From NCBI GenBank assembly GCA_030280995.1, contig JASXTE010000011.1, positions 21,757,817 to 21,821,816 of the forward strand: a DNA stretch of 64,000 bases. Direction: 5' to 3'. The DNA is from Hemileia vastatrix (lineage: Eukaryota; Basidiomycota; Pucciniomycetes; Pucciniales; Zaghouaniaceae). Below are positions 1 through 64,000 of this stretch, piece after piece. How positions within the stretch are numbered: position 1 is the first letter of the stretch; each line of letters starts with the position of its first letter. The translations under genes were made by a program, and so were the position numbers. The notes beneath the pieces are model-generated. The model ran no database searches. It had not been told where the DNA came from and saw only the letters and a program-made list of their open reading frames with translations.

Positions 1-1
1 T

Positions 2-3000
2 AAACTGTTGCCTATCATTTCTGAAAATTGGAGAGGGTATGGCTCTGTTTTGTCCCCCATTGGTAAATACAAAGCCACAGTGTTTTTTAAATATAACCAT
101 GGTTTTGTAAGAGCTATTTGTGATTTTGTTGTCATGAAAAATGATAACTTGAGCAATTGGTTTATTGTAGGGAATGATATTTTAACCAAATATGGCATAA
201 AATTGGATCCTTCAAACCAATGTTTCACAATGGGGATGAATGGGAAGAGAAAATTTAAAATTTCCTCCCCTAAAAAATTATTAAAACCAGAATTGAACAC
301 ATGTAACTCTGTTTTTCAATATAAAGGAAGATCTACCAAGGAAATGCATGCCCTTATTTCTGAAATTGACAATGCCTCTTTTGGAGAACAACTTTCTGGT
401 GAGGATAAAGATTCCATCATTAACTTGATAAAATCATTTCCTATGGCCTTTGCTCATGGGTCACATGAACTGGGATTAGTTAAAGAGGAAATGAAACTTT
501 CATTGTCTTGCCCATTAACTGATATACCACCTAGTTTAAAGAAGAAGCCTTATCCTGCTTCTCCCACAAAGAGAAAAGATATTGAAGATAATATCTCTAC
601 CCTTTTAAAAATGAATATTATTGAAAAGGTAGTTGAAACACCTAAATATTGTGTTATCTCACCTGTCCTAATTTCTTATGAGAAAGATAAAGCCAGGTTA
701 TGTGGTGATTATAGAGCCTTAAATACTTATACTGTTGATGATATCTATCCTTTACCTAGAATCAGCTCTATACATGCTACTTTACAGGGTGCTAAATATA
801 TCAGCTGTTTGGATGGTAATAAGAGATATCACCAGGTACCTGTTGAGAAAAATTCTCAGAACTTTCTGATGATTGCCACTCATATGGGTATTTATAAGTA
901 TATTAGGATGCCATTTGGCCCTAAAAATGCCCCTTCTGTTTTCCAAAAAGTAATGGATAACACATTCCATCAAGAAATAATTGAAGGTTGGCTGATGGTT
1001 TATATTGATGATATCATTATATTCTCAAAAACATTTGAGGACCATCTTAAACACCTGTGTAAAGTATTCCAGAAAATGGATGAAATAAATATGACACTTG
1101 CTTTGAAGAAATGTAAATTTGGTTTCCATTCTTTAAAAGTTCTTGGTCATGTTTTTTCAGGCTTACAGATATGTGTTGACCAGAACAAAGTGGCAGCCAT
1201 ACAACAGGTGAAAGCTCCTACAACAGTGAGAGAGCTCCAAAGTTTTTTGGGAATGTGTGGATACTATAGACAGTATATTAAAAATTACCAAGTCATAGCT
1301 TTACCCCTTACCCAATTAACTAGAAAGGATGTTGCTTTTGTCTGGAATAGTGAAAGACAAAGAGCCTTTGACACTATGATACACTGTTTGATGTCAGCAC
1401 CAATTCTTGCTTTACCTGACTTTGATCAACCATTTGTTTTGTACACTGATGCCAGTTTCATTGGTCTTGGTGCTGCCCTCCATCAAAAACAAGTGATAAA
1501 TGATAAAGTTTCAGAAGTAGTAATTTGTTATATTTCAAGAACCTTGAGAAATAGTGAATTGAAATATGGTGCTACTCAATTAGAGTGTTTAGCTGTAGTA
1601 TGGGCTCTAGAAAAGCTTCATTATTACCTAGATGACCAGAAATTTGAACTTGTCACTGACTGCAGTGCAGTTAAATCCCTTTTAAACTTAAAAACACCTA
1701 ATAGACATATGTTTAGATGGCAGCTGGCTGTTCAAGAGTACAGAGGGAGAATGACAATTATTCACAGAGCTGGTATTGGTCACTCAAATGTGGATATGTT
1801 ATCAAGGTTACCCTTACCAAATGATGACTCTAATCCTGCTTATGATCCTGTGGATGAAATTATCCATATCCATGGGATATATGTGGTTGATATGGAGGAA
1901 GAGCTATTACAGCTTATTCTGGAATCATATGATAAGGACACTGAATTGAAAAAGTTATGCACCATATTAAATGATCCAAAGAATGCTTCAATACAAGCAT
2001 TAATTAAAACCCTTCCACCAAAGTACCAAAAAGCTTTGGAAAAAGGAAAATTTTCAATTGATGAAGGATACCTATATTATAGAAGAAAGTTGAGTAATGT
2101 TATTGTTATTCCTCCTTCTATGAAAGAAATCATCTTGAAAATTTGTCATGATGACATATTAGCTGGACATTTTGATCTTGACAAAACAATGATCAGAATT
2201 AAGAACACTGCTTGGTGGGCTAATATGTCTGAGGACACAAAATTATATGTTGAATCCTGTGATTCATGCCAAAAATCAAAAAGATTAACTGGTAAAAGAG
2301 CAGGATTAATGCAACATATTGAACCTCCTGATGCTCCATGGCAAATAATAAACATGGATTTTGTAACAGGATTACCTATTGCTGGTAAAGACAGTTATAA
2401 CTCTTGTTGGGTTATTGTGGACAGATTCACAAAAATGTGTAAATTTATCCCTACCCACAAGGATGTTTCCACTAAAGAATCAGCTTTCTTATGGTGGTCT
2501 CATATGTTTAATACTGCTGGTTTTCCTAAAGCCATAATCTCTGACAGAGACCCTAAATTTACTTCTGAATTTTGGATGTCTCTGATGGATGTTTGTGGTT
2601 GTGATCTGAAACTTTCTACTGCCCATCACCCTCAGACTGGTGGTTTAGCTGAAAGAATGATTCAGACTTTAGAGGACATGATAAGAAGATATTGTGCCTT
2701 TGGCCTTGAGTATAAAGATAATGACAGATTCACTCATGATTGGGTTACCTTACTTCCTGGGTTAGAATTTGCTTATAATAGCACTGTTCATTCTGTTACT
2801 CAAAGAAAGCCTTTTGAGCTCTGGCTTGGATATGTTCCTAATACTCCTGCCCAAATTCTCAATAACAAAATACCTAAATTGGATATACATCCTGGTGTAA
2901 AATCTTTTCTTCAAATGCAACAACTATGTAGAAATCATGCTCAAAAATGTATTGAAAAATCATTTGAATATGAGAAGAAAAGATGGGACAAATCCCATAA

Positions 3001-3334
3001 AGAATACACTTTTAAAAAGGGTGATGAAGTGTTGATTTCTACAGTCCACTTCAACTTACAAGGTAATAACAAATTAAAAGATCCATTTGTTGGTCCTTTT
3101 GTTGTCAGAAGAATGATTGGAGATAATGCAGTTGAAGTTATTCTGTATTCCCCATATGACAGAAAACATCCTGTTTTTCCAATATCTCTTTTGAAACCTT
3201 ACACATCCAATAGTGATTTATTTCCAAAAAGGAGGGGTAGACCAAAGAAAACCCCAAATGAAATCACTGAGACAGCAGAAATTGAAAAAATTTTAAATGA
3301 CAGAATAGTCACTGCTGAGAAAGGTACAGAATAA
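2..3334 (+). CDS. Ty3 chromovirus Pol polyprotein (partial, open at left edge)
   Basis: The frame is already open at base 2 and runs to TAA at 3332-3334, about 1110 codons. The visible order is the tail of the aspartic protease (its active site is off the window), reverse transcriptase with catalytic YIDD at 1001-1012, RNase H with its first Asp in YTDAS at 1442-1456, then integrase with an HHCC zinc finger (His at 2147, Cys at 2258 and 2267), catalytic Asp in ISDRD (2543-2545) and Glu in LAERM (2651-2653). It makes cDNA from element RNA and integrates it in the nucleus. It is the least damaged pol in the window; only the C-terminal chromodomain is cut by the stop. The first ATG is not the true start, because the protein is a Gag-Pol continuation. 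Confidence 0.92.
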   Translation, partial: KLLPIISENWRGYGSVLSPIGKYKATVFFKYNHGFVRAICDFVVMKNDNLSNWFIVGNDILTKYGIKLDPSNQCFTMGMNGKRKFKISSPKKLLKPELNTCNSVFQYKGRSTKEMHALISEIDNASFGEQLSGEDKDSIINLIKSFPMAFAHGSHELGLVKEEMKLSLSCPLTDIPPSLKKKPYPASPTKRKDIEDNISTLLKMNIIEKVVETPKYCVISPVLISYEKDKARLCGDYRALNTYTVDDIYPLPRISSIHATLQGAKYISCLDGNKRYHQVPVEKNSQNFLMIATHMGIYKYIRMPFGPKNAPSVFQKVMDNTFHQEIIEGWLMVYIDDIIIFSKTFEDHLKHLCKVFQKMDEINMTLALKKCKFGFHSLKVLGHVFSGLQICVDQNKVAAIQQVKAPTTVRELQSFLGMCGYYRQYIKNYQVIALPLTQLTRKDVAFVWNSERQRAFDTMIHCLMSAPILALPDFDQPFVLYTDASFIGLGAALHQKQVINDKVSEVVICYISRTLRNSELKYGATQLECLAVVWALEKLHYYLDDQKFELVTDCSAVKSLLNLKTPNRHMFRWQLAVQEYRGRMTIIHRAGIGHSNVDMLSRLPLPNDDSNPAYDPVDEIIHIHGIYVVDMEEELLQLILESYDKDTELKKLCTILNDPKNASIQALIKTLPPKYQKALEKGKFSIDEGYLYYRRKLSNVIVIPPSMKEIILKICHDDILAGHFDLDKTMIRIKNTAWWANMSEDTKLYVESCDSCQKSKRLTGKRAGLMQHIEPPDAPWQIINMDFVTGLPIAGKDSYNSCWVIVDRFTKMCKFIPTHKDVSTKESAFLWWSHMFNTAGFPKAIISDRDPKFTSEFWMSLMDVCGCDLKLSTAHHPQTGGLAERMIQTLEDMIRRYCAFGLEYKDNDRFTHDWVTLLPGLEFAYNSTVHSVTQRKPFELWLGYVPNTPAQILNNKIPKLDIHPGVKSFLQMQQLCRNHAQKCIEKSFEYEKKRWDKSHKEYTFKKGDEVLISTVHFNLQGNNKLKDPFVGPFVVRRMIGDNAVEVILYSPYDRKHPVFPISLLKPYTSNSDLFPKRRGRPKKTPNEITETAEIEKILNDRIVTAEKGTE

Positions 3335-3442
3335 TTATTGAGATTCAAGAATAAATCATCTGAATATGATTCTTGGATACCTGGGAAGGAGATATCTAAT
3401 CTTCCTACTCTACTAAAAAAGTATAAAAAGAAAAAATCATAG
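3335..3442 (+). pseudogene. Chromodomain remnant of copy A Pol
   Basis: Directly after the TAA at 3332 the same frame continues for 35 codons (LLRFKNKSSEYDSWIP and a Lys-rich tail) to TAG at 3440. Together with the upstream segment AEIEKILNDR it forms a chromodomain-like fold: a beta-strand segment, then the LLRFKNKSSEYDSWIP core. The homologous segment at 47700-47863 reads straight through with Tyr at the stop position, so the TAA is a nonsense mutation. Chromodomains in chromoviruses steer integration to marked chromatin. Confidence 0.7.
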
Positions 3443-3477
3443 CATTTCTTTTTTATTGTTTTTTTAGAGTGAGGGAG

Positions 3478-4300
3478 TGTCAGCCAGGCTACTAGACTTA
3501 CCCAGTGAAATAATTAATTATTTACTGGATGAAGCCGCACCTTATCATTTTTAATTATTATTTTATTTTAGTTACATTAAAATTAGTTATAATAAATTAA
3601 CTAATTACAGAATGTTAAAATTAAATTAATTAATTAAATAAATAATTATAATTAAAATTATAATTTTGTCCCTTATATTTTTCTCTAACACCGTGCTCAT
3701 TTGACAGGTTGGGAAAAAATAAAATTTTATATTAAAAAATAAATACAAAGATAAAATAAGATTTTAATATTCAAATAATATTAAATATATACAAAAAAAT
3801 CAAATTTCTTATTTAGGATTGACTTTTACAGTAAATATTAAAAATATTGATGTATTTCTGACATACTCTGTAAATACCTCTTTTTGACACCTTCTTTTTA
3901 GAATAACTTTATTATTTTAAATACTCTTTCTGGAATGTTCTTTTTCTCTCTCTCTTCCTACTGTTTTTAGAATTTGATTTCCGTGCTTTGTCTCTCCTTT
4001 GCCTATAAAAGGCCTCTCCTTTTGTTGTCTTTTGGATCATTCTTTTTTACCAACTCACTTATTACAACAACTACAACAGTTAAAAACTTATTTCTTATAT
4101 TTTATATCTTTAGTATTTACAAAAGACGTAATTCTAATCTATAACTTATATAAATATTTTAAATCTACCTCTTATTATTGAGTAAAAGAATCATCTTTGA
4201 TTGAGAAAATACGTACCTAAATTATTGAGAGTCCAATAAATCCTTAAAATCTTCATATAAAACCGTACCAAAGCTTCTAGACCAAAAGTGAACCTTGACA
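3478..4300 (+). repeat. 3' LTR of Ty3 copy A (823 bp)
   Basis: Starts TGTCAGCCAGG and ends CCTTGACA, and is preceded by a purine-rich tract. An 800-bp LTR of the same family lies at 63185-63984 and matches it along its length, including the terminal bases and the TATA region. Confidence 0.88.
4001..4013 (+). promoter_or_regulatory. LTR TATA box, GCCTATAAAAGGC
   Basis: A near-palindromic TATA element near the right third of the LTR. The same core occurs in the LTR at 63692-63704 and, reversed, in the LTR of copy B at 11308-11322. The repeated placement supports its being the retroelement promoter. Confidence 0.6.
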
Positions 4301-5434
4301 GTTTTTCTTAGGTCTTCCCCATCTTTTGGAAAATAAGTCACTGTTGGAAGTATAAGGCTTAATCAAGGAGATGGGGAAAACAGGATGTTTCCTATCATAT
4401 GGAGAATACAATACAACTTCCACTGCATTATCACCAACCATTCTTTTAACAACAAATGGTCCTACAAAATGATCTTTTAATTTGTTGTTACCTTGTAAAT
4501 TGAAATGGACAGTAGAGATCAACACTTCATCACCCTTGTTAAATGTGTGTTCTTTATGGGATTTATCCCATTATTTCTTTTCATATTCAAATGCTTTATC
4601 AATACAGCTCTGAGCATGTTTTCTGCATAGCTGCTGCATTTGCATGAAAGATTTTACAACAGGGTGTAGTTCCAACTTAGGTAATTTATTATTGAGAATT
4701 TGAGCAGGAGTATTTGGGACATAACCTAACCAAAGCTCAAAAGGCTTTTTCTCAGTGACAGAATGAACAGTGCTATTATATGCAAATTCAAGACCAGGCA
4801 ATAGAGTGACCCAATCATGAGTATATCTGTCATTGTCTTTATATTCTAAACTAAAGGCACAATACCTTCTAATCATATCTTCCAGAGTTTGAATCATTCT
4901 CTCAGCTAGACCATCAGTCCGAGGATGGTGAGCTGTAGACAATTTTAACTCACAGCCACAAATATCCATCAAAGAGGTCCAAAACTCAGAAGTAAATTTA
5001 GTATCTCTATCAGAGATAATGGCTTTTGGAAAACCAATAATATTAAACATGTAAGACCACCATAAGAAAGCTAATTCTTTTGTGGATACATCTTTGTGGG
5101 TTGGAATAAATTTGCACATTTTTGTGAATCTATCTACTATTACCCAACAAGAGTTAAAGCTGTCTTTACCTGCAACAGGAAGACCAGTGACAAAATCCAT
5201 ATTAATGATTTGCCAAGTAGAATTAGGTGCTTCAATATGTTGTAATAAACCTGCTCTTTTACCTTTCAACCTTTTAGATTTTTGGCAGGAATCACAAGAT
5301 TCAACATATAATTTTGTGTCTTCAGACATATTAGCCCACCAAGCAGTGTTTTTGATTCTAATCAATGTTTTTTCAAGATCAAAATGACCAGCCAATATGT
5401 CATCATGACAAAGTTTGAGGATAGTTTCTTTCAT
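4301..5434 (-). pseudogene. Integrase part of copy B Pol (nonsense and frameshift)
   Basis: Continues the Pol of 5452-7692 after a 1-nt frameshift near 5462. It has the integrase zinc finger (HDDILAGHFDLEKT, CDSCQKSK), the catalytic Asp in ISDRDTKF and Glu in LAERM. An in-frame TAA near 4570 replaces the Arg codon that copy A has in YEKKRWDK. Beyond it the frame stays open (DEVLISTVHFN-type segment) until the copy A LTR cuts it at 4300. It is very similar to copy A, so the disabling changes are fairly recent. Confidence 0.85.
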
Positions 5435-5451
5435 AGAAGGAGGAATTACAA

Positions 5452-7719
5452 TTACATTAGTAAGTATCTTCTATAATATATATAACCATCTTCAATAGAA
5501 AACTTTCCTTTACTCAAAGCATTTTGATACTTTGCAGGAAGAGTTTTTATTAATGCTTGAATTGAAGCATTCTTAGGATCATTTAAGATAGTAACCAATT
5601 TATTTAAATCAGAATCCTTCTCATATGAATCCAGTATTAATTGCAATAACTCTTCTTCCATATCAACTACAAATATACCATGGATATGAACTGTATCATC
5701 TTCAGGTACATAAGCAGGATTTGAGTCATTATTTGGCAGAGGCAATCTGGAGAGTATATCAACATTGGAGTGAACATTTCCAGCCCTATGGATAATTATC
5801 ATCCGTCCTCTGTATTCTTGAACAGCAAGTTGCCACCTGAACATATGTCTGTTAGGTGTTTTCAGGTTTAAGAGGGACTTCACAGCACTACAGTCAGTTA
5901 CCAATTCAAATTTTTGGTCATCTAGATAGTAATGAAGCTTCTCAAGAGCCCAAACAACTGCTAAGCACTTTAATTGAGTGGCACCATATTTCAATTCACT
6001 ATTTCTCAAGGTTCTTGAAATATAACAAATTACAACCTCTGAGGATTTATCATTTATAATTTGTTTCTGGTGAAGGGCAGCAACCAGACCAACAAAGCTA
6101 GCATCTGTATAAAAGACAAATGGTTTGTTTAAATCTGGAAGAGCCAATATAGGGGCTGTCATTAAGCAACCTTTTAAGGTATCCAAAGCTTTTTGACAGT
6201 CATTATTCCAGAGAAAGGCAACATCTTTTCTGGTCAGTTTTGTAAGAGGCAAGGCTATGACCTGATAATTTTTAATATATTGTCTATAATAGCCACACAT
6301 ACCCAAAAAACTTTGGATTTCTCTTACAGAAGTTGGTGCTTTCACATTTTGAATTGCAGCAACTTTGTTTTGGTCTACACAAATATGTAGGCCTGACACA
6401 ACATGGCCAAGGACTTTCAAAGATTGAAAACCAAATTTACACTTTTTCAAGGACAAAGTCATATTGATTTCATCCATTTTTTGGAAAACCCTATTTAAAT
6501 GAACCACATGTTCATCAAAAGTTTTATAAAAAACTATGATATCATCAATATACACCATGAGCCATCCCTCAATTATTTCCTGATGGAAAGTTCTATCCAT
6601 GACTTTTTGAAAAAATGAAGGGGCATTTTTAGGGCCAAATGGCATCCTAACATACTTATATATTCCAATATGAGTAGCAATTAGTAAAAAATTTTGTGAA
6701 TTTTTCTCAACAGTAATTTGATGATAACCTTTATTGCCATCCAGACAAGTAATAAATTTTGCACCCTGTAAGGTAGCATGAATTGAATTAATTCTGGGTA
6801 AAGGATAGATATCATCAACAGTATAAGTGTTCAATGCTCTGTAATCACCACATAATCTAGCCTTATCTTTTTCATAAGAAATCAAGACTGGGGAGATGAC
6901 ACAATATTTGGGGGTGACATCCACTTTCTCAATGATATTCATTTTTAATAATGTGGCAATATTATCTTCAATATCCTTTCTTTTTGTTGGAGAAGCAGGA
7001 TATGGTTTTTCCTTAAGACTAGGAGGGATATCACTCAAGATACAGGATAAGGTAATTTTCATTTCTTCCTGAACAATTCCTAAGACATGAGAACCATAAG
7101 CAAAAGCCATAGGGAAAGAGGTAATTGAGGCAATAATAGAATCCCTTTGTTCACTAGTTAACTGATCACCAAAAGAAGCAGTATTTATTTCATTTAATAA
7201 ATCATCCATTTCAATTGTTGTTCTGCCTTTATACTGGATTAGTGAGTTACAAGACTTTAACAGATGCCCAGAAGGTTTTCTAGAGGAGGAAATTTTGAAT
7301 TTCCTTTTTTTATTCAATCCCAAGGTGAAGAAATTATTTGCTGGGTCCAATTTCACACCAAACATGGTTAAAATATCATTACCCATAATAAACCAATTGC
7401 TTAAATTATCATTTTGCATGACAACAAATTCACAAATAGCTCTGACAAAACCACCATTATATTTGAAGAATACAGAGGTTTTGTATTTGCCAATAGGAAT
7501 TAAGGTAGAACCATACCCTATCCATTTTTCAGAAGTTATAGGTAATAATTTACTCAAATAATCCTTATCTACTGAAGCTAAAGCCTTTTCAGATACTACA
7601 CTTCCTCCAGCACCAGAGTCAAGAACTACATCAACATTTTTACCATTAATGATAACAGGTGCTTTCAAGGGGGAGATGGCTACAGAATTCATAGTAATAT
7701 CTTTAATTATTTTAGCATT
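5452..7719 (-). pseudogene. Protease, RT and RNase H of copy B Pol
   Basis: Frame open from just after a TAA (7722-7720) to a frameshift at about 5462. The aspartic protease active site LDSGAG has its DSG codons at 7620-7612. RT carries YIDD at 6552-6541, and RNase H carries the YTDAS motif near 6109. The frame is the same as that of the upstream Gag ORF2, so Gag and Pol are one reading frame separated by a single TAA. The homologous codon in two other elements (45.9-46.1 kb and 63.0 kb) is not a stop, so here it is probably a mutation rather than a programmed readthrough site. Confidence 0.87.
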
Positions 7720-9783
7720 TTACACTGAAGATAAATCCAATACACATTCTTCAGATATATTATCTAAATAATGGACATCCTGTTCTAACATTAAAACATC
7801 TTTAACAGAGTCATTGCCATAGGAGATATTACTTTCACAATCACTAGAAGAATTATCAATTTCAGCCTCATCAGTGTCTTCATTTTGTTCAACAAGATGA
7901 ATTTTCTTGTCACAAACATGACCCTTTTGCCATGGTTTGTTATATTTATAACAAGTATTTGTTGCATATTTTTTAGGTGCAACTGGGGCAGAGGGTTTAC
8001 CAGATTTTTCTGGGAGTTTTGTAGAAGGTTTATTCTGATCATTATAAGATTTACCAAGGTAATTCTTTGGTTCATATCTATGGTTGAGTAGTACCTCATT
8101 ACAGATATTAATGAAAGAAGAATTTTCCCTTACATGCTCAGTTCTAGCCACAATCAAGTTTCTAAGAGAATTTGGTAATTTATACAAGATTTTATCTCTC
8201 CAAATATCATAATCCATCTTTGGATCAATTGCTCTTAGGATTTTTGTTACTTTCATAAGAAAAAAAATGGGCTTTTCAACAGAGGAGGATACATATCTAG
8301 TATTCTCATACAGTCTTTGCTGAGCTAACCTGAATTTTGAACCACCAAACTGATTCTCAATCAAGGATTTCCAATCATTCCATGTATAATGATTGTTATC
8401 CAAAAGGAAAGATTCATACCACATCAAGGCTACATTGGAAAAGAAAGAAATTGGCTTAGAAACAATTTCCTCATCAGGTAGTTTATAAGAACTCTTTAAA
8501 TTATCAATTCTTTGGATAAAGTGTTGCCAATCAGAAGAAGAATCACCATCAAAGGTAGGATATTGGTCCAACTTAGGCCAATTTTTCTGACTACTGGGAT
8601 GGTCCACTTTTTGGTTTGAATTATTCATCATTAATAATTCCTGAAGTTTAGCCAGGTGTTCATAAATTTCATTATTTACAGAAACAGCTGGTGCCTGACC
8701 ATCACAAGATTTTTTGCTAGTAGCGAAAGATTTTACAGACTCATTGTCAGTTTGTTTAATGGTTGAAATATGAGGAAGAAAGGAGGAACTCTGCTCAGGC
8801 TCTTTTTCTTTATTTTTATGCAGCCTATGGACAGCATTCTCATTTATACCATTATTGATGGTTAAGTTAGAGAATTTTTCCTGCAGGTCAGACACATAGT
8901 TTCTTATCCTTGGAATTTCAGACATCTGGTCATTTACTTTTGCAAGAGATAGAACATTTCTGTCCTCAGAAACTGTGTGTTTGGCACTTAGTGCATGAAA
9001 ATCATTCTTTAGCTTTTTAAACTCATTTTGCAGAGATTTTATGTCACTTTTTAATGAATAATTTACTTCAATAAGGGGTTTTAATTCACTCAAGGTCTTA
9101 TGTAGACTGATATTTTTATCTGAGATAGCTCTATGGTCACTCCTTATTTGTTTTTGTTGGCTAAGAACAATATTCAAGGTTTCTTTGATTTTAAAATAAG
9201 CTGTATCTTGTACAGAAGAACTTACTTTACATTGCAAGTGCAAATTATTTAATCTTTCATTTTCATGGATTAACACATCTCTCAATTTTTTGTCTTTCAC
9301 AACATTAAAATCAAGGGTATCTTTCAATATTTCTTCAGAAGTTTTCTCAATTAAGTCATAGACTTCAGGGGAAACAGAATCATTCTTAATTGCAAGAGAA
9401 GGATTAATTAAAGAAGTAGAAGTCAAATGTAGAGTTTCATCAAATGAAAATTTGCTAATTACATTAATAGGGCTACTAGTTACAGGAAGCTGTCTTTTAA
9501 CAGGTTTAACTGTTCTTTCACCATGTTCAATAATATTACCTGCAGAAGAAGTCTTATTAGAAAACATTCCCAAGTGACTATCAACCAAATTACATACCAT
9601 GGCAGAGGAGGAAACTTCCCCTGAGACTGATTTTGGGATTGTGCTTGGGCCTTCTTTCTCCTGCCTTGTTGGTAAGGATGAGGAGGAGGATGGAAATTGG
9701 GTGTTCTGGATGGGCCAGGCTGATGATGAGGAGGATGTTGCACATTCTGCTGGTAGTGACTCATTAGATAATCCCATTTCCAT
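7720..9783 (-). CDS. Ty3 chromovirus Gag ORF2 (capsid and nucleocapsid)
   Basis: 687 codons from ATG 9783. The N-terminal third is Ser-rich and weakly conserved. A long coiled-coil region follows, then the retrotransposon Gag (capsid) segment with WPKLDQYPTFDGDSSSDW and the FGGSKFRLAQQRLYE block near 8300. A degenerate zinc knuckle lies near 7900, where the usual CYKC is CYKY before KGHVC. The role is assembly of the virus-like particle. The start overlaps Gag ORF1 by about 300 nt in a different frame. Confidence 0.8.
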   Translation of the reverse strand: MEMGLSNESLPAECATSSSSSAWPIQNTQFPSSSSSLPTRQEKEGPSTIPKSVSGEVSSSAMVCNLVDSHLGMFSNKTSSAGNIIEHGERTVKPVKRQLPVTSSPINVISKFSFDETLHLTSTSLINPSLAIKNDSVSPEVYDLIEKTSEEILKDTLDFNVVKDKKLRDVLIHENERLNNLHLQCKVSSSVQDTAYFKIKETLNIVLSQQKQIRSDHRAISDKNISLHKTLSELKPLIEVNYSLKSDIKSLQNEFKKLKNDFHALSAKHTVSEDRNVLSLAKVNDQMSEIPRIRNYVSDLQEKFSNLTINNGINENAVHRLHKNKEKEPEQSSSFLPHISTIKQTDNESVKSFATSKKSCDGQAPAVSVNNEIYEHLAKLQELLMMNNSNQKVDHPSSQKNWPKLDQYPTFDGDSSSDWQHFIQRIDNLKSSYKLPDEEIVSKPISFFSNVALMWYESFLLDNNHYTWNDWKSLIENQFGGSKFRLAQQRLYENTRYVSSSVEKPIFFLMKVTKILRAIDPKMDYDIWRDKILYKLPNSLRNLIVARTEHVRENSSFINICNEVLLNHRYEPKNYLGKSYNDQNKPSTKLPEKSGKPSAPVAPKKYATNTCYKYNKPWQKGHVCDKKIHLVEQNEDTDEAEIDNSSSDCESNISYGNDSVKDVLMLEQDVHYLDNISEECVLDLSSV

Positions 9784-10274
9784 TGCTCTACTTCCATAGT
9801 ATTTTGATTTTGGATGGAGGAGCTGGGGGGCTGTGAAGGTTGAGTCTGAAACTGAGGCTGATTGGGAGGCAACTGAGGAGGGGCCTGGGCCTGATTTTGG
9901 TTCCTGAGTTCCTGAAATCGATCACACAAGGTGTCTACTTTTGCCTTGTATTTCATGTTTTCTGTCCTCAGTTCTTTGATATGACTGGAAAGATTTCTGA
10001 TTTGCTGGGGCAGAGGAAGCTTTTTTATTTTGAATCCTTTTGGAAGACCTTCTTGAGGTACTGGAGGTTTTACTTCCTTCTGTTGTGCTGGGGGAAGGGG
10101 TTTGATTTGTTTACTTCTCCTGTCATTTCCACATTCTGAATTATGTGAATTTTTCTTGTTAGCATAAGATTTTTTATGTTCAACTTTAGAAGAACTCACA
10201 GTATCAGCATCATAATCAATTTCAATTTCATCCACTTGCATGTTATCCATTTTCTCAGCCAAATTGTTGGACAT
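9480..10274 (-). CDS. Ty3 chromovirus Gag ORF1 (coiled-coil, Pro/Gln-rich)
   Basis: 264 codons from ATG 10274, about 630 bp after the 5' LTR. It has an acidic N-terminus, a basic stretch, a coiled coil (LSSHIKELRTENMKYKAKVD), a Gln/Pro-rich stretch, then WKWD near 9780 and a basic PHPYQQGRRKK segment ending PPLPW. The WKWD to PxPW part is conserved in the same frame at 44155-44295 and 61150-61293, whereas the ORF2 frame over that stretch is not, so ORF1 is real coding sequence up to PW. The last 39 codons are probably readthrough of a lost stop. Confidence 0.65.
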   Translation of the reverse strand: MSNNLAEKMDNMQVDEIEIDYDADTVSSSKVEHKKSYANKKNSHNSECGNDRRSKQIKPLPPAQQKEVKPPVPQEGLPKGFKIKKLPLPQQIRNLSSHIKELRTENMKYKAKVDTLCDRFQELRNQNQAQAPPQLPPNQPQFQTQPSQPPSSSIQNQNTMEVEQWKWDYLMSHYQQNVQHPPHHQPGPSRTPNFHPPPHPYQQGRRKKAQAQSQNQSQGKFPPLPWYVIWLIVTWECFLIRLLLQVILLNMVKEQLNLLKDSFL

Positions 10275-10901
10275 AATAGTGGGAAGATTAATTAATTCTT
10301 AAAAAAATTAATAAAAATCAGTTAATAATTTGCTCCAAATAAAAAAAAAATTTATTAATTAAATTATATAAAACAAAAGTTTTTAATATAAAGTAATATT
10401 TATAAAAAATAATTAATAAAATGGACTGCAAAGAAAAAATTGGGAATAAACAATTAAGTTGCTTCAACCAATTAATTAAATTACCAATATTAAATATGGC
10501 AATATATGGGACTAAGTACAAAGTACTGTTTAAGTCAACCAAAATTAAACAAAAATTAATAATAATAAAAAATTAATTTAATAATTCAATTTTTATTAAT
10601 AATAATTTTAATTTCTTCTAGGACTAAGAGGAATTAAACACTCTATAATGGTCAACTAGGAAAAAATTTTAATAAATGAACACTTACACTCAGTGAATCA
10701 GCAATTAAGCCACAATCACTGTTATTGCAGTAAAAATATAGTAATATGAGTGAGAGGTGCAAAGGTTAACTTACTATAGTGATCAAAAAATCACTTTAAA
10801 ATAATAGATGAATTAATTTAATATAAACCTAATAGATTGAACCCAAGTTTGAAACACGGTCATGGCAAAAGTTTCTTTTTTGCTGGGTGGTCCGTGCGTT
10901 A
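10275..10901 (-). other. Untranslated leader of copy B
   Basis: About 630 bp of AT-rich sequence between the presumed LTR end and the Gag start. The length matches the leaders of the Ty3 elements at 38013 and 60248 (about 590 bp). No clear tRNA primer site beginning TGG was found at the LTR edge. Confidence 0.4.
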
Positions 10902-12188
10902 TGTCATTTGTCGTAAGTATCGGTATTGTCGTCGTCGTTTGGAAAGGCTCCCAGTTGTTGGCCAGTCGTCTAGAAGAAGGGAAGAAAAGGGAGAAGGAAA
11001 AAGGTTTTGGGAAAGAAAAGAAATAAGATATAAAAAATTATTTAATTTATTGGAGTGGAGCAACAACAAATTACTTGAGGGATGACACAAAAAAAATGAG
11101 GTAATATTAAATGTTAATATTATTTAAGGTAAGGGTTCTGTGCGGCAAACACTATGAGTACTATCAGACTTAAGGCAACCTTTGAATAGTTATATAGAAT
11201 CTAAATTAGAATTTTGATACTAATAAAAAATAATATAAACGTAATATAAAAATATGTTCAAGTTGTTGAGTGTATAGTAAGTGATGATGCTACAGGGGAT
11301 TATCCAAGGCCTTTTTATAGGCAATGGGTCCTCTAAAGCGCTACAACTGACTATATACAAAATAGTAATGAAGTAAAACAAGAAGATTAAAGAAGATATT
11401 TGTAACATAGTAATTGAGAGAAAAATATATGAAAATAATAAGAATCCCAATTAAGAAAATAAATTTCCCATCCCAAATTCCCAAATCAGTTAATATAAAA
11501 TAAAGAGTAACTAAACAACCCTGTGACATAAGAACTATGGGAAAAACAATTCAAAACAAGTATTACAATATGTTTTCAGAATTTCTAAGTGAAACAAATA
11601 ACATGTTTTGACGTAACAAGGTATGTAATCAATTTAATTCAGTGTAAATTAATATTATTTAATTTTTTTCATTATGTAATTAAATAACTAATTCAAATGA
11701 AACAATTAATTAATTCAAATTGAGAATTTATAATACTATTTTATAAAATAAGTATTATAATTTATTTAATTTTTTCCTGACACAATTAAGGGTCAAAAGA
11801 AGCGCCCAATTTGATTGTTTAATAATATATGAAGTTTTATTTAATATATTAATTTAAATCATTAATGTAATTACATTATAAGTCAATTTTACATATATAA
11901 TTATAATATATGTTAGTAATTAATTAATTATAAATTTATATTTAATAAATACATAAAAATGTGCCATTATTTGTAGAATATAAAATATATTATGCTTAAT
12001 TTAAATGTATAAATAATTTATATAACAACAAAATTAATATAACACTTATATTTAATAAGATACTTATATAATTTTATTAGGCAATAAAATATTAATTTAT
12101 ATACATCAAATGCAATTATTTATGCCCTCTTTCAGGTCCAATAAGTTAACATATCATTTACTGGGCTCCTGGTATAGCCTGGCTGACA
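10902..12188 (-). repeat. 5' LTR of copy B (about 1.29 kb)
   Basis: The outer end is clear: read on the minus strand it starts TGTCAGCCAGGCTA at 12188. The inner end at 10902 is inferred from a TGACA terminus and from the leader length, so it is less certain. The LTR shares terminal bases and the TATA core (GGCCTTTTTATAGGC at 11308-11322 on the plus strand) with the copy A family but is otherwise divergent. Confidence 0.55.
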
Positions 12189-12220
12189 AAAGTAGATAAA
12201 AAAGTCAATATCCAAAAAAA

Positions 12221-13173
12221 TTACCAGAAGATATCAAATATCTAACTGATTTTGGTGATGATCAAGTTGTTGCAGTTATCAGTAATACTTATAAGGCTCA
12301 ATTCATTTTGAAAGCTCATTCATTTGATGGTGTAAAAGATGAAACTTTTAATCAACTATCGGATCTTATCATAACTCTTTATCAAATGGCTTTAGTTTGA
12401 TTACCTATAAGGAATACAAAGTTGTTGGGTGGTATCATGATTGGATTTGGTTGGAGACCAGGTTTTGTTAAAGGATATTCTCTTGGTATGTCTAATAATT
12501 TTTTTTCCATTCTTAATATCATTTCACTTATTTCATTTATATAGGCATATATTCGTTGGTCAAGAATATCACTAAAGCTCAAAAAGATGAAGATTTTCAC
12601 TTATGGGACACTCTACCTTCCTTTAACTCTTTTCTTGCTTTTTGACTCAAAAATCTCTGTAATAAAGCATTTGAAAAAAATCATGAACTTGCAACCAAAG
12701 TTGGAATACCAAATTGGTGTGACTTCGAATGGGAAGATATTAGTCACAAATATCTTTTATTTTCTAATGTTATTATCACTCATTCTGGATTTCACAATAG
12801 GATTCATATCAATAGGAATGATGCCAATTTTCTTACTTTTGGAATATTCTCATATATCAATCCGATAACTAGCCACCCAATACCATCTCCAGCTAAAATC
12901 AAAGGACATGGTTTATAAATTTCAGACCACCGGTGTATCATTGATTTTGGTTTGGGAAATGGTATCATCAAAACTATTTGGAATTCTTCTAAGGATAATC
13001 ATCAAACAACCAAAGCTCCTCCTGGTTTGGAATCCTGTCAAGATTTCACACATTTTGGTTGCTCATTTCAAATCAGTCATAAGTTGATTCAAAGAATCAA
13101 TAAGGTAAAGAAAGAAGGTAAAGTTATTCAATTTAAAAAAACTTTATCTAGATCCATAAAGTATGGGGATTAG
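12221..13173 (+). pseudogene. Tet-like 2OG-Fe(II) dioxygenase, decayed copy 1
   Basis: Same exon structure as the copy at 33968-35213. Exon 1 runs to about 12486, the intron has a GTATGT donor and a TATAG acceptor at about 12545, and exon 2 carries the catalytic core. Four in-frame problems are visible: TGA at 12398-12400 where copy 2 has CGA; a TGA in the SFLA(F/L)-stop segment shared with copy 2; TAA just after the KGHGL segment; and loss of the iron ligand, since the HxD motif reads HIN (Asp codon now AAT at 12811-12813). The start is off the homologous region, cut by copy B. The enzyme is certainly inactive. Confidence 0.8.
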
Positions 13174-13247
13174 AGTTGTCATCAAAAATTTTATATTTTT
13201 TCATAAATTTTTAATAAATATTTTTATATATCAATTTGCTCAAGTAA

Positions 13248-14423
13248 TGTCAGCCTAGATATCCCTAGGACTGAGTATTTCTTATTCTTAAAATAAGATA
13301 AACTTAAGTACATTAAGCTTATATCTTAAAAATAAGGTTAAAACAATTATATATATTATGATTATACATATATATATAATTATTAGACTATTATATAGCT
13401 TATAGTAGTTTAAATAGCTTATCCATAACCTAAAAATACTTATTAAGGTGTTAATGGAGTCAAAATATACTTATCTTAATTGATATTAAGTAATTATTGA
13501 CATACATAAGCTTAAATGTATACATAAAGCTCATATTCAGTGAAATATGCAGTATATTATGTATATTTAGGTCTATAAGTGGGTTTTAGCCTCTTAATAG
13601 CCTATAACCTTTGCTTTTCTGCTTATTTTAGGTCATATGGACGAAATCAGTGGATTCACAACACCTACAGAAGTATAGACATCTATATCAGGTGCATACA
13701 CTCAGTTTGGACAACTTAATCTGCTTCCTTAGATGGATATTCACGGATTTATGGGTTGGGAGGTCATTGCTGGGTTAATGTGAATGCTTGGGGATGTTAT
13801 TGGGGTCTTGGACACTTAATTTGTTTCCTTTATATGCTTTGGGTTTCATTAAATCTCGTTTGGATTGCTTATTTTACCTGTTTCTTTATGGTATCCGCTT
13901 TCATCTTGATTTTCTATTTATGGTATGGGTCTGTGTTATCTTTAATTGTGATGGAGGGTCCTTACTGGAGGTCTGGGTGTTGAATCTGCTTTAAGTGGAC
14001 GCCATGGGGAGGTGATGGGCCCTCACAGTGCTGTAATTGCCGGGGATAGCAGTGACATCATCTGGATTGAAGGTCTGTGCACTCCAGGAGATTTGGGTAT
14101 AAGTAAGGAGGGATTTTGACGGTAATTTATCATAATTCACTTACTAAAATTCAAACAAACATTATAACACAATTATTATTATTCAAAGATATATTATAAA
14201 GCCATTATAAATTGATATTATCTTTATATAAGCTATAACTATATTTTATTCATCTATTTTCCACCACTAGCATGCATTTAAATCCAAGTATTGTGAGCTT
14301 GATTTGAGTATAACTATTTTATTAGTCTTCCCCTGAGGTTTAATCACTAAATAATTTATCAATAAGTAGTAGGACCATAAATAAATACTATTTTATCATA
14401 CTTAAACACTAGATACACTGACA
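13248..14423 (+). mobile_element. Solo LTR of the TGTCAGCCTAG Ty3 family (1176 bp)
   Basis: Starts TGTCAG and ends CTGACA (perfect inverted ends), flanked by the 5-bp target duplication AGTAA at 13243-13247 and 14424-14428. It is homologous to the LTRs at 29554, 47983 and 59076. It splits Harbinger copy 1, whose sequence resumes immediately after the duplication and matches 35285 onward in copy 2. It arose by LTR-LTR recombination of a full element. Confidence 0.92.
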
Positions 14424-14462
14424 AGTAATGTGATGAGCCAAAGACCTTTGGTTGTATAACAG

Positions 14463-14590
14463 GTAATCATGATAACATTTATTTGTTTCATGGGGTTCCT
14501 CTTGCCTATACCTGTGGAAAGTCTCAAACTTTTGTTTCTAGACTTGGTCTGCATTTTGGCTTGAGGAATTATCATTACTTTAACCTAGGG
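14463..14590 (+). other. Unrecognised ORF-like segment shared by both Harbinger copies (copy 1)
   Basis: A stretch encoding FHGVPLAYTCGKSQTFVS and LGLHFGL is conserved with 35326-35455 in copy 2. An acceptor-like TATAACAG precedes it. The two copies differ at several amino-acid positions, so coding selection is not established. Confidence 0.25.
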
Positions 14591-14627
14591 AATTTAATAA
14601 ATTATGTAATAATATTAAATTTAGATG

Positions 14628-15060
14628 ACTTCCACCCCTTACTTCAATAAAATGCAGGGGGGGGTATTGCCAAATTTTCAAATCTGACATGTGAAATTGA
14701 TGACTTAGAAAAATTTAGATAATACCCACCCCTTGCTTCAATAAAATGCAGGGGAGAGTATTGCCAATTTTTTAAAACAGATATAGAATTTTTTTGACTT
14801 GTAAATATTTTGGTGAAAATTTTTTGGTGATACCCATCCCTTACTTCAATAAAATCTATGGGGGTTTTCACCAAAATTTCTTATAAGACTTGTGAAACTC
14901 TTGGCATGTAAGAATTTTTGGGATACCGGTAAAATGCAGGGGGTAGTAAAGCTAAAGTTTCATATAAGACTTTCAAGATTCATGACATGAAAGAATTTTT
15001 GTGATACCCACCCCTTACTTCAAAAAAATCCAGGGGTGGGGGATCGTCAAATTTTCAAAG
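14628..15060. repeat. Tandem ~90-bp repeats inside Harbinger copy 1
   Basis: About five imperfect units, each with ACCCCTTACTTCAATAAAA followed by a G-rich TGCAGGGG segment, so each unit can form a small C-rich/G-rich hairpin. The same array is at 35513-35915 in copy 2, between the dioxygenase and the Myb-like gene. Confidence 0.7.
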
Positions 15061-15198
15061 GAGACATGAAAATTTTATTTAAAAAAATAATATAAAAATT
15101 CAAGTAATGATAGATAGAGTAATGAAATAAAGGAAATTATTGGAAATTTTATGTACAAACAAATATGAACAGTTGAAGTGTGAGAGAGATAAAACAAA

Positions 15199-16602
15199 CT
15201 AGTCATCCAACAATTTCTTTAAACGTTCAATTTCCTCAACAGATTTATTAGCTTTAACACATTCTATCAAGAAATCTTTCTTTTTGGAATTTTCTTCATG
15301 ATAAAACTTATATTTCATCTGCTCTAATAGGTTTTGATGTTTGAGTGTTTTCTCCTCTTTTTTGATTTTTCAATACTTAGAGTTAACTCAAACTTCTTCT
15401 CCTCCAAATCTTGGGCCCAACCATCCTTCCGTAAAGAGAGCTCATACTTCCTCTCCTCCAAATCTTGGGCCTGATCATCCTTCCATAAAGAGAGCTTGTA
15501 CTTCCTCTCTTCCAAATCTTGTAGCCTATCATCCCTCCTTAAAGAGAGCTCATATTTCTTCTTTTCAAAGCTTAGAGTCTCTTTAGCAATTTATACTTGT
15601 TCTAGAGTGATAATAAAAATTAATATAAAGTGGAAGAAAAGTAGAGTAAAGTAATAAGAGGTATGGTATCACTTACCAGCATCACGTTTCTCTAAAAAAT
15701 TTTCCATAGATGAAAAAGGGGTTTGTGATGAAGTATCACTTTTTTTGTCTTCTTTGTGAGTGGAAATTTAGACTACTTGAAGCCCTACGCTTCTTGTTCA
15801 AGGTCATATTTTCCTCCTCATCATTGTCACTACCTTCAGACTCAGTTGATTGAGGATCCTGGGTTTGTTTATCAGCCTTTTAAGAAATAAGAAAAAGATA
15901 AGTAAACAAAAAATAGAAAAGATAAGATAAAAGAAAAAAGAAACAGACCTGAGTTAGATTTGGTTGGGTTAAATCACCTATAGGATCTACAGAAAAGCTA
16001 TCTAGATATGTCTCATTCAAATGAGGGGAGGCTTTAGTGGAGGAAGAGTATGGGAAAAGATTTGCTTCGACATCATGTTTGGAGATAGGATCTTCACCAT
16101 CCAACATGTTTACAGGATTAAAATTGGCTTGCTCTCCAAAAATTGCATCCATCTCTTTAAAGTAAGGACATAAAGTTTCAAGTTTATTGTCTATGGATTT
16201 TATGCCCTTAGTTATATCATTGTCGGTAACCCCAAAACCAATGGAAGATGAAAGTGCCTTTGCCTTCTTGTATTTTGCTCGGTAATGCTTGAATCGTTCA
16301 GACATCTGTTTAGGCAAAATATCAATCCTTCCCTTGGTCTTATTCCGTAATTCATTTGCCATTAGAAGATAGCCATTAACTTTTGATGCGGGGGGCCGTC
16401 CTACTTTAGTGGAATACTCAGTACCAAAACAAGAATCATAGTTAGATTTGGTTTTCAGCCAGTTGATAAGAATGAGATGGTCATCTTTTTTTAATTGAAC
16501 AGTCTTTGATTTCTTGGCTGAGCGGGGGAAAGAGGAAGTAGTGGGAATTGAAGAACAACTGGGTGATGGCTGCCTTTGAGAAGATCTAGGATGACAAGGC
16601 AT
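15199..16602 (-). pseudogene. Harbinger Myb/SANT-like DNA-binding protein, copy 1
   Basis: Three exons on the minus strand: 16602-15949, 15876-15677 and 15601-15199, joined by short GT-AG introns. Exon 1 has a Ser/Pro-rich N-terminus and a Myb-like trihelix region (DDHLILINWLKTKSNYDSCF, RFKHYRAKYKKAKA) ending with an LCPYFKEMDAIFG block. Exon 2 is acidic then basic (KKRRASSSLNFHSQRR). Exon 3 is a coiled coil of tandem 18-residue repeats. PIF/Harbinger elements normally need such a Myb-like protein to bring the transposase to the ends. Single-base indels in exon 2 (A-run near 15740) and near 15350 break the frame. Confidence 0.78.
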
Positions 16603-16973
16603 GTTATTCTAAATGAAGATGAAAAGGAGCAGAAACAAGCAGATGAGATAGCGAGATGAAAAGGAGCAGAATCAAATAGATGAAATGGGGAGAAATTCTG
16701 AGCGGATAGAATGAACAGGATGGGATGAGAATGGAAGTGTGCAGCAAGGTAGAAGGCATATCCAGGGAGTAGTCCAAGATGTGGTTATGGCAGAAAGTAG
16801 GTCAAGATGTGGTTATGACAGAAGGTTGTCCAAGATGTGGTTATGAAAAATTGAGTAAAAAAATGTTGGATAAGAGGTGAAAATTGACACGTAAAGTGTC
16901 TAATAACCCAATTATTAGCAAAAATAATTGCAGAAGATAATTGGGGTATAAGGATTTTTATCCACAATTAATT

Positions 16974-17004
16974 TAATTGCTGATCCCTGAACATTGATAC
17001 CCCC
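16974..17004 (-). repeat. Right terminal inverted repeat of Harbinger copy 1
   Basis: Read inward on the minus strand it begins GGGGGTATCAATGTTCAG, matching both ends of copy 2 with few mismatches. The flank is TATTA. Confidence 0.85.
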
Positions 17005-17035
17005 TATTAATATGTTAAAATTAGAAGCATAAAAA

Positions 17036-18990
17036 TTATGTTCTTTGTCCCCACTCTTCTAATTCCTTAGGAATAGGTGGATAATTTCTAACACAATGGT
17101 AATTTATCAGAGAACTATCAAAATCATTTGGAATATCTGAAAGCAGAATCCATAATTCTTTGTTCTTGGGCTGGCCTTTAAATGCTATTAAATATTCATA
17201 CTGTGATCCTATTACCCTACAATCCAAAATAAATTTAAAAGATGGTATAGCTAAATAACTATTTGTATTTGTGTAATCTTTGTCATATCTGCCTGATGGT
17301 TCATTCTGTTGAACTCTTGGTGGATTAGAAAGAGGATTTTTATATGGAGATAATAAGTTTAAGTTAAATATTGGATGTAATTTTTTATAGGATGGTGGTA
17401 AATCAAGTTTATAGGCTAATTACCCTACTGAGTGTAATATGGGGAAAGGTCCAATTCGTCTGAATGATAATTTTGTTGATGGTGTTGTATTTTTGAGATA
17501 TTTTCTTAATAGCCATACTAAATTGCCAGGCTGATAAATATTAGCAGATCTTGAATGCTTATTATATTGCTTTGCCTGTGCTATTTTTGCCAATGTGAGT
17601 GACTGAGCTAAATCAGAATGGACTGCCTCCAAATGTTCAGTAAACTTATTAACTAATGGAGAAGGTGAGTTTCTGTCCAAAACTTCAAATCTAGGGTTAA
17701 AACCATATAAATAAAAGAAGGGAGAGGCACAAGTAGAGGAACATTTAGCATTATTAAATGAAAACTCAGCTAATGGTAACCAATCAACCCAATTATCTTG
17801 TCTAGAAGACACAAAATTTTGAAAGTAAATTTCCAGTGTTTGGTTAGTACATTCTTTTTTTCTGTCTGTTTTGGGATGATATACTGTAGATGGAGCTGCC
17901 TTTATTTTTAATCGCAAATATAAATGTTTCATAAATTGAGAAATCAGGGCTGTGCCCCTGTCACTAATGACTTTATCAGGTAGACCATGATATCAAAAAA
18001 ATTGATCTAAAAACAAATTAGCTAATTGAAAGGAAGAAATAGACTCTCAACAAGGTATAAAATGAGCCCTTTTTGTAAATAAATCAACAATAACTATAAT
18101 AGAGTCATATCCTCCAGGATTAGGTAATTTTATGATAAAGTCCATACCAATAACCCTTCAAGGCCTATCTGGGATCTCCAATGGGTGTAGTAATCCCTGA
18201 CACCCCAAGCAATTAATATGATTTTGTTGACATAACTCGCATTTTTTAACATAATCCAGGATATTTGCCCGCTGTGAAGGCCACAAATAGGTTTGAGACA
18301 TTAGTTCCAAGGCCCCTTCTGGGCCTAAACAACCAGTTCTAGGAGAATCATGATACAGTTGAAGTAAAGAGGGTCATAAAGGAGGTGCAAAAAGCTTGTC
18401 CCATAACCACCACCTATTCTGTTTAAAAGAAAATAAAGGGCCATATGTATCTTCTGGTGTCAAAGAGGAATATGACTCAGTCAGTTGGGAAACTGTAGTA
18501 GTGGCTGTTCTAAATAATGCATTTAGTGAGGCAATGATAATGCCTTTAGAGGGGGAATATTAAGTTAGTAAAATTCAATGATACATAAGCAGGGAAGAGA
18601 AAAAATCGGGTTGTCTTGAGGGTGCATCTGCAGGATTATGTATACCAGGTATATGAAGAATACTAAAATTAAAATTACCCAGAGACATAGCCCAACGTTG
18701 GTGGCAGGGAGAGAGCTATTGGTTAGTCATTAAATAACATAAATTTTCATGATCTGAAAATACAACAACAGGGTCTTTTGTCCCTAGAATCCAAGCCTTC
18801 TAAGTGGAAAATCCCTTGATGATCTCAAGTAGTTTTTTATCCTGAACCTGCCAATGGTGTTCTTTTTCTTTAAGTTTAAAATAGTGGAAGGAAATAGGAT
18901 GTAAAATATTATTGTCATTGGGTTGAGATTAAATAATTGCAAGGAAAAACCCCAAACAATCAACATGCATGAAACAAGGTTTAAGATAAT
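17036..18990 (-). pseudogene. RNase H, integrase and chromodomain of copy D
   Basis: The integrase zinc finger is visible near 18340-18220 (HDSPRTGCL and CELCQQNH). Its catalytic core follows (GMDFIIKLP near 18150, KVISDRGTAL near 17970, then TDRKKECTNQTLE near 17870 where the catalytic Glu lies), and the C-terminal part is at 17932-17420. The last open frame (17227-17036) reads YEYLIAFKGQP and KELWILLSDIP, a chromodomain-like signature. Several stops and frame changes break the chain. RNase H (about 18990-18400) is badly eroded. Confidence 0.72.
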
Positions 18991-19029
18991 CAAAATGTTT
19001 TAAAAATACCACCTTTGAAAAGGCTTTCT

Positions 19030-19906
19030 TTAAATATTCAAAAGAAGAAATAAATTGAGGGGAACTGAAATTTGAAAAGGAGTTAGATGATTTTTTGTTG
19101 AGTCTGTTAATGGTAAAGATAGTTTGGCAAATTTTGGAATGAATCTGTGGTAAAAATTAATAAAACCTAAGAATTTTTTAGTCTGTAACATATTAGTAGG
19201 AACAGACCAATCCATAATAGTTTTAATATGATCTTTATTTATCCTGATTCCTTCTCCAGAAACTGTGAAACCTAAAAACTCAACTTGCTGCTGATAAAAA
19301 GAACACTTAGTAGGGGAAATGATCAAATTCTCATGTTGTAACATAGTAAAAATGGCTTTTAAATGGTTAGCATGGTAATTATATGTATTGGAAAAGACTG
19401 TAATGTCATCAATATATACACTGCAGAAAAAATCTAGTCCCTCCCTAAGTACCCATTGTGCAAAACATTGAAATGCCAATGGAGCATTACACAACCCAAA
19501 TGGCATAACAAGGTATTCAAACAAACCCCAAGGAGTCCTAAAGGCTGTTTTCCATTCCTCCCTGGGTGCTATCCAAAGAATATTAAAAGCAGATTTTAGA
19601 TCAATTTTAGATAAATATTTTTACCACATAGTAACATAAATAAATGAGGGATAGAAGGGAGAGGAAATTGATCTTTAATAGTAATATAATTAAGTAGTCT
19701 ATAATATACACAGGGATGGGGTGCCTTATTAGGCTGAGTAACAAAAAATATGGGAGAGGAAATAGGTGATGATGAAACCTGTATAAAGCCTTTAGCCAAG
19801 TTTTCATCCACATATTTTGGCATGAGTAATTCCTGTTCCCTTGGGAGGGGGTATGGTTTACACATAGGAAATGTAGCTTCAGGGACCAAAGATATTTTAA
19901 GACCAA
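19030..19906 (-). pseudogene. Reverse transcriptase of copy D
   Basis: Two open pieces in different frames, 19906-19596 and 19524-19030. The first has the RT finger segment (PLPREQELLMPKYVDENL, QPNKAPHPCVYYRLLN). The second has MPFGLCNAP and the catalytic YIDD in SVYIDDITVF near 19400. It is a typical Ty3 RT, with its protease directly upstream. Confidence 0.82.
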
Positions 19907-19913
19907 AATCCAG

Positions 19914-20756
19914 TCAACTGGGTGATATAACCATATTTACGGGCAACTGAAACAATACCTTAAAGCAAGATAATGAGGGAGGTAAGGAAGAGACAGAAGA
20001 AGAGGAAAAAGAACCTGGTGTTTTTATAAAAGAAATAACACAATTTTGACAAGGAAGAACCAAAGAATTAGTGTGATAATCAAGAAGCGCACAATGTTGC
20101 TTTAACCAAGGGGTCCCTACAATCATCATTGGTTTATTTAACTGAATGACGTTCAAGGTTAAATTCGTAGGTATAGTGCCTTCCTCAGAATGGAGTAAGG
20201 CTTTTCCTGAAACATAAGAATTGACTGCACTGCCCTTAAAGGAAGAACCATCCACAGTTTATCAGGAGAAGGGAGACCTTTTCATCAAGGCCCAGTTTAA
20301 CAAAGATACTAATGATTGATCAATGAAACTTTTGGCCACTCCTGAATCAATAAACGCGACCCCTTTATGAGTCCTGTTTACTGATTCCAACAAAAGGAAA
20401 ATGAAAGGTTGATCATTCCTAAGAACAAAAGGAAGTTTAGTAAAATTATTGTTTGGAGAAATAGATGAAATAGAATACTTAGGAGTTCCTAAACCTTGTT
20501 CCAAAAATATGGAAGCCACGGTAGTAAAATACTCCTTCCAAATATTGTTCATGGTGTTGGTGATGTCAGTTATGATTTCCTCTACTCTAGAAGCAGTAAC
20601 AATGTTTGTAAATGATCCAATTCCAAAGAAGCTAGAGGAATTTAAGGGGAAGAACCTGAACCAGGTGTAGGAGTTGTAGAGGAATGCTGTGGAGAGGAAG
20701 CAGTGGTTGATAAAGGTGTTGTGGTCATGGTCGCAAATGTGGCCTGTTTTGTTCAA
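19914..20756 (-). pseudogene. Aspartic protease region of copy D
   Basis: The active-site segment AFIDSGVAKSFID lies near 20365-20330. A second piece (20255-19914) carries KPMMIVGTPWLKQHC, the flap/C-terminal part of Ty3 proteases, before the RT. A stop near 20260 separates the pieces. Confidence 0.75.
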
Positions 20757-21838
20757 TCATTGGGAAAATATGGGCACACTAAAAATCCTAAAGGGTGGTC
20801 AGGAGCTTGGTAAGATTTTGGACATCTGAAACATAGCTTGTTTTCCCAACAATGCTGCTGTTCTTCTTGTGTTAAAGGTGACAAGGATTTTGGTGAGATA
20901 GTGCCAGCAAGATGTTTAAAGGGATTTAGCTGGGTAATCTGGACTGCATCCAATTGCATAGGGAGGTGGTTTGGATTATGGTTTGATGGTCAAGTTTGAA
21001 TTAAAGGACCTATCTTTTTGTGGGGATTGTTGACAAGGGAAGAAAGATAAAGTTGATGTCCTGATTTTTGAGCCCATTTGTCCAGGATAGCTAAGCTAAG
21101 ATTAGTTTCAGAATAATCAGGATGAGCAAAGATTAATTTTTGGACCTCCGTTTGGAGACCTTCCATAAAGCAATTAGCTCGGTCATCTTCTGAAGAGTTT
21201 ACTGCAAAAACCAGGGAGCAGAATTTGTTAATATATTCATCAAGCATTCCTTTTTGTTGTTTACAGTTATTAAGAAGTTGTCTTGAAGAGGTTTTAGCTG
21301 CTTTATCACCAAAGACTTTGATCATCTTAGAAATGAAGGAATCTACCAAAGAAAGAAATGGAAGTTTACATTCCATTTTACTAAAGCTGGGGTAGAAGGT
21401 GGAGAGGCCTAATTTGGATGTGTTTTGGGTGACTACTGATTGCCACCAATGCTGTGATGTGGAGGTAGGTTTTCCAGGGGGCAGGTCAAAATGTAGAGAT
21501 ATCCACAGTATTTTATCTGTGGTGGAAGAAAAATGATGTGAGTGTAAGCTTAAACGTCTGTTGATTTTTTCAAGGAAAAATGGAAGGGATTGTGAATCTC
21601 AATGGAAGTAAACGTTAGGAATGGCACTAAGAGCCACCGCCAAAGGTTGTCTGTTAGAGATTAATGAATTACCAGATCCTTCTGAAGTACTTGTTTCCAC
21701 TGGGGCTGGAGTAGTAATCTGTTGTCAAAGGGATTGATTTTCTGTTTGCAGTTTCTGAATCATATTCTGTAGATGTTGCATTTGTTGAGCTAGAGCAGCC
21801 AACTGCAATGGGGATGGTGCGGGCTGTGGATTAGACAT
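20757..21838 (-). pseudogene. Gag of copy D
   Basis: Starts at ATG 21838 with MSNPQPAPSPLQLAALAQQM, a Gln-rich coiled coil. Two in-frame stops follow (near 21727 and 21600). The capsid segment (21376-20990) has the LLNNCKQQKGMLDEYINKF block. A zinc-knuckle-like CFRCPKSYQAPDHPL lies near 20840. This is the Gag type of Tf2-like fungal chromoviruses. Confidence 0.72.
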
Positions 21839-23373
21839 ACTGGGATGGGGAGTTTTGGAGGTGGTGTAGACAATCCTATAGTACTAGCTATAGGCCTTGA
21901 CCAAGGGATTTGGAGTAAAACTGGAGAGAAAACCCCCTGTCCCTTTGAGAAATACCAGGTGAGATTTATTTGCTACAGCAAATTAAAGACTGTTACTATA
22001 CCCTTCCAACACACTTCTTGACTGCTTAACAAGTCAAGACAGTAGCCAATAACAGACCACTGCGAACCAAAGAGCCAGAAACCTGAAATGCAGAAAGATC
22101 CACTCCAGAAAACAAAAACACTGTGCACTTGTTACACAGAAAACAGCAATAATACTTGATGCAGGTTGCAAAGCTACACTAGAGAAACCAGTTGTCAAAG
22201 TTGAGTTAAATGAAGAACTAACCTTGCAACAAACACAGCCAATTGTGGCCAAAAAACAGTGAAAACTGAGTAAGAAACAATATATAATTATCAGATGGTT
22301 GTATGATAATTAAAGTTGCCCCAAACTGTCTTCTTCAGTATGTACACACAGACCACCATCTAAAAAATCCATGCACAGCAACAAATTTGGCGCTTTTGAC
22401 AGCCAAATTGAATAAAAACCCTCTAGAAACGCTTCCCAGCCTTCTTTAACCAAGGCAGCCCATCTTGAAGCGGCCAGACCTCCCTGAAGCCAGAAAACCA
22501 CCAAAAACCTCCAATAAAGCCCAAAATACTTAGAAAAATCCACCACAACTACTAAAACCCTTAAAACACAAAATTAAGCTATGACAACATTGAGACATAA
22601 AATATAGAGCCAAATTAGCTCTACTTAATGCTACTAAGAACTTAACCCTAAGACTTAAGGTTAGCCCGTAAAACACAAAAAACAAAATTTAAACAGCTAT
22701 CTTTTAGAATTGAAAAATGAGGAAATGACCCTTTAAAACTTAGAATATGAAAAATGTCATCAAGACATAAAATATAGAGAAAACCCAGGGCTATCCAATG
22801 GTAGTACCCACATACCCATAGTACCAATAGTCACTGAATAAAACTAAAATAACACGTAATTATTTGACCAATGTCAATTAAGACATACAAAAACAGCACC
22901 AAACAGACCAACAAAGGCCTCTGCCAATGTTGGAAGACCACAACAGGTGATGAAGTAGCAGAAGCATTATGGAGTAGTGATTCTGAATCAGAATCCAATT
23001 CCAGTACAGGAGCAGCAAATATAGCCAGCAGGAAAGAAGATAAGAGTATCTAATTAAGCAAAGTATTTAAAGAAATCTGGCAGTGAAGAAAGAAAAGCAA
23101 GGATTTTTATTTTAAGTAGAATAGTAAAGGATAATCAAGCAGTCGTTCTTAAGTAGTATAATGTAGAATAATGGAAAGAGGTTTAAAAAAAAGGAATGAA
23201 AAGAGCAAATCCTAATTGTCAGAGGTTAACATCCATATACTACTAGATTTCAAAGAGGATTCACTGGGTTTCTAACAACAAATCCTTTAGGGTTTATATA
23301 GAGGTAAATACAAGGATATTACGTCAATTATGTACTTAATTATTAGATTCTACTAACTGATGTATTTAATATT

Positions 23374-24331
23374 GGCAGGTTATATGTCCACAACCTATTT
23401 TTGATACGGATACAACCTACAATACAATTTTTTTTTGTTTGATGCACTCTTACACCACTAAATGAAATCATGTACTTACTACTAATCACATATTATATTG
23501 TATGCAATAATACATACACTTGTTCAAACCCTGTGCAAGGTATCATTCTTCCCCTGCTCTCACTCTTGCTCTAGTTTTTGACTTTTTTTTTCTTAGACTG
23601 ATAGTTTCTTTTTGAGTATCTATACTTTACAAGCTAAAATGAATGTATAGTTTTTGTTTATGCTTAGTTTATAATGTAATTTAGCTGATTAATGTTCTGT
23701 CTTGTAACAAAATAATCAATCTATTGTAATTAAATTGCAATGAGATTTTTCAGCAGCAGTATCAGCTGCGCCTTCTACAGGAAACCATAATCTCTGAAAA
23801 CCACCTAAAACATTACTCCAAGCATTAATAGAAGGACATAAAGTCATAAAATAGAAAGGTGGAAAGGGGGCACCTTTCCGCAATATCCCCTGACAAAAGT
23901 GAGCAGATTGGTGGTCTTTTGTATTTTACTTTCCCTGGTAATTAAAGGCCTTTTGATTTGAGTTTTTCCTGAGTGAACGCAAGTAAGCCAGACGTGCTCA
24001 GTCTGACCATTAGAGTCTTTGTTGGAACATTTGCAAGAGATACTTGCTCCTTGACTGGCAGCAAAGATTTTAGCAGCTTCTTTTGCTTCATCTAAGATGG
24101 GATAAATTGTGGGCTTGGGTATCATCGCTAACATTGAGGAAGTCAAAGAGTGGCAATTTTTTTTCTCATGGAAGGGGTAAACAAGTGTATGTATTATTGC
24201 ATATGATATAATATGTGATTAGTAGTAAGTACATGATCTCATTTGGTGGCGTAAGAGTGCATCAAACGAAAAAAAAATTGTATTGTAGGTTGTATCCGTA
24301 TCAAAAATAGGTTGTGGACGTATAACCTGCC
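23374..24331. mobile_element. Non-autonomous MULE-like element with ~150-bp terminal inverted repeats
   Basis: The ends are GGCAGGTTATAYGTCC and its inverse. The left arm (23374-23528) and right arm (24178-24331) are inverted copies about 150 bp long with about 10 differences. An 8-bp target duplication TTAATATT flanks it at 23366-23373 and 24332-24339. Long terminal repeats, an 8-bp duplication and the FAR1-like ORF inside point to the Mutator superfamily, although 9 bp is more usual. Confidence 0.85.
23844..24146 (-). pseudogene. FAR1-like N-terminal fragment of a MULE transposase
   Basis: An ORF of about 97 codons (in-frame ATG near 24134) inside the element above. It reads ILDEAKEAAKIFAASQGASI, then a Cys-containing segment SCKCSNKD and VWLTCVHSGK. 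This layout resembles the FAR1/WRKY-GCM1 DNA-binding region at the start of Mutator-like transposases. The DDE catalytic domain is absent, so the element depends on a full copy elsewhere. Confidence 0.5.
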
Positions 24332-24428
24332 TTAATATTATGTATTGATATATAGTATTAGATCGCGTGATCTCTGTATATAGCATTTACTATAACTATA
24401 TTAATATTTTAAAATTAAAAGCGTAACA

Positions 24429-25160
24429 CTTAGCCTCCCTTCACCAAAAATTTGCCAGTTTCTCTGTCAAATGTCAACCATTCTGTCTAAATGTTTTGAT
24501 TCTTTTTGAAAAACTGCACCAACCGTTTCGAATCTGGCTGTATGTATTTGAAAACATGTCTCCTCTTTTGTTCCACATCTATACATTCCCGCAGTTAGTT
24601 GTCTGTCGGCCCAGTTTCCTCAAAGTCTATTTCAGATTCTAGTGTTTTTCTTCTTTTCGTCCTAGACAAAACCTTTAGAGCATGTATGGTTGTTTGCTAA
24701 ATTAAGTGATTTCTGTTCAGTGTTGCCAAGAAACGAAGTTGCATCGAACAGAATTCAGTTAGTTTAACGAACGGTTGTACATACACACTATTATCCACCT
24801 GCCAAGTTGTTGAACGAACACCAGCTTCACCAGATAGTCTCCAAACTCTTTATTTTCAAAATCTACACACAGCTAATATCCACTTCCAGTTACACCCACT
24901 AACAACTCCTCGGACTCACTAAATGATGGCAATGAGTAAAAAAACAAATTGCCATCTTCACATCAACTTAAGAGCGTTGCAATATAGATATTGATTGAGT
25001 TCATTAATGTTCAAAATAAAAAATAAATTTCCAACATCATCACACTAAAGTACCACGTAAAGATATGTTTGTCAACAAGCTAGCAGTAAATAAAGATATA
25101 TTGTATTAAAGGTCAATTTTCCGTAACAAACAAGAGTCATGAAAAATCATCTTTCCAGCC
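24429..25160. other. Single-copy-looking spacer downstream of the GPI protein gene
   Basis: 730 bp without a supported gene. Minus-strand 24680-24440 has coding-like stretches (for example TEWLTFDRETGKFLVKGG near 24450), but several frames are open and no complete gene can be built. Part of it is presumably the 3' untranslated region of the GPI gene. Confidence 0.3.
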
Positions 25161-25860
25161 TTATAAAAATAGAGAGCCAATGACGCAAACCAAAGCTGGC
25201 GCAGCAAATGAAACAGGATAGAATGACGAAGCAGCAGAGCTACTGGGAGCTTTTGCAGGGGTATTAGAGGTAGTGTTCATGACCGAGCTAGTGTTATTCA
25301 TGGTTGTTCCTGTTTTCATACTGCTATTATTCGGTACCGAGGTAGAAGTAGTAGTGTTGGTGGTATCAGTGGTATTGTCGTTTACAGTAGTCTTGTTGCC
25401 TTTAGCAGCAGAATAGGTTTGAGCCGCATTACAATAGGAAACCTTGGTGGATTCAGCACCAAACTTTCCAGTGTCCCCGGGACAATTGTTGAAACATCTA
25501 AAATTTGATTGTTTGTAAAAATAGAATAGAAAAATAAATAAAAAGGTAAAAATAAGGTGAGACGCTATGTGAATTTGAACGAATAAAATCCAGACCAAAG
25601 AAAACTCACGTTAAAACATCAGTTGTTTTTTGACAAAGACAGTCCCAATCACTGTTACTACATGCTGAAACCGGAGGTTGAGTGATTTTAAGACATGCGT
25701 CGAGAATGCTACACAAAATGTTTAGTCAGCAAGGTTAAGCGAAAGCCAAAGAGAAAAAGCGCAAAACGAACTCTTGAGCAGCACAAGCAGCAGTCTGCTG
25801 GGCACGGGTGATAGTAACGGTGGCTAGGGTGATTAAAGCAGATGAAGCGACAAACAACAT
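25161..25860 (-). CDS. GPI-anchored, Cys-rich (CFEM-like) secreted protein
   Basis: Three exons, 25860-25772, 25708-25610 and 25497-25161 (525 nt, 174 aa), with short GT-AG introns; the first acceptor follows a GCTGACTAA branch site. The N-terminal signal peptide MLFVASSALITLATVTITRA is followed by a mature domain with eight Cys. Their pattern (SDWDCLC, then CFNNC, then 16 residues to Cys) resembles CFEM domains, except that the first two Cys are further apart than the CFEM consensus. A Thr/Ser/Asn-rich stalk follows, then an Ala/Ser cleavage region and a hydrophobic tail (FAAPALVCVIGSLFL), typical of a GPI signal. It should sit on the plasma membrane or in the cell wall. CFEM proteins act in haem/iron uptake or host interaction, but the role here is unknown. 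No disabling change is visible. Confidence 0.82.
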
Positions 25861-25963
25861 ATTGAAAAATTCCAATAAAGAGTGTTGGAAATTTAAGAAA
25901 CGGGGTGTAAGAGGATAAAAAATGAGATAAGGCAGAAGTAGGAAGGGGTTCAGGAGAGCAGAA

Positions 25964-25981
25964 GCTGCTTATATTTATTGA
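25964..25981 (-). promoter_or_regulatory. Possible TATA region of the GPI protein gene
   Basis: The minus strand reads AATAAATATAAGC about 110 bp upstream of the ATG at 25860, a plausible core promoter position. Confidence 0.3.
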
Positions 25982-27639
25982 TGTTCCTTGTAATTTAACT
26001 GCTGTAATCAGTGGGCCTGTGCTTTATTAGTTTCAGTGGTCTAGTTGTGGTAGAAAATCATTAAAGTCATCATAAACATAAATGGTGCCTTTTCTTTCAA
26101 TGGCGTTTCCACAACCAGAAACTTCTCATCTGGTGCAAACTGGCAGCCTGCCAGTTGTGAGAAGATACACATGAACCTTTTCTTCTTTAAGCCATGGTTT
26201 AGGTTATATTCTAATGAAAAAATTATAAACTGCAAATTTTCAATTGTGGGCGGCTGTCAGATGGTTGTTGTCGCCACTTCAATGTGTTCTAGCTGGGACT
26301 TACACCTAACACATGTCTGACACCTGCCTGTTCAACATACTCCCCTAATAACTTGCCACAACTACATATATTGCTTCAAATTTTCAGCTTGTCAACACAC
26401 GGAGAGGTGAGCGTTTGACAGCAAAGTTAGCCTGAATTCTCCAAAATTTGCGGGTTTTGCTGTTAAATGAAGACTTGAATTTTTTTGTGAAAGTGCGTCA
26501 ACCTTTTCTGTAGGGCATATGACTGATGACGCAGCAAAATAGTGTGTAGCATCCCATTGTTCTAGACTGGCAATAAGCACTATTTTTCATGTTTTGACCG
26601 TTCTCATCCTAACCGTGTGCAGATCATCTCGTTTAAGGAAAACTTCTAACTTTGTTTTTATTGCTTTGGCTTGTGCTGCTCCATCACTTTTCTGTGTGGC
26701 TCAGATAATCTCAACTCTCTTGTTCTGCATCGGTCTTAACCTTTTGCTTCCTGAATCTTCTTCCTACTTCACTTTGCACTATTGACGGTATTGGTTTGAA
26801 AAGTTTATACTTTTATTATATATCAATCATTACTAGGCTATACATCGGCAGTTTGACCAGTTCAATGTGAGGCAAATGCGCATTTGTTAACAACGTGCCT
26901 CATATTTTATGAAATTAAAGCTTTGTTAATGGCTTGTCACAATTTATTTATCCAGTGACTGTAATGACTTGAGATCATACAAGTGATGATGCATATTAGC
27001 CTGATAGCGATACACAAGTAACACTTCATCACAAGAGTAAATGACGTCAAAATTAAATTGTCCCCTTAATGGCAGACTTTTGGCGCGATACCTTAACCTT
27101 TCAAGTGATCACTCACTCCTCCTTTCTGAATAGATAAGAGGGTGGCTGACATGGAACCGAGTTTTACAAACATGGACCTGCTACACATCAATAGCCTAGT
27201 GTGAATTAACTGCCAATAAAAATAGCTAGGGGAACAGAAACACAATGCTCTGGTTTAGCGCTCGTGTGAATTTAGATTAAAAGGAAGAATGATTCCAAAC
27301 CCTCATGAGTAGTAGAGTCTATCAGTAAATTAAAACAGGAGGAACTACCAACTAAAAGCATGTAAAATTGTGCTTGAAAAATTAAATGAGCTAATGTTGT
27401 GCAACATTAAAAAATTAGGCTAATTGGCCAGCATACATGACCCATGCACCACATGAGATTCAATCTGGAATCAGGAATCAGTGTGGTATTTAGTGTGAAA
27501 TTAAAATTGGGGGTTGGGATTTGGCCAGCTGATGCACAGCCCTGTGTTAATTGGGGTCAGTTAGGCCCCTGCCTTGAATTCCAGAAAATAGGGATAGGTC
27601 AAAAACCACAAAATATTAACATATAGATGAATTTTCTGA
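25982..27639. other. Spacer with no recognised gene
   Basis: About 1.7 kb with higher GC than the surrounding transposons. The short open frames on both strands show no recognisable motif. No repeat shared with the rest of the window was noticed. Confidence 0.3.
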
Positions 27640-27654
27640 TGTGTGCTAAAGCTT

Positions 27655-27815
27655 GTTAAGACCTAAGATGGTGGACTACTACTAGCGCTGATGCCAGCCT
27701 AAGATGGGACTGACTATGCTACTAAACAGTGAGACTAACTAGACTGACTATGTTGGGATTGCCAACAATAAGATGGGACTGACTATGTTGATACAGCAAT
27801 GAGACTGGGAAGTAA
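27655..27815. repeat. Irregular short repeats (AAGATGGGACTGACTATG)
   Basis: The motif AAGATGGGACTGACTATG occurs twice exactly (near 27702 and 27770), with partial copies between and before it. The array lies just left of the presumed LINE 3' end, so it may be target sequence or LINE tail. Confidence 0.45.
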
Positions 27816-27834
27816 CTGGATTACTATTTTTTTA

Positions 27835-29553
27835 AGTTTCTTACAATCTCACTCAACAAGGGGCATGAAGGAAAGGAGACACTTTAAATGCTATATACAT
27901 GTATGAGTGATGGAAATGGGCCAGAAACAAAGGGCAATAAGAGGAAACATATTGAGGCTACTGTGAGAGGGCCACATTATTAGGAAATCTACCAGATGAA
28001 ACTAGAAACTGAGCAACTAGAGGGGTAATGGGAGAGGGGGAGAGGAGGGTAGATGTATTGAAACTAAGTTTGTGTGATTTTGCAGCCTTTAAAAGTATGC
28101 GACGCTGCATAGTAAGAGATGGACAGAAAAGAAGAAGATGTTCAGGAGTATCTTTAGAAGTGGGACAAAGAGGGCAAAAAGGGGAGTCAGATGCTCTAAA
28201 CCAGAAGGGGTAATGTTGTAAGGGAGAGTGGCTGGATCAACATTGAACAAAAGCAGTGGCATGTGCTCTAGGGAGGCCTGTCAGAGATTTGAACATGTAG
28301 ATCAGATTGAATTTCCCTCTTAGTTTTCTGAAAGCATCTGAGTTTGGTGAGGAAAGGATGAGAGACTTTGAGTATAACTTTAAAACTGATTTAAGGAAAG
28401 AGATGGAGGGGGAAGGAGTAACAGTATTGGGATATGACTTAGCTTGTGTAGCCATGGGATGTGACCCATTAGCGAAGGCATCCACAATTTCATTGCCTTT
28501 AATACACATTTGACCAGGGCACCAGTATAGTGTGAGTGACATAGTCGGGCAGTGAGAAAGGAATTCCTGAGTAGTTGTGAGGATAGATAAGAAGATAGAT
28601 GAATTTGCAGTGGATGGTGAGGGTGAGGAGAGGGATTCGATAACTGCTTGATTATCTGTGAAGATGATAAGGGAGCAACACAAGCGGTGGAAGGGATTGC
28701 TTAGAAAGAGTTGCAAACCCAACAACACCCCTAAAAGTTATGATTCAAAGACTGAGAACATGGACAAGTCCCCTAATTTTATGAGGAAAGGATATGGTTG
28801 GTTGGGGTCAAAGGCAGCGGCAAAGGAGCCATTCAGAGATTTGGATCCATCAGTATAAATGAAGCAGGAGGATAAAGGTGAAGATTGGGTAATTCTGGTA
28901 ACTTTGGCAAAAGCCTCATCCTTGGAAGAATGAATAACTCCTTCAAATAGGGGGGGGGGAACCAAGGAGGAAGGGGAAGAGGCATTTGATGATCCAAATT
29001 ACCAAGAGGGGCATTGTGGAGAAAAAGGTTGTGGGAGGCAAAGATGTGCAATTGGTGAGGATGAGTTTTTGGGAGAGGGAAAGAGACTAAGGATTTGGCT
29101 AAACAAGCCATAGGGTTTGACAAAGGGATGGTGAGAAGTTGAGCCCATGCATGATTGACTTCCAGGTCCAGGCATTGCTTGCAGCTCAAGGAACATGAGT
29201 CATGCAGTAAAACACAGATAGGAGTGGACCTGAAACACCCAAGGGTGCGTTGAGTGGCTTTGTTGTCAACCACCTGGAGAAGCCTAGAGGTATTGGTAAT
29301 TTTCTTAGGATGATGCCATACAATGGCCACATAATCTGTTCTGGAATGGATGAGGGTGGTGATGAGGTATTTATATTGATGTAAGGGGATGCCCCATCCA
29401 GAAATGGCTAATCTGTGAATGGTGGAGGCTGCTTGCAGACCAGAGGCAATAAGTTTATTGCCATTAGGTATGAAGGATAGCATTGAGTCAAGGAGGAAAC
29501 CAAGCCATTTGAGGCTAGGAGAAGGTAGAATCATGTTCCCGTTAAATTGAAGG
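27835..29553 (-). mobile_element. Tad-like LINE, 3' half (split by a Ty3 insertion)
   Basis: Holds the end of the RT, the RNase H and the C-terminal zinc motif of a non-LTR retrotransposon on the minus strand. A T-run at about 27829-27835 on the plus strand may be its poly(A) end. The 5-bp GAAGG at 29549-29553 is repeated at 49340-49344, where the LINE resumes. Translation joins in frame across the insertion (PSLLKDPLPLQFNGNM). Confidence 0.85.
28090..29540 (-). pseudogene. LINE ORF2 C-terminal part: RT thumb, RNase H, zinc motif
   Basis: From 29534 down: the RT thumb region (SPSLKWLGFLLDSML, then HQYKYLITTLIHSRTDYV), RNase H starting at FIYTDGSKSLNG near 28860 with IIFTDNQAVIESL near 28660 and the WCPGQMCIKGNEIVD block near 28515, then a CPLCPTSKDTPEHLLLFCP zinc motif near 28160. 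The RNase H degrades the RNA template strand. Frame changes near 28970 and 28730 break it. RT plus C-terminal RNase H plus CCHC motif is the layout of fungal Tad-type LINEs. Confidence 0.78.
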
Positions 29554-30536
29554 TGTCAGCCTAGGTATCCCCAGGACTGAGTATTTCTTATGCTTAAAAT
29601 AAGATTACCTTAATTACATTAAGCTTATAAGTAAAAATTATGGTTATAATACTTATATATATGGTTATTATGCTTATATATATATTTATTACACTATTAA
29701 ATGACTTATATAAGTTTAAATAGCTTATACATAGCCCTATAATACTTATTAAGGTGCTAATGGAGTAATAATATACTTATCTTAAGTGATATTAAGTAAT
29801 TATAGACATACATAAGCTTATATGTATGCATAAACCTCATATTCAATGAAATATATAGTTATATTATGTATATATAGGTCTATAAGTGGGGTTTCACCTC
29901 TATATAGCCTATAATATTTTTTTCTGCTTATTTTAGGTCAGATGGACATATTCAATGGACTCAAAACTCCTACACAAGCATATATACCTTTTTCAGGCAC
30001 ATATGTCCAGTTTGGACAACTTTATCTGCTTCCTTTGATGGATTTTCACAGATTTATGGGTTGGGATATGATTACTGGGTTAATATGGATGCTTAGGGAT
30101 GTTATTGAGGGTTTGGAAAGTTGATTTGGTTCCTTTATATGCTTTGGGTTTGGTTATATACTCTTTGGATGAGTTATTTTACCTGTTTCCATATGGTATC
30201 CACTTTTATCTGTTTTCTCTATTTATGGTATGGGTTTATGATATCATTGATTGTGATGGAGGGTCCTTACTGGAGGTCTGTTTGTTGAAACTGCTTAAAT
30301 TGGAAGCCATGGGGAGGTGATGGGCCCTCACAGTGCTGTAATTGCGGGGGAGAACAGTGACATCATCTAGATTGAAGGTCTGTGCACTCCAGTTGATTTT
30401 GGTATAAGTAAAGGAGGATTTAATGGGTTATTGGACATCACTTACTTAATAAAATTCAAATCAACATTATAAAACAATTATTATCATATATAAATATATT
30501 ATAAAGCATTTATAAATTGATATTATCTTTATATTA

Positions 30537-30567
30537 GGGGGTATCAATGTTCAGGGATCCGCAATTA
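30537..30567 (+). repeat. Left terminal inverted repeat of Harbinger copy 2
   Basis: GGGGGTATCAATGTTCAGGG and onward to GCAATTA, matching the inverse of 37785-37815 with about four mismatches. Confidence 0.9.
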
Positions 30568-30619
30568 GGGATCAGGAATTTTTTTTCCCGGAATCAGACA
30601 TTATTAATTGCGGAAGATT

Positions 30620-30651
30620 CTTATCCACTAGCCCCAGGGCTAGTGGATAAG
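30620..30651. repeat. Perfect 15-bp hairpin near the left Harbinger end
   Basis: CTTATCCACTAGCCC, a 2-base loop, then its exact inverse. It sits about 80 bp inside the element end and may be a transposase or Myb-protein site, but there is no direct evidence. Confidence 0.6.
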
Positions 30652-30915
30652 AAATCCACGATAATGCATTATCCCGCCTCTTATACCCCAATTTCCATTC
30701 CTAATTCCTGATCCCAAACTCATCTCATCCATGATGGATTTTTAAGAAAGTCACATGACTTATAATTGCTGATGCCATCCTTAAGTATTTCCTCACTCTA
30801 TGCTACTTAATTTTGGTGGCAAACACTTAAGTTTTTTTTCTATCTACACACCCCAACTGCACATTTGGCGGTGAATTCCCACTTCCCTCATCACATAACC
30901 CTTCCACCGGCAACA

Positions 30916-32175
30916 ATGAAACACCTCTCTACTAGGAAGCTACTTCACTCAACAATGAATGCTATTACTTTTCTTTTAGTTCTTTACTATAAATCTGACT
31001 CTGATTTGGAAGATGCTTTAGCTTATATGTGTTTTCTTTCCAAAAAGCGTTACATTATCACCAGGGGGCCAAATCTTTATCATGATCCCCGATATGATCT
31101 GGCCTCCATTCTCAACATTCCTCATTTAAACTTCACACAACTTTTTAGAACTTCTCCCGATTCTTTCTTCAAACTTTATCAACTCATCTCCGATCATCCT
31201 ATCTTCCATAACAATTCTTATAACAAACAGCGTAATCCTGCCATCCAACTTGCTGTTGCTCTATGTTGCTTTGGCTCAAATGGAAATGGTGCTGCCGTAA
31301 GACGTTTGGATAATCTCTTTAACATAGGATATGGTACCGTGATATTATACACCAAGCGCTGTATGATTGCTATCCTTTCCCTCAAGTCTTGAACTCTTGC
31401 TTGGCCAACTCCAGAACAGCGACTTGAATCCTCTCAAGTAATGCAAGCTGAAGGTTTCCCTGGCTGTATAGGTTTTGTTGATGGCACAACCATCCCTTTG
31501 AGTCAAAAGCCTGCTCATTATGGCAACCATTATTTTGATTGCAAAAAAAGGTTTCTTCAAAATCTTCTCCAAGTTCTCATCTTTCACAATCTAACTTTTT
31601 ATCTTCTTTCTAGATACTCTATTGCCGTTCAACTTGTATGCGATGTCAATAAAAAATTTATTGCTTTTCACAGTGGCTGCCCTGGATCATGTCATGACTC
31701 TTCCGTCTTCCAAAGAATGAGGATTTCTCAATCCCCTGAATCATACTTTGATGAATCTCAGTACCTCCTTGCAGACTCAGCATATGCAAGTGGAAAGTAC
31801 ATTATACCTGCTTTCCGTGGTGCAACTTCAGAAAATGACCCCAAAACTAAATTTAATTATCACCTTGCACAATCAAGAGTACAAATTGAACATGCTATAG
31901 GTATTTTAAAGGGACGATTTTCTAGTCTTCGGGAGCTCAGAATCCAATTTCAAAAAAAATTGGAGATCAAAACTGCAAATCATTGGATCTTGACTTACGT
32001 AATACTCCACAATATTCTAGCTGATTTAAAGGATGAGTGGAATGATCTTTATGAAGAAGAGGATCCTGAACCACCACTGGCACTCCCCTCCCTTGATTCA
32101 CAAATCATTCAATCAACCGGCATACGCCCCATTATAATGCCAATTACTCTCCAACATTTCTCTTCACCCTTTTAA
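30916..32175 (+). pseudogene. PIF/Harbinger DDE transposase (one in-frame TGA)
   Basis: The ATG at 30916 opens a frame ending at TAA 32173-32175 with one intron (31551-31613, GTTTCT to CTAG). Removing the intron gives KKRYSIAVQLVCD, the expected sequence around the RNase H-like core. The catalytic triad is complete: Asp in GFVDGTT (31480-31482), Asp in LADSAY (31774-31776) and Glu in IEHAIG (31888-31890). The only defect is TGA at 31390-31392, most simply a CGA Arg codon mutated at CpG. It cuts and pastes the element with the Myb-like protein. The absence of other damage suggests recent activity. Confidence 0.88.
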
Positions 32176-32520
32176 TTTTTAATTTTTATGTTTTCATACT
32201 TTCCAAATGTCCTCTTTGTGTACTTTAATCACTTGGTTTTGTATTTTGGTTTGTTGCATATTCATTTTTTTTTTTGAATTTACGGTGAATATCTTTTTTT
32301 TGGATGGCTCATTGGTTTTCTTTCACTTCCTCAACATGAAATCGCATATTTTCTTATATCACATATTTTGTCAGTGTTTTTTTTCATTCATCACTCATAT
32401 CCTTTTCATCCTCTCCTCAAACATCCCTCAAATATTTTGGTTGCATTTATTTTCTCAACTCAACTCACCAGGTAGGTCATTTTTTTTCTTTTTTCATGGT
32501 TTTTTATTTGCTAATCATGA

Positions 32521-32522
32521 TT

Positions 32523-32553
<31 letters not shown>

Positions 32554-32600
32554 TGCTTTTTTTTTGCTTTTTTTTTTTGGTTTTTTTGGTTTTTTTGTAA
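32521..32600 (+). repeat. T-rich tandem repeat (TTTTTTTTGC)
   Basis: Four to five units of eight or nine T followed by GC. Apparent open frames here are Phe-rich low-complexity artefacts. Confidence 0.75.
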
Positions 32601-32689
32601 GTGCTTCTATTATTTTTGTTCTAGGGTAAACTAATTTTTGTTTTGCTTTTTTCTCTTTTTTATCTTTTTATTTTTTTGTTTTTTTTTCT

Positions 32690-33370
32690 CTCCTTCACCT
32701 CTCTTTATCATCCTCAAGGCCCCCCTTTTTCCCTCTCTTTACCTGTCTCTGACCCCCTTTTTACCCCCTTTTTAGCTGCCTCAAATCCACCTTTCCCCCC
32801 TCTTTAGGTCCCTCATCACCCCCTTCCCCTCTTTTTAGGTACTTCAATACACCCCCCTTCCCCTCTCTTTTGGCGCCTCAAACCCCCCCCTTCCCCCCCT
32901 ACCCAATAGTTATATCCTCCTCTACCCCCCCCCCCCCCCCTGTTTATTAACAAACGATTGTTATAGATTGTTCGTTAACAAGGAGGTGGGGGGGGGTGGG
33001 TGTAGAGAAAGGGGAAAGGGTTTGGGAGGGGGTAAGGTGATTGGAAGGGGGGGGGGTTTGAGGTGCCTAAGGAGAGGGGAATGGGGGGGGGTTTGAGGCG
33101 CCTAAGGAGAGGGGAATGGGGGGGGTTTAAGGCGCCTAAGGTGAGGGGAATGGGGGGGGGTTTGAGGCAGCTAAAGAGGGGGAAATGGGGGGGGTTTGAG
33201 GCAGCTAAAGAGGGGGGAATGGGGGGGGTTTGAGGCAGCTAAAGAGGGGGGAAGGAGGGTGATGAGGGACCTAAAGAGCGGGGAAAGGGGGGTATTTCAG
33301 GGGGATTTTGAGGCAGGCAAGGAGAGCATTTGAGGGGGAAAAGGGGACATTTATGGGAGATAAAGATGGG
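32690..33370. repeat. C-rich / G-rich inverted minisatellite with a central hairpin
   Basis: The right arm (32985-33370) holds about seven units of 33-38 bp of the form GGGTTTGAGGCGCCTAAGG followed by AGAGGGGAATGGGGGG. The left arm (32700-32940) holds the same motif inverted (GGCGCCTCAAACCCCCC). The centre near 32945-32980 has TTAACAAACGATTG facing its inverse. The G-runs make strong quadruplex candidates. It lies between the transposase and dioxygenase genes. Confidence 0.8.
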
Positions 33371-33967
33371 TTACCAACTTTCAAATAAAGATACTAACAA
33401 ATTTTTGTTTGTAATTTTGATTATTTTTTTTATTCTTTTTGCAGTAATATAGAAAAAAAAAATTCTTTCTGATAAGGACTGTCCCTCTTATTTACAAAAC
33501 AAAAAAGGTTTATAATTTTATTTTTATTTTTTCTATAATTAATTTTTGTGATTTTGATTTTATTTAAATAATTTTTTTATTTTTTATTTTGATTTTACTG
33601 ATTATTTTTTTTTTCATGATCTTGTGAGAAGGTTTTTAATAACCAATCTTCAGGTTCACTTTTAAATTTTTTTTAAATTTTTTTTTTTGTGATTTAATTC
33701 TTACTGAAATTTTCTTTTTTGAATGAATTTAATTATTAATTTTTTTTAATAGGATTTTGCTTTGATTGTGTTTTTTAAAATAAAACCTCAGGTTTTTTTT
33801 TTATAAATTTTTTTTTTGGAAAATTTTTTACTGATTTTTTGGGTTTTTTTTTCAATTTTATTTTTAAAATAAAAAAAAGCTTTTTTTATTATTAGGTAGG
33901 AATTTTTTTTAAAAAAAATTTGAGTTAAAATTTTATTGACAATTAATTTTTTTTTCAGATCAAAAAA
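33371..33967. other. T/A-rich spacer upstream of the dioxygenase gene
   Basis: Homopolymer-rich T and A sequence with no gene seen. It presumably contains the promoter of the dioxygenase gene, but no clear TATA position stands out. Confidence 0.4.
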
Positions 33968-35213
33968 ATGTCTTCTTCTTCTGATTCACCCCTTACTTCT
34001 CTCTTATCTTCATCTTTATCTTCTTTATCATCTTCATCTTTATCATCTCTATCATCTTCTTTGAAATCAACTCTATCATCTTCTTTGAAATCAACTTCCA
34101 TACAATCATCTTCTAAATCATCAAAAAAAATTAAAGATAATCAGTCTCATCAGAAGAAAAGATATTTAAAAAAAAAGTCTCTCTGCGAAAGTTATTTTCG
34201 TCATATCCCAAACATTTTTTTTTATAAAACTAAAGTAGATAAAAAAATAATTATCCGAAAAAATTACCAGAAGATATCAAATATCTAACAGAATTTGGAG
34301 ATGATCGAGTTGTTGCAGTTATCAGCAATGCTTTTAAGCCTCAATTCATTTTGGAAGTTCATTCATTCGATGGTGTAAAAGATGAAGCTTTTAATCAACT
34401 ATCCGATCTTATCATAACTCTTTATCAAATGGCTTTGGTTCGATTACCTATAAGGAATAAGAATTTGTTGGGTGGTATCATGATTGGTTTTGGTTGGAGA
34501 CCTGGTTTTGTCAAAGGATATTCTCTTGGTATGTCTAATAATTTTTGTTCCATTCTTAATATCATTTCACTTATTTCAATTATATAGGTATATATTCATT
34601 GCTCAATAATATCACTAAAGCACAAAAAGATGAAGATTTTCGCTTATGGGACACTCTACCCTACTTTAATTCTTTTCTTGCTCTTTGACTCAAAAAGCTC
34701 TGTAATAAGGCATTTGAAAAAAATCATGAACTTGCAACCAAAGTTGGAATACCGAATTGGTGTGACTCCGAATGGGAAGATATCAGCCACGAATATCTTT
34801 TATTTTCTAATGTTATTATCACTCATTCTGGATTCCACAATAGGATTCATATCGATAGGAATGATGCCAATTTTCTTACTTTTGGAATATTCTCATATAT
34901 CAATCCGATAACTGGCCACCCAATACCATCTCCAGCTAAAATCAAAGGACATGGTTTATATTTTCCAGACCACCGGTGCATCATTGATTTTGGTTTGGGA
35001 AATGGTATCATCAAAACTATTTGGAATTCTTCTAAGGATAATCATCAAACGACCAAAGCTCCTCCTGGTTTGAAATCCTGTCAAGATTTCACTCATTTTG
35101 GTTGCTCATTTCAAATCAGTAATAAGTTGATACAAAGAATCAATAAGGTAAAGAAAGAAGGTAAAGTTATTTGATTTATAAAAACTTTATCTAGATCCAA
35201 AAAGTATGGGGAT
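33968..35213 (+). pseudogene. Tet-like 2OG-Fe(II) dioxygenase carried by Harbinger copy 2
   Basis: ATG at 33968. A Ser-rich N-terminus and a basic KKRYLKKKS segment (possible nuclear signal) precede the conserved region, entered in another frame after an A-run shift near 34259. From 34261: LPEDIKYLTEFGDD, then LLGGIMIGFGWRPGF, an intron (34529-34587, GTATGT to TATAG), then the core. Iron ligands fit HxD in HIDRND (His 34848-34850, Asp 34854-34856) and a distal His (35043-35045), followed by FGCSFQIS. This pattern matches the Tet-like 2OG-Fe(II) oxygenase family expanded in basidiomycetes. TET/JBP enzymes oxidise methylated bases in DNA with 2-oxoglutarate, O2 and Fe(II). Breaks: the A-run shift, TGA near 34687 (shared with copy 1) and TGA near 35174 close to the C-terminus. 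Function in DNA is inferred. Confidence 0.78.
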
Positions 35214-35325
35214 TAGAGTTGTCATTGAAAATTTTATATTTTTTCATAAATTTTTAATAAATATTTTTTATATATCAATTTTCTCAAATAATGTGATGAG
35301 CCATCGACCTTGTGTTGTATAACAG

Positions 35326-35513
35326 GTAATCATGATAACATTCATTTGTTTCATGGGGTTCCTCTTCCCTATACCTGTAGAAAGTTCCAAACTTTTGTTT
35401 CTCGACTTGGTCTGCATTTTGGCTTGAGGGATTATCATTACTTTAAACTAGGGAAATTGATATATATTAGATATTTATTTAATAATTTATGTAATTATAT
35501 TAAATTTAGATGA
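35326..35513 (+). other. Unrecognised ORF-like segment shared by both Harbinger copies (copy 2)
   Basis: Reads NIHLFHGVPLPYTCRKFQ and LGLHFGLRDYHYFKL after a possible acceptor (TATAACAG at 35318-35325). It could be a further exon of the dioxygenase gene, a separate small protein or non-coding. No family recognised. Confidence 0.3.
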
Positions 35514-35915
35514 CTTCCACCCCTTACTTCAATAAAATGCAGGGGGGGGGGTGTTGCCAAATTTTCAAATCTGACATGTGAAATTGATGACTTAGAAAAA
35601 TTTTGGTGATACCCACCCCTTGCTTCAATAAAATGCAGGGGAGAGTATTTCCAATTTTTTTAAACAGATATAGAATTTATTTTACTTTTAAATATTTTTG
35701 TGATACCCGTTCCTTACTTCAATAAAATCCATGGGGGGTTGTGCCAAAATTTCTTATAAGACTTGTGAAATTCTTGACATGTAAGAATTTTTGGGATACC
35801 GGTAAAATGCAGGGGGTAGTAAAGCCAAATTTTCATATAAAACTTTCAAGATTCATGACATGAAAGAATTTTTGTGATACCCACCCCTTACTTCAAAAAA
35901 ATCCAGAGGTGGGGG
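35513..35915. repeat. Tandem ~90-bp repeats inside Harbinger copy 2
   Basis: Five imperfect units beginning near 35513, 35603, 35697, 35790 and 35874, each pairing CACCCCTTACTTCAATAAAA with a following CAGGGG(TGG) stretch. They lie between the convergent dioxygenase and Myb-like genes. Confidence 0.75.
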
Positions 35916-36066
35916 ATTGTCAAATTTTTAAAGGAGACTTGAAAATTTTATTTAAAAAAAGAATATTTAACATTAAAATACGATATTTCAAGAAATACAG
36001 AAAATAATTGTAAAATTTATGTACAAATAAATATGAACACATGAAGTGTGAAAGAAATAAAAGAAA

Positions 36067-37464
36067 CTAGTCAACAAAAAAATTCATTAAACGTTCTATT
36101 TCTTCAACAGATTTGTTTGCTTTAATGCATTCGATCAAGAAATCTTTCTTTTTAGAACTTTCTTGGAGATCATGCTTATACTTCATCTGTTCCATTAAGT
36201 TTTGATGCTTGAGTGTTTTTTCCTTATTTTTGGATTTTTCAATACTAAGAGTTAGCTCAAACTTCTTCTCCTCCAAATCTTGGGCCCTACCATCCTTCTG
36301 TAAAGAGAGCTCAAACTTCTTCTCCTCCAAATCTTGGATCCGATCATCCTTCCGTAAGGAGAGCTCATACTTCCTCTCTTCCAAATCTTGTACTCTGTCA
36401 TCCCTCCTTAAAGAGAGATCTTATTTCTTCTTTTCAAAGCTCAGAGTCTCTTTAGCAATTTCCACTTGTTCTAGAGTGAGAATAAAAATTAACATAAAGT
36501 AGAAGAAAAGCAGAGTAAAGTAATAAGAGGTATGATATCACTTACCAGCATCACGTTTCTCTAAAAACTGTTCCATTGAAGAAAAAGGTGTTTGTGATGA
36601 AGTATCACTTTTTCGTCTTCTTTGGGAGAGGAAATTTAGACTAGTTGAAGCCCTTCTCTTTTTGTTCAACGTAGCATTTTCCTCCTCATCATTGTCACTA
36701 GCTTCAGACTCAGTTGATTGAGGATCCTGGGTTTGTTCATCAGCCTTTTAAGAAATAAGAAAAAGATAAGTAAATAAAAAAATAGAATTGATAAGATAAA
36801 AGAAACAGACCTGAGTTAGATTGGGTTGGGTTAAATCGCCAATAGGATCAATAGCAAAGCTATCAAGATTTGTAGAATTTAGAAGAGGGGAGGCTTGAGT
36901 GGAGGAAGAGGATGGGAAAAGATTTGCTTCAACATCATGTTCGGAGATAGGATCTTCTCCATCCAACATGTTTACAGGATTAACATCGGCTCGCTCTCCA
37001 AAAATTGCATCCATCTCTTTAAAGTAAGGACATAAAGAATCAAGTTTATTGTCTATGGATTTTATACCCTTAGTTATATCAATGTCAGTAACCCCAAAAC
37101 CAGTGGAAGATGAAAGAGCCTTTGCCTTCTTGTATTTTGCTCGAAAATGCTTGAAGCGTTCAGACATCTGTTTAGGCAAAAGATCAATCCTTCCCTTGGT
37201 CTTATTGCGTAATTCATTTGCCATTAGAAGATAGCCATTAACTTTTGATGTGGGGGGCCGTCCTACTTTAGTGGCATACTCAGTACCAAAACAAGAATCA
37301 TAGTTAGATTTGGTTTTCAGCCAGTTGATAAGAATGAGATGTTCATCTTTTTTTAATTGAACAGTCTTTGATTTCTTGGCTGAGCGGGGGAAAGAGGAAG
37401 TAGTGGGAATTGAAGAACAACTGGGTGATGGCTGCCTTTGAGAAGATCTAGGATGACGAGGCAT
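36067..37464 (-). pseudogene. Harbinger Myb/SANT-like DNA-binding protein, copy 2
   Basis: Exons 37464-36811, 36744-36546 and 36470-36067 join in frame. Exon 1 holds a Ser/Pro-rich start, the Myb-like helices (DEHLILINWLKTKSNYDSCF, RFKHFRAKYKKAKA) and the LCPYFKEMDAIFG block. Exon 2 is an acidic stretch then a basic KKRRASTSLNF and RRRK segment (likely nuclear signal). Exon 3 is a coiled coil of 18-residue repeats (KFELSLQKDGRAQDLEEK) ending EEIERLMNFFVD. A TAA near 36421 (Tyr codon in copy 1) cuts off the coiled coil; otherwise it is intact. It should bind subterminal sites and recruit the transposase. Confidence 0.82.
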
Positions 37465-37784
37465 GTTATTATAAATGAAGATGAAAAGGAGCAGAAACAA
37501 GCAGATGAGATAGCAAGATGAAAAGAAGAAGAATCAAATAGATGAAATGGGGAGAAATTCTGAGCGGATGGAATGAACAGGATGGGATGAGAATGGAAGT
37601 GCGCAGCAAGGTAGAAGGCTGGGATATCCAGAAAGTTGTCCAAGATGTGGTTATGGAAAATTGAGTAAAAAAAATGTCGGATAAGAGGTGAACATTGACA
37701 CGTAAAGTGTCTAATAACCCAATTATTAGCAAAAATAATTGCGGAAGATAATTGGGGTATGCAGATTATTTTCCGCAATTAATT

Positions 37785-37815
37785 TAATTGCGGATCGGTC
37801 AACATTGATACCCCC
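37785..37815 (-). repeat. Right terminal inverted repeat of Harbinger copy 2
   Basis: The inverse of the left end, finishing GATACCCCC at 37815, followed by TATTA. Confidence 0.9.
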
Positions 37816-38012
37816 TATTAGCTATAACTATATTTTATAAACCTATTTTCCACCACTAGCACACACCAATTTAAATATTGTGAGTTAACACTGAACATAA
37901 CTATTGTATTAGTCTTCCCCTGAGGTTTAATCACTAAATAATTTATTTAAAAGTAGTTGGAACATTAATATTTACAATTAAATCATACTTAGATACTAGC
38001 ATACACTGACGA

Positions 38013-38601
38013 TTGAGGGGTTTTCCTTAATTATTACTTATTATTTAGTATAAACCTTAGGACATGATTTTTACTCTATTATAGCTCATAAAAACAAAAT
38101 ATTTAGGTCTGCAGAACATTAGTGGGTAATAATAACTTGGTGATTGTGGAAAAGAACCCTTATAATAATTTTACTAATTTTTTAAAATAAAAATTAGGTA
38201 TTTACAGTAGTAACTGTACCTAATATAAACCCAATTTCACTTGGTATTTGGTCACCAATATAACACCCAATTTAATTAGTATTTGGTTAAAGCTTGGTAA
38301 GCTAATTATTCACCCTTATAAAGGTCTAGTTAAACTTATTTTAGGAATTTTAAAAGATTTTTTTGAATTTTTATTATATTTTATTTTTTAAAAATAAAAA
38401 TATAAATTCAGGGTAAGCTCCAGCACTTTTATTAGTATTTATATTGCTAATATTTTTTATCTACTTATTACCATACAGGCTTTTCCATTTGTAGGAATAA
38501 AAATAGTTATTTTAGACATAATGAGTGCTCCACTGGACAATGTAAGTGATAAACCTACTTTTAATACCAGGTCTAAAGATAAAAACAATGTACCAGGAAA
38601 T
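38013..38601 (+). other. Leader of Ty3 copy C, upstream part
   Basis: Untranslated region between the 5' LTR and Gag, homologous to 60248-60830. It begins ATTGAGGGGTTTTCC, close to the sequence after two other LTRs in the window. The Copia element cuts it 9 bp before the Gag ATG. Confidence 0.65.
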
Positions 38602-38716
38602 TGTTGTCTCAGGCAAAGGGAAAATAGAGGTTTTGGTAAGAGAATGAGATAGATTACTTTTCGGGAATGGTCTTAAGTTATATACATGAGTATGCGGCGC
38701 AGTAGAGTACATAACA
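38602..38716 (-). repeat. 3' LTR of the Copia element
   Basis: 115 bp; differs from the 5' LTR at two sites. On the minus strand it contains TATATAACTTAAG, a possible TATA region. Confidence 0.92.
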
Positions 38717-38965
38717 CCCGCCCCTCGACAAGATGCTATAGATTATTGACTTATGAGAGAGTGATAACAGATAGAGAAAAAAAGTACTAGTAATGTAATG
38801 ACGTTTTATATGTTGTTTTTCCTTTATTTTTATTTTATTTTTTGTTATTTATTTATATTTTATAGATATATTATTATTTTTTTTAAATGTAAAATCTGCT
38901 TAAAAGCTTTGTATAGAGAGAAAAAGGTGAAAAAGAAGAAAGAAAAAAGGAAGAAAAAAAATAAA

Positions 38966-41037
38966 TCAAAGGAGGTGTAGTTGTTCTAGAGTGACTTTGT
39001 GAGATGAAGTGTTGAGAGGTTTTTTCATTACATCTGCCAGTTGTTTGCCTGAAGGTACCCATGTTAGTGTTGCTTTCTTTTTGTAGAGTTGTTCGTTTAC
39101 ATAGTAAAAATCTCGTTCCATGTGTCTTGTTCTTTTGTTTGATCCTTTGTTGCTTGCTGTTTTAGTTGATGCTTCATTGTCGCAGAAAAGATTCAGGGTT
39201 CCTTTGAAGTTTATAATATCTTCGAGCAGATTTTTAATCCACATACCAGACTTGGTCGCTGTTGATAGCGCCATTAGTTCTGCATGGCAGGTGGCTGTAG
39301 CTACGCAGGAGAGACGTCTGGATGACCAGCTGATGGGGCAGTCATTAAGTAGAGTAATGTGGCCCCCGGTTGATCTAGAATGTTCCCCGCCCCAATCTGA
39401 GTTGCTGAAACACTTTAGATCGATGGTTGGTGTGTTTTTGTTCGATGGGAATAAGTTTAGGATTAGTTCTTTTGTGTTGCGTAGGTATGCTAGGAGATGT
39501 TTCAGGGCAGCCCAGTGATTGTTTGTGGGACACTTGGAAAAAAGGGCTAAGAAGTTCACACTGAAAGCAATGTCTGGTCTGGTGCCACTGGCCACATAGC
39601 TGAGTGATCCAATGGCGGACAAATAGTTTGTCGCGTTCACAGGTGTTGATCCTTCAGGTGCAACTTTCAGGTTTGAGGATGGTGGCAAAGGGGTCGATTT
39701 TGTTTCGTATATGTGGCTGAATTTGTCTAGTATTTTGTTTATGAGGGTGAGTTGGCTAAGGATGAAACCTTTATCAATGCGCTTGAATGATAAACCTACA
39801 ATGGAGTCAAGGGAAGGATTCCACTTGATGGTAAGTTCATTTGACAGGCAATTTTGTAGGTTCTGTAGTTCTTCAAGGCTGTTTGCTGTGACGAGGCCAT
39901 CATCTACATGGACCCAAATTAGTGTATTTCTTCCATCTTGCCTTAGGTAATAGACACTGGCATCGTACTGGGACACTTGGTATCCCAGTTTCGTTAACTT
40001 TGATGAGAGGTGTTCCCACCAGCAGCGTGCGGCTTGACATGTTCCGTATAAGGCTTTTTTAAGTAAGAGTGCTTTTCCATCATTTATTTCAAAACCTGGA
40101 GGGTCCTTTATATAAATTTCTTCGTTGATTGGGCTGTGTAGGTAAGCAGCTGTGACATCAAAAGAATGGACCGGCCAGTTGTAGTGTGCAGCAAGTGTTA
40201 GGATTATCCTCTGTGACGTGAAGGTTGCAGTGGGTGCAAAAGTTTCATGATAGTCTATTCCGTGAATTTGTTTGAAGCCTTTTGCTACATACCTGGCCTT
40301 CAGTTTCACCAGATTTCCATCCGCATCACATTTTTCTGCAAAAACCCATCTGGCATCTGTGATTTTGGCCAAGAGAGGTGGTGTTGTTCTTTCCCAAACT
40401 CCCATCTTCTGCATGTTTTCCATTTCCTCAGTGCATGCTTCATGCCACTGTTTGCTGTTCGGTAGTTTCATGGCCTCTTTGAAAGATTTCGGCGCTGTTG
40501 AGGAAAGAAAACACAAGGCTCTCTCAATGGTGTTGAGAAGTTCCTCTTTCTTGTCTATAAGGCGTTCAGCTTCAAAATTGTCTAGACCGTTGATGTTTAT
40601 TGGGTCTATTATGTTGGCTTCTACTGGGTTTAATAAGTTGTTTATTAACATTTTGTCTGAGGTAGGTGTGGGTGTTGGGTCAAAAGCTGTCCATGCTGAA
40701 GCTATTAGTTTTTTTTGTTCAAAATCCCAGAAAAGCCAGCCTTTAGAGGCCTGCAAGAAACCTACCAATATACATTTTTTGGCTCTTTGATCAAGTTTGA
40801 GTCGTGTTTCTTTCGGAATATGGACGTATGCTGTAGAACCAAAAGGCCTTATAATGTTGGCTATTGGTGCATGACCAAACATCGCTTCAAAAGGTGTTTG
40901 TTCAGAGAATATAGAATTTGTGAGTTGATTTTGCACGTAAGCCGCCCACTTGTAAGAAAAACCCCAAAAGAATTTGGGTAGGCCACTGTCAAGGAGTACT
41001 GTTCTACCCATGTCCAACACTGATCTATTCTGTCCTT
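38966..41037 (-). pseudogene. Copia integrase C-terminus, RT and RNase H
   Basis: A 684-codon uninterrupted frame preceded by a short in-frame stretch (KRNGRIEGQNRSVLDMGR). It has the integrase C-terminal part (LPKFFWGFSYKWAAY), RT with FDVTAAYLHSP and the catalytic VHVDD near 39910, and RNase H with LFCDNEASTK near 39180. These domains copy and process the element cDNA. A frameshift near 41035 separates it from the rest of the integrase. Confidence 0.9.
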
Positions 41038-41515
41038 CTATTCTGCCGTTTCGCTTGTGATTATAGGGTAGGGAGAGTTCATTGATAATGCCTTTTGAGA
41101 TGAAGAAAGTTTTGTTTGTGTTTCAAGTCTGTTGATAGTATTGATGATGGTGGTGGTAGCTTCAGATTTTGTTTTTAAGATGTGGCATTCTGTGTATGTT
41201 GTGGCACAATCTTTAATAGTTAGTGCCCAAAGTCCATTGTCAAACGTGGTTTCTTCTAGGGGACCGATGAGGTCAGCTGTGAGGAGGTCTAGCTTGGTAA
41301 GTTCTCTACTTCGGGACGGTAAGTCAGAGAGTTTGGTAATTTTTGATAATTTACATATTTCACAGTTGATCTCACCTGTAGGTATGAATTTCAGCAGACC
41401 CTTTGCCATGTCAAAGGAGATAAGTTTTTGGATTTGTCTGAGGCTGGCATGGCCAAAAAGTTGGTGATAATAGTATAACAGATCATTGTTAGATTGGTGA
41501 GTAGCAAGGGTATGG
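41038..41515 (-). pseudogene. Copia integrase N-terminal part
   Basis: Contains the HHCC zinc finger (LFGHASLRQIQKL near 41450, CEICKLSK near 41355) and the beginning of the catalytic core (LLTADLIGPLEE near 41270). It shifts frame near 41100 before the part at 41037-38966. Confidence 0.8.
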
Positions 41516-41518
41516 ATT

Positions 41519-42010
41519 AGTTAGGGGTTTTCAAAAGGAATGGTTGATTGGTCATAATATGATGTGTATAGGGTGAGAGATTCATTTGGAGTAGTGGTAT
41601 TTACAGGGTATGATGGTTTAAATGAGCATAAATCTGTTTTTGGTAGTGTTTTTGGGAATGGAAATAGCCATCTACAATTGGTAAAGGTGGCTTGTAGTAC
41701 ACGCATTCCTGCAAAATGAACAAAAATGTGGTTGTCAGAATTCCATTCTATAGATGCTCCACCCCTGATAAGTGCCGCTGGAGATATAAGTGTGCGTGAG
41801 GCATTCTTACAGAAATATACATTATTAATGTTGATAACTGTCCCACCCAGTCCAGCAAAACGAAGGGTTCCCTTCCCTGTAATGAAATTGCAAACATTGT
41901 TAGTGGCCACTTGTAAAGGTAAAGGTTCAGGTAGGGTGGAGAAGTTCACTAACTCGTTAACTGCACTTGTGAGGTGATGAATCGCCCCTGTGTCAAAAAC
42001 AGGGGGGGGG
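41519..42010 (-). pseudogene. Copia protease region
   Basis: The active-site segment VFDTGAIHHLT lies at about 41998-41970, followed by VNELVNFSTLPEPLPLQV. A run of ten or eleven C (minus strand) at 42001-42010 shifts the frame against Gag, and a stop near 41519 separates it from the integrase. Confidence 0.78.
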
Positions 42011-43348
42011 TTGCATTGGTGGGGGGGAATGTTCTGATATTGTTAAGTTTTGGAGCTCAGCAGCTGAGGCTTCATGTTGGTCACCAATTTCCATTATATT
42101 TGCTTGTGGTGGTTGAAATTTGGAGGGGCCTTCCTTGTTTTGCAGTCGCTTGGGGTAGACAGGCCTGTAGGAGTCCATGTGTCCTTGTTGGTGTTGTGAG
42201 TTGACGGAGGCACGGTTTTGTGAGGATTGTGTAGGATTTTGTCTATGAGGTGGCACATAAGGTGGAGTCAAAACTGGATAGTTGACAGATGGGTAATGAG
42301 CCTTGAATTGGGATGGGGCAAAGGTAGGAGGGGCCGATGTGATCCTCGTTTGTCGTGAGATAGGGCATCGGTTTTGAAGGTGGCCATAAGAAATACAATT
42401 CCAGCAGTGGAGTGTGTTCATTGCGTCAGTTTGTATGTCAATGTTGGGTTCTGGGGATTCATTTATGTTTACTGCCGACGTGCTGGGAATAGGAGTGGTG
42501 AGAGACTCGTCAAGTTCGCGTGAGTGTTGATGACGGTCCCAAGCATTTGTTAGTATTCTTGTCATTTTTGCTGATGAAGGTGGGGCATTCAATGATTCCA
42601 TTGCATATTAAGCCTCTCTATTAACTTCTGAGGCAATACCGGATTTATTGTCTACCGCAAATTGGAGGACCATCGAAAACATTGAATCTTCGGTGAAGGT
42701 TTAGCCTTCTTCCTTGAGGTTGTCAAAAAGTTCACGTAGTTTTGTGACTAGTTCCAAAGGGTTGGAGAAAGAGCTTAATTTTAAAGAGTGGATCTTTCTA
42801 TATAAGTTAAGTTGGGAGGTCCTGGAATTTGCGCTGAAGAGGTCCTTTAGGTAGGCAAAAGCCCTAGTGCGTGGTCGTTTTGATATGCACTGGCGTCGGA
42901 GGTCCTTTGAGAGTGAGTTCATGAGGATTTCCCAAGCTAAGGTTTCACAAGAGGGGATGGATGATGCATGACGTCGGGTGAAAAAATCTTCATCATATAT
43001 ATGGTCAAGCAGAACTAGTTGCAATTCCTGGTACCAGCTTCGATAATTTCTACCGTCTGATCGTAGGACATGGGGCCAATCCTTCATTTCGGCTTTGATG
43101 TAGGCAAGAGAGACTGCGGTAGTTTTTTGTTCCTCACGTTCTTCACGACCGGGGACGTCCGTTTGATATCCTGCGATGGTCTCATCGTCTTCAGCTTCAT
43201 CAGGAGCATCTGGAACGGTGTCGTGTGGGGGGCCGGAGGGAGGGTTTGAGGGTGATGGGGAAGGCATATGTGGTGGTCTGTTGGTTTGCCTGGATCTTGG
43301 AGGTGCATTCGGTGCCCTTATTTGTGGGTTGACCCGCGGAGTAGACAT
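41993..43348 (-). pseudogene. Copia Gag with zinc knuckle
   Basis: ATG at 43348 after an A-run (minus strand). A Pro-rich acidic N-terminus is followed by the capsid-like segment (DGRNYRSWYQELQLVLLD and LRELFDNLKEEG). Two in-frame TAA codons (near 42700 and 42607) interrupt it, and it continues in the same frame to a CCHC knuckle (CWNCISYGHLQNRC near 42395). It builds the particle shell and packages RNA. Confidence 0.8.
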
Positions 43349-43716
43349 TCTTTTTTTTTTTTTTTTTTTTGGTAAAGGACTAGACTACTAAATAAAGGAT
43401 GTTCCAGACGTCTCCGTCAAACCGTGGTAGGTCTTAGTAAGAAGACAAACCCGGGTATCCTGATAAGAAAAAAAAGAAAACAAGGAAAAAGGAAAGGAAA
43501 AAGAAGGAGAAAGAGAAAAAGAAGGAAGAGAAAAGTTAGCCTAAAGAAACTGGCTGAGGTTTGTTGTGTGAGAAAAAAAAATAGTGGTGTAGAGAGAGAG
43601 ATAAGCGGAAGCCAAAGGAAACTGGCTGAGTTCTGATTTTTGAGAAGAAAGGAAAAGAAACTTGTTGCAGAGCGGAGAAAACTTGTTGCAGAGCTGAGCG
43701 TTAAGGGACCATAACC

Positions 43717-43831
43717 TGTTGTCTCAGGCAAAGGGAAAATAGAGGTTTTGGTAAGAGAATGGGATAGATTACTTTTCGGGAGTGGTCTTAAGTTATATAC
43801 ATGAGTATGCGGCGCAGTAGAGTACATAACA
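43717..43831 (-). repeat. 5' LTR of the Copia element
   Basis: 115 bp, the partner of 38602-38716. Going inward on the minus strand the next bases are GGTTATGGTCCC, with no obvious initiator-Met primer site at the edge. Confidence 0.92.
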
Positions 43832-43840
43832 GAAATCACT

Positions 43841-44179
43841 ATGGAGGGTCAGTCCTACCCACAGCCAGAAAAAATGAGCATAGAGAAAAAGGACACCCTT
43901 TTAAAAAAGATAACTATAAAGAAGACATCACCTCCACTTCAGGATAAACTTTCCCACTTGGAAAAACAAGTTCTGAAGCTGGAGGAGTCAAAATCTTCTA
44001 TAATTAAGGAAGTGGAAAAGGTGGAAACCAACTGTAGGATAGGTTTCCAGAAATTAAACCAAACTCTGGCAGAGCTGAAGGGAGTACAGCTAAGCCAGCC
44101 ACCCCCTATCCAAGGACAATCAGGTCAGTCTCAGGAAAATATCTTGGTAGAGAAATGGAAATGGGATTGGTTTTACTAA
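43841..44179 (+). CDS. Gag ORF1 of Ty3 copy C (coiled coil)
   Basis: 112 codons from ATG 43841, only 9 bp after the Copia LTR. It has a basic N-terminus, a coiled coil (SHLEKQVLKLEESKS, FQKLNQTLAELKG), then a Pro/Gln stretch and WKWDW before a stop. Homologous sequence at 61150-61290 lacks this stop and runs to a PILW end, so the stop here is probably a mutation. ORF2 begins 25 nt before the stop in another frame. Confidence 0.65.
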   Translation: MEGQSYPQPEKMSIEKKDTLLKKITIKKTSPPLQDKLSHLEKQVLKLEESKSSIIKEVEKVETNCRIGFQKLNQTLAELKGVQLSQPPPIQGQSGQSQENILVEKWKWDWFY

Positions 44180-45866
44180 CAGTGGGCCAGTCAAAACTGC
44201 AACAAGGATCCACCCTCTCATCAGACCACTTCAACCCACCCCTACAAGCCAAAGCAAAAGCACCAAAAATTAGGGCTTTCTCCTATCCCTTGGTAAGTAG
44301 ATCGCCTTCTCAGATTGCACACAATACTGATTATTTCATTTCAGGCAATATAATTGATGTGAAATCTGTTCAGAAAATTGAGGAGGACTTAAGACAATTA
44401 GGCTTTGATGTAGATACACCTGATTTATCTTTTGTTAATAACAATGGTACTATTTATGATAATAATACAGTTAACCCTCAGTTGCCACCACTTATTAGTG
44501 AGTTGAGAGTTTCACAAAATAGTGAAAAATGTGAGAAGGAAGATTTTGAGTATTTTAACAAAAATCCAACTGTCCATAAAATTGTTTCAGAATTATGGAA
44601 TAGAATGACTGAGTGTGAGGAACAGGCAATTAAGCTCACAAGTGATACAATTTCTTCCTTAAAATTGAATATTTCTCAACTGGCTACAAGGAATAAAGAA
44701 TTAGAGAAAGAACACTTGGCTCTAACTCCTAAATATGATTCCTTAAGTAATAAATATAGTGACCTTTCAAACAAATTCTGTGTGTTAGAAAAATTGTATG
44801 AAGCACATTTATTGAAATATGAATCAAGAACAAATTTATCTTTTGCACAAACAAATCAAAGTGTCTCTGTTTTGTTACAAAGATTAACTAAGGTTGAGAT
44901 TAAAACCGCCAATCTACTAATGAATCAGGATAATCATAAGTATACACAGTATAATAATAATCCATTCATTTGCAAAAATGAATCTCAATCATTCCCATTG
45001 CCACCAAAAATGAAAAAATCTGGTGGAAGTGTCAAATCTGAAAGGACAAATGTAAGTCACAAATCAGTACAAGAGGAAATACAAAACCATTTATATAAAG
45101 TAAATGAGTTATTGAATTTGCCCAGGATTAGCAAGATTAAATCCAATCAGAAGAATTGGCCAAAAATTGACCAGTACCCAACTTATGATGGGGAATCCAG
45201 CTCTTATTGGCAACATTTTATTCAAAGTATTGACAATTTAAGATTCTCATATAATTTAACAGATGAAGAAATAAAATCAAAACTAATTTCATTATTTAAG
45301 GATGTTTCTTTAATATGGTTGGAATCTGTATTAAGTGAGGGTAAATATTACTATTGGGCTGAATGGAAACACCTGATTGAAAAACAATTTGGAGGTTCTA
45401 AATTCAGACTAACTCAGAAAATATTATATGAGAAAACAATGTATAATCCATTGAATGGTGACAAACCTATGTTATTTTTAATGAATTTAAATAAAATATT
45501 AAAAGCCATTGAGCCAAATATGGATTTTACTTATGGAAAGATAAAATAATATATAAATTACCTATATCTCTCAGAGACATTGTTGTAGCTAGAACAATGA
45601 TGGTTAATGAATACTCTGAATTTATTAATATTTGTGATGAAATATTATTAAACCATAAGTATGAAGCAAGGTACACCACTTATAAACAAAATAATGAACG
45701 TTTAAAAAATCAGACTTCAAAACCACTGCAGGAAAAGCAGAAAAAACCTACTACACCTGTAGTACCTAAAAAGTATGAGACTAATACTTGTTATAAGTGT
45801 AATAAGCCTTGGTTTAAAGTTCAAAAATGTGAGAAAAATATAAATATTGTTGAAAATCAGCAATAA
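44155..45866 (+). pseudogene. Gag ORF2 of Ty3 copy C
   Basis: Opens at ATG 44155 (context AAATGG). A conserved IEEDLRQLGFDVDTPDL block lies near 44380, followed by a long coiled coil and the capsid segment WPKIDQYPTYDGESSSYW near 45160 with FGGSKFRLTQK near 45395. Stops or shifts occur at 45547 and after the zinc knuckle CYKCNKPWFKVQKC (near 45790), whose His is replaced by Gln. It is the equivalent of 7720-9783. Confidence 0.78.
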
Positions 45867-45947
45867 TCTGAAAAAGAAACAGAAAAAATTAAAGATTCAA
45901 GTGATTATGACAGTAATATCTCATATAGTGATGAAAATGAGGTCTGT

Positions 45948-46546
45948 ATGTTGGAAGATGATTTGCCCATCTTTGAAAATCCAATATTAAATATTGACTC
46001 AAACATATCATTAATGAATATTGAAGATGCTGAAATCATTAAGGATATACAAGCTGACTACTTAAGAATGACACCTATCATGGTTCCAGCAATAATTTCT
46101 GGAGAAACTGTAAATATAGTATTGGATACAGGAGCTGCTGGTTCTGTTTTTTCTGAATATACATTACAGAAAATTGATAGTGATTATAAATCAAAGCTCA
46201 AACCCCTTCAAAGTAAAAAGTTGAGAGTTTTTGGATCAGTACTACACCCCATTGGTATATAAAAAGCTGCTTTTTTCTCTAAACATCAACATGGTTAGGT
46301 TAAAGTAACTTGTGACTTTGTAGTAATGGATAATACTAATTGTAGTAGCTGTTTTATCATTGGAAATGATCTTTTTACAACTTTTGGTGTTAAATTAGAC
46401 CCTGCTAATAATAATGTTACAATTGGCATGAATGGTAAAATAAAATTTAAAATAAATTCTTTAAACACAGTATTACACATTGAGTCAGTCATAGATATTC
46501 CTTGCAAAGGAAGAGAATCCAATGAGATGGAACTTCTGGAAACAGA
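45948..46546 (+). pseudogene. Aspartic protease of Ty3 copy C
   Basis: Active site LDTGAAG with the DTG codons at 46135-46143, followed by VFGSVLHPIGI, an in-frame TAA at 46260, further stops, and the SNEMELLET segment that the CACTA-like element splits. No stop exists at the Gag-Pol junction here, unlike copy B. Confidence 0.82.
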
Positions 46547-47431
46547 CACCATGCAATATGGGGGGCAGACTTGCTAGCAAGTCCACAACCTTGAACCCTA
46601 ATTCATATCTTTTTGAGCACACATTGAGGAAGTGATGAAACCATCATGAAGAAGTATTGAATTTACTTTGAACACACCTTGAAGCTCATGTGAACACGAA
46701 TGGGGCTACAAGGGTTGGAAAGGCTGGAGAGAGGGGTGAGGAAGGGTATATGGGGTAGCAAAAAGGTTGGGAAAGAGTTGGAAGGGAAGATTAAGGGTTC
46801 TGAGGCATTTTAAATGAAGAAAAGGGTCTGGGAGAGGTTTAGAGGGGTGAAATGGGGATCAAAAGAGGATGGCATACAATGGGGCTGGGAGGATAGTGAA
46901 AGGAATGGGGAGGGAAGACAAGCATGTGTTGATAGAATTGAAAGGGATGGAGATTGGTGCAAACAGAGTGTAAAAATAGAAGGATGAACTCTGTTCTTCG
47001 GGAAAAGAACAGAGTTCACTTCCATAAAATATTAGCTGAAACATAGTTTTCAATTCTGTAAAAACAGTTGTAAGTAATAGAAAAAGTCACTGATTTTTTT
47101 ATATGTAATCTGAAATTTTTTAATAAAATTATTGTATTTAAGAATTTCAATATTGTCAATCAATTTTTATTGATCAACTTAATTTAATAAAGTATTATTT
47201 AAATAAGTTGCTTCAAAAAATACTTTTCATTGAGTAGACTCATGGAATGATTTTTTCTAGCTTCCATTCAGTTATCCTCACACTTTCACTATGTTTTAAA
47301 TATAGATCCATTATTATTTGTGTGATACTTCAAGTGAAAGTTCGGTATTAATTCAGTCTGAGTTCCATCTGAGTTCCATCTGACTTCAAGTTGCGGACTT
47401 GCTAGCAAGTCCACCCCCATATTGTGTGGTG
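46547..47431. mobile_element. CACTA-like non-autonomous element, large (885 bp)
   Basis: Ends CACCATGCAATATGGGGG and, inverted, CACCACACAATATGGGGG, then a shared GACTTGCTAGCAAGTC palindrome, giving inverted ends of about 45 bp. The 3-bp duplication AGA lies at 46544-46546 and 47432-47434. Removing the insert restores the pol frame (ELLETEISKASFG). CACT/CACC ends with 3-bp duplications fit the CACTA superfamily. No coding capacity seen. Confidence 0.82.
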
Positions 47432-47434
47432 AGA

Positions 47435-47863
47435 AATTTCTAAAGCATCATTTGGCACTCAGATAAGTGAAGCTGAGAAGACAAATATTTTTAACTTAAT
47501 TAAAGCATTTCCCATGGCTTTTTCACATGGAACCAATGAGCTTGGCCTTGTAAAAGATCATGAGATGAAGATTAGTTTAACCTGTGAAATGGATAATATT
47601 CCTGCTAGTCTTAAAAAGAACCCATACCATTTTAATGATAATGCTCTATTTCCAAGAAAATCAGGAAGGCATAAACAGCAACCTGAAGAAATAGTTGAAA
47701 AAGCAGAAATTGAAAATATTCTTAAAAAGAGACACATTACAAAAGAAAAGGGAGTTGAGTATCTATTAAGGTTTAAAAATAAATCAAGTGAATATGACCA
47801 GTGGATTCCAGAAAATGAAACCTCTGATTTTAAAAATCTCTTGAAAAAAGTTAAAACCAAATA
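47435..47863 (+). pseudogene. Pol remnant of copy C with a large deletion, ending in a chromodomain
   Basis: Begins EISKASFGTQISEAEK, continues to DNIPASLKKNPY and then jumps within two codons to NDNALFPRKSGRHKQQ, which lies near the Pol C-terminus. RT, RNase H and integrase (about 2.6 kb in copy A) are gone. The chromodomain is intact (EKGVEYLLRFKNKSSEYDQW) with stop TAA at 47861-47863. The element could only move with help from a relative. Confidence 0.85.
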
Positions 47864-47982
47864 ATACTGTTAAAATTCAGTATATGTATAAAAGAAATTT
47901 ATAAATATTATTTTTCTATTCACTCTTTACTTATTAATTAAAATGTCTTAAAATTTTTTATTGTTTTTTTTAGGTGAGAGAG

Positions 47983-49339
47983 GGTCAGCCTAGGTATCCC
48001 CAGGACTGAGTATTCCCTATGCTTAAAATAAGATAACATTAATTAAATTAAGCTTATAATACTTATATATATATTTATTACACTATTAAATGACTTATAA
48101 TACTTTAAATAGCTTATCAATAGCCCTATAATACTTATTAAGTTTCTAATGGAGTAATAATATACTTACCTTAAGTGATATTAAGTAATTATAGACATAA
48201 ATAAGCTCATATGTATGCATAAACCTCATATTCAGTGAAATATGTAGTTATATTATGTATATATAGGTCTATAAGTGGGTTTTAACCTCTAAATAGTCTA
48301 TAAGCTTTATTTTTCTGCTTATTTTAGGTCAGATGGACGTATTCAATGGACTCACAACGCCTACACAAGCATATACAACATTTTCAGGCGCATATATCCA
48401 GTTTGGACAACTTAATCCGCTTCCTTTGATGGATTTTCACGGATTTATGGGTTGGGATATGATTACTGGGTTAATATGGATGCTTGGGGATATTATTGGG
48501 GGCTTGAAAAGTTGATTTGGTTCCTATATATGCTTTGGGTTTCATTATATAATCTTTGGATGAGTTATTTTACCTGTTACTTTATGGTATCCACTTTGAT
48601 GTGTTTTCTCTATTTATCACCACACAATATGTAGGGCAGACTTGTTAGCAAGTCCGCAACCTTGGACTCAAATTCACCACAGATTGAACACACATTGAGC
48701 TATTGACAAAGGAACCATACAATCAGGGATTAACACCACTCAGCAGAACAGTTTTTGTGGGTCTTCAAGTAGAGTTCAGTCTGAGTTCAGGTTGGGGACT
48801 TGTTAGCAAGTCCACCCCCTATATTGCATAGTGTATGGTATGGGTTTGTGATATCATTAATAGTGATAGAGGGTCCTTACTGGAGGTCTGGGTGTTGAAA
48901 CTGCTTGAAGTGGAAAACATGGGGAGGTTATGGGCCCTCAAAATTCTGTAATTGCTGGGGAGAGCAGTGACATCATCTAGATTGAAGGTCTGTGCACTCC
49001 AGTCAATTTTGGTATAAGTAAGGGAGGATTTGAAGGTTTATTGGACATCACTTACTTACTAAAATTCAAATAAACATTATAACACAATTATTATCATATA
49101 TATATATATATTATAAAGCATTTATAAATTTATATTATCTTTATATTAGCCATAAATATATTTTATTAAACTATTTTCAATAACTAGCATGCACCAATTC
49201 AAATATTATGAGTTAAAACTGAGCATAACTATTTTATTAGCCTTCCCCTGAGGTTTAATCACTAAATCATTTATCAATAAGTAGTTGGAACATTAATATT
49301 TAATATTAAATCATATTTAGATACTAGCATACACTTACA
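47983..49339 (+). repeat. 3' LTR of Ty3 copy C (1357 bp with an inserted MITE)
   Basis: Preceded by the purine tract GGTGAGAGAG. The first base pair reads GG rather than TG (TCAGCCTAGG follows). It ends ACTTACA at 49339. Without the 216-bp MITE and its 3-bp duplication it is about 1138 bp. Confidence 0.88.
48618..48833. mobile_element. CACTA-like MITE, small (216 bp)
   Basis: Ends CACCACACAATATGTAGGG and, inverted, CACTATGCAATATAGGGGG, each followed by GACTTGTTAGCAAGTCC-type palindromes. The 3-bp duplication TAT is at 48615-48617 and 48834-48836; the empty site is seen at 30223 in the 5' LTR. It is an internally shortened relative of the element at 46547. Confidence 0.85.
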
Positions 49340-49344
49340 GAAGG

Positions 49345-50700
49345 GGCAGAGGGTCTTTAAGGAGAGAAGGTCTCTTTGTCAGCAATAAAAATTTTGTTTT
49401 TGATTGATCAAAGATAGCAGCATGTTTGATCCCCCTGCAACTGCCTCAAACCCTAGATACAAAAGTTTGTCTAACACTGCTTCCACCACCCCATCTTCTG
49501 CAAGATACAAAATGTCATCAATGTACACTAAGGCAAGAGAGGAGGAAGAGAGGGAAGGAAGAGAGAGGAGGTGAGAATTGTAGATTATTTATTATAAGAA
49601 AGAGAGAGGGGATCCCTGCGGGGGACCCTTGGGGAAAAATGATAGTGGAGATTCATAAGAGGAGAAAGTGACACTTGTACTTTGTCCTGTGACAGAGCTA
49701 ATGATGAGCCTAAATAAATTTTGCAGGAGGGGAAGTGAGTGAAGGGTAAAGGCTAATCTAGAAATGTTAACAGATGGGAAATCCCCTTTGACATCCAAGG
49801 AAAATTCCCCCACAACTTTACCTTTCCCCCACTGGTCTTTAGTCCATGTGGTGAGATGAAGGAGTGCATCTGATGTGCTTCTGGAGGGGCAGCCACCATA
49901 ATGGTTCTCTGGGAGGAGGTTACCTGTCTCAACTAAAAAAGACAGGTTTTTGGTGAGTAAAGAATCAAGTAATTTACCCATAGTGTTAAGGAGGGAAATG
50001 GGAAAATAGGCACTTGAAACAGTGTAGTCTGGGAAGCCTGGTTTTGGAATGATAACCGTTTTGGAAACCTTTCAAGAGGAGGGATAATGGCCATATTCCA
50101 GAAAATCTTGGAAAATTGGCAGGAGATTTTTTGTCACAGCTTAAGGGTTTCTGTGAAGGAGAGAATTAGGGATGCCATCTGGGCCAGGAGCCCTGACTTT
50201 CTTTGTGTTAAGACAGGCATTTTTGACTTCAGCAAAGGAGAAAGGAGGGGAAGGGGCAAGGATAGAGGGAGAGGTACTGGAGGTGTTGGAGAGATTGCAT
50301 GGGATTGCAGCAACTGAGGTCCCAGAAAACAAAATTTGTGCTTTCAGAGTGTTATCAGTCACAGACAAGCCATCTGGAGAGGTTAATGGGGGGTTGGAGT
50401 GTGAATCAGATATATGAGGGGAACATTTAGCTGGTTTAAACATTGTTTGAGGGATAAGAGATGAAAGATAATTGCGCCAGTGGAGTTTGCATAAATACTT
50501 TATTTTGGAGTGGATCCTTTGAGCTGACAGAAACTTGGCTGTGACATGGGGGGCAGGGGAAGACCTATATTTGTATTGGGTCTGATAGCAGGTTTTCTTG
50601 AGGGGATCCATAATACTGCAATTCCACCAAGCGTGACATGACAAGCCATGCTGCTGCAGCAGGACAGAACTTTCCATTAGTTTGATAAAATGGGAAGCAA
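49345..50700 (-). pseudogene. LINE reverse transcriptase
   Basis: From 50677 down: KVRAPGPDGIPNSLLHRN (RT block 1), FKPGFPDYTVS-type segment near 50030, ETGNLLPENHYGGCPSRST near 49900, FSLDVKGDFPSVN near 49790, GPPQGSPLS near 49605 and the catalytic YIDD near 49525-49511. The usual first catalytic motif FDVKGAFD is DVKGDFPS here. Frame changes near 49980 and 49590 disable it. It copies LINE RNA at the nick made by the endonuclease. Confidence 0.82.
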
Positions 50701-50806
50701 CAGTTTTGGCAGCCAGGTCTATTGAAGATGGGAAGAGGAGAGGGGGTAGAGTGGAAAGGGAAATAGAAGAGAGGGAAGCATGAAAGGAGGACTTATCAAA
50801 ACCTTT

Positions 50807-51584
50807 CTAATTACAGTAGGGTTTACAATGAAGTTGAGGAGGAGAATTAAATGAGATACAGGTGATGATTGATTTATGATTGGAGAGGTGAGACTTAAAA
50901 CCCTCTAGATCTGTTTTGAAGCTGACAACCATCCTTGAAGCCTCACAATTAGCAAACACTAGGTCAATTACCAAGGTGAAATTCATTAAGTTACAAAAAG
51001 TGGGGACACCTGGTTGGGACACAAGGGGCATTTCAAGGTCAAACAGCAAATCTAGAAAGGGCGTGAAAGCAGCATGGTTAGTATGGTGTTTGGAGGGGTT
51101 AGCCCAGAAATCATTATGTAAATTAGAATCAGCAAAGAGAAAAATGGGATAATTGTGGAAGGGGGAGAGTGAGGGGAATATGAATTGGGTGGTAGAGAAA
51201 GTGGAAGGCAGGTTGTAGAGGTTAGCACAGAGAATAGGGTTAGGGGAAAGGTTAATTTGAATGAGAGAAAGATCAAGAGAAGGGCTAGGGAGAGAAATAA
51301 AACAATTAATAGGTAATTTTTTTTTGATGTAATAGCAACATCTGATAGGAGAGGGAAGGGAGAGAGGGAAAATATAAGGGAGCTATCAAATTCCAGTTTT
51401 TTTCCAAGGCTGGAGAATGGTGATCAGGGAAGAGAAATGGTTCTTGAAAAACTAATACCTCATATTTGTCAATTTCAGGGTCATTGAAGTTAGAGTGAAA
51501 TACTTGAAATGATTGGTGAAAATTAAGTTGAAAGAAATTAAAAAGGTGTGAAATTTTAGGCAGGCAGTGAATGTCACCTATCAT
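50807..51584 (-). pseudogene. LINE apurinic-type endonuclease
   Basis: Fragments in two or three frames: MIGDIHCLPKISHL then YEVLVFQEPFLFPDHH (catalytic Glu, near 51445), a middle part near 51270-51060, then DLVFANCEASRMVV and LSNHKSIITCISF (the S-x-H type motif, near 50890). This EEP nuclease nicks target DNA. It sits between ORF1 and the RT as in Tad/I-type elements. Confidence 0.75.
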
Positions 51585-52010
51585 AGAGAATTATTGTGGG
51601 GGCAGGATGGGGCATGGGGGAAATGGAAAAGGGGAGGGTCAGGGTTGGGAGATATGGAGAGAGATGAAAGAGAGGCAAAAGAGTTTTTAAGTTGGTGGTT
51701 GTGTGGAAGGCCATCAAAACATCTGAAACAGACTGGGGTCCATAGCTTCTGGGCTTTGCACAAATTGGTGTTGTGATGACCTGCAAAATTTGAGCTGCAT
51801 GGAGGGAGGGAGCAGTGGATCAAAATGTGACCCTTTCCCCAGAACTGGTAACAAGTGCTACGCTCATGGTTGATTGCTTCAGTGAAAAAAACCTGATCTT
51901 CAACAATAAGAGGATGTAAGGGAGTCAACATCTTCTTGGTTTAACAAATGAAAAATAACAGAGGAATGATCTTTCCTGGCTCTGGCCTCAGGGCGCCTGA
52001 TCCAGGAAAT
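51581..52010 (-). pseudogene. LINE ORF1 with CCHC zinc knuckles
   Basis: An upstream piece (SVIFHLLNQEDVDSLTS near 51930), then after a stop or shift CYQFWGKGHILIHC near 51850, and CFRCFDGLPHNH near 51720. The first knuckle has Phe in place of the second Cys. It is an RNA-binding chaperone in related LINEs. Confidence 0.65.
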
Positions 52011-52110
52011 ATGGTGTAGGTAGACTCTTACAGTTGCCTTTCTGTAAGCAGAATCCAAAGGAGTTGGATAATAAGAGAAAACCCGGTCCCTCTAAATGAA
52101 TTTTTGAGTT

Positions 52111-53149
52111 TTTTAGATCAATAAGCTTAAAATTCTATTTGATAATAATAAAGAATGAAACCCTGTCTAATTAACGCTTGTTAGGATGATTGAGCGGTTC
52201 TTCTGTGCAAAACAACTGAAATGCAACAATAAAGTTACACCAGAAACAATATTTTAAATGAAAGAAGTTTTAATGTTTTTAGATTTTAATATTTTTTCAA
52301 AACAGATACAATAAATGAGTCCCTGGAGTTGAGACCTTTCTAATGATACCCTATATGTTAATGTTTAAGAGTTGTTGAGTAAAATATTTAAAGTGTTATG
52401 TAAAATTGTTATTTTATAAGGGTATTATAATTGATTAATTATTTTGTTGACAAAAGAAAAATATGAATAATGGTTGTTAATAATCCAAAAAGACTCTCAA
52501 TATCAAAACTAAAAAAGACAAAAAACATCTAGAAGACTAAGATTCCCCCTTCTATCTGATTCTCCTCCTCCAGACCTTTCCAACAATACCCTACATGCAT
52601 AGGATCTACAATAAACTATTGATCTAGCAAGCATAATAAATTCTAACCAAATTTTGCCACAATAGCCAAACTTTTCTGCAGTGACCAAACTTTGCACTGG
52701 TGATCAGAATTTTCTACAGTGACCAAACTTTGCACTGGTGATCAGACTTTCCCATTGTGAGCAAATTTTGCCACAATGAGCTCTTTTTGCCATAATGAGC
52801 TAATTTGGCCAGAGTGAGCTAAATTTTCCACAGTGAGTTAATCCTGTCACCATGACCAAACTTGGCCACAATGACAGAATTTTTCCAGTACACTTTGCTT
52901 TTGCACCAGAAAATCACCAGAGCAAACCGGAGCGCACTGGAGCGCACCAGAAAAAAGTGGCCATTCCAAGAGCACACTTCATTCACCAAAAATAAAAATC
53001 CATAAAACCATCAAATCACAAAAGAAATACCACATATATCCTTTCCAAAACACCAAAAATTAACCCAAAAAAATCCAGTTAACTTCCTTCAACCCAATTG
53101 ACACCTGGTAACACCATGATCTTCTTCCAACCAAGTTCCAATCTAATTT
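52111..53149. other. Spacer with degenerate tandem repeats
   Basis: No gene seen. The part 52655-52895 is a degenerate tandem array; the rest is AT-rich unique sequence with a short GAGCGCACTGGAGCGCAC duplication near 52930. Confidence 0.4.
52655..52895. repeat. Degenerate ~19-bp tandem repeats (CAGTGACCAAACTTTGC)
   Basis: About a dozen variants of ACAATGAGCAAATTTTGCC or CAGTGACCAAACTTTGCAC follow each other. Two longer blocks (CAGTGACCAAACTTTGCACT and the following GGTGATCAGA) are repeated exactly near 52680 and 52718. Not a CRISPR array: there are no constant repeats with unique spacers of fixed size. Confidence 0.7.
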
Positions 53150-54555
53150 TCACCTAAGTGGCCTACCCATATTTGGAATACCACAACTTTCAATTTCTTC
53201 AACAGATTTATTAGCTTTAACAAATTCTATCAAGAATTCTTTCTTTTTGGAATTTTTTTCATGATCAAGCTTATATTTCATCTGCTCCATGAGGTTTTGA
53301 TGCTCAAGTTTTTTCTCCTCTTTCTTTGATTTTTCAATACTTAGAGATAACTCAAATTTTTTCTCCTCCAAGTCTTGTGCCCTATCATCCTTCTGTAAAG
53401 AGAGTCTATACTTCCTCTCCTCCAAGACTTGTGTCCTATCATCCTTCTGTAAAGAGAGTTCAAACTTCTTCTCTTCCAAATCATGTACCCTGTCATCCCT
53501 CCTTAAAGAGGGCTCGTATTTTTGCTTTTCAAAATTTAGAGTCTCTTTAGCAACTTCCACTTGTTCTAGAGTGATAAGAAATATTAACAAAAAGTAGAAG
53601 AAAAACATAGTAAAGTATTAAGAGGTTTGGTATAACTTACCAGCATCATGTTTCACCAAAAATTCTTTGATAGAAGAAAAAGGGGTTTGAGATGAAGTAT
53701 CACTTTTTCTTCTTCTTTGAGAGTGGAAATTTAGACTACTTGAAGCCCTTCGCTTTTTTTTCAAGGTCACATTTTCCTCCTCATCATTATCCCTGGCTTC
53801 TGACTCAGTTGATTGTGGCTCCTGCATTTGTTTATAAGCCTATTTATAAATAAGAAAAAGTAAATAAAAAAATAATTGGTAAGATAAAAGAAAAAAAAAC
53901 ATACTTGAGTTAGATCAGGTTGGTTTATATTGCCATAAGGATCTATTGAAAAGATATCTTGATTTGGGGAAGTGAACTGAGGGGAGGCTTGAGTAGAAGA
54001 GGAAGGAAAAAGATTTCTTTTGATATCATGTTCAGAGTTAGGATCTTCACCATCCAACATGTTTGCAGGATTAACATCAGCTCGCTCTCCAAAAATCAAA
54101 TCCATCTCTTTAAAGTAAGGACATAAAGAATCAAGTTTATCATCTATGGATTTGATGCCCTTACTGATATCAAGGTCAGTAATACCAAAACCAGTAGAAG
54201 ATGAAAGAGTCTTTGCCTTCTTGTACTTGGCTTGATAATGCTTGAAGCGTTCAGACATCTGTTTCGGTAAAAGATCTATCCTTCCCTTAGTCTTATTCCG
54301 TAATTCATTGGCCATTAGAAGATAACCATTAATTTTTGATGCGGGGGGCCGTCCTACTTTAGTCGCATTCTCAGTACCAAAACAAGAATCATAGTTAGAT
54401 TTAGTTTTTAGCCAGTTGATAAGAATGAGATGATCATCTTTTTTTAATTGAATGATTTAGGATTTCTCAGCAGAGTGGGGGAAAGAGGGAGTAGTGGGAT
54501 TTGAAGAACAACTAAGTGATGGCTGCCTTTGAGAAGATCTATGAAGACAAGGCAT
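53150..54555 (-). pseudogene. Third copy of the Harbinger Myb-like gene, isolated
   Basis: Homologous to 36067-37464 with the introns kept, so it is a DNA copy, not a processed one. ATG at 54555. An in-frame TAA near 54458 lies just before LKKDDHLILINWLK. The rest of exon 1 is well preserved (RFKHYQAKYKKAKT, LCPYFKEMDLIFG). Exon 3 has one more 18-residue coiled-coil repeat than copy 1 or 2 and stops matching near 53184, before the ERLMNFF end. Neither Harbinger ends nor the transposase are present nearby. Confidence 0.75.
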
Positions 54556-54719
54556 GTTAAGATAATTAAAGATGAAAAGGAGTAGAAACAAGCAGATGAG
54601 ATGGGGAGGGTTTTTGAATTGATAGAATGAATAGACAGGATGGGAGTGTGCAGCAAGGTAGGGAGGCTGGAACATCCAGAAAGCTGTCCAAGATGTGGTT
54701 ATGAAAAATTCAGGATAAA

Positions 54720-55596
54720 CTTAGGTTTTACTTTATTTTTGTTCTATGGTTTAGTCATCAATGTTTGCATTCCTTAGTAGAACTTAGGCCTGAATTAAGA
54801 TGGAGCATTGGTGAATATAAACACCTTGCGATACTCTGTTTCCACCAGTCTCCATTTCAATTTAGATAACACATTATATTTTGGTGAGCAGTAAGGACAC
54901 AGGGTAATTATTAGTATTTTGGTTTGGGCACAGACTTGGGCGCCACTATCAATTCAATTTTTTTTTCTGGACTGCAACCACTGTACTATCTCCCGAATTC
55001 CCATCAAAGTCGGGTAACTAAGTGTTCAACTTTGCAGCAGAGCTTCAAATCTGCAAATTCAAATGACAATGCTGTTTTCTGTCTTTACACAGGCTGATGA
55101 GCAAAGATGATTATTTAGGGAGACTTTAAAGTGACCACCTTTTTGGCAGTTTCCGAGACTGTCTTTCTTTTTTTAGTCTCATCCGGCCATTTCATCTTAA
55201 CTAGCTACCAGAGAGATAACTCTAACCTCTAAGGAATGAGATAGTGAAAGAAATCTAACACTAACTGAAGCTCCGCTGCAAAATTGACCACTTGGTTACC
55301 CGACTTTGATGGGAATTCGGAAGGTAGTACAGTGGTTGCAGTCCGGAAAAAAAAATTGAATTGATAGTGGCGCCCAAGTCTGTGCCCGAACCAAAATACT
55401 AATAATTACCCTGTGTCCTTACTGCTTACCAAAATATAATGCGTTATCTAAATTGAAATGGAGACTGGTGGAAACAGAGTATCGCAAGAAGGTGTTTATA
55501 TTCACCAATGCTCCATCTTAATTCAGGCCTAAGTTCTACTAAGGAATGCAAACGTTGATGGCTAAACCATAGAACAAGAATAAAGTAAAACCTAAG
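54720..55596. mobile_element. Foldback element: 327/330-bp inverted arms, 220-bp loop
   Basis: The left arm (54720-55046) and right arm (55267-55596) are inverted copies with high identity, starting CTTAGGTTTTACTTTATT. No target duplication is evident next to the arms. No ORF. It abuts the end of the Myb-like fragment and could be a foldback or long-terminal-repeat MULE/MITE. Confidence 0.82.
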
Positions 55597-56199
55597 CACA
55601 TATATGAAAGAAAATATATACAAGTAGCATGGAAAGCTGATCTAGACAGCTACAGGACAATGACAAAATTAAACCAAGTAGTGAAAAACACCAAGGTAGT
55701 TCAGTTAGGTGGCAAGCACAAGGATGACAAGAAGTCTTAATATTCTCACATGTTTTTCATAATGTTCTTAATTATAAATAAATCTAGTGTCCCAAGATAT
55801 TCCACCATAAATATTTTGTTATCTTGACTTTTTACCAGTAATTACAAGGTATTTTTTCTGACAAATAAATTGAAAAATTTTACATGTTGATATCTTCCTC
55901 ATTTCAATATAGAATATGCAATATTGAGACTCATGCATTTAATTGAGAATGCAAAATATGAATATTCATTGTCAGCTTGATACTGGAATATTTATAATAA
56001 CAAGCATTTTTGTGTTTGCTGATGAAAATATTTATTCCTGACACGATATACTGAAGGACAAGACTGATGTGTCTTGAGACTGAAGAAATAAAGCAAGTTC
56101 ATATTAGAGTACGGCCATTTTTCAAGTCCTTAAAAAAACATCTTGACAATTTTACTTGAAAATATTGTTGAGCGCTTAACCAACACAAATACTATTACA
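55597..56199. other. Upstream region of the URI-like gene
   Basis: AT-rich, no complete gene. A 35-codon coding-like piece (55628-55738, WKADLDSYRTMTKLNQVV to HKDDKKS-stop) could be the end of a displaced gene, but I do not recognise it. No exon encoding a prefoldin domain was found here. Confidence 0.35.
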
Positions 56200-58344
56200 A
56201 TGCAGAAAAAAGTAAGTATTGGAACTAGAAGAAGCATTCCAACTGACTTATCTCTCGATCCCTGATTTTAGTTCAATTCTACTTTTTTCGAAGACTCCTC
56301 TGCTGGCTTTCATTCCATTTTGGAGGATTCCCTTCCTTCAGGATGGTCCATCAACGAGCGTGGTGAAATTTTGAACGAAGAAGGCTTAGCTGTTGTTAAC
56401 ATTGAGGAAGAAGTCGATTCCGATACATATCCATTCTCTTCCTCTGAAATACCTGATGAAGACTCCCAAAGTCTAATAGATGCAGCACCCACAAAACGAA
56501 TCCGGAAATTTGATTCCGACTCCACAGCCGCATTTCTTGATCAATTAGAACTAGAAGAAGCCCGTGAACAAGAAGCTCAGATGCTTGCAAAGCAAGAGTC
56601 AGATGAAGCAGAGAGTCAAGCAACATTGATTGATATTTCCAAGGACGTGATCAGCCCACCAAAAAAAGCCTCTTGCTATTCTGAAGATGAAGGTGACTGG
56701 GGTAAGACAGGTTTGGATGGTTTGAATGGTTTTTTCTGTTCTAAGCCAAGGCCTTCTCAACTGCGAACTCAACTCTCTAGCTCTAACTTGCACACAAAAC
56801 TGGATCCTGTCTTACCTCCGAAAAAATTCGATGATCTCCAAGTAAATCATGCCCCGGATTCGAAGAATGGGCCTAAACAGGCCAAAAAATCAGTTTCTTT
56901 TGCGCCCGACACTAAGCCAGATACTTCTTCTATTCCCAAAGCTCCTCCCACATTTGAAAATGTAGCCATCGGTGAAATCATTGAGCATGCAGTTAGCCTC
57001 CCTACCGCCACAGTCCCTTCTTTGAAGCAAATCAATGGAAGAAATGCGCATCTAAATCCACGGCTTGCTGCACTTCTTCCGAGCTCTTATATTAAATCAC
57101 AGAAGGTTGTTGCCTCAAATACTATCTGCAATAAATTCAAAATTTCAGAAGATGAAGCAGAGCAGGAACAAATATCCGATGAAGAGGATGTACTAAGTGA
57201 TATCAATGAAGAAGAGGATACTGAAGAGGGTGACGTGATTTCCGATGATGAGGTAGATGATTCCAGTGAAGAAAATTTCCCTTTGGAAGCTCAGACCTCT
57301 TGGCCTCCAGATGACGTAGATTTGCAAACTGTTTTGGATATCCGAGAAGCTGCTTTGCAGTATCATACCAAACGCCAAGGTCTTGGATTAGGGGTGGGAA
57401 CCGGGCCTTTAGGTGGCTTCGGTCAACCTCTTGATGGGCAACAGCAAGAAACAGAATGGGTTCCCCTTGATGCTCAACCTTGTGTCCCCGGACTGTCTAA
57501 AAATCCTAATACAACTTCAAGGTTTAAGCAAGGCAGATTGAGGGATCCACTTCCTCTGCCTCAACTAGCTGAAAGTGGTTTGATGCTTGATGGCAAACTT
57601 TTTGGTAGTGTTCCTCTTGTCAATGATAAAGAAGCACATGCTGCGGTTTATGAGCTTCCTAGTCGCACTGAGGAATCCACAGATATTGACGAGGATTTAA
57701 GTAAAGAGGAAATGGATTTACTTACCGCTAGGTTACAGATTTTAGGTATGGATGAAGAAACTCGACTAGCTGCTGAAAATGCAGGAAGTTCATTACTTGG
57801 ATGGATGGAAAAAATTCGTAAAGGTGAAGTTGTGTTGGATGATGAGGAAGAAGCTTTTCAATTAAGTCAGAAGACTACAATTGATGATTTAGATAAACTA
57901 GACTTAATAAATTCACCACGAAATCCCCTCAAAGGCCAACTGGAAATGCCCCCAGAAATTAAAACTGCTCCGAAACGTAGATCGGATACCAATTCATCTG
58001 CACCAAGAATAAGCAGCTGCAAAAGTCCTAAACCTGAGGCGGGGAACCAGCAACAAAACAAAATATCAAACAAGTGTGTTATCTGCATAAGTTTATTTAC
58101 TTGTATTTTACTCTTAATATAATGTCTTTTCACAATACTGATTTGATATATTCTTCATCTGAAATCAATTATTGCATCCTCAAGCATTACAAACAAAAAT
58201 CTAGTGCCCGAGTTATCTTTGCCCTCAAACCCAGTTTTCCAAAACCCTAATGAGCCTCATAGATCTTTTAATTCACTCTTCAAGCATAATGGACAGCCCC
58301 CATCGGCTAAAAAAGTATCCCGGTTCAAAGCAGAGCGAATGTAA
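56200..58344 (+). CDS. URI1/Bud27-like protein (DUF3835 C-terminus), no prefoldin domain seen
   Basis: Three exons, 56200-56211, 56272-58073 and 58185-58344 (1974 nt, 657 aa). The first intron (56212-56271) has GTAAGT, a CTGAC branch and TTTTAG; the second runs GTGTGT to CAAG. The start ATG (context ACAATGC) is the first in frame after an upstream stop. Visible parts: GEILNEEGLAVVNIEEEVD near residue 35 (the segment that follows the prefoldin domain in URI proteins), a KKSVSFAPDTKP motif, a long acidic stretch (EDEAEQEQISDEEDVLSD and on), and the C-terminus KKVSRFKAERM, the hallmark of DUF3835 in fungal Bud27. URI/Bud27 acts in the cytoplasm in assembly of RNA polymerases and translation. The usual N-terminal prefoldin-like domain is missing, so either a first exon lies further upstream or the gene is truncated. 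The second-intron boundaries could shift slightly. Confidence 0.68.
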
Positions 58345-59075
58345 ATGCTTAACTCTCCCGTAACACTATTCATTTATTTTTTCAGTATATCACTTTTAAC
58401 ACCTCAGAAAAATATTGCGACGTGGCTCAACAGCTTTTAATTCATATTTTTCACCTATCTTTTTATAAACGGTCATTTGTAACTCCTATATAACTAATTG
58501 ATAAATCCTAATTGAAACATGCATGTCATTAAAATAATATAGCTAGCTAGTATATTCAAATATCCTGCTAAAGTATCAAACCAATTCTACTACTATGATT
58601 AAACTTGAAAAAATCATTCAATAAGGTATGTGGAAGAAAACAATATCTACCATTAGAAAAATGACTTTGTAACCAAATTTTGCATGATATATATGACATG
58701 ACTGATACCCAAAAATGATTGATTTTTTTATATGTCGAAAATCCATCCTGGGTTTCATATATGAATGTTTGGGGTAAGAAATGCATTTATATTAATGCTG
58801 AACTTCTAGCTTTGGCACTTCCACACCCCCTGATGATCCTCTGCATATATATCCAATGTTAGGCTTAAAGATGAGAAGAAATGAACAGAATTAAATAAAA
58901 ATAGGAATTTAAATTTTTTAAAATTTAAAAAAAATTTAAATTTTTTTAAAATTTAAAAACTAAAAACTAAAAAATTAAAAATTAGCAAGTATGTCATTCA
59001 AACACATTACAAATTTGATACCAAGTAATTCATTTTTATTTGAAGAACACCTGCCCAAAACATGTGTACTATAAT
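58345..59075. other. Spacer downstream of the URI-like gene
   Basis: About 730 bp, no gene. It contains an A/T-only palindromic stretch (58905-58985, AAATTTAAATTTTTT-type) just before the next LTR. Confidence 0.4.
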
Positions 59076-60247
59076 TTTCAGCCTAGGTAACCCCAGGACT
59101 GAGTATTTCTTATGTTTAAAATAGGATAACCTTAATTGCATTAAGCTTATAAGTTAAGTATATGGTTATGATACTTATATGGTTTTTATGCTTATATATA
59201 TATTTATTATACTATTATATGACTTATTTAGTTTAAATAGCTTATCCATAGCCCCATAATACTTATTAGGGTGCTAATGTAGTCAAAATATACTTATCTT
59301 AAGTGATATTAAGTAATTATAGACACACATAAGCTTATATATATGCATGAACCTCTTATTAAGTGAAATATGCAGTTATACTATGTATATATAGGTCTAT
59401 AAGAAGGTTTAACCCTCTAAATAGCCTATAAGCTTTATTTTTCTGCTTATTTTAGTGCATATGGACTTATTCAATGGACTCACCACACCTACATAAGCGT
59501 ATACACCTTTTTCAGATGCATATATCCAGTTTGGACTACATAATCTGCTTCCTTCAATGGATTTTCACTGATTTATGGGTTGGGATGTGATCACTGGGTC
59601 AATGTGGAGGCTTGAAGATGTTATTGAGGGCTTGGACATTTGATTTGGTTCCTTTATATGCTTTGGGTTTCATTTTATTCTCTTTGGATGAGTTATTTTA
59701 CTTGTTTCTTATGGTATCTGCTTTTGTCTGTTTTTTTCTATTTATGGTATGAGTGTATGGTATCATTAATTGTGATGGAGGGCCCTTACTGGAGGTCTGA
59801 GTGTTGAAACTTCTTGAAGTGGATGCCATGGGGGGGTGATGAGCCCTCACAGTGCTGTAATTGCCAGGGATAGAAGTGAAATCATCTGGATTGAAGTTCT
59901 GTGTACTCCAGTGGATTTTGGTATAAGTAAAGGAGAATTTGGCATGTTATTGGACATCACTTACTTACTACACATCAATTAAACAATATTAAACAATTAT
60001 TAGCATATAAAAATATACTTTAAAGCCCTTATAGATTGATTTTATCTTTATATTAGCTATAACTATATTTTATTAGCCTATTTCCCACCACTAGTCCACA
60101 CCAATCTAAATATTGTGAGTTAACAATTGAGTATAACAGTTTTATTAGTATTTCCCTGAGGTTCAATCTATAAATCATTTATTATTAACTATTAGTAAAA
60201 TTAATATTTACTATTAAATGATACTTGAGTGCTAGCATACACTGACA
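59076..60247 (+). repeat. 5' LTR of copy E (1172 bp)
   Basis: Same family as 13248-14423. The first bases read TTTTCAGCCTAGG instead of TGTCAGCC, and it ends ACACTGACA. The uninterrupted TATATTAGCTATAAC at 60050-60064 shows the empty site of the Harbinger insertion in copy C. Confidence 0.88.
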
Positions 60248-60841
60248 ATTGGGGGTCTTTCCTAATTTATTACTTACTATTTTAGTATAACCTGAGGACA
60301 TGATTTTTACTCTATTATAGCTCATTTAAACTTAATATTTGGGTCTTCATCACATTATTGGATCATAATAACTCAGTAATTGGCGAAAAGAACCCTTTAA
60401 ATAACTGTACTAATTTTTATTAAATAATAATTAGGTATTTACAGCAGTAACTGTACCCAATATATACCCAATTTTACTTGGTATTTGGTCACCAATATGA
60501 CACCCAATTAAATTGGTATTTGGTTAAAGGTTGGTAATCTAATTACTCACTATCATAAATGTCTAATTAAACTTATCATATAAGTTTTAACAGATTTTTT
60601 CAAATTTTTATTATATTTTATTTAAATAAATAAAAATATAGATAAAGGGTAAGCTGCAGTGTTTTTATAAGTATTTAAATTACTAATATTTGTTTTCTAC
60701 TTATTTCCACACAGTTTTTTCCTTATTTAGGCATATTGAATAGTTATTTTAGACCTTTTGAGTGCTCCAAAGGACAATGTAAGGGGTAAAACTGCTTTTA
60801 ATACCAGGTCTAAAGCTAAATAAATGTACCAGGACATAAAT
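60248..60841 (+). other. Leader of Ty3 copy E
   Basis: Untranslated. Begins ATTGGGGGTCTTTCC and is homologous to 38013-38601. The sequence TACCAGGACATAAATATGG at its end marks the Gag start. Confidence 0.6.
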
Positions 60842-62900
60842 ATGGAAGGACAGTCTTACCCTCAGCCAGAAAAGTTAAGCATAGAATAAAATTATGCCCT
60901 CCTAAAAAAGGTAAATATAAAGAAGAAATCACTTCCTCTACAGGATGAACTGTCCCACTTGGCCAGACAAGTCCTGAAGCTGGAGGAATCCAAGTATTCA
61001 ATCATCAAGTAGGTGGAGGAAGTGCAGAACAATTCCAGGTTAGTATTCCAGAAATTGAATCAAACCCTGGCAGAATTGAAGGGAAGAAAAAAAACAGCCA
61101 CACCCTACCCCAGAAGGATCAAATCAGTCTTAGGACAAGATCTTGGTAGAAAAATGGAAGTGGGATTGGTTTCACCAACAATGGGTCAGTCACAACTGCA
61201 ACAGGGATCCAGCTCCTCACCAGATAACTTCCAATCACCCCTTCAAACCAAAGCCAAAGCGCCAAAATCCAGGGCTTGTTCCCATCCTTTGGTAAGTAAA
61301 TAAGCTTCTAATATTGTACATAATACTGAGTATTACAATGCAGGTACTTTATTTGATAAAAAATTCATACAGAAAATTGAGGAGGACTTAATAAAATTGG
61401 GCTTTGAAGTAGATACACCTGATTTATCTTTTGTCAATAACAATAGTAACTTTTATGATAATAATACAGTTAAATCTCAGTTACCACCACATATCAGCAA
61501 GCTGAGAACTTCACTAAATAGTGAAGAGTTTGAAAAGAAAGATTTTGAGTATTTTAATAAAAATCCAACTGTTCATAGAATTGTTTCAGCATTATGGAGT
61601 AAAATGACTGAGTGAGAGGAGCAATTAATTAAGCTCATAAGTGAAACAATTTTTTCCTTAAAATTGAGTATTTCTCAATGGGAAAAAAAACAAAGAATTA
61701 GGGAAAGAACACTTTTCTCTAACCCTTAAGTATGATTCTTTAAGTGATAAACATAGTGAGCTTTCAAACAAATTCATTGAGTTAGAAAAATTGTATAAAG
61801 CACATTAATTAAACTATGAATCAAGAAAAAAATTATCTTTTTCACAAACAAATCAAACTGTCTCTGATTTTTTAAAAAGGTTAACTAAAATTGAGATTGA
61901 AAATTCTAATCTACTAATGAATCAGGACAATCAAAAGTACACACAGTATAATAATAATCCTTTTATTTAGAAAAATAAATCTCAATCACTCCCATTGCCA
62001 AAAAAAAGTAAAAACATCTGGTGAAAGTTTCAAATCTGAAAGAACAAATTTGAGTCACAAATCAGTACAAGAGGAAATACAAGAACATTTATCTAAAGTA
62101 AATGAGTTATTTAATTTTCCCAGTATTAGTGATATTAAATATAAACAGAAGAGTTGGCCAAAAATTTACAAGTACCCAACTTATGTTTTTGAAGCCAGCT
62201 CTGATTGGCAACATTTTATTCAAAAAATTGACAATTTTAAATTCTCATAAAAGTAACCAGATGAATAGATAACATCAAAGCTAATTTCATTATTTAAATA
62301 TCTTGCTTTATTATGGTTTGAAACTGTACTAAGTAAGGTTAAAGATTACTCTTAAGCTGAATGGAAACAACTAATTGAAAAAACAATGTGGAGGTTCTAA
62401 ATTTAGACTAGCTCAGCAAAGATTATATGAGAAAACAAGGTATAATCCATTGAATTTTGACAAACCTATTGTATTTTTAATGAATTTAAATAAGATATTA
62501 AAAACCACTGAACGAAATATGGATTTTAACTTATAGAAAGATAAAATAATATATAAATTACCTATATTTACCATAGACATTTTTGTAGCTAGAACAATAA
62601 TGGTTAATGGATACTCTGAAATTATTAATCTTTGTAATGAAATACTATTAAACCATAATTATGAAGCAAGGTACACTACTTATAAACAGAGTACTGAACC
62701 TGTAAAAATTCAAAATTCAAAACCACTCCAGGAAAAATAGAAAAAATCTACTGCCCCAGTAGTACCTAAGAATTATGAGACAAATACTTGTTATAAGTGT
62801 AATAAGCCTTGGGTTAAGGGTCACAAGTGTGAGAAAAATATAAATATTGTTTTGAATAAGCAAGAATTTGAAAATGAAAAAAAAGTAAAGATTCAAGTGA
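60842..62900 (+). pseudogene. Gag of copy E
   Basis: Starts ATGGAAGGACAG at about 60842. ORF1 homology (FQKLNQTLAELKG, WKWDWFHQQW) reaches 61290 and is followed by a shifted ORF2 (IEEDLIKLGFEVDTPDL near 61390). At least a dozen stops and shifts follow. The capsid segment WPKIYKYPTYVFEASSDW lies near 62160. The zinc knuckle CYKCNKPWVKGHKC (near 62790) is the only intact one among the related copies. Confidence 0.78.
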
Positions 62901-63184
62901 TTGTGACAGTGATATATATTATACAGTGATGAAAATGAGGTCTATATATTTGAAAATAATTTTTTTATCTTTTAAAATCCAATATTAAGTATGGGCTCAA
63001 ATGTATCATTAATGAATTTTGACAATTCTGAGATCCTTAAAGATATACAAGCTGATAACTTAAGAATGACACCTATCACAGTTCCACAAATAATTTTTGG
63101 AGAAACTGTAAATATAGTATTGGATAAAGAAGTTTCTGGTTCTGTTGTTTCTGTATGTACATTGCAGAAAAATAATAGTGATTA
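62901..63184 (+). pseudogene. Protease start of copy E, interrupted
   Basis: Reads SLMNFDNSEILKDIQAD then NIVLDKEVSGSVVS, where the catalytic DTG is DKE (63123-63131), so it is inactive. Homology ends at 63184 where the next LTR starts. Confidence 0.8.
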
Positions 63185-64000
63185 TGTCAGCCAGGCTACT
63201 AGACTTACCCGGTAAAATAATTAATTATTTTACTGAGTTGAAGCCACACCTTTCTTCCTAATAATAGTTATTTATTTATTTACTTAAGTAGTACTTACAA
63301 TTAACTAAAGTTAAGTACAATAAGTAGTATAAATAAATAATATAAATAAAATGTCCCTTACAATTTTACTCCCTAACACCGTGCTCAAAAGTATATGTCA
63401 AAGGGAGTAAAATTAATAATAAATTTATAATATAAAAACTTTAAAACAATTATATTACCTCAGTGAGAGATCTGTAATCCCGTGAAAGTAATGTATTTGA
63501 TTATTTATTGTGTAATAATTGTGACAGTCCAAGGAATTCAAACTTTGTTGCTAATAAATTTGATGCCCTTGTTGACGTACTAATTTATTACTTTCTTATG
63601 TCATTTATGTACTCCTTTTTTCTTGTCATTCTTTTCTCTCACACTCACAGTAGACGGTGTAAATTCCTTACATTTTATTTTCTCATATTTTGCCTATAAA
63701 AGGCCTCTAATTTTGTGCTTTTCAAACCATTCTTTTATCACTTTACTTTTATTACCACGTATTACAACACAAAACTTATATTTTATATTTTATCACATTA
63801 GTATTTACAATAGCGTAATTCTAATCAATAGACTATAACAATATTAAAATTCTACCTCTATTATTTGAGTAACAAATCACTTAGATTAAGGAACACGTAC
63901 AAATCTTTGAGAATCCATTTAAAACCTTTAAAATCCTTGAAAAACTCCATACCAAATCTTCTAGACCAAAAGCTTACCTTGACAATTGAGGGCTTTCCGA
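63185..64000 (+). mobile_element. LTR of another TGTCAGCCAGG-family Ty3 element (runs off the window)
   Basis: LTR 63185-63984 (800 bp, TGTCAGCCAGG to CCTTGACA), homologous to 3478-4300. The 16 bases that follow, ATTGAGGGCTTTCCGA, resemble the sequence after the LTRs of copies C and E, so this is probably a 5' LTR with the element continuing rightward. Confidence 0.8.
63692..63704 (+). promoter_or_regulatory. LTR TATA box, GCCTATAAAAGGC
   Basis: Same 13 bases as at 4001-4013 in the related LTR. Confidence 0.6.

What the first reader, a model, noticed from the sequence alone, without database searches (positions are those of the whole stretch)
30537..37815. PIF/Harbinger transposon carrying a Tet-like DNA-base dioxygenase gene
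A complete 7.3-kb Harbinger with clean ends and TATTA flanks holds three genes: DDE transposase, Myb-like protein, and a Tet-like 2OG-Fe(II) dioxygenase (HxD in HIDRND, distal His, FGCSFQIS). Seen directly: the motifs and their position inside the ends, and the same gene in a second copy at 12221. Known: fungal TET/JBP genes have been reported as cargo of KDZ-type transposons. I do not know of a described Harbinger association. Inference: the element may oxidise methylated cytosine at its own or host DNA to escape silencing.
Basis: partly seen in the sequence, partly recalled or inferred. Interest (0 to 1): 0.92.

Follow-up and report, generated by a model that had tools for sequence, protein, structure and literature searches.

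The report
Rust-type Harbinger transposon carrying Tet-like gene
A jumping gene found in very many copies in a rust-like fungal genome carries, besides its own mobility genes, a gene for an enzyme of the kind that oxidises methylated DNA; this pairing was already published in 2025, and the window adds a well-resolved, recently active new family.

Summary
Window 30536-37816 is a Harbinger-type DNA transposon (DDE_Tnp_4, E 5.6e-25) with a Tet-like 2OG-Fe(II) dioxygenase gene (PF20515, E 7e-25) between its ends. In the host's 747.6-Mb genome the terminus occurs exactly 4305 times. Of 20 fetched copies, 6 carry TET up to its N-terminal region, 6 only the catalytic half, 8 none. Three diverged relatives keep the order transposase, TET, third gene.

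Corrections: the flanks are not a 5-bp TATTA duplication but 3-bp AWT, gapless at 9 of 12 insertions with empty relatives. The 'Myb' similarity stays below Pfam's cut-off. This copy's transposase and TET genes each carry a stop codon.

Not new in kind: Kojima 2025 (PMC12730594) describes TET-bearing Harbinger families ('PHISTA') in rusts and proposes escape from methylation silencing. New here: a family with AWT where PHISTA is defined by TA; strong C-to-T decay at TCG; purifying selection on the catalytic exon; one TET gene swapped between close relatives (synonymous difference 0.78 against 0.20-0.28 in neighbouring genes). Dioxygenase activity and function remain unshown.

The parts
30533..30535 (.). 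left target-site duplication ATT (AWT class)
   Evidence: flanks of 21 of 21 copies fit AWT; paralogous empty sites gapless under this reading
30536..30567 (+). left terminal inverted repeat, A-GGGGGTATCAATGTT...
   Evidence: (I11); the leading A from the duplication analysis
30916..31548 (+). transposase, first exon; TGA at 31390-31392
   Evidence: translation and copy comparison
31615..32175 (+). transposase, second exon; the DDE_Tnp_4 match spans the end of exon 1, the putative intron and exon 2
   Evidence: PF13359 E 5.6e-25 over profile 1-158 of 158 on ORF 31393-32175; intron inferred from reading frame and splice-like borders
33968..34270 (+). Ser-rich N-terminal part of the Tet-like protein (frame differs from the next part in this copy)
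34264..34527 (+). Tet-like dioxygenase, middle exon
   Evidence: alignment with Austropuccinia homologues
34590..35174 (+). Tet-like dioxygenase, catalytic exon (HxD 34848-34856, distal His 35043-35045, FGCSFQIS); TGA at 34686-34688
   Evidence: PF20515 E 7e-25 on ORF 34689-35174; purifying selection
36811..37464 (-). third gene, first exon; weak Myb/SANT-like similarity
   Evidence: PF13837 18.7-19.5 bits, below cut-off 27
36067..36420 (-). third gene, coiled-coil-like repeat part
   Evidence: ORF; 54-bp internal repeats (D9); excess of synonymous changes
37785..37816 (-). right terminal inverted repeat ...CCCCC-T
37817..37819 (.). right target-site duplication ATT
12186..17004 (+). copy B, 5'-truncated: TET (HxD reads HxN), third gene, right end; interrupted at 13251-14421 by a repeat that is itself an empty relative of copy A's insertion site
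53185..54719 (+). copy C, partial: third gene and coiled-coil part only (genes on the - strand, as in A), 82.6% identical

Best explanation
This is one decayed copy of a large, recently amplified family of PIF/Harbinger-type transposons in a rust-like fungus, of the kind Kojima 2025 named PHISTA. The element moves by its DDE transposase and makes a 3-bp AWT duplication (duplication shown by flanks and empty sites; the transposase's role follows from its family). It carries a Tet-like dioxygenase between the transposase and a third gene (shown). The dioxygenase most likely oxidises 5-methylcytosine in the element's own DNA and that of its relatives, so that source copies escape the host's methylation-linked silencing and C-to-T mutation (inferred). 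It probably works in trans: copies without TET carry equally good ends (inferred). The TET gene behaves as an exchangeable module within the element (one exchange shown, L038 against A).
For: PF20515 and PF13359 well above cut-off inside the ends. 20 of 20 fetched copies with perfect 15-bp ends; TET up to the N-terminal region in 6, catalytic half only in 6, none in 8. Three diverged relatives keep transposase(+) TET(+) third(-). Catalytic exon: 27 synonymous of 65 events against 16.2 expected, reached in 0 of 1000 simulations with mutation classes preserved; pairwise dN/dS 0.25 for A-B. C-to-T rate 12.6% at TCG, 5.2% at other CG, 0.8% elsewhere. L038 against A: synonymous difference 0.20 (transposase), 0.28 (third), 0.78 (TET). 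Closest transposases are rust proteins: P. coronata 54%, P. striiformis 53%, with which the family groups at 100/99 support.
Against: No enzyme activity, expression or methylation data. TET-bearing copies do not carry significantly fewer CG C-to-T changes than TET-less ones (67 to 127 against 37 to 51, CG changes to transversions, P 0.23); under action in trans no difference is expected, so this is silent. 8 of 20 copies lack TET, so it is not needed in cis. The transposase exons show no significant constraint in the same test (P 0.055 and 0.592), so the sample of young copies has little power and the TET result should be repeated on more copies. PDB sequence searches with the TET piece and with the profile found no dioxygenase, and the model of a homologue failed (pLDDT 38). 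Another substrate (thymine, 6-methyladenine) is not excluded.
Confidence: 0.68

Rival explanations
1. TET is a passenger: captured once, carried along, without effect on the element; its loss in many copies is neutral.
For: TET missing in 8 and truncated in 6 of 20 copies that still have perfect ends; stop codons or HxN in several copies.
Against: The catalytic exon shows the strongest excess of synonymous changes of the seven gene segments tested; HxD, distal His and FGCSFQI persist in relatives at 57-62% identity; the order is kept in 3 of 3 diverged relatives extended.
Confidence: 0.15
2. The enzyme acts on DNA but not to demethylate in favour of the element: another base or product (hydroxymethyluracil, 6mA, a 5gmC-type adduct), for example to mark element ends for the transposase or third protein.
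For: Kojima 2025 states that the function of transposon-encoded TET/JBP genes is not experimentally validated and leaves other products open for the PU type.
Against: The family decays at CG, above all TCG, as expected if it is methylated at cytosine.
Confidence: 0.12
3. The gene is not a working part of a Harbinger: chance neighbourhood, host gene, or relic of another transposon nested inside.
For: TET lineages also occur in other transposon superfamilies (Kojima 2025); this copy's gene is broken.
Against: 12 of 20 fetched copies hold at least the catalytic half inside the ends; L038 and L039 show it inside matching or related ends; 9 of 12 testable insertions show precise insertion between these ends.
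Confidence: 0.03

Closest known systems
TET-positive Harbinger families, lineage PHISTA (Kojima 2025, PMC12730594)
   Same: Rust hosts by relatedness; Harbinger DDE transposase; Tet/JBP-type dioxygenase; a third gene; TA next to each end. The closest named transposases found (P. coronata, P. striiformis, A. psidii) are from species in his list.
   Different: His families are defined by a TA duplication; here it is AWT, 3 bp, with the element ending in A...T. He finds no Myb/SANT domain in the third protein; here there is a weak, sub-threshold similarity. His sequences (supplement) could not be compared.
Nuwa and canonical PIF/Harbinger
   Same: Transposase plus a second, Myb/SANT-type protein; 3-bp duplication (as stated in PMC12730594).
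   Different: TET is not part of their stated gene set; canonical target recalled as TWA (no call), here AWT; the third protein here is not confirmed as Myb/SANT.
KDZ (Kyakuja-Dileera-Zisupton) elements with TET/JBP
   Same: TET/JBP gene as transposon cargo in basidiomycetes (PMC12730594; the earlier work it cites was not read).
   Different: Different transposase superfamily; 7-8 bp duplications (PMC12730594).
CcTET of Coprinopsis cinerea (AG type)
   Same: TET/JBP dioxygenase; PMC12730594 names it among the closest solved relatives of PU-type enzymes.
   Different: AG type, tested enzyme; the gene here belongs with PF20515 proteins of Austropuccinia (34-43% identity) and is untested.

Membership tests
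PIF/Harbinger | DDE transposase of the DDE_Tnp_4 / IS5-like group | tested here: met
   PF13359 5.6e-25, full profile; some HARBI1-named relatives
PIF/Harbinger | terminal inverted repeats at the ends of a precise insertion | tested here: met
   empty sites
PIF/Harbinger | 3-bp target-site duplication | tested here: met
   AWT: 21 of 21 flanks; gapless at 9 of 12 insertions. Target AWT, not TWA (TWA recalled)
PIF/Harbinger | second protein with Myb/SANT domain | tested here: inconclusive
   18.7-19.5 bits, cut-off 27; model pLDDT 54, no fold match
PHISTA (TET-positive) | TA dinucleotide duplication | tested here: not met
   TA reading fits flanks 21 of 21 but no empty relative is gapless under it; at the 9 decisive insertions the gap is 3 nt in every relative shown except one with 4 (12 of 18 shown for L024)
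PHISTA (TET-positive) | transposase groups with rust PHISTA transposases | tested here: inconclusive
   groups with P. coronata and P. striiformis proteins, 100/99; which of those are Kojima's families is not known to me
PHISTA (TET-positive) | TET/JBP gene and a third gene inside the ends | tested here: met
TET/JBP dioxygenase (PU type) | significant match to the Tet-like 2OG-Fe(II) family with HxD...H | tested here: met
   PF20515 7e-25; motif conserved in homologues. HxD reads HxN in B, L009, L016
TET/JBP dioxygenase (PU type) | double-stranded beta-helix fold | tested here: inconclusive
   model of homologue P0002 failed, pLDDT 38
TET/JBP dioxygenase (PU type) | oxidation of 5-methylcytosine | not testable with these tools
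   no assay

The most novel reading that the evidence does not exclude
The TET gene is an exchangeable anti-silencing cassette: Harbinger elements of one family swap, truncate and lose it while keeping transposase, third gene and ends; TET-bearing copies serve the whole family in trans against a host that methylates and mutates TCG sites, so that TET-less copies parasitise TET-bearing ones and cassette variants are replaced as in an arms race.
Probability: 0.35. Interest if true: 0.65.

Novelty: new member of a known kind. Interest (0 to 1): 0.42.

Why it matters
It gives a further family, probably from a host outside the published survey (inference from identities of 54% or less), in which the idea of transposon-borne demethylation can be measured: very many copies with identical termini, TET-bearing and TET-less versions side by side, a methylation-type mutation signature, and selection on the catalytic exon. 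It also suggests that the TA duplication used to define PHISTA should be rechecked against empty sites.

Tried and rejected
TA duplication: rejected for this family. A putative further exon after TET (about 35325-35480): no sign of selection (4 synonymous against 3.9 expected), not counted as coding. Structure of the TET protein: modelled on homologue P0002 with 7 rows, pLDDT 38, unusable. Fold of the third protein: pLDDT 54, no Foldseek match with E <= 0.001. PDB by sequence: nothing for the TET piece, only unrelated chains at E 0.26-3.1 for the TET profile, unrelated acetyltransferases near E 0.05 for the third protein. NCBIfam: nothing for the TET piece; sub-threshold IS5 similarity for the transposase. 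Protective effect of TET in cis: not seen, P 0.23 (counts copied by hand). Host identity: not settled; named TET relatives are only 34-43% identical (Austropuccinia), so probably not that species. Genome-wide counts of the HxD codon states and of termini without the AWT flank were asked for but did not complete.
Full report
What was claimed.

The observation. The ends match over 28 of 31 bp. Pfam finds DDE_Tnp_4 at 5.6e-25 on ORF 31393-32175 and PF20515 (Tet-like 2OG-Fe(II) oxygenase) at 7e-25 on ORF 34689-35174, both far above the curated cut-offs. By position the HxD lies at 34848-34856 and the distal His at 35043-35045. The third gene scores 18.7-19.5 bits against the Myb/SANT model PF13837, whose cut-off is 27; its predicted fold is poor (pLDDT 54) and matched nothing. 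Myb-like is therefore possible, not shown. The copy's genes are not intact: a TGA stands in the transposase and one in the catalytic TET exon, and the first two TET parts are in different frames. Of the 7 copies that have those parts (A and 6 fetched), only L022 and L026 have them in one frame, so the exon structure at that point is unsettled.

Other copies in the window. Copy B (12186-17004) lacks the transposase but holds TET, the third gene and the right end; copy C (53185-54719) holds only the third gene. B is interrupted by a repeat of about 1.2 kb (13251-14421). The same repeat flanks copy A on both sides, and two further copies lie at about 48-49 and 59-60 kb: A inserted into one member of this repeat family, and the others show the site empty, two of them with the exact sequence and B's with one mismatch.

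Genome copies. The window lies in an unnamed assembly of 747.6 Mb. A DNA search with the left 180 bp scored 40 of 982 candidates and found 40 full-length places at 99-100%, copy A included. Because only the best candidates are scored, this sample favours young copies. All 20 have a perfect 15-bp left and right end and run from 3.4 to 7.9 kb. L019 has two possible right ends; scripts carried it with the outer one, though only same-strand collinear matches were counted and its own element ends at the inner one. TET is present up to the N-terminal region in 6 (L010, L011, L022, L023, L026, L028), as the catalytic half only in 6 that share one replacement of 830 bp (L009, L015, L016, L018, L020, L021), and absent in 8. 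The exact pattern AWTA + 23 bases of the terminus occurs 2163 + 2142 times, the reversed control 0. An element gives one or two hits, so this means about 2150 to 4305 elements with an exact end, short non-autonomous ones included: among the 100 places listed of 4305 I see opposed ends 442-456 bp apart (4 pairs) and 7.0-7.3 kb apart (4 pairs), besides intermediate ones. How many of them carry TET is not known. PF20515 itself: 150 of 150 scored places over the cut-off, out of 10,849 first-look candidates, so Tet-like genes are very numerous here; nearly all of those 150 were not traced to an element.

Target duplication. Flanks read AWTA|GGGGG...CCCCC|TAWT with the same W on both sides in 21 of 21 readings (20 fetched copies, L019 counted with its inner right end, and A). 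Flanks alone allow TA (2 bp) or AWT (3 bp, with the element ending in A...T). Empty relatives of the insertion sites separate them: of 12 insertions with a relative in the sequence held, 9 align without a gap under AWT (L014 in 4 of its 5 relatives, the other 8 in all of theirs) and none of the 12 under TA, where the relatives shown of those 9 need 3 nt, one needs 4 (12 of 18 shown for L024). The other 3 insertions (L010, L013, L026) have small gaps either way. Some of these relatives are only 65-75% alike. A 1-bp duplication of W inside a required A_T, with TA as part of the element, is formally equivalent (21 of 21); 3 bp is the usual Harbinger value. TATTA fits 8 of 21.

Diverged relatives. 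From the eight PF20515 loci handed out, I extended three to 10 kb (L037-L039). All three have transposase(+), TET(+), third(-); in L037 the transposase is partial, cut by the end of the stretch, and repeated. L039 has its own ends (AGGGGGTCTCAAACTTGACC...) flanked by ATT on both sides, and about 52-62% identity to A in the three proteins. L038 aligns with A at both ends and over transposase, TET and third gene, with 83% (transposase exon 2) and 90% (third, core) protein identity but only 59% in the catalytic TET exon. Synonymous difference is 0.20, 0.28 and 0.78: the TET gene of L038 has another history than its neighbours. I read this as exchange of the cassette. L037 carries the same TET type as L038 (88%).

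Mutation and selection. Outside the low-complexity zone, changes from the per-column majority over A, B, C and the 20 copies are C-to-T in 462 of 1219 cases. The rate per site and copy is 12.6% at TCG (130 of 1031), 5.2% at other CG (99 of 1894) and 0.8% elsewhere (233 of 30158). TCG hypermutation in Pucciniomycotina repeats is described in PMC12730594 (citing others). Under simulation that keeps these classes, the catalytic TET exon has 27 synonymous of 65 events against 16.2 expected (0 of 1000), the coiled-coil part 34 of 93 against 21.5 (P 0.002); the other five segments (two transposase exons, TET middle, putative exon after TET, third gene exon 1) are not significant (P 0.055-0.595) (copy C left out). 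Both significant segments survive a correction for seven tests. Each distinct change was counted once; recurrent and shared changes were not modelled further. dN/dS of the catalytic exon is 0.25 for A-B, 0.33-0.35 for L022 against three half-TET copies, 0.59 for L037-L038. Against this, the second transposase exon in those same L022 comparisons shows 11-14 amino-acid changes to 0-1 silent ones: in the half-TET copies the transposase is not under visible constraint while TET is. The catalytic Asp codon reads AAT in 3 of 14 copies and the silent ATT-GAT change is seen in 1 of 14; too few to judge.

Relatives elsewhere. TET: 5 hits at E <= 0.001, four from Austropuccinia psidii and one unnamed, 34-43% identity. 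Transposase: 122 hits (120 listed), led by P. coronata 54%, P. striiformis 53%, A. psidii 49%; in a tree of 41 rows, 38 of them hits that I chose, A, L038 and L039 fall with five P. coronata/P. striiformis proteins at 100/99; that group joins six A. psidii and one Phakopsora protein at 98/99. Third protein: one unnamed hit, 39% over 42%. I conclude that the host is a rust or close kin, probably none of the annotated species; this is inference.

Prior work. Kojima 2025 (PMC12730594; abstract, results 3.1 and 3.4 and part 1 of 2 of the discussion read, passages elsewhere) reports TET genes in DNA transposons of rusts, among them 15 Harbinger families with TA duplications in six species including A. 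psidii, with a third protein without Myb/SANT domain, calls the lineage PHISTA, and proposes that the enzyme counters methylation and C-to-T mutation. Searches of the held library for TET/JBP with Harbinger (24 papers, 20 listed) and for PHISTA, Harbinger, TET (47 papers, 20 listed) showed me no second paper on the subject in the lists. PMC12210899 (passages only) reports PIF-Harbinger in rusts and DNMT1/DNMT5 in all 12 genomes studied.

Mechanism. Shown: mobile unit, ends, duplication, gene content, amplification, CG-type decay, constraint on the catalytic exon in this sample. Inferred: 5mC as substrate, relief of silencing, action in trans. Copies without TET carry slightly more CG changes relative to transversions, but not significantly (P 0.23).

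Verdict. A real and well-supported element; ordinary in kind since December 2025. The AWT duplication, the cassette exchange and the selection result are additions. Interest 0.42.

Noticed in passing
29555-30536 + 37820-38012; 13250-14425; 47984-49340; 59078-60248: A repeat of about 1.2 kb (starting TCAGCCTAG, ending near ACTGACA), four copies in the window at about 80-91% identity, possibly a solo LTR; it is the insertion target of copy A and is itself inserted in copy B next to a repeated AAGTAATG.
   Followed up: partly
32690-33330: C-rich and G-rich minisatellite arms of about 35-bp units facing each other inside the element, between transposase and TET; several copies stop matching copy A near here (about el 2353-2360), as if it were an exchange border.
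   Followed up: no
L015 element coordinates 2059-2888, also in L009, L016, L018, L020, L021: An 830-bp stretch without nucleotide similarity to copy A replaces the TET N-terminal half in six copies with the same borders.
   Followed up: partly
54720-55047 and 55266-55596: Two inverted arms of about 330 bp, 95% identical, beside the broken end of copy C: probably a separate foldback or MITE-like element.
   Followed up: no
4571-9921 (-): Gypsy-type retroelement with largely open frames: integrase, RT and RNase H domains.
   Followed up: no
38966-43384 (-): Copia-type retroelement with a 718-aa frame (RVT_2).
   Followed up: no
56272-58122 (+): 616-aa frame with DUF3835 (24.5 bits, cut-off 21), a likely host gene among transposons.
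   Followed up: no
G000, 10,849 first-look candidates for PF20515: Tet-like genes appear very many times in this genome; some match profile positions 7-211 in one open frame, unlike the split gene here, and were not traced to an element.
   Followed up: partly
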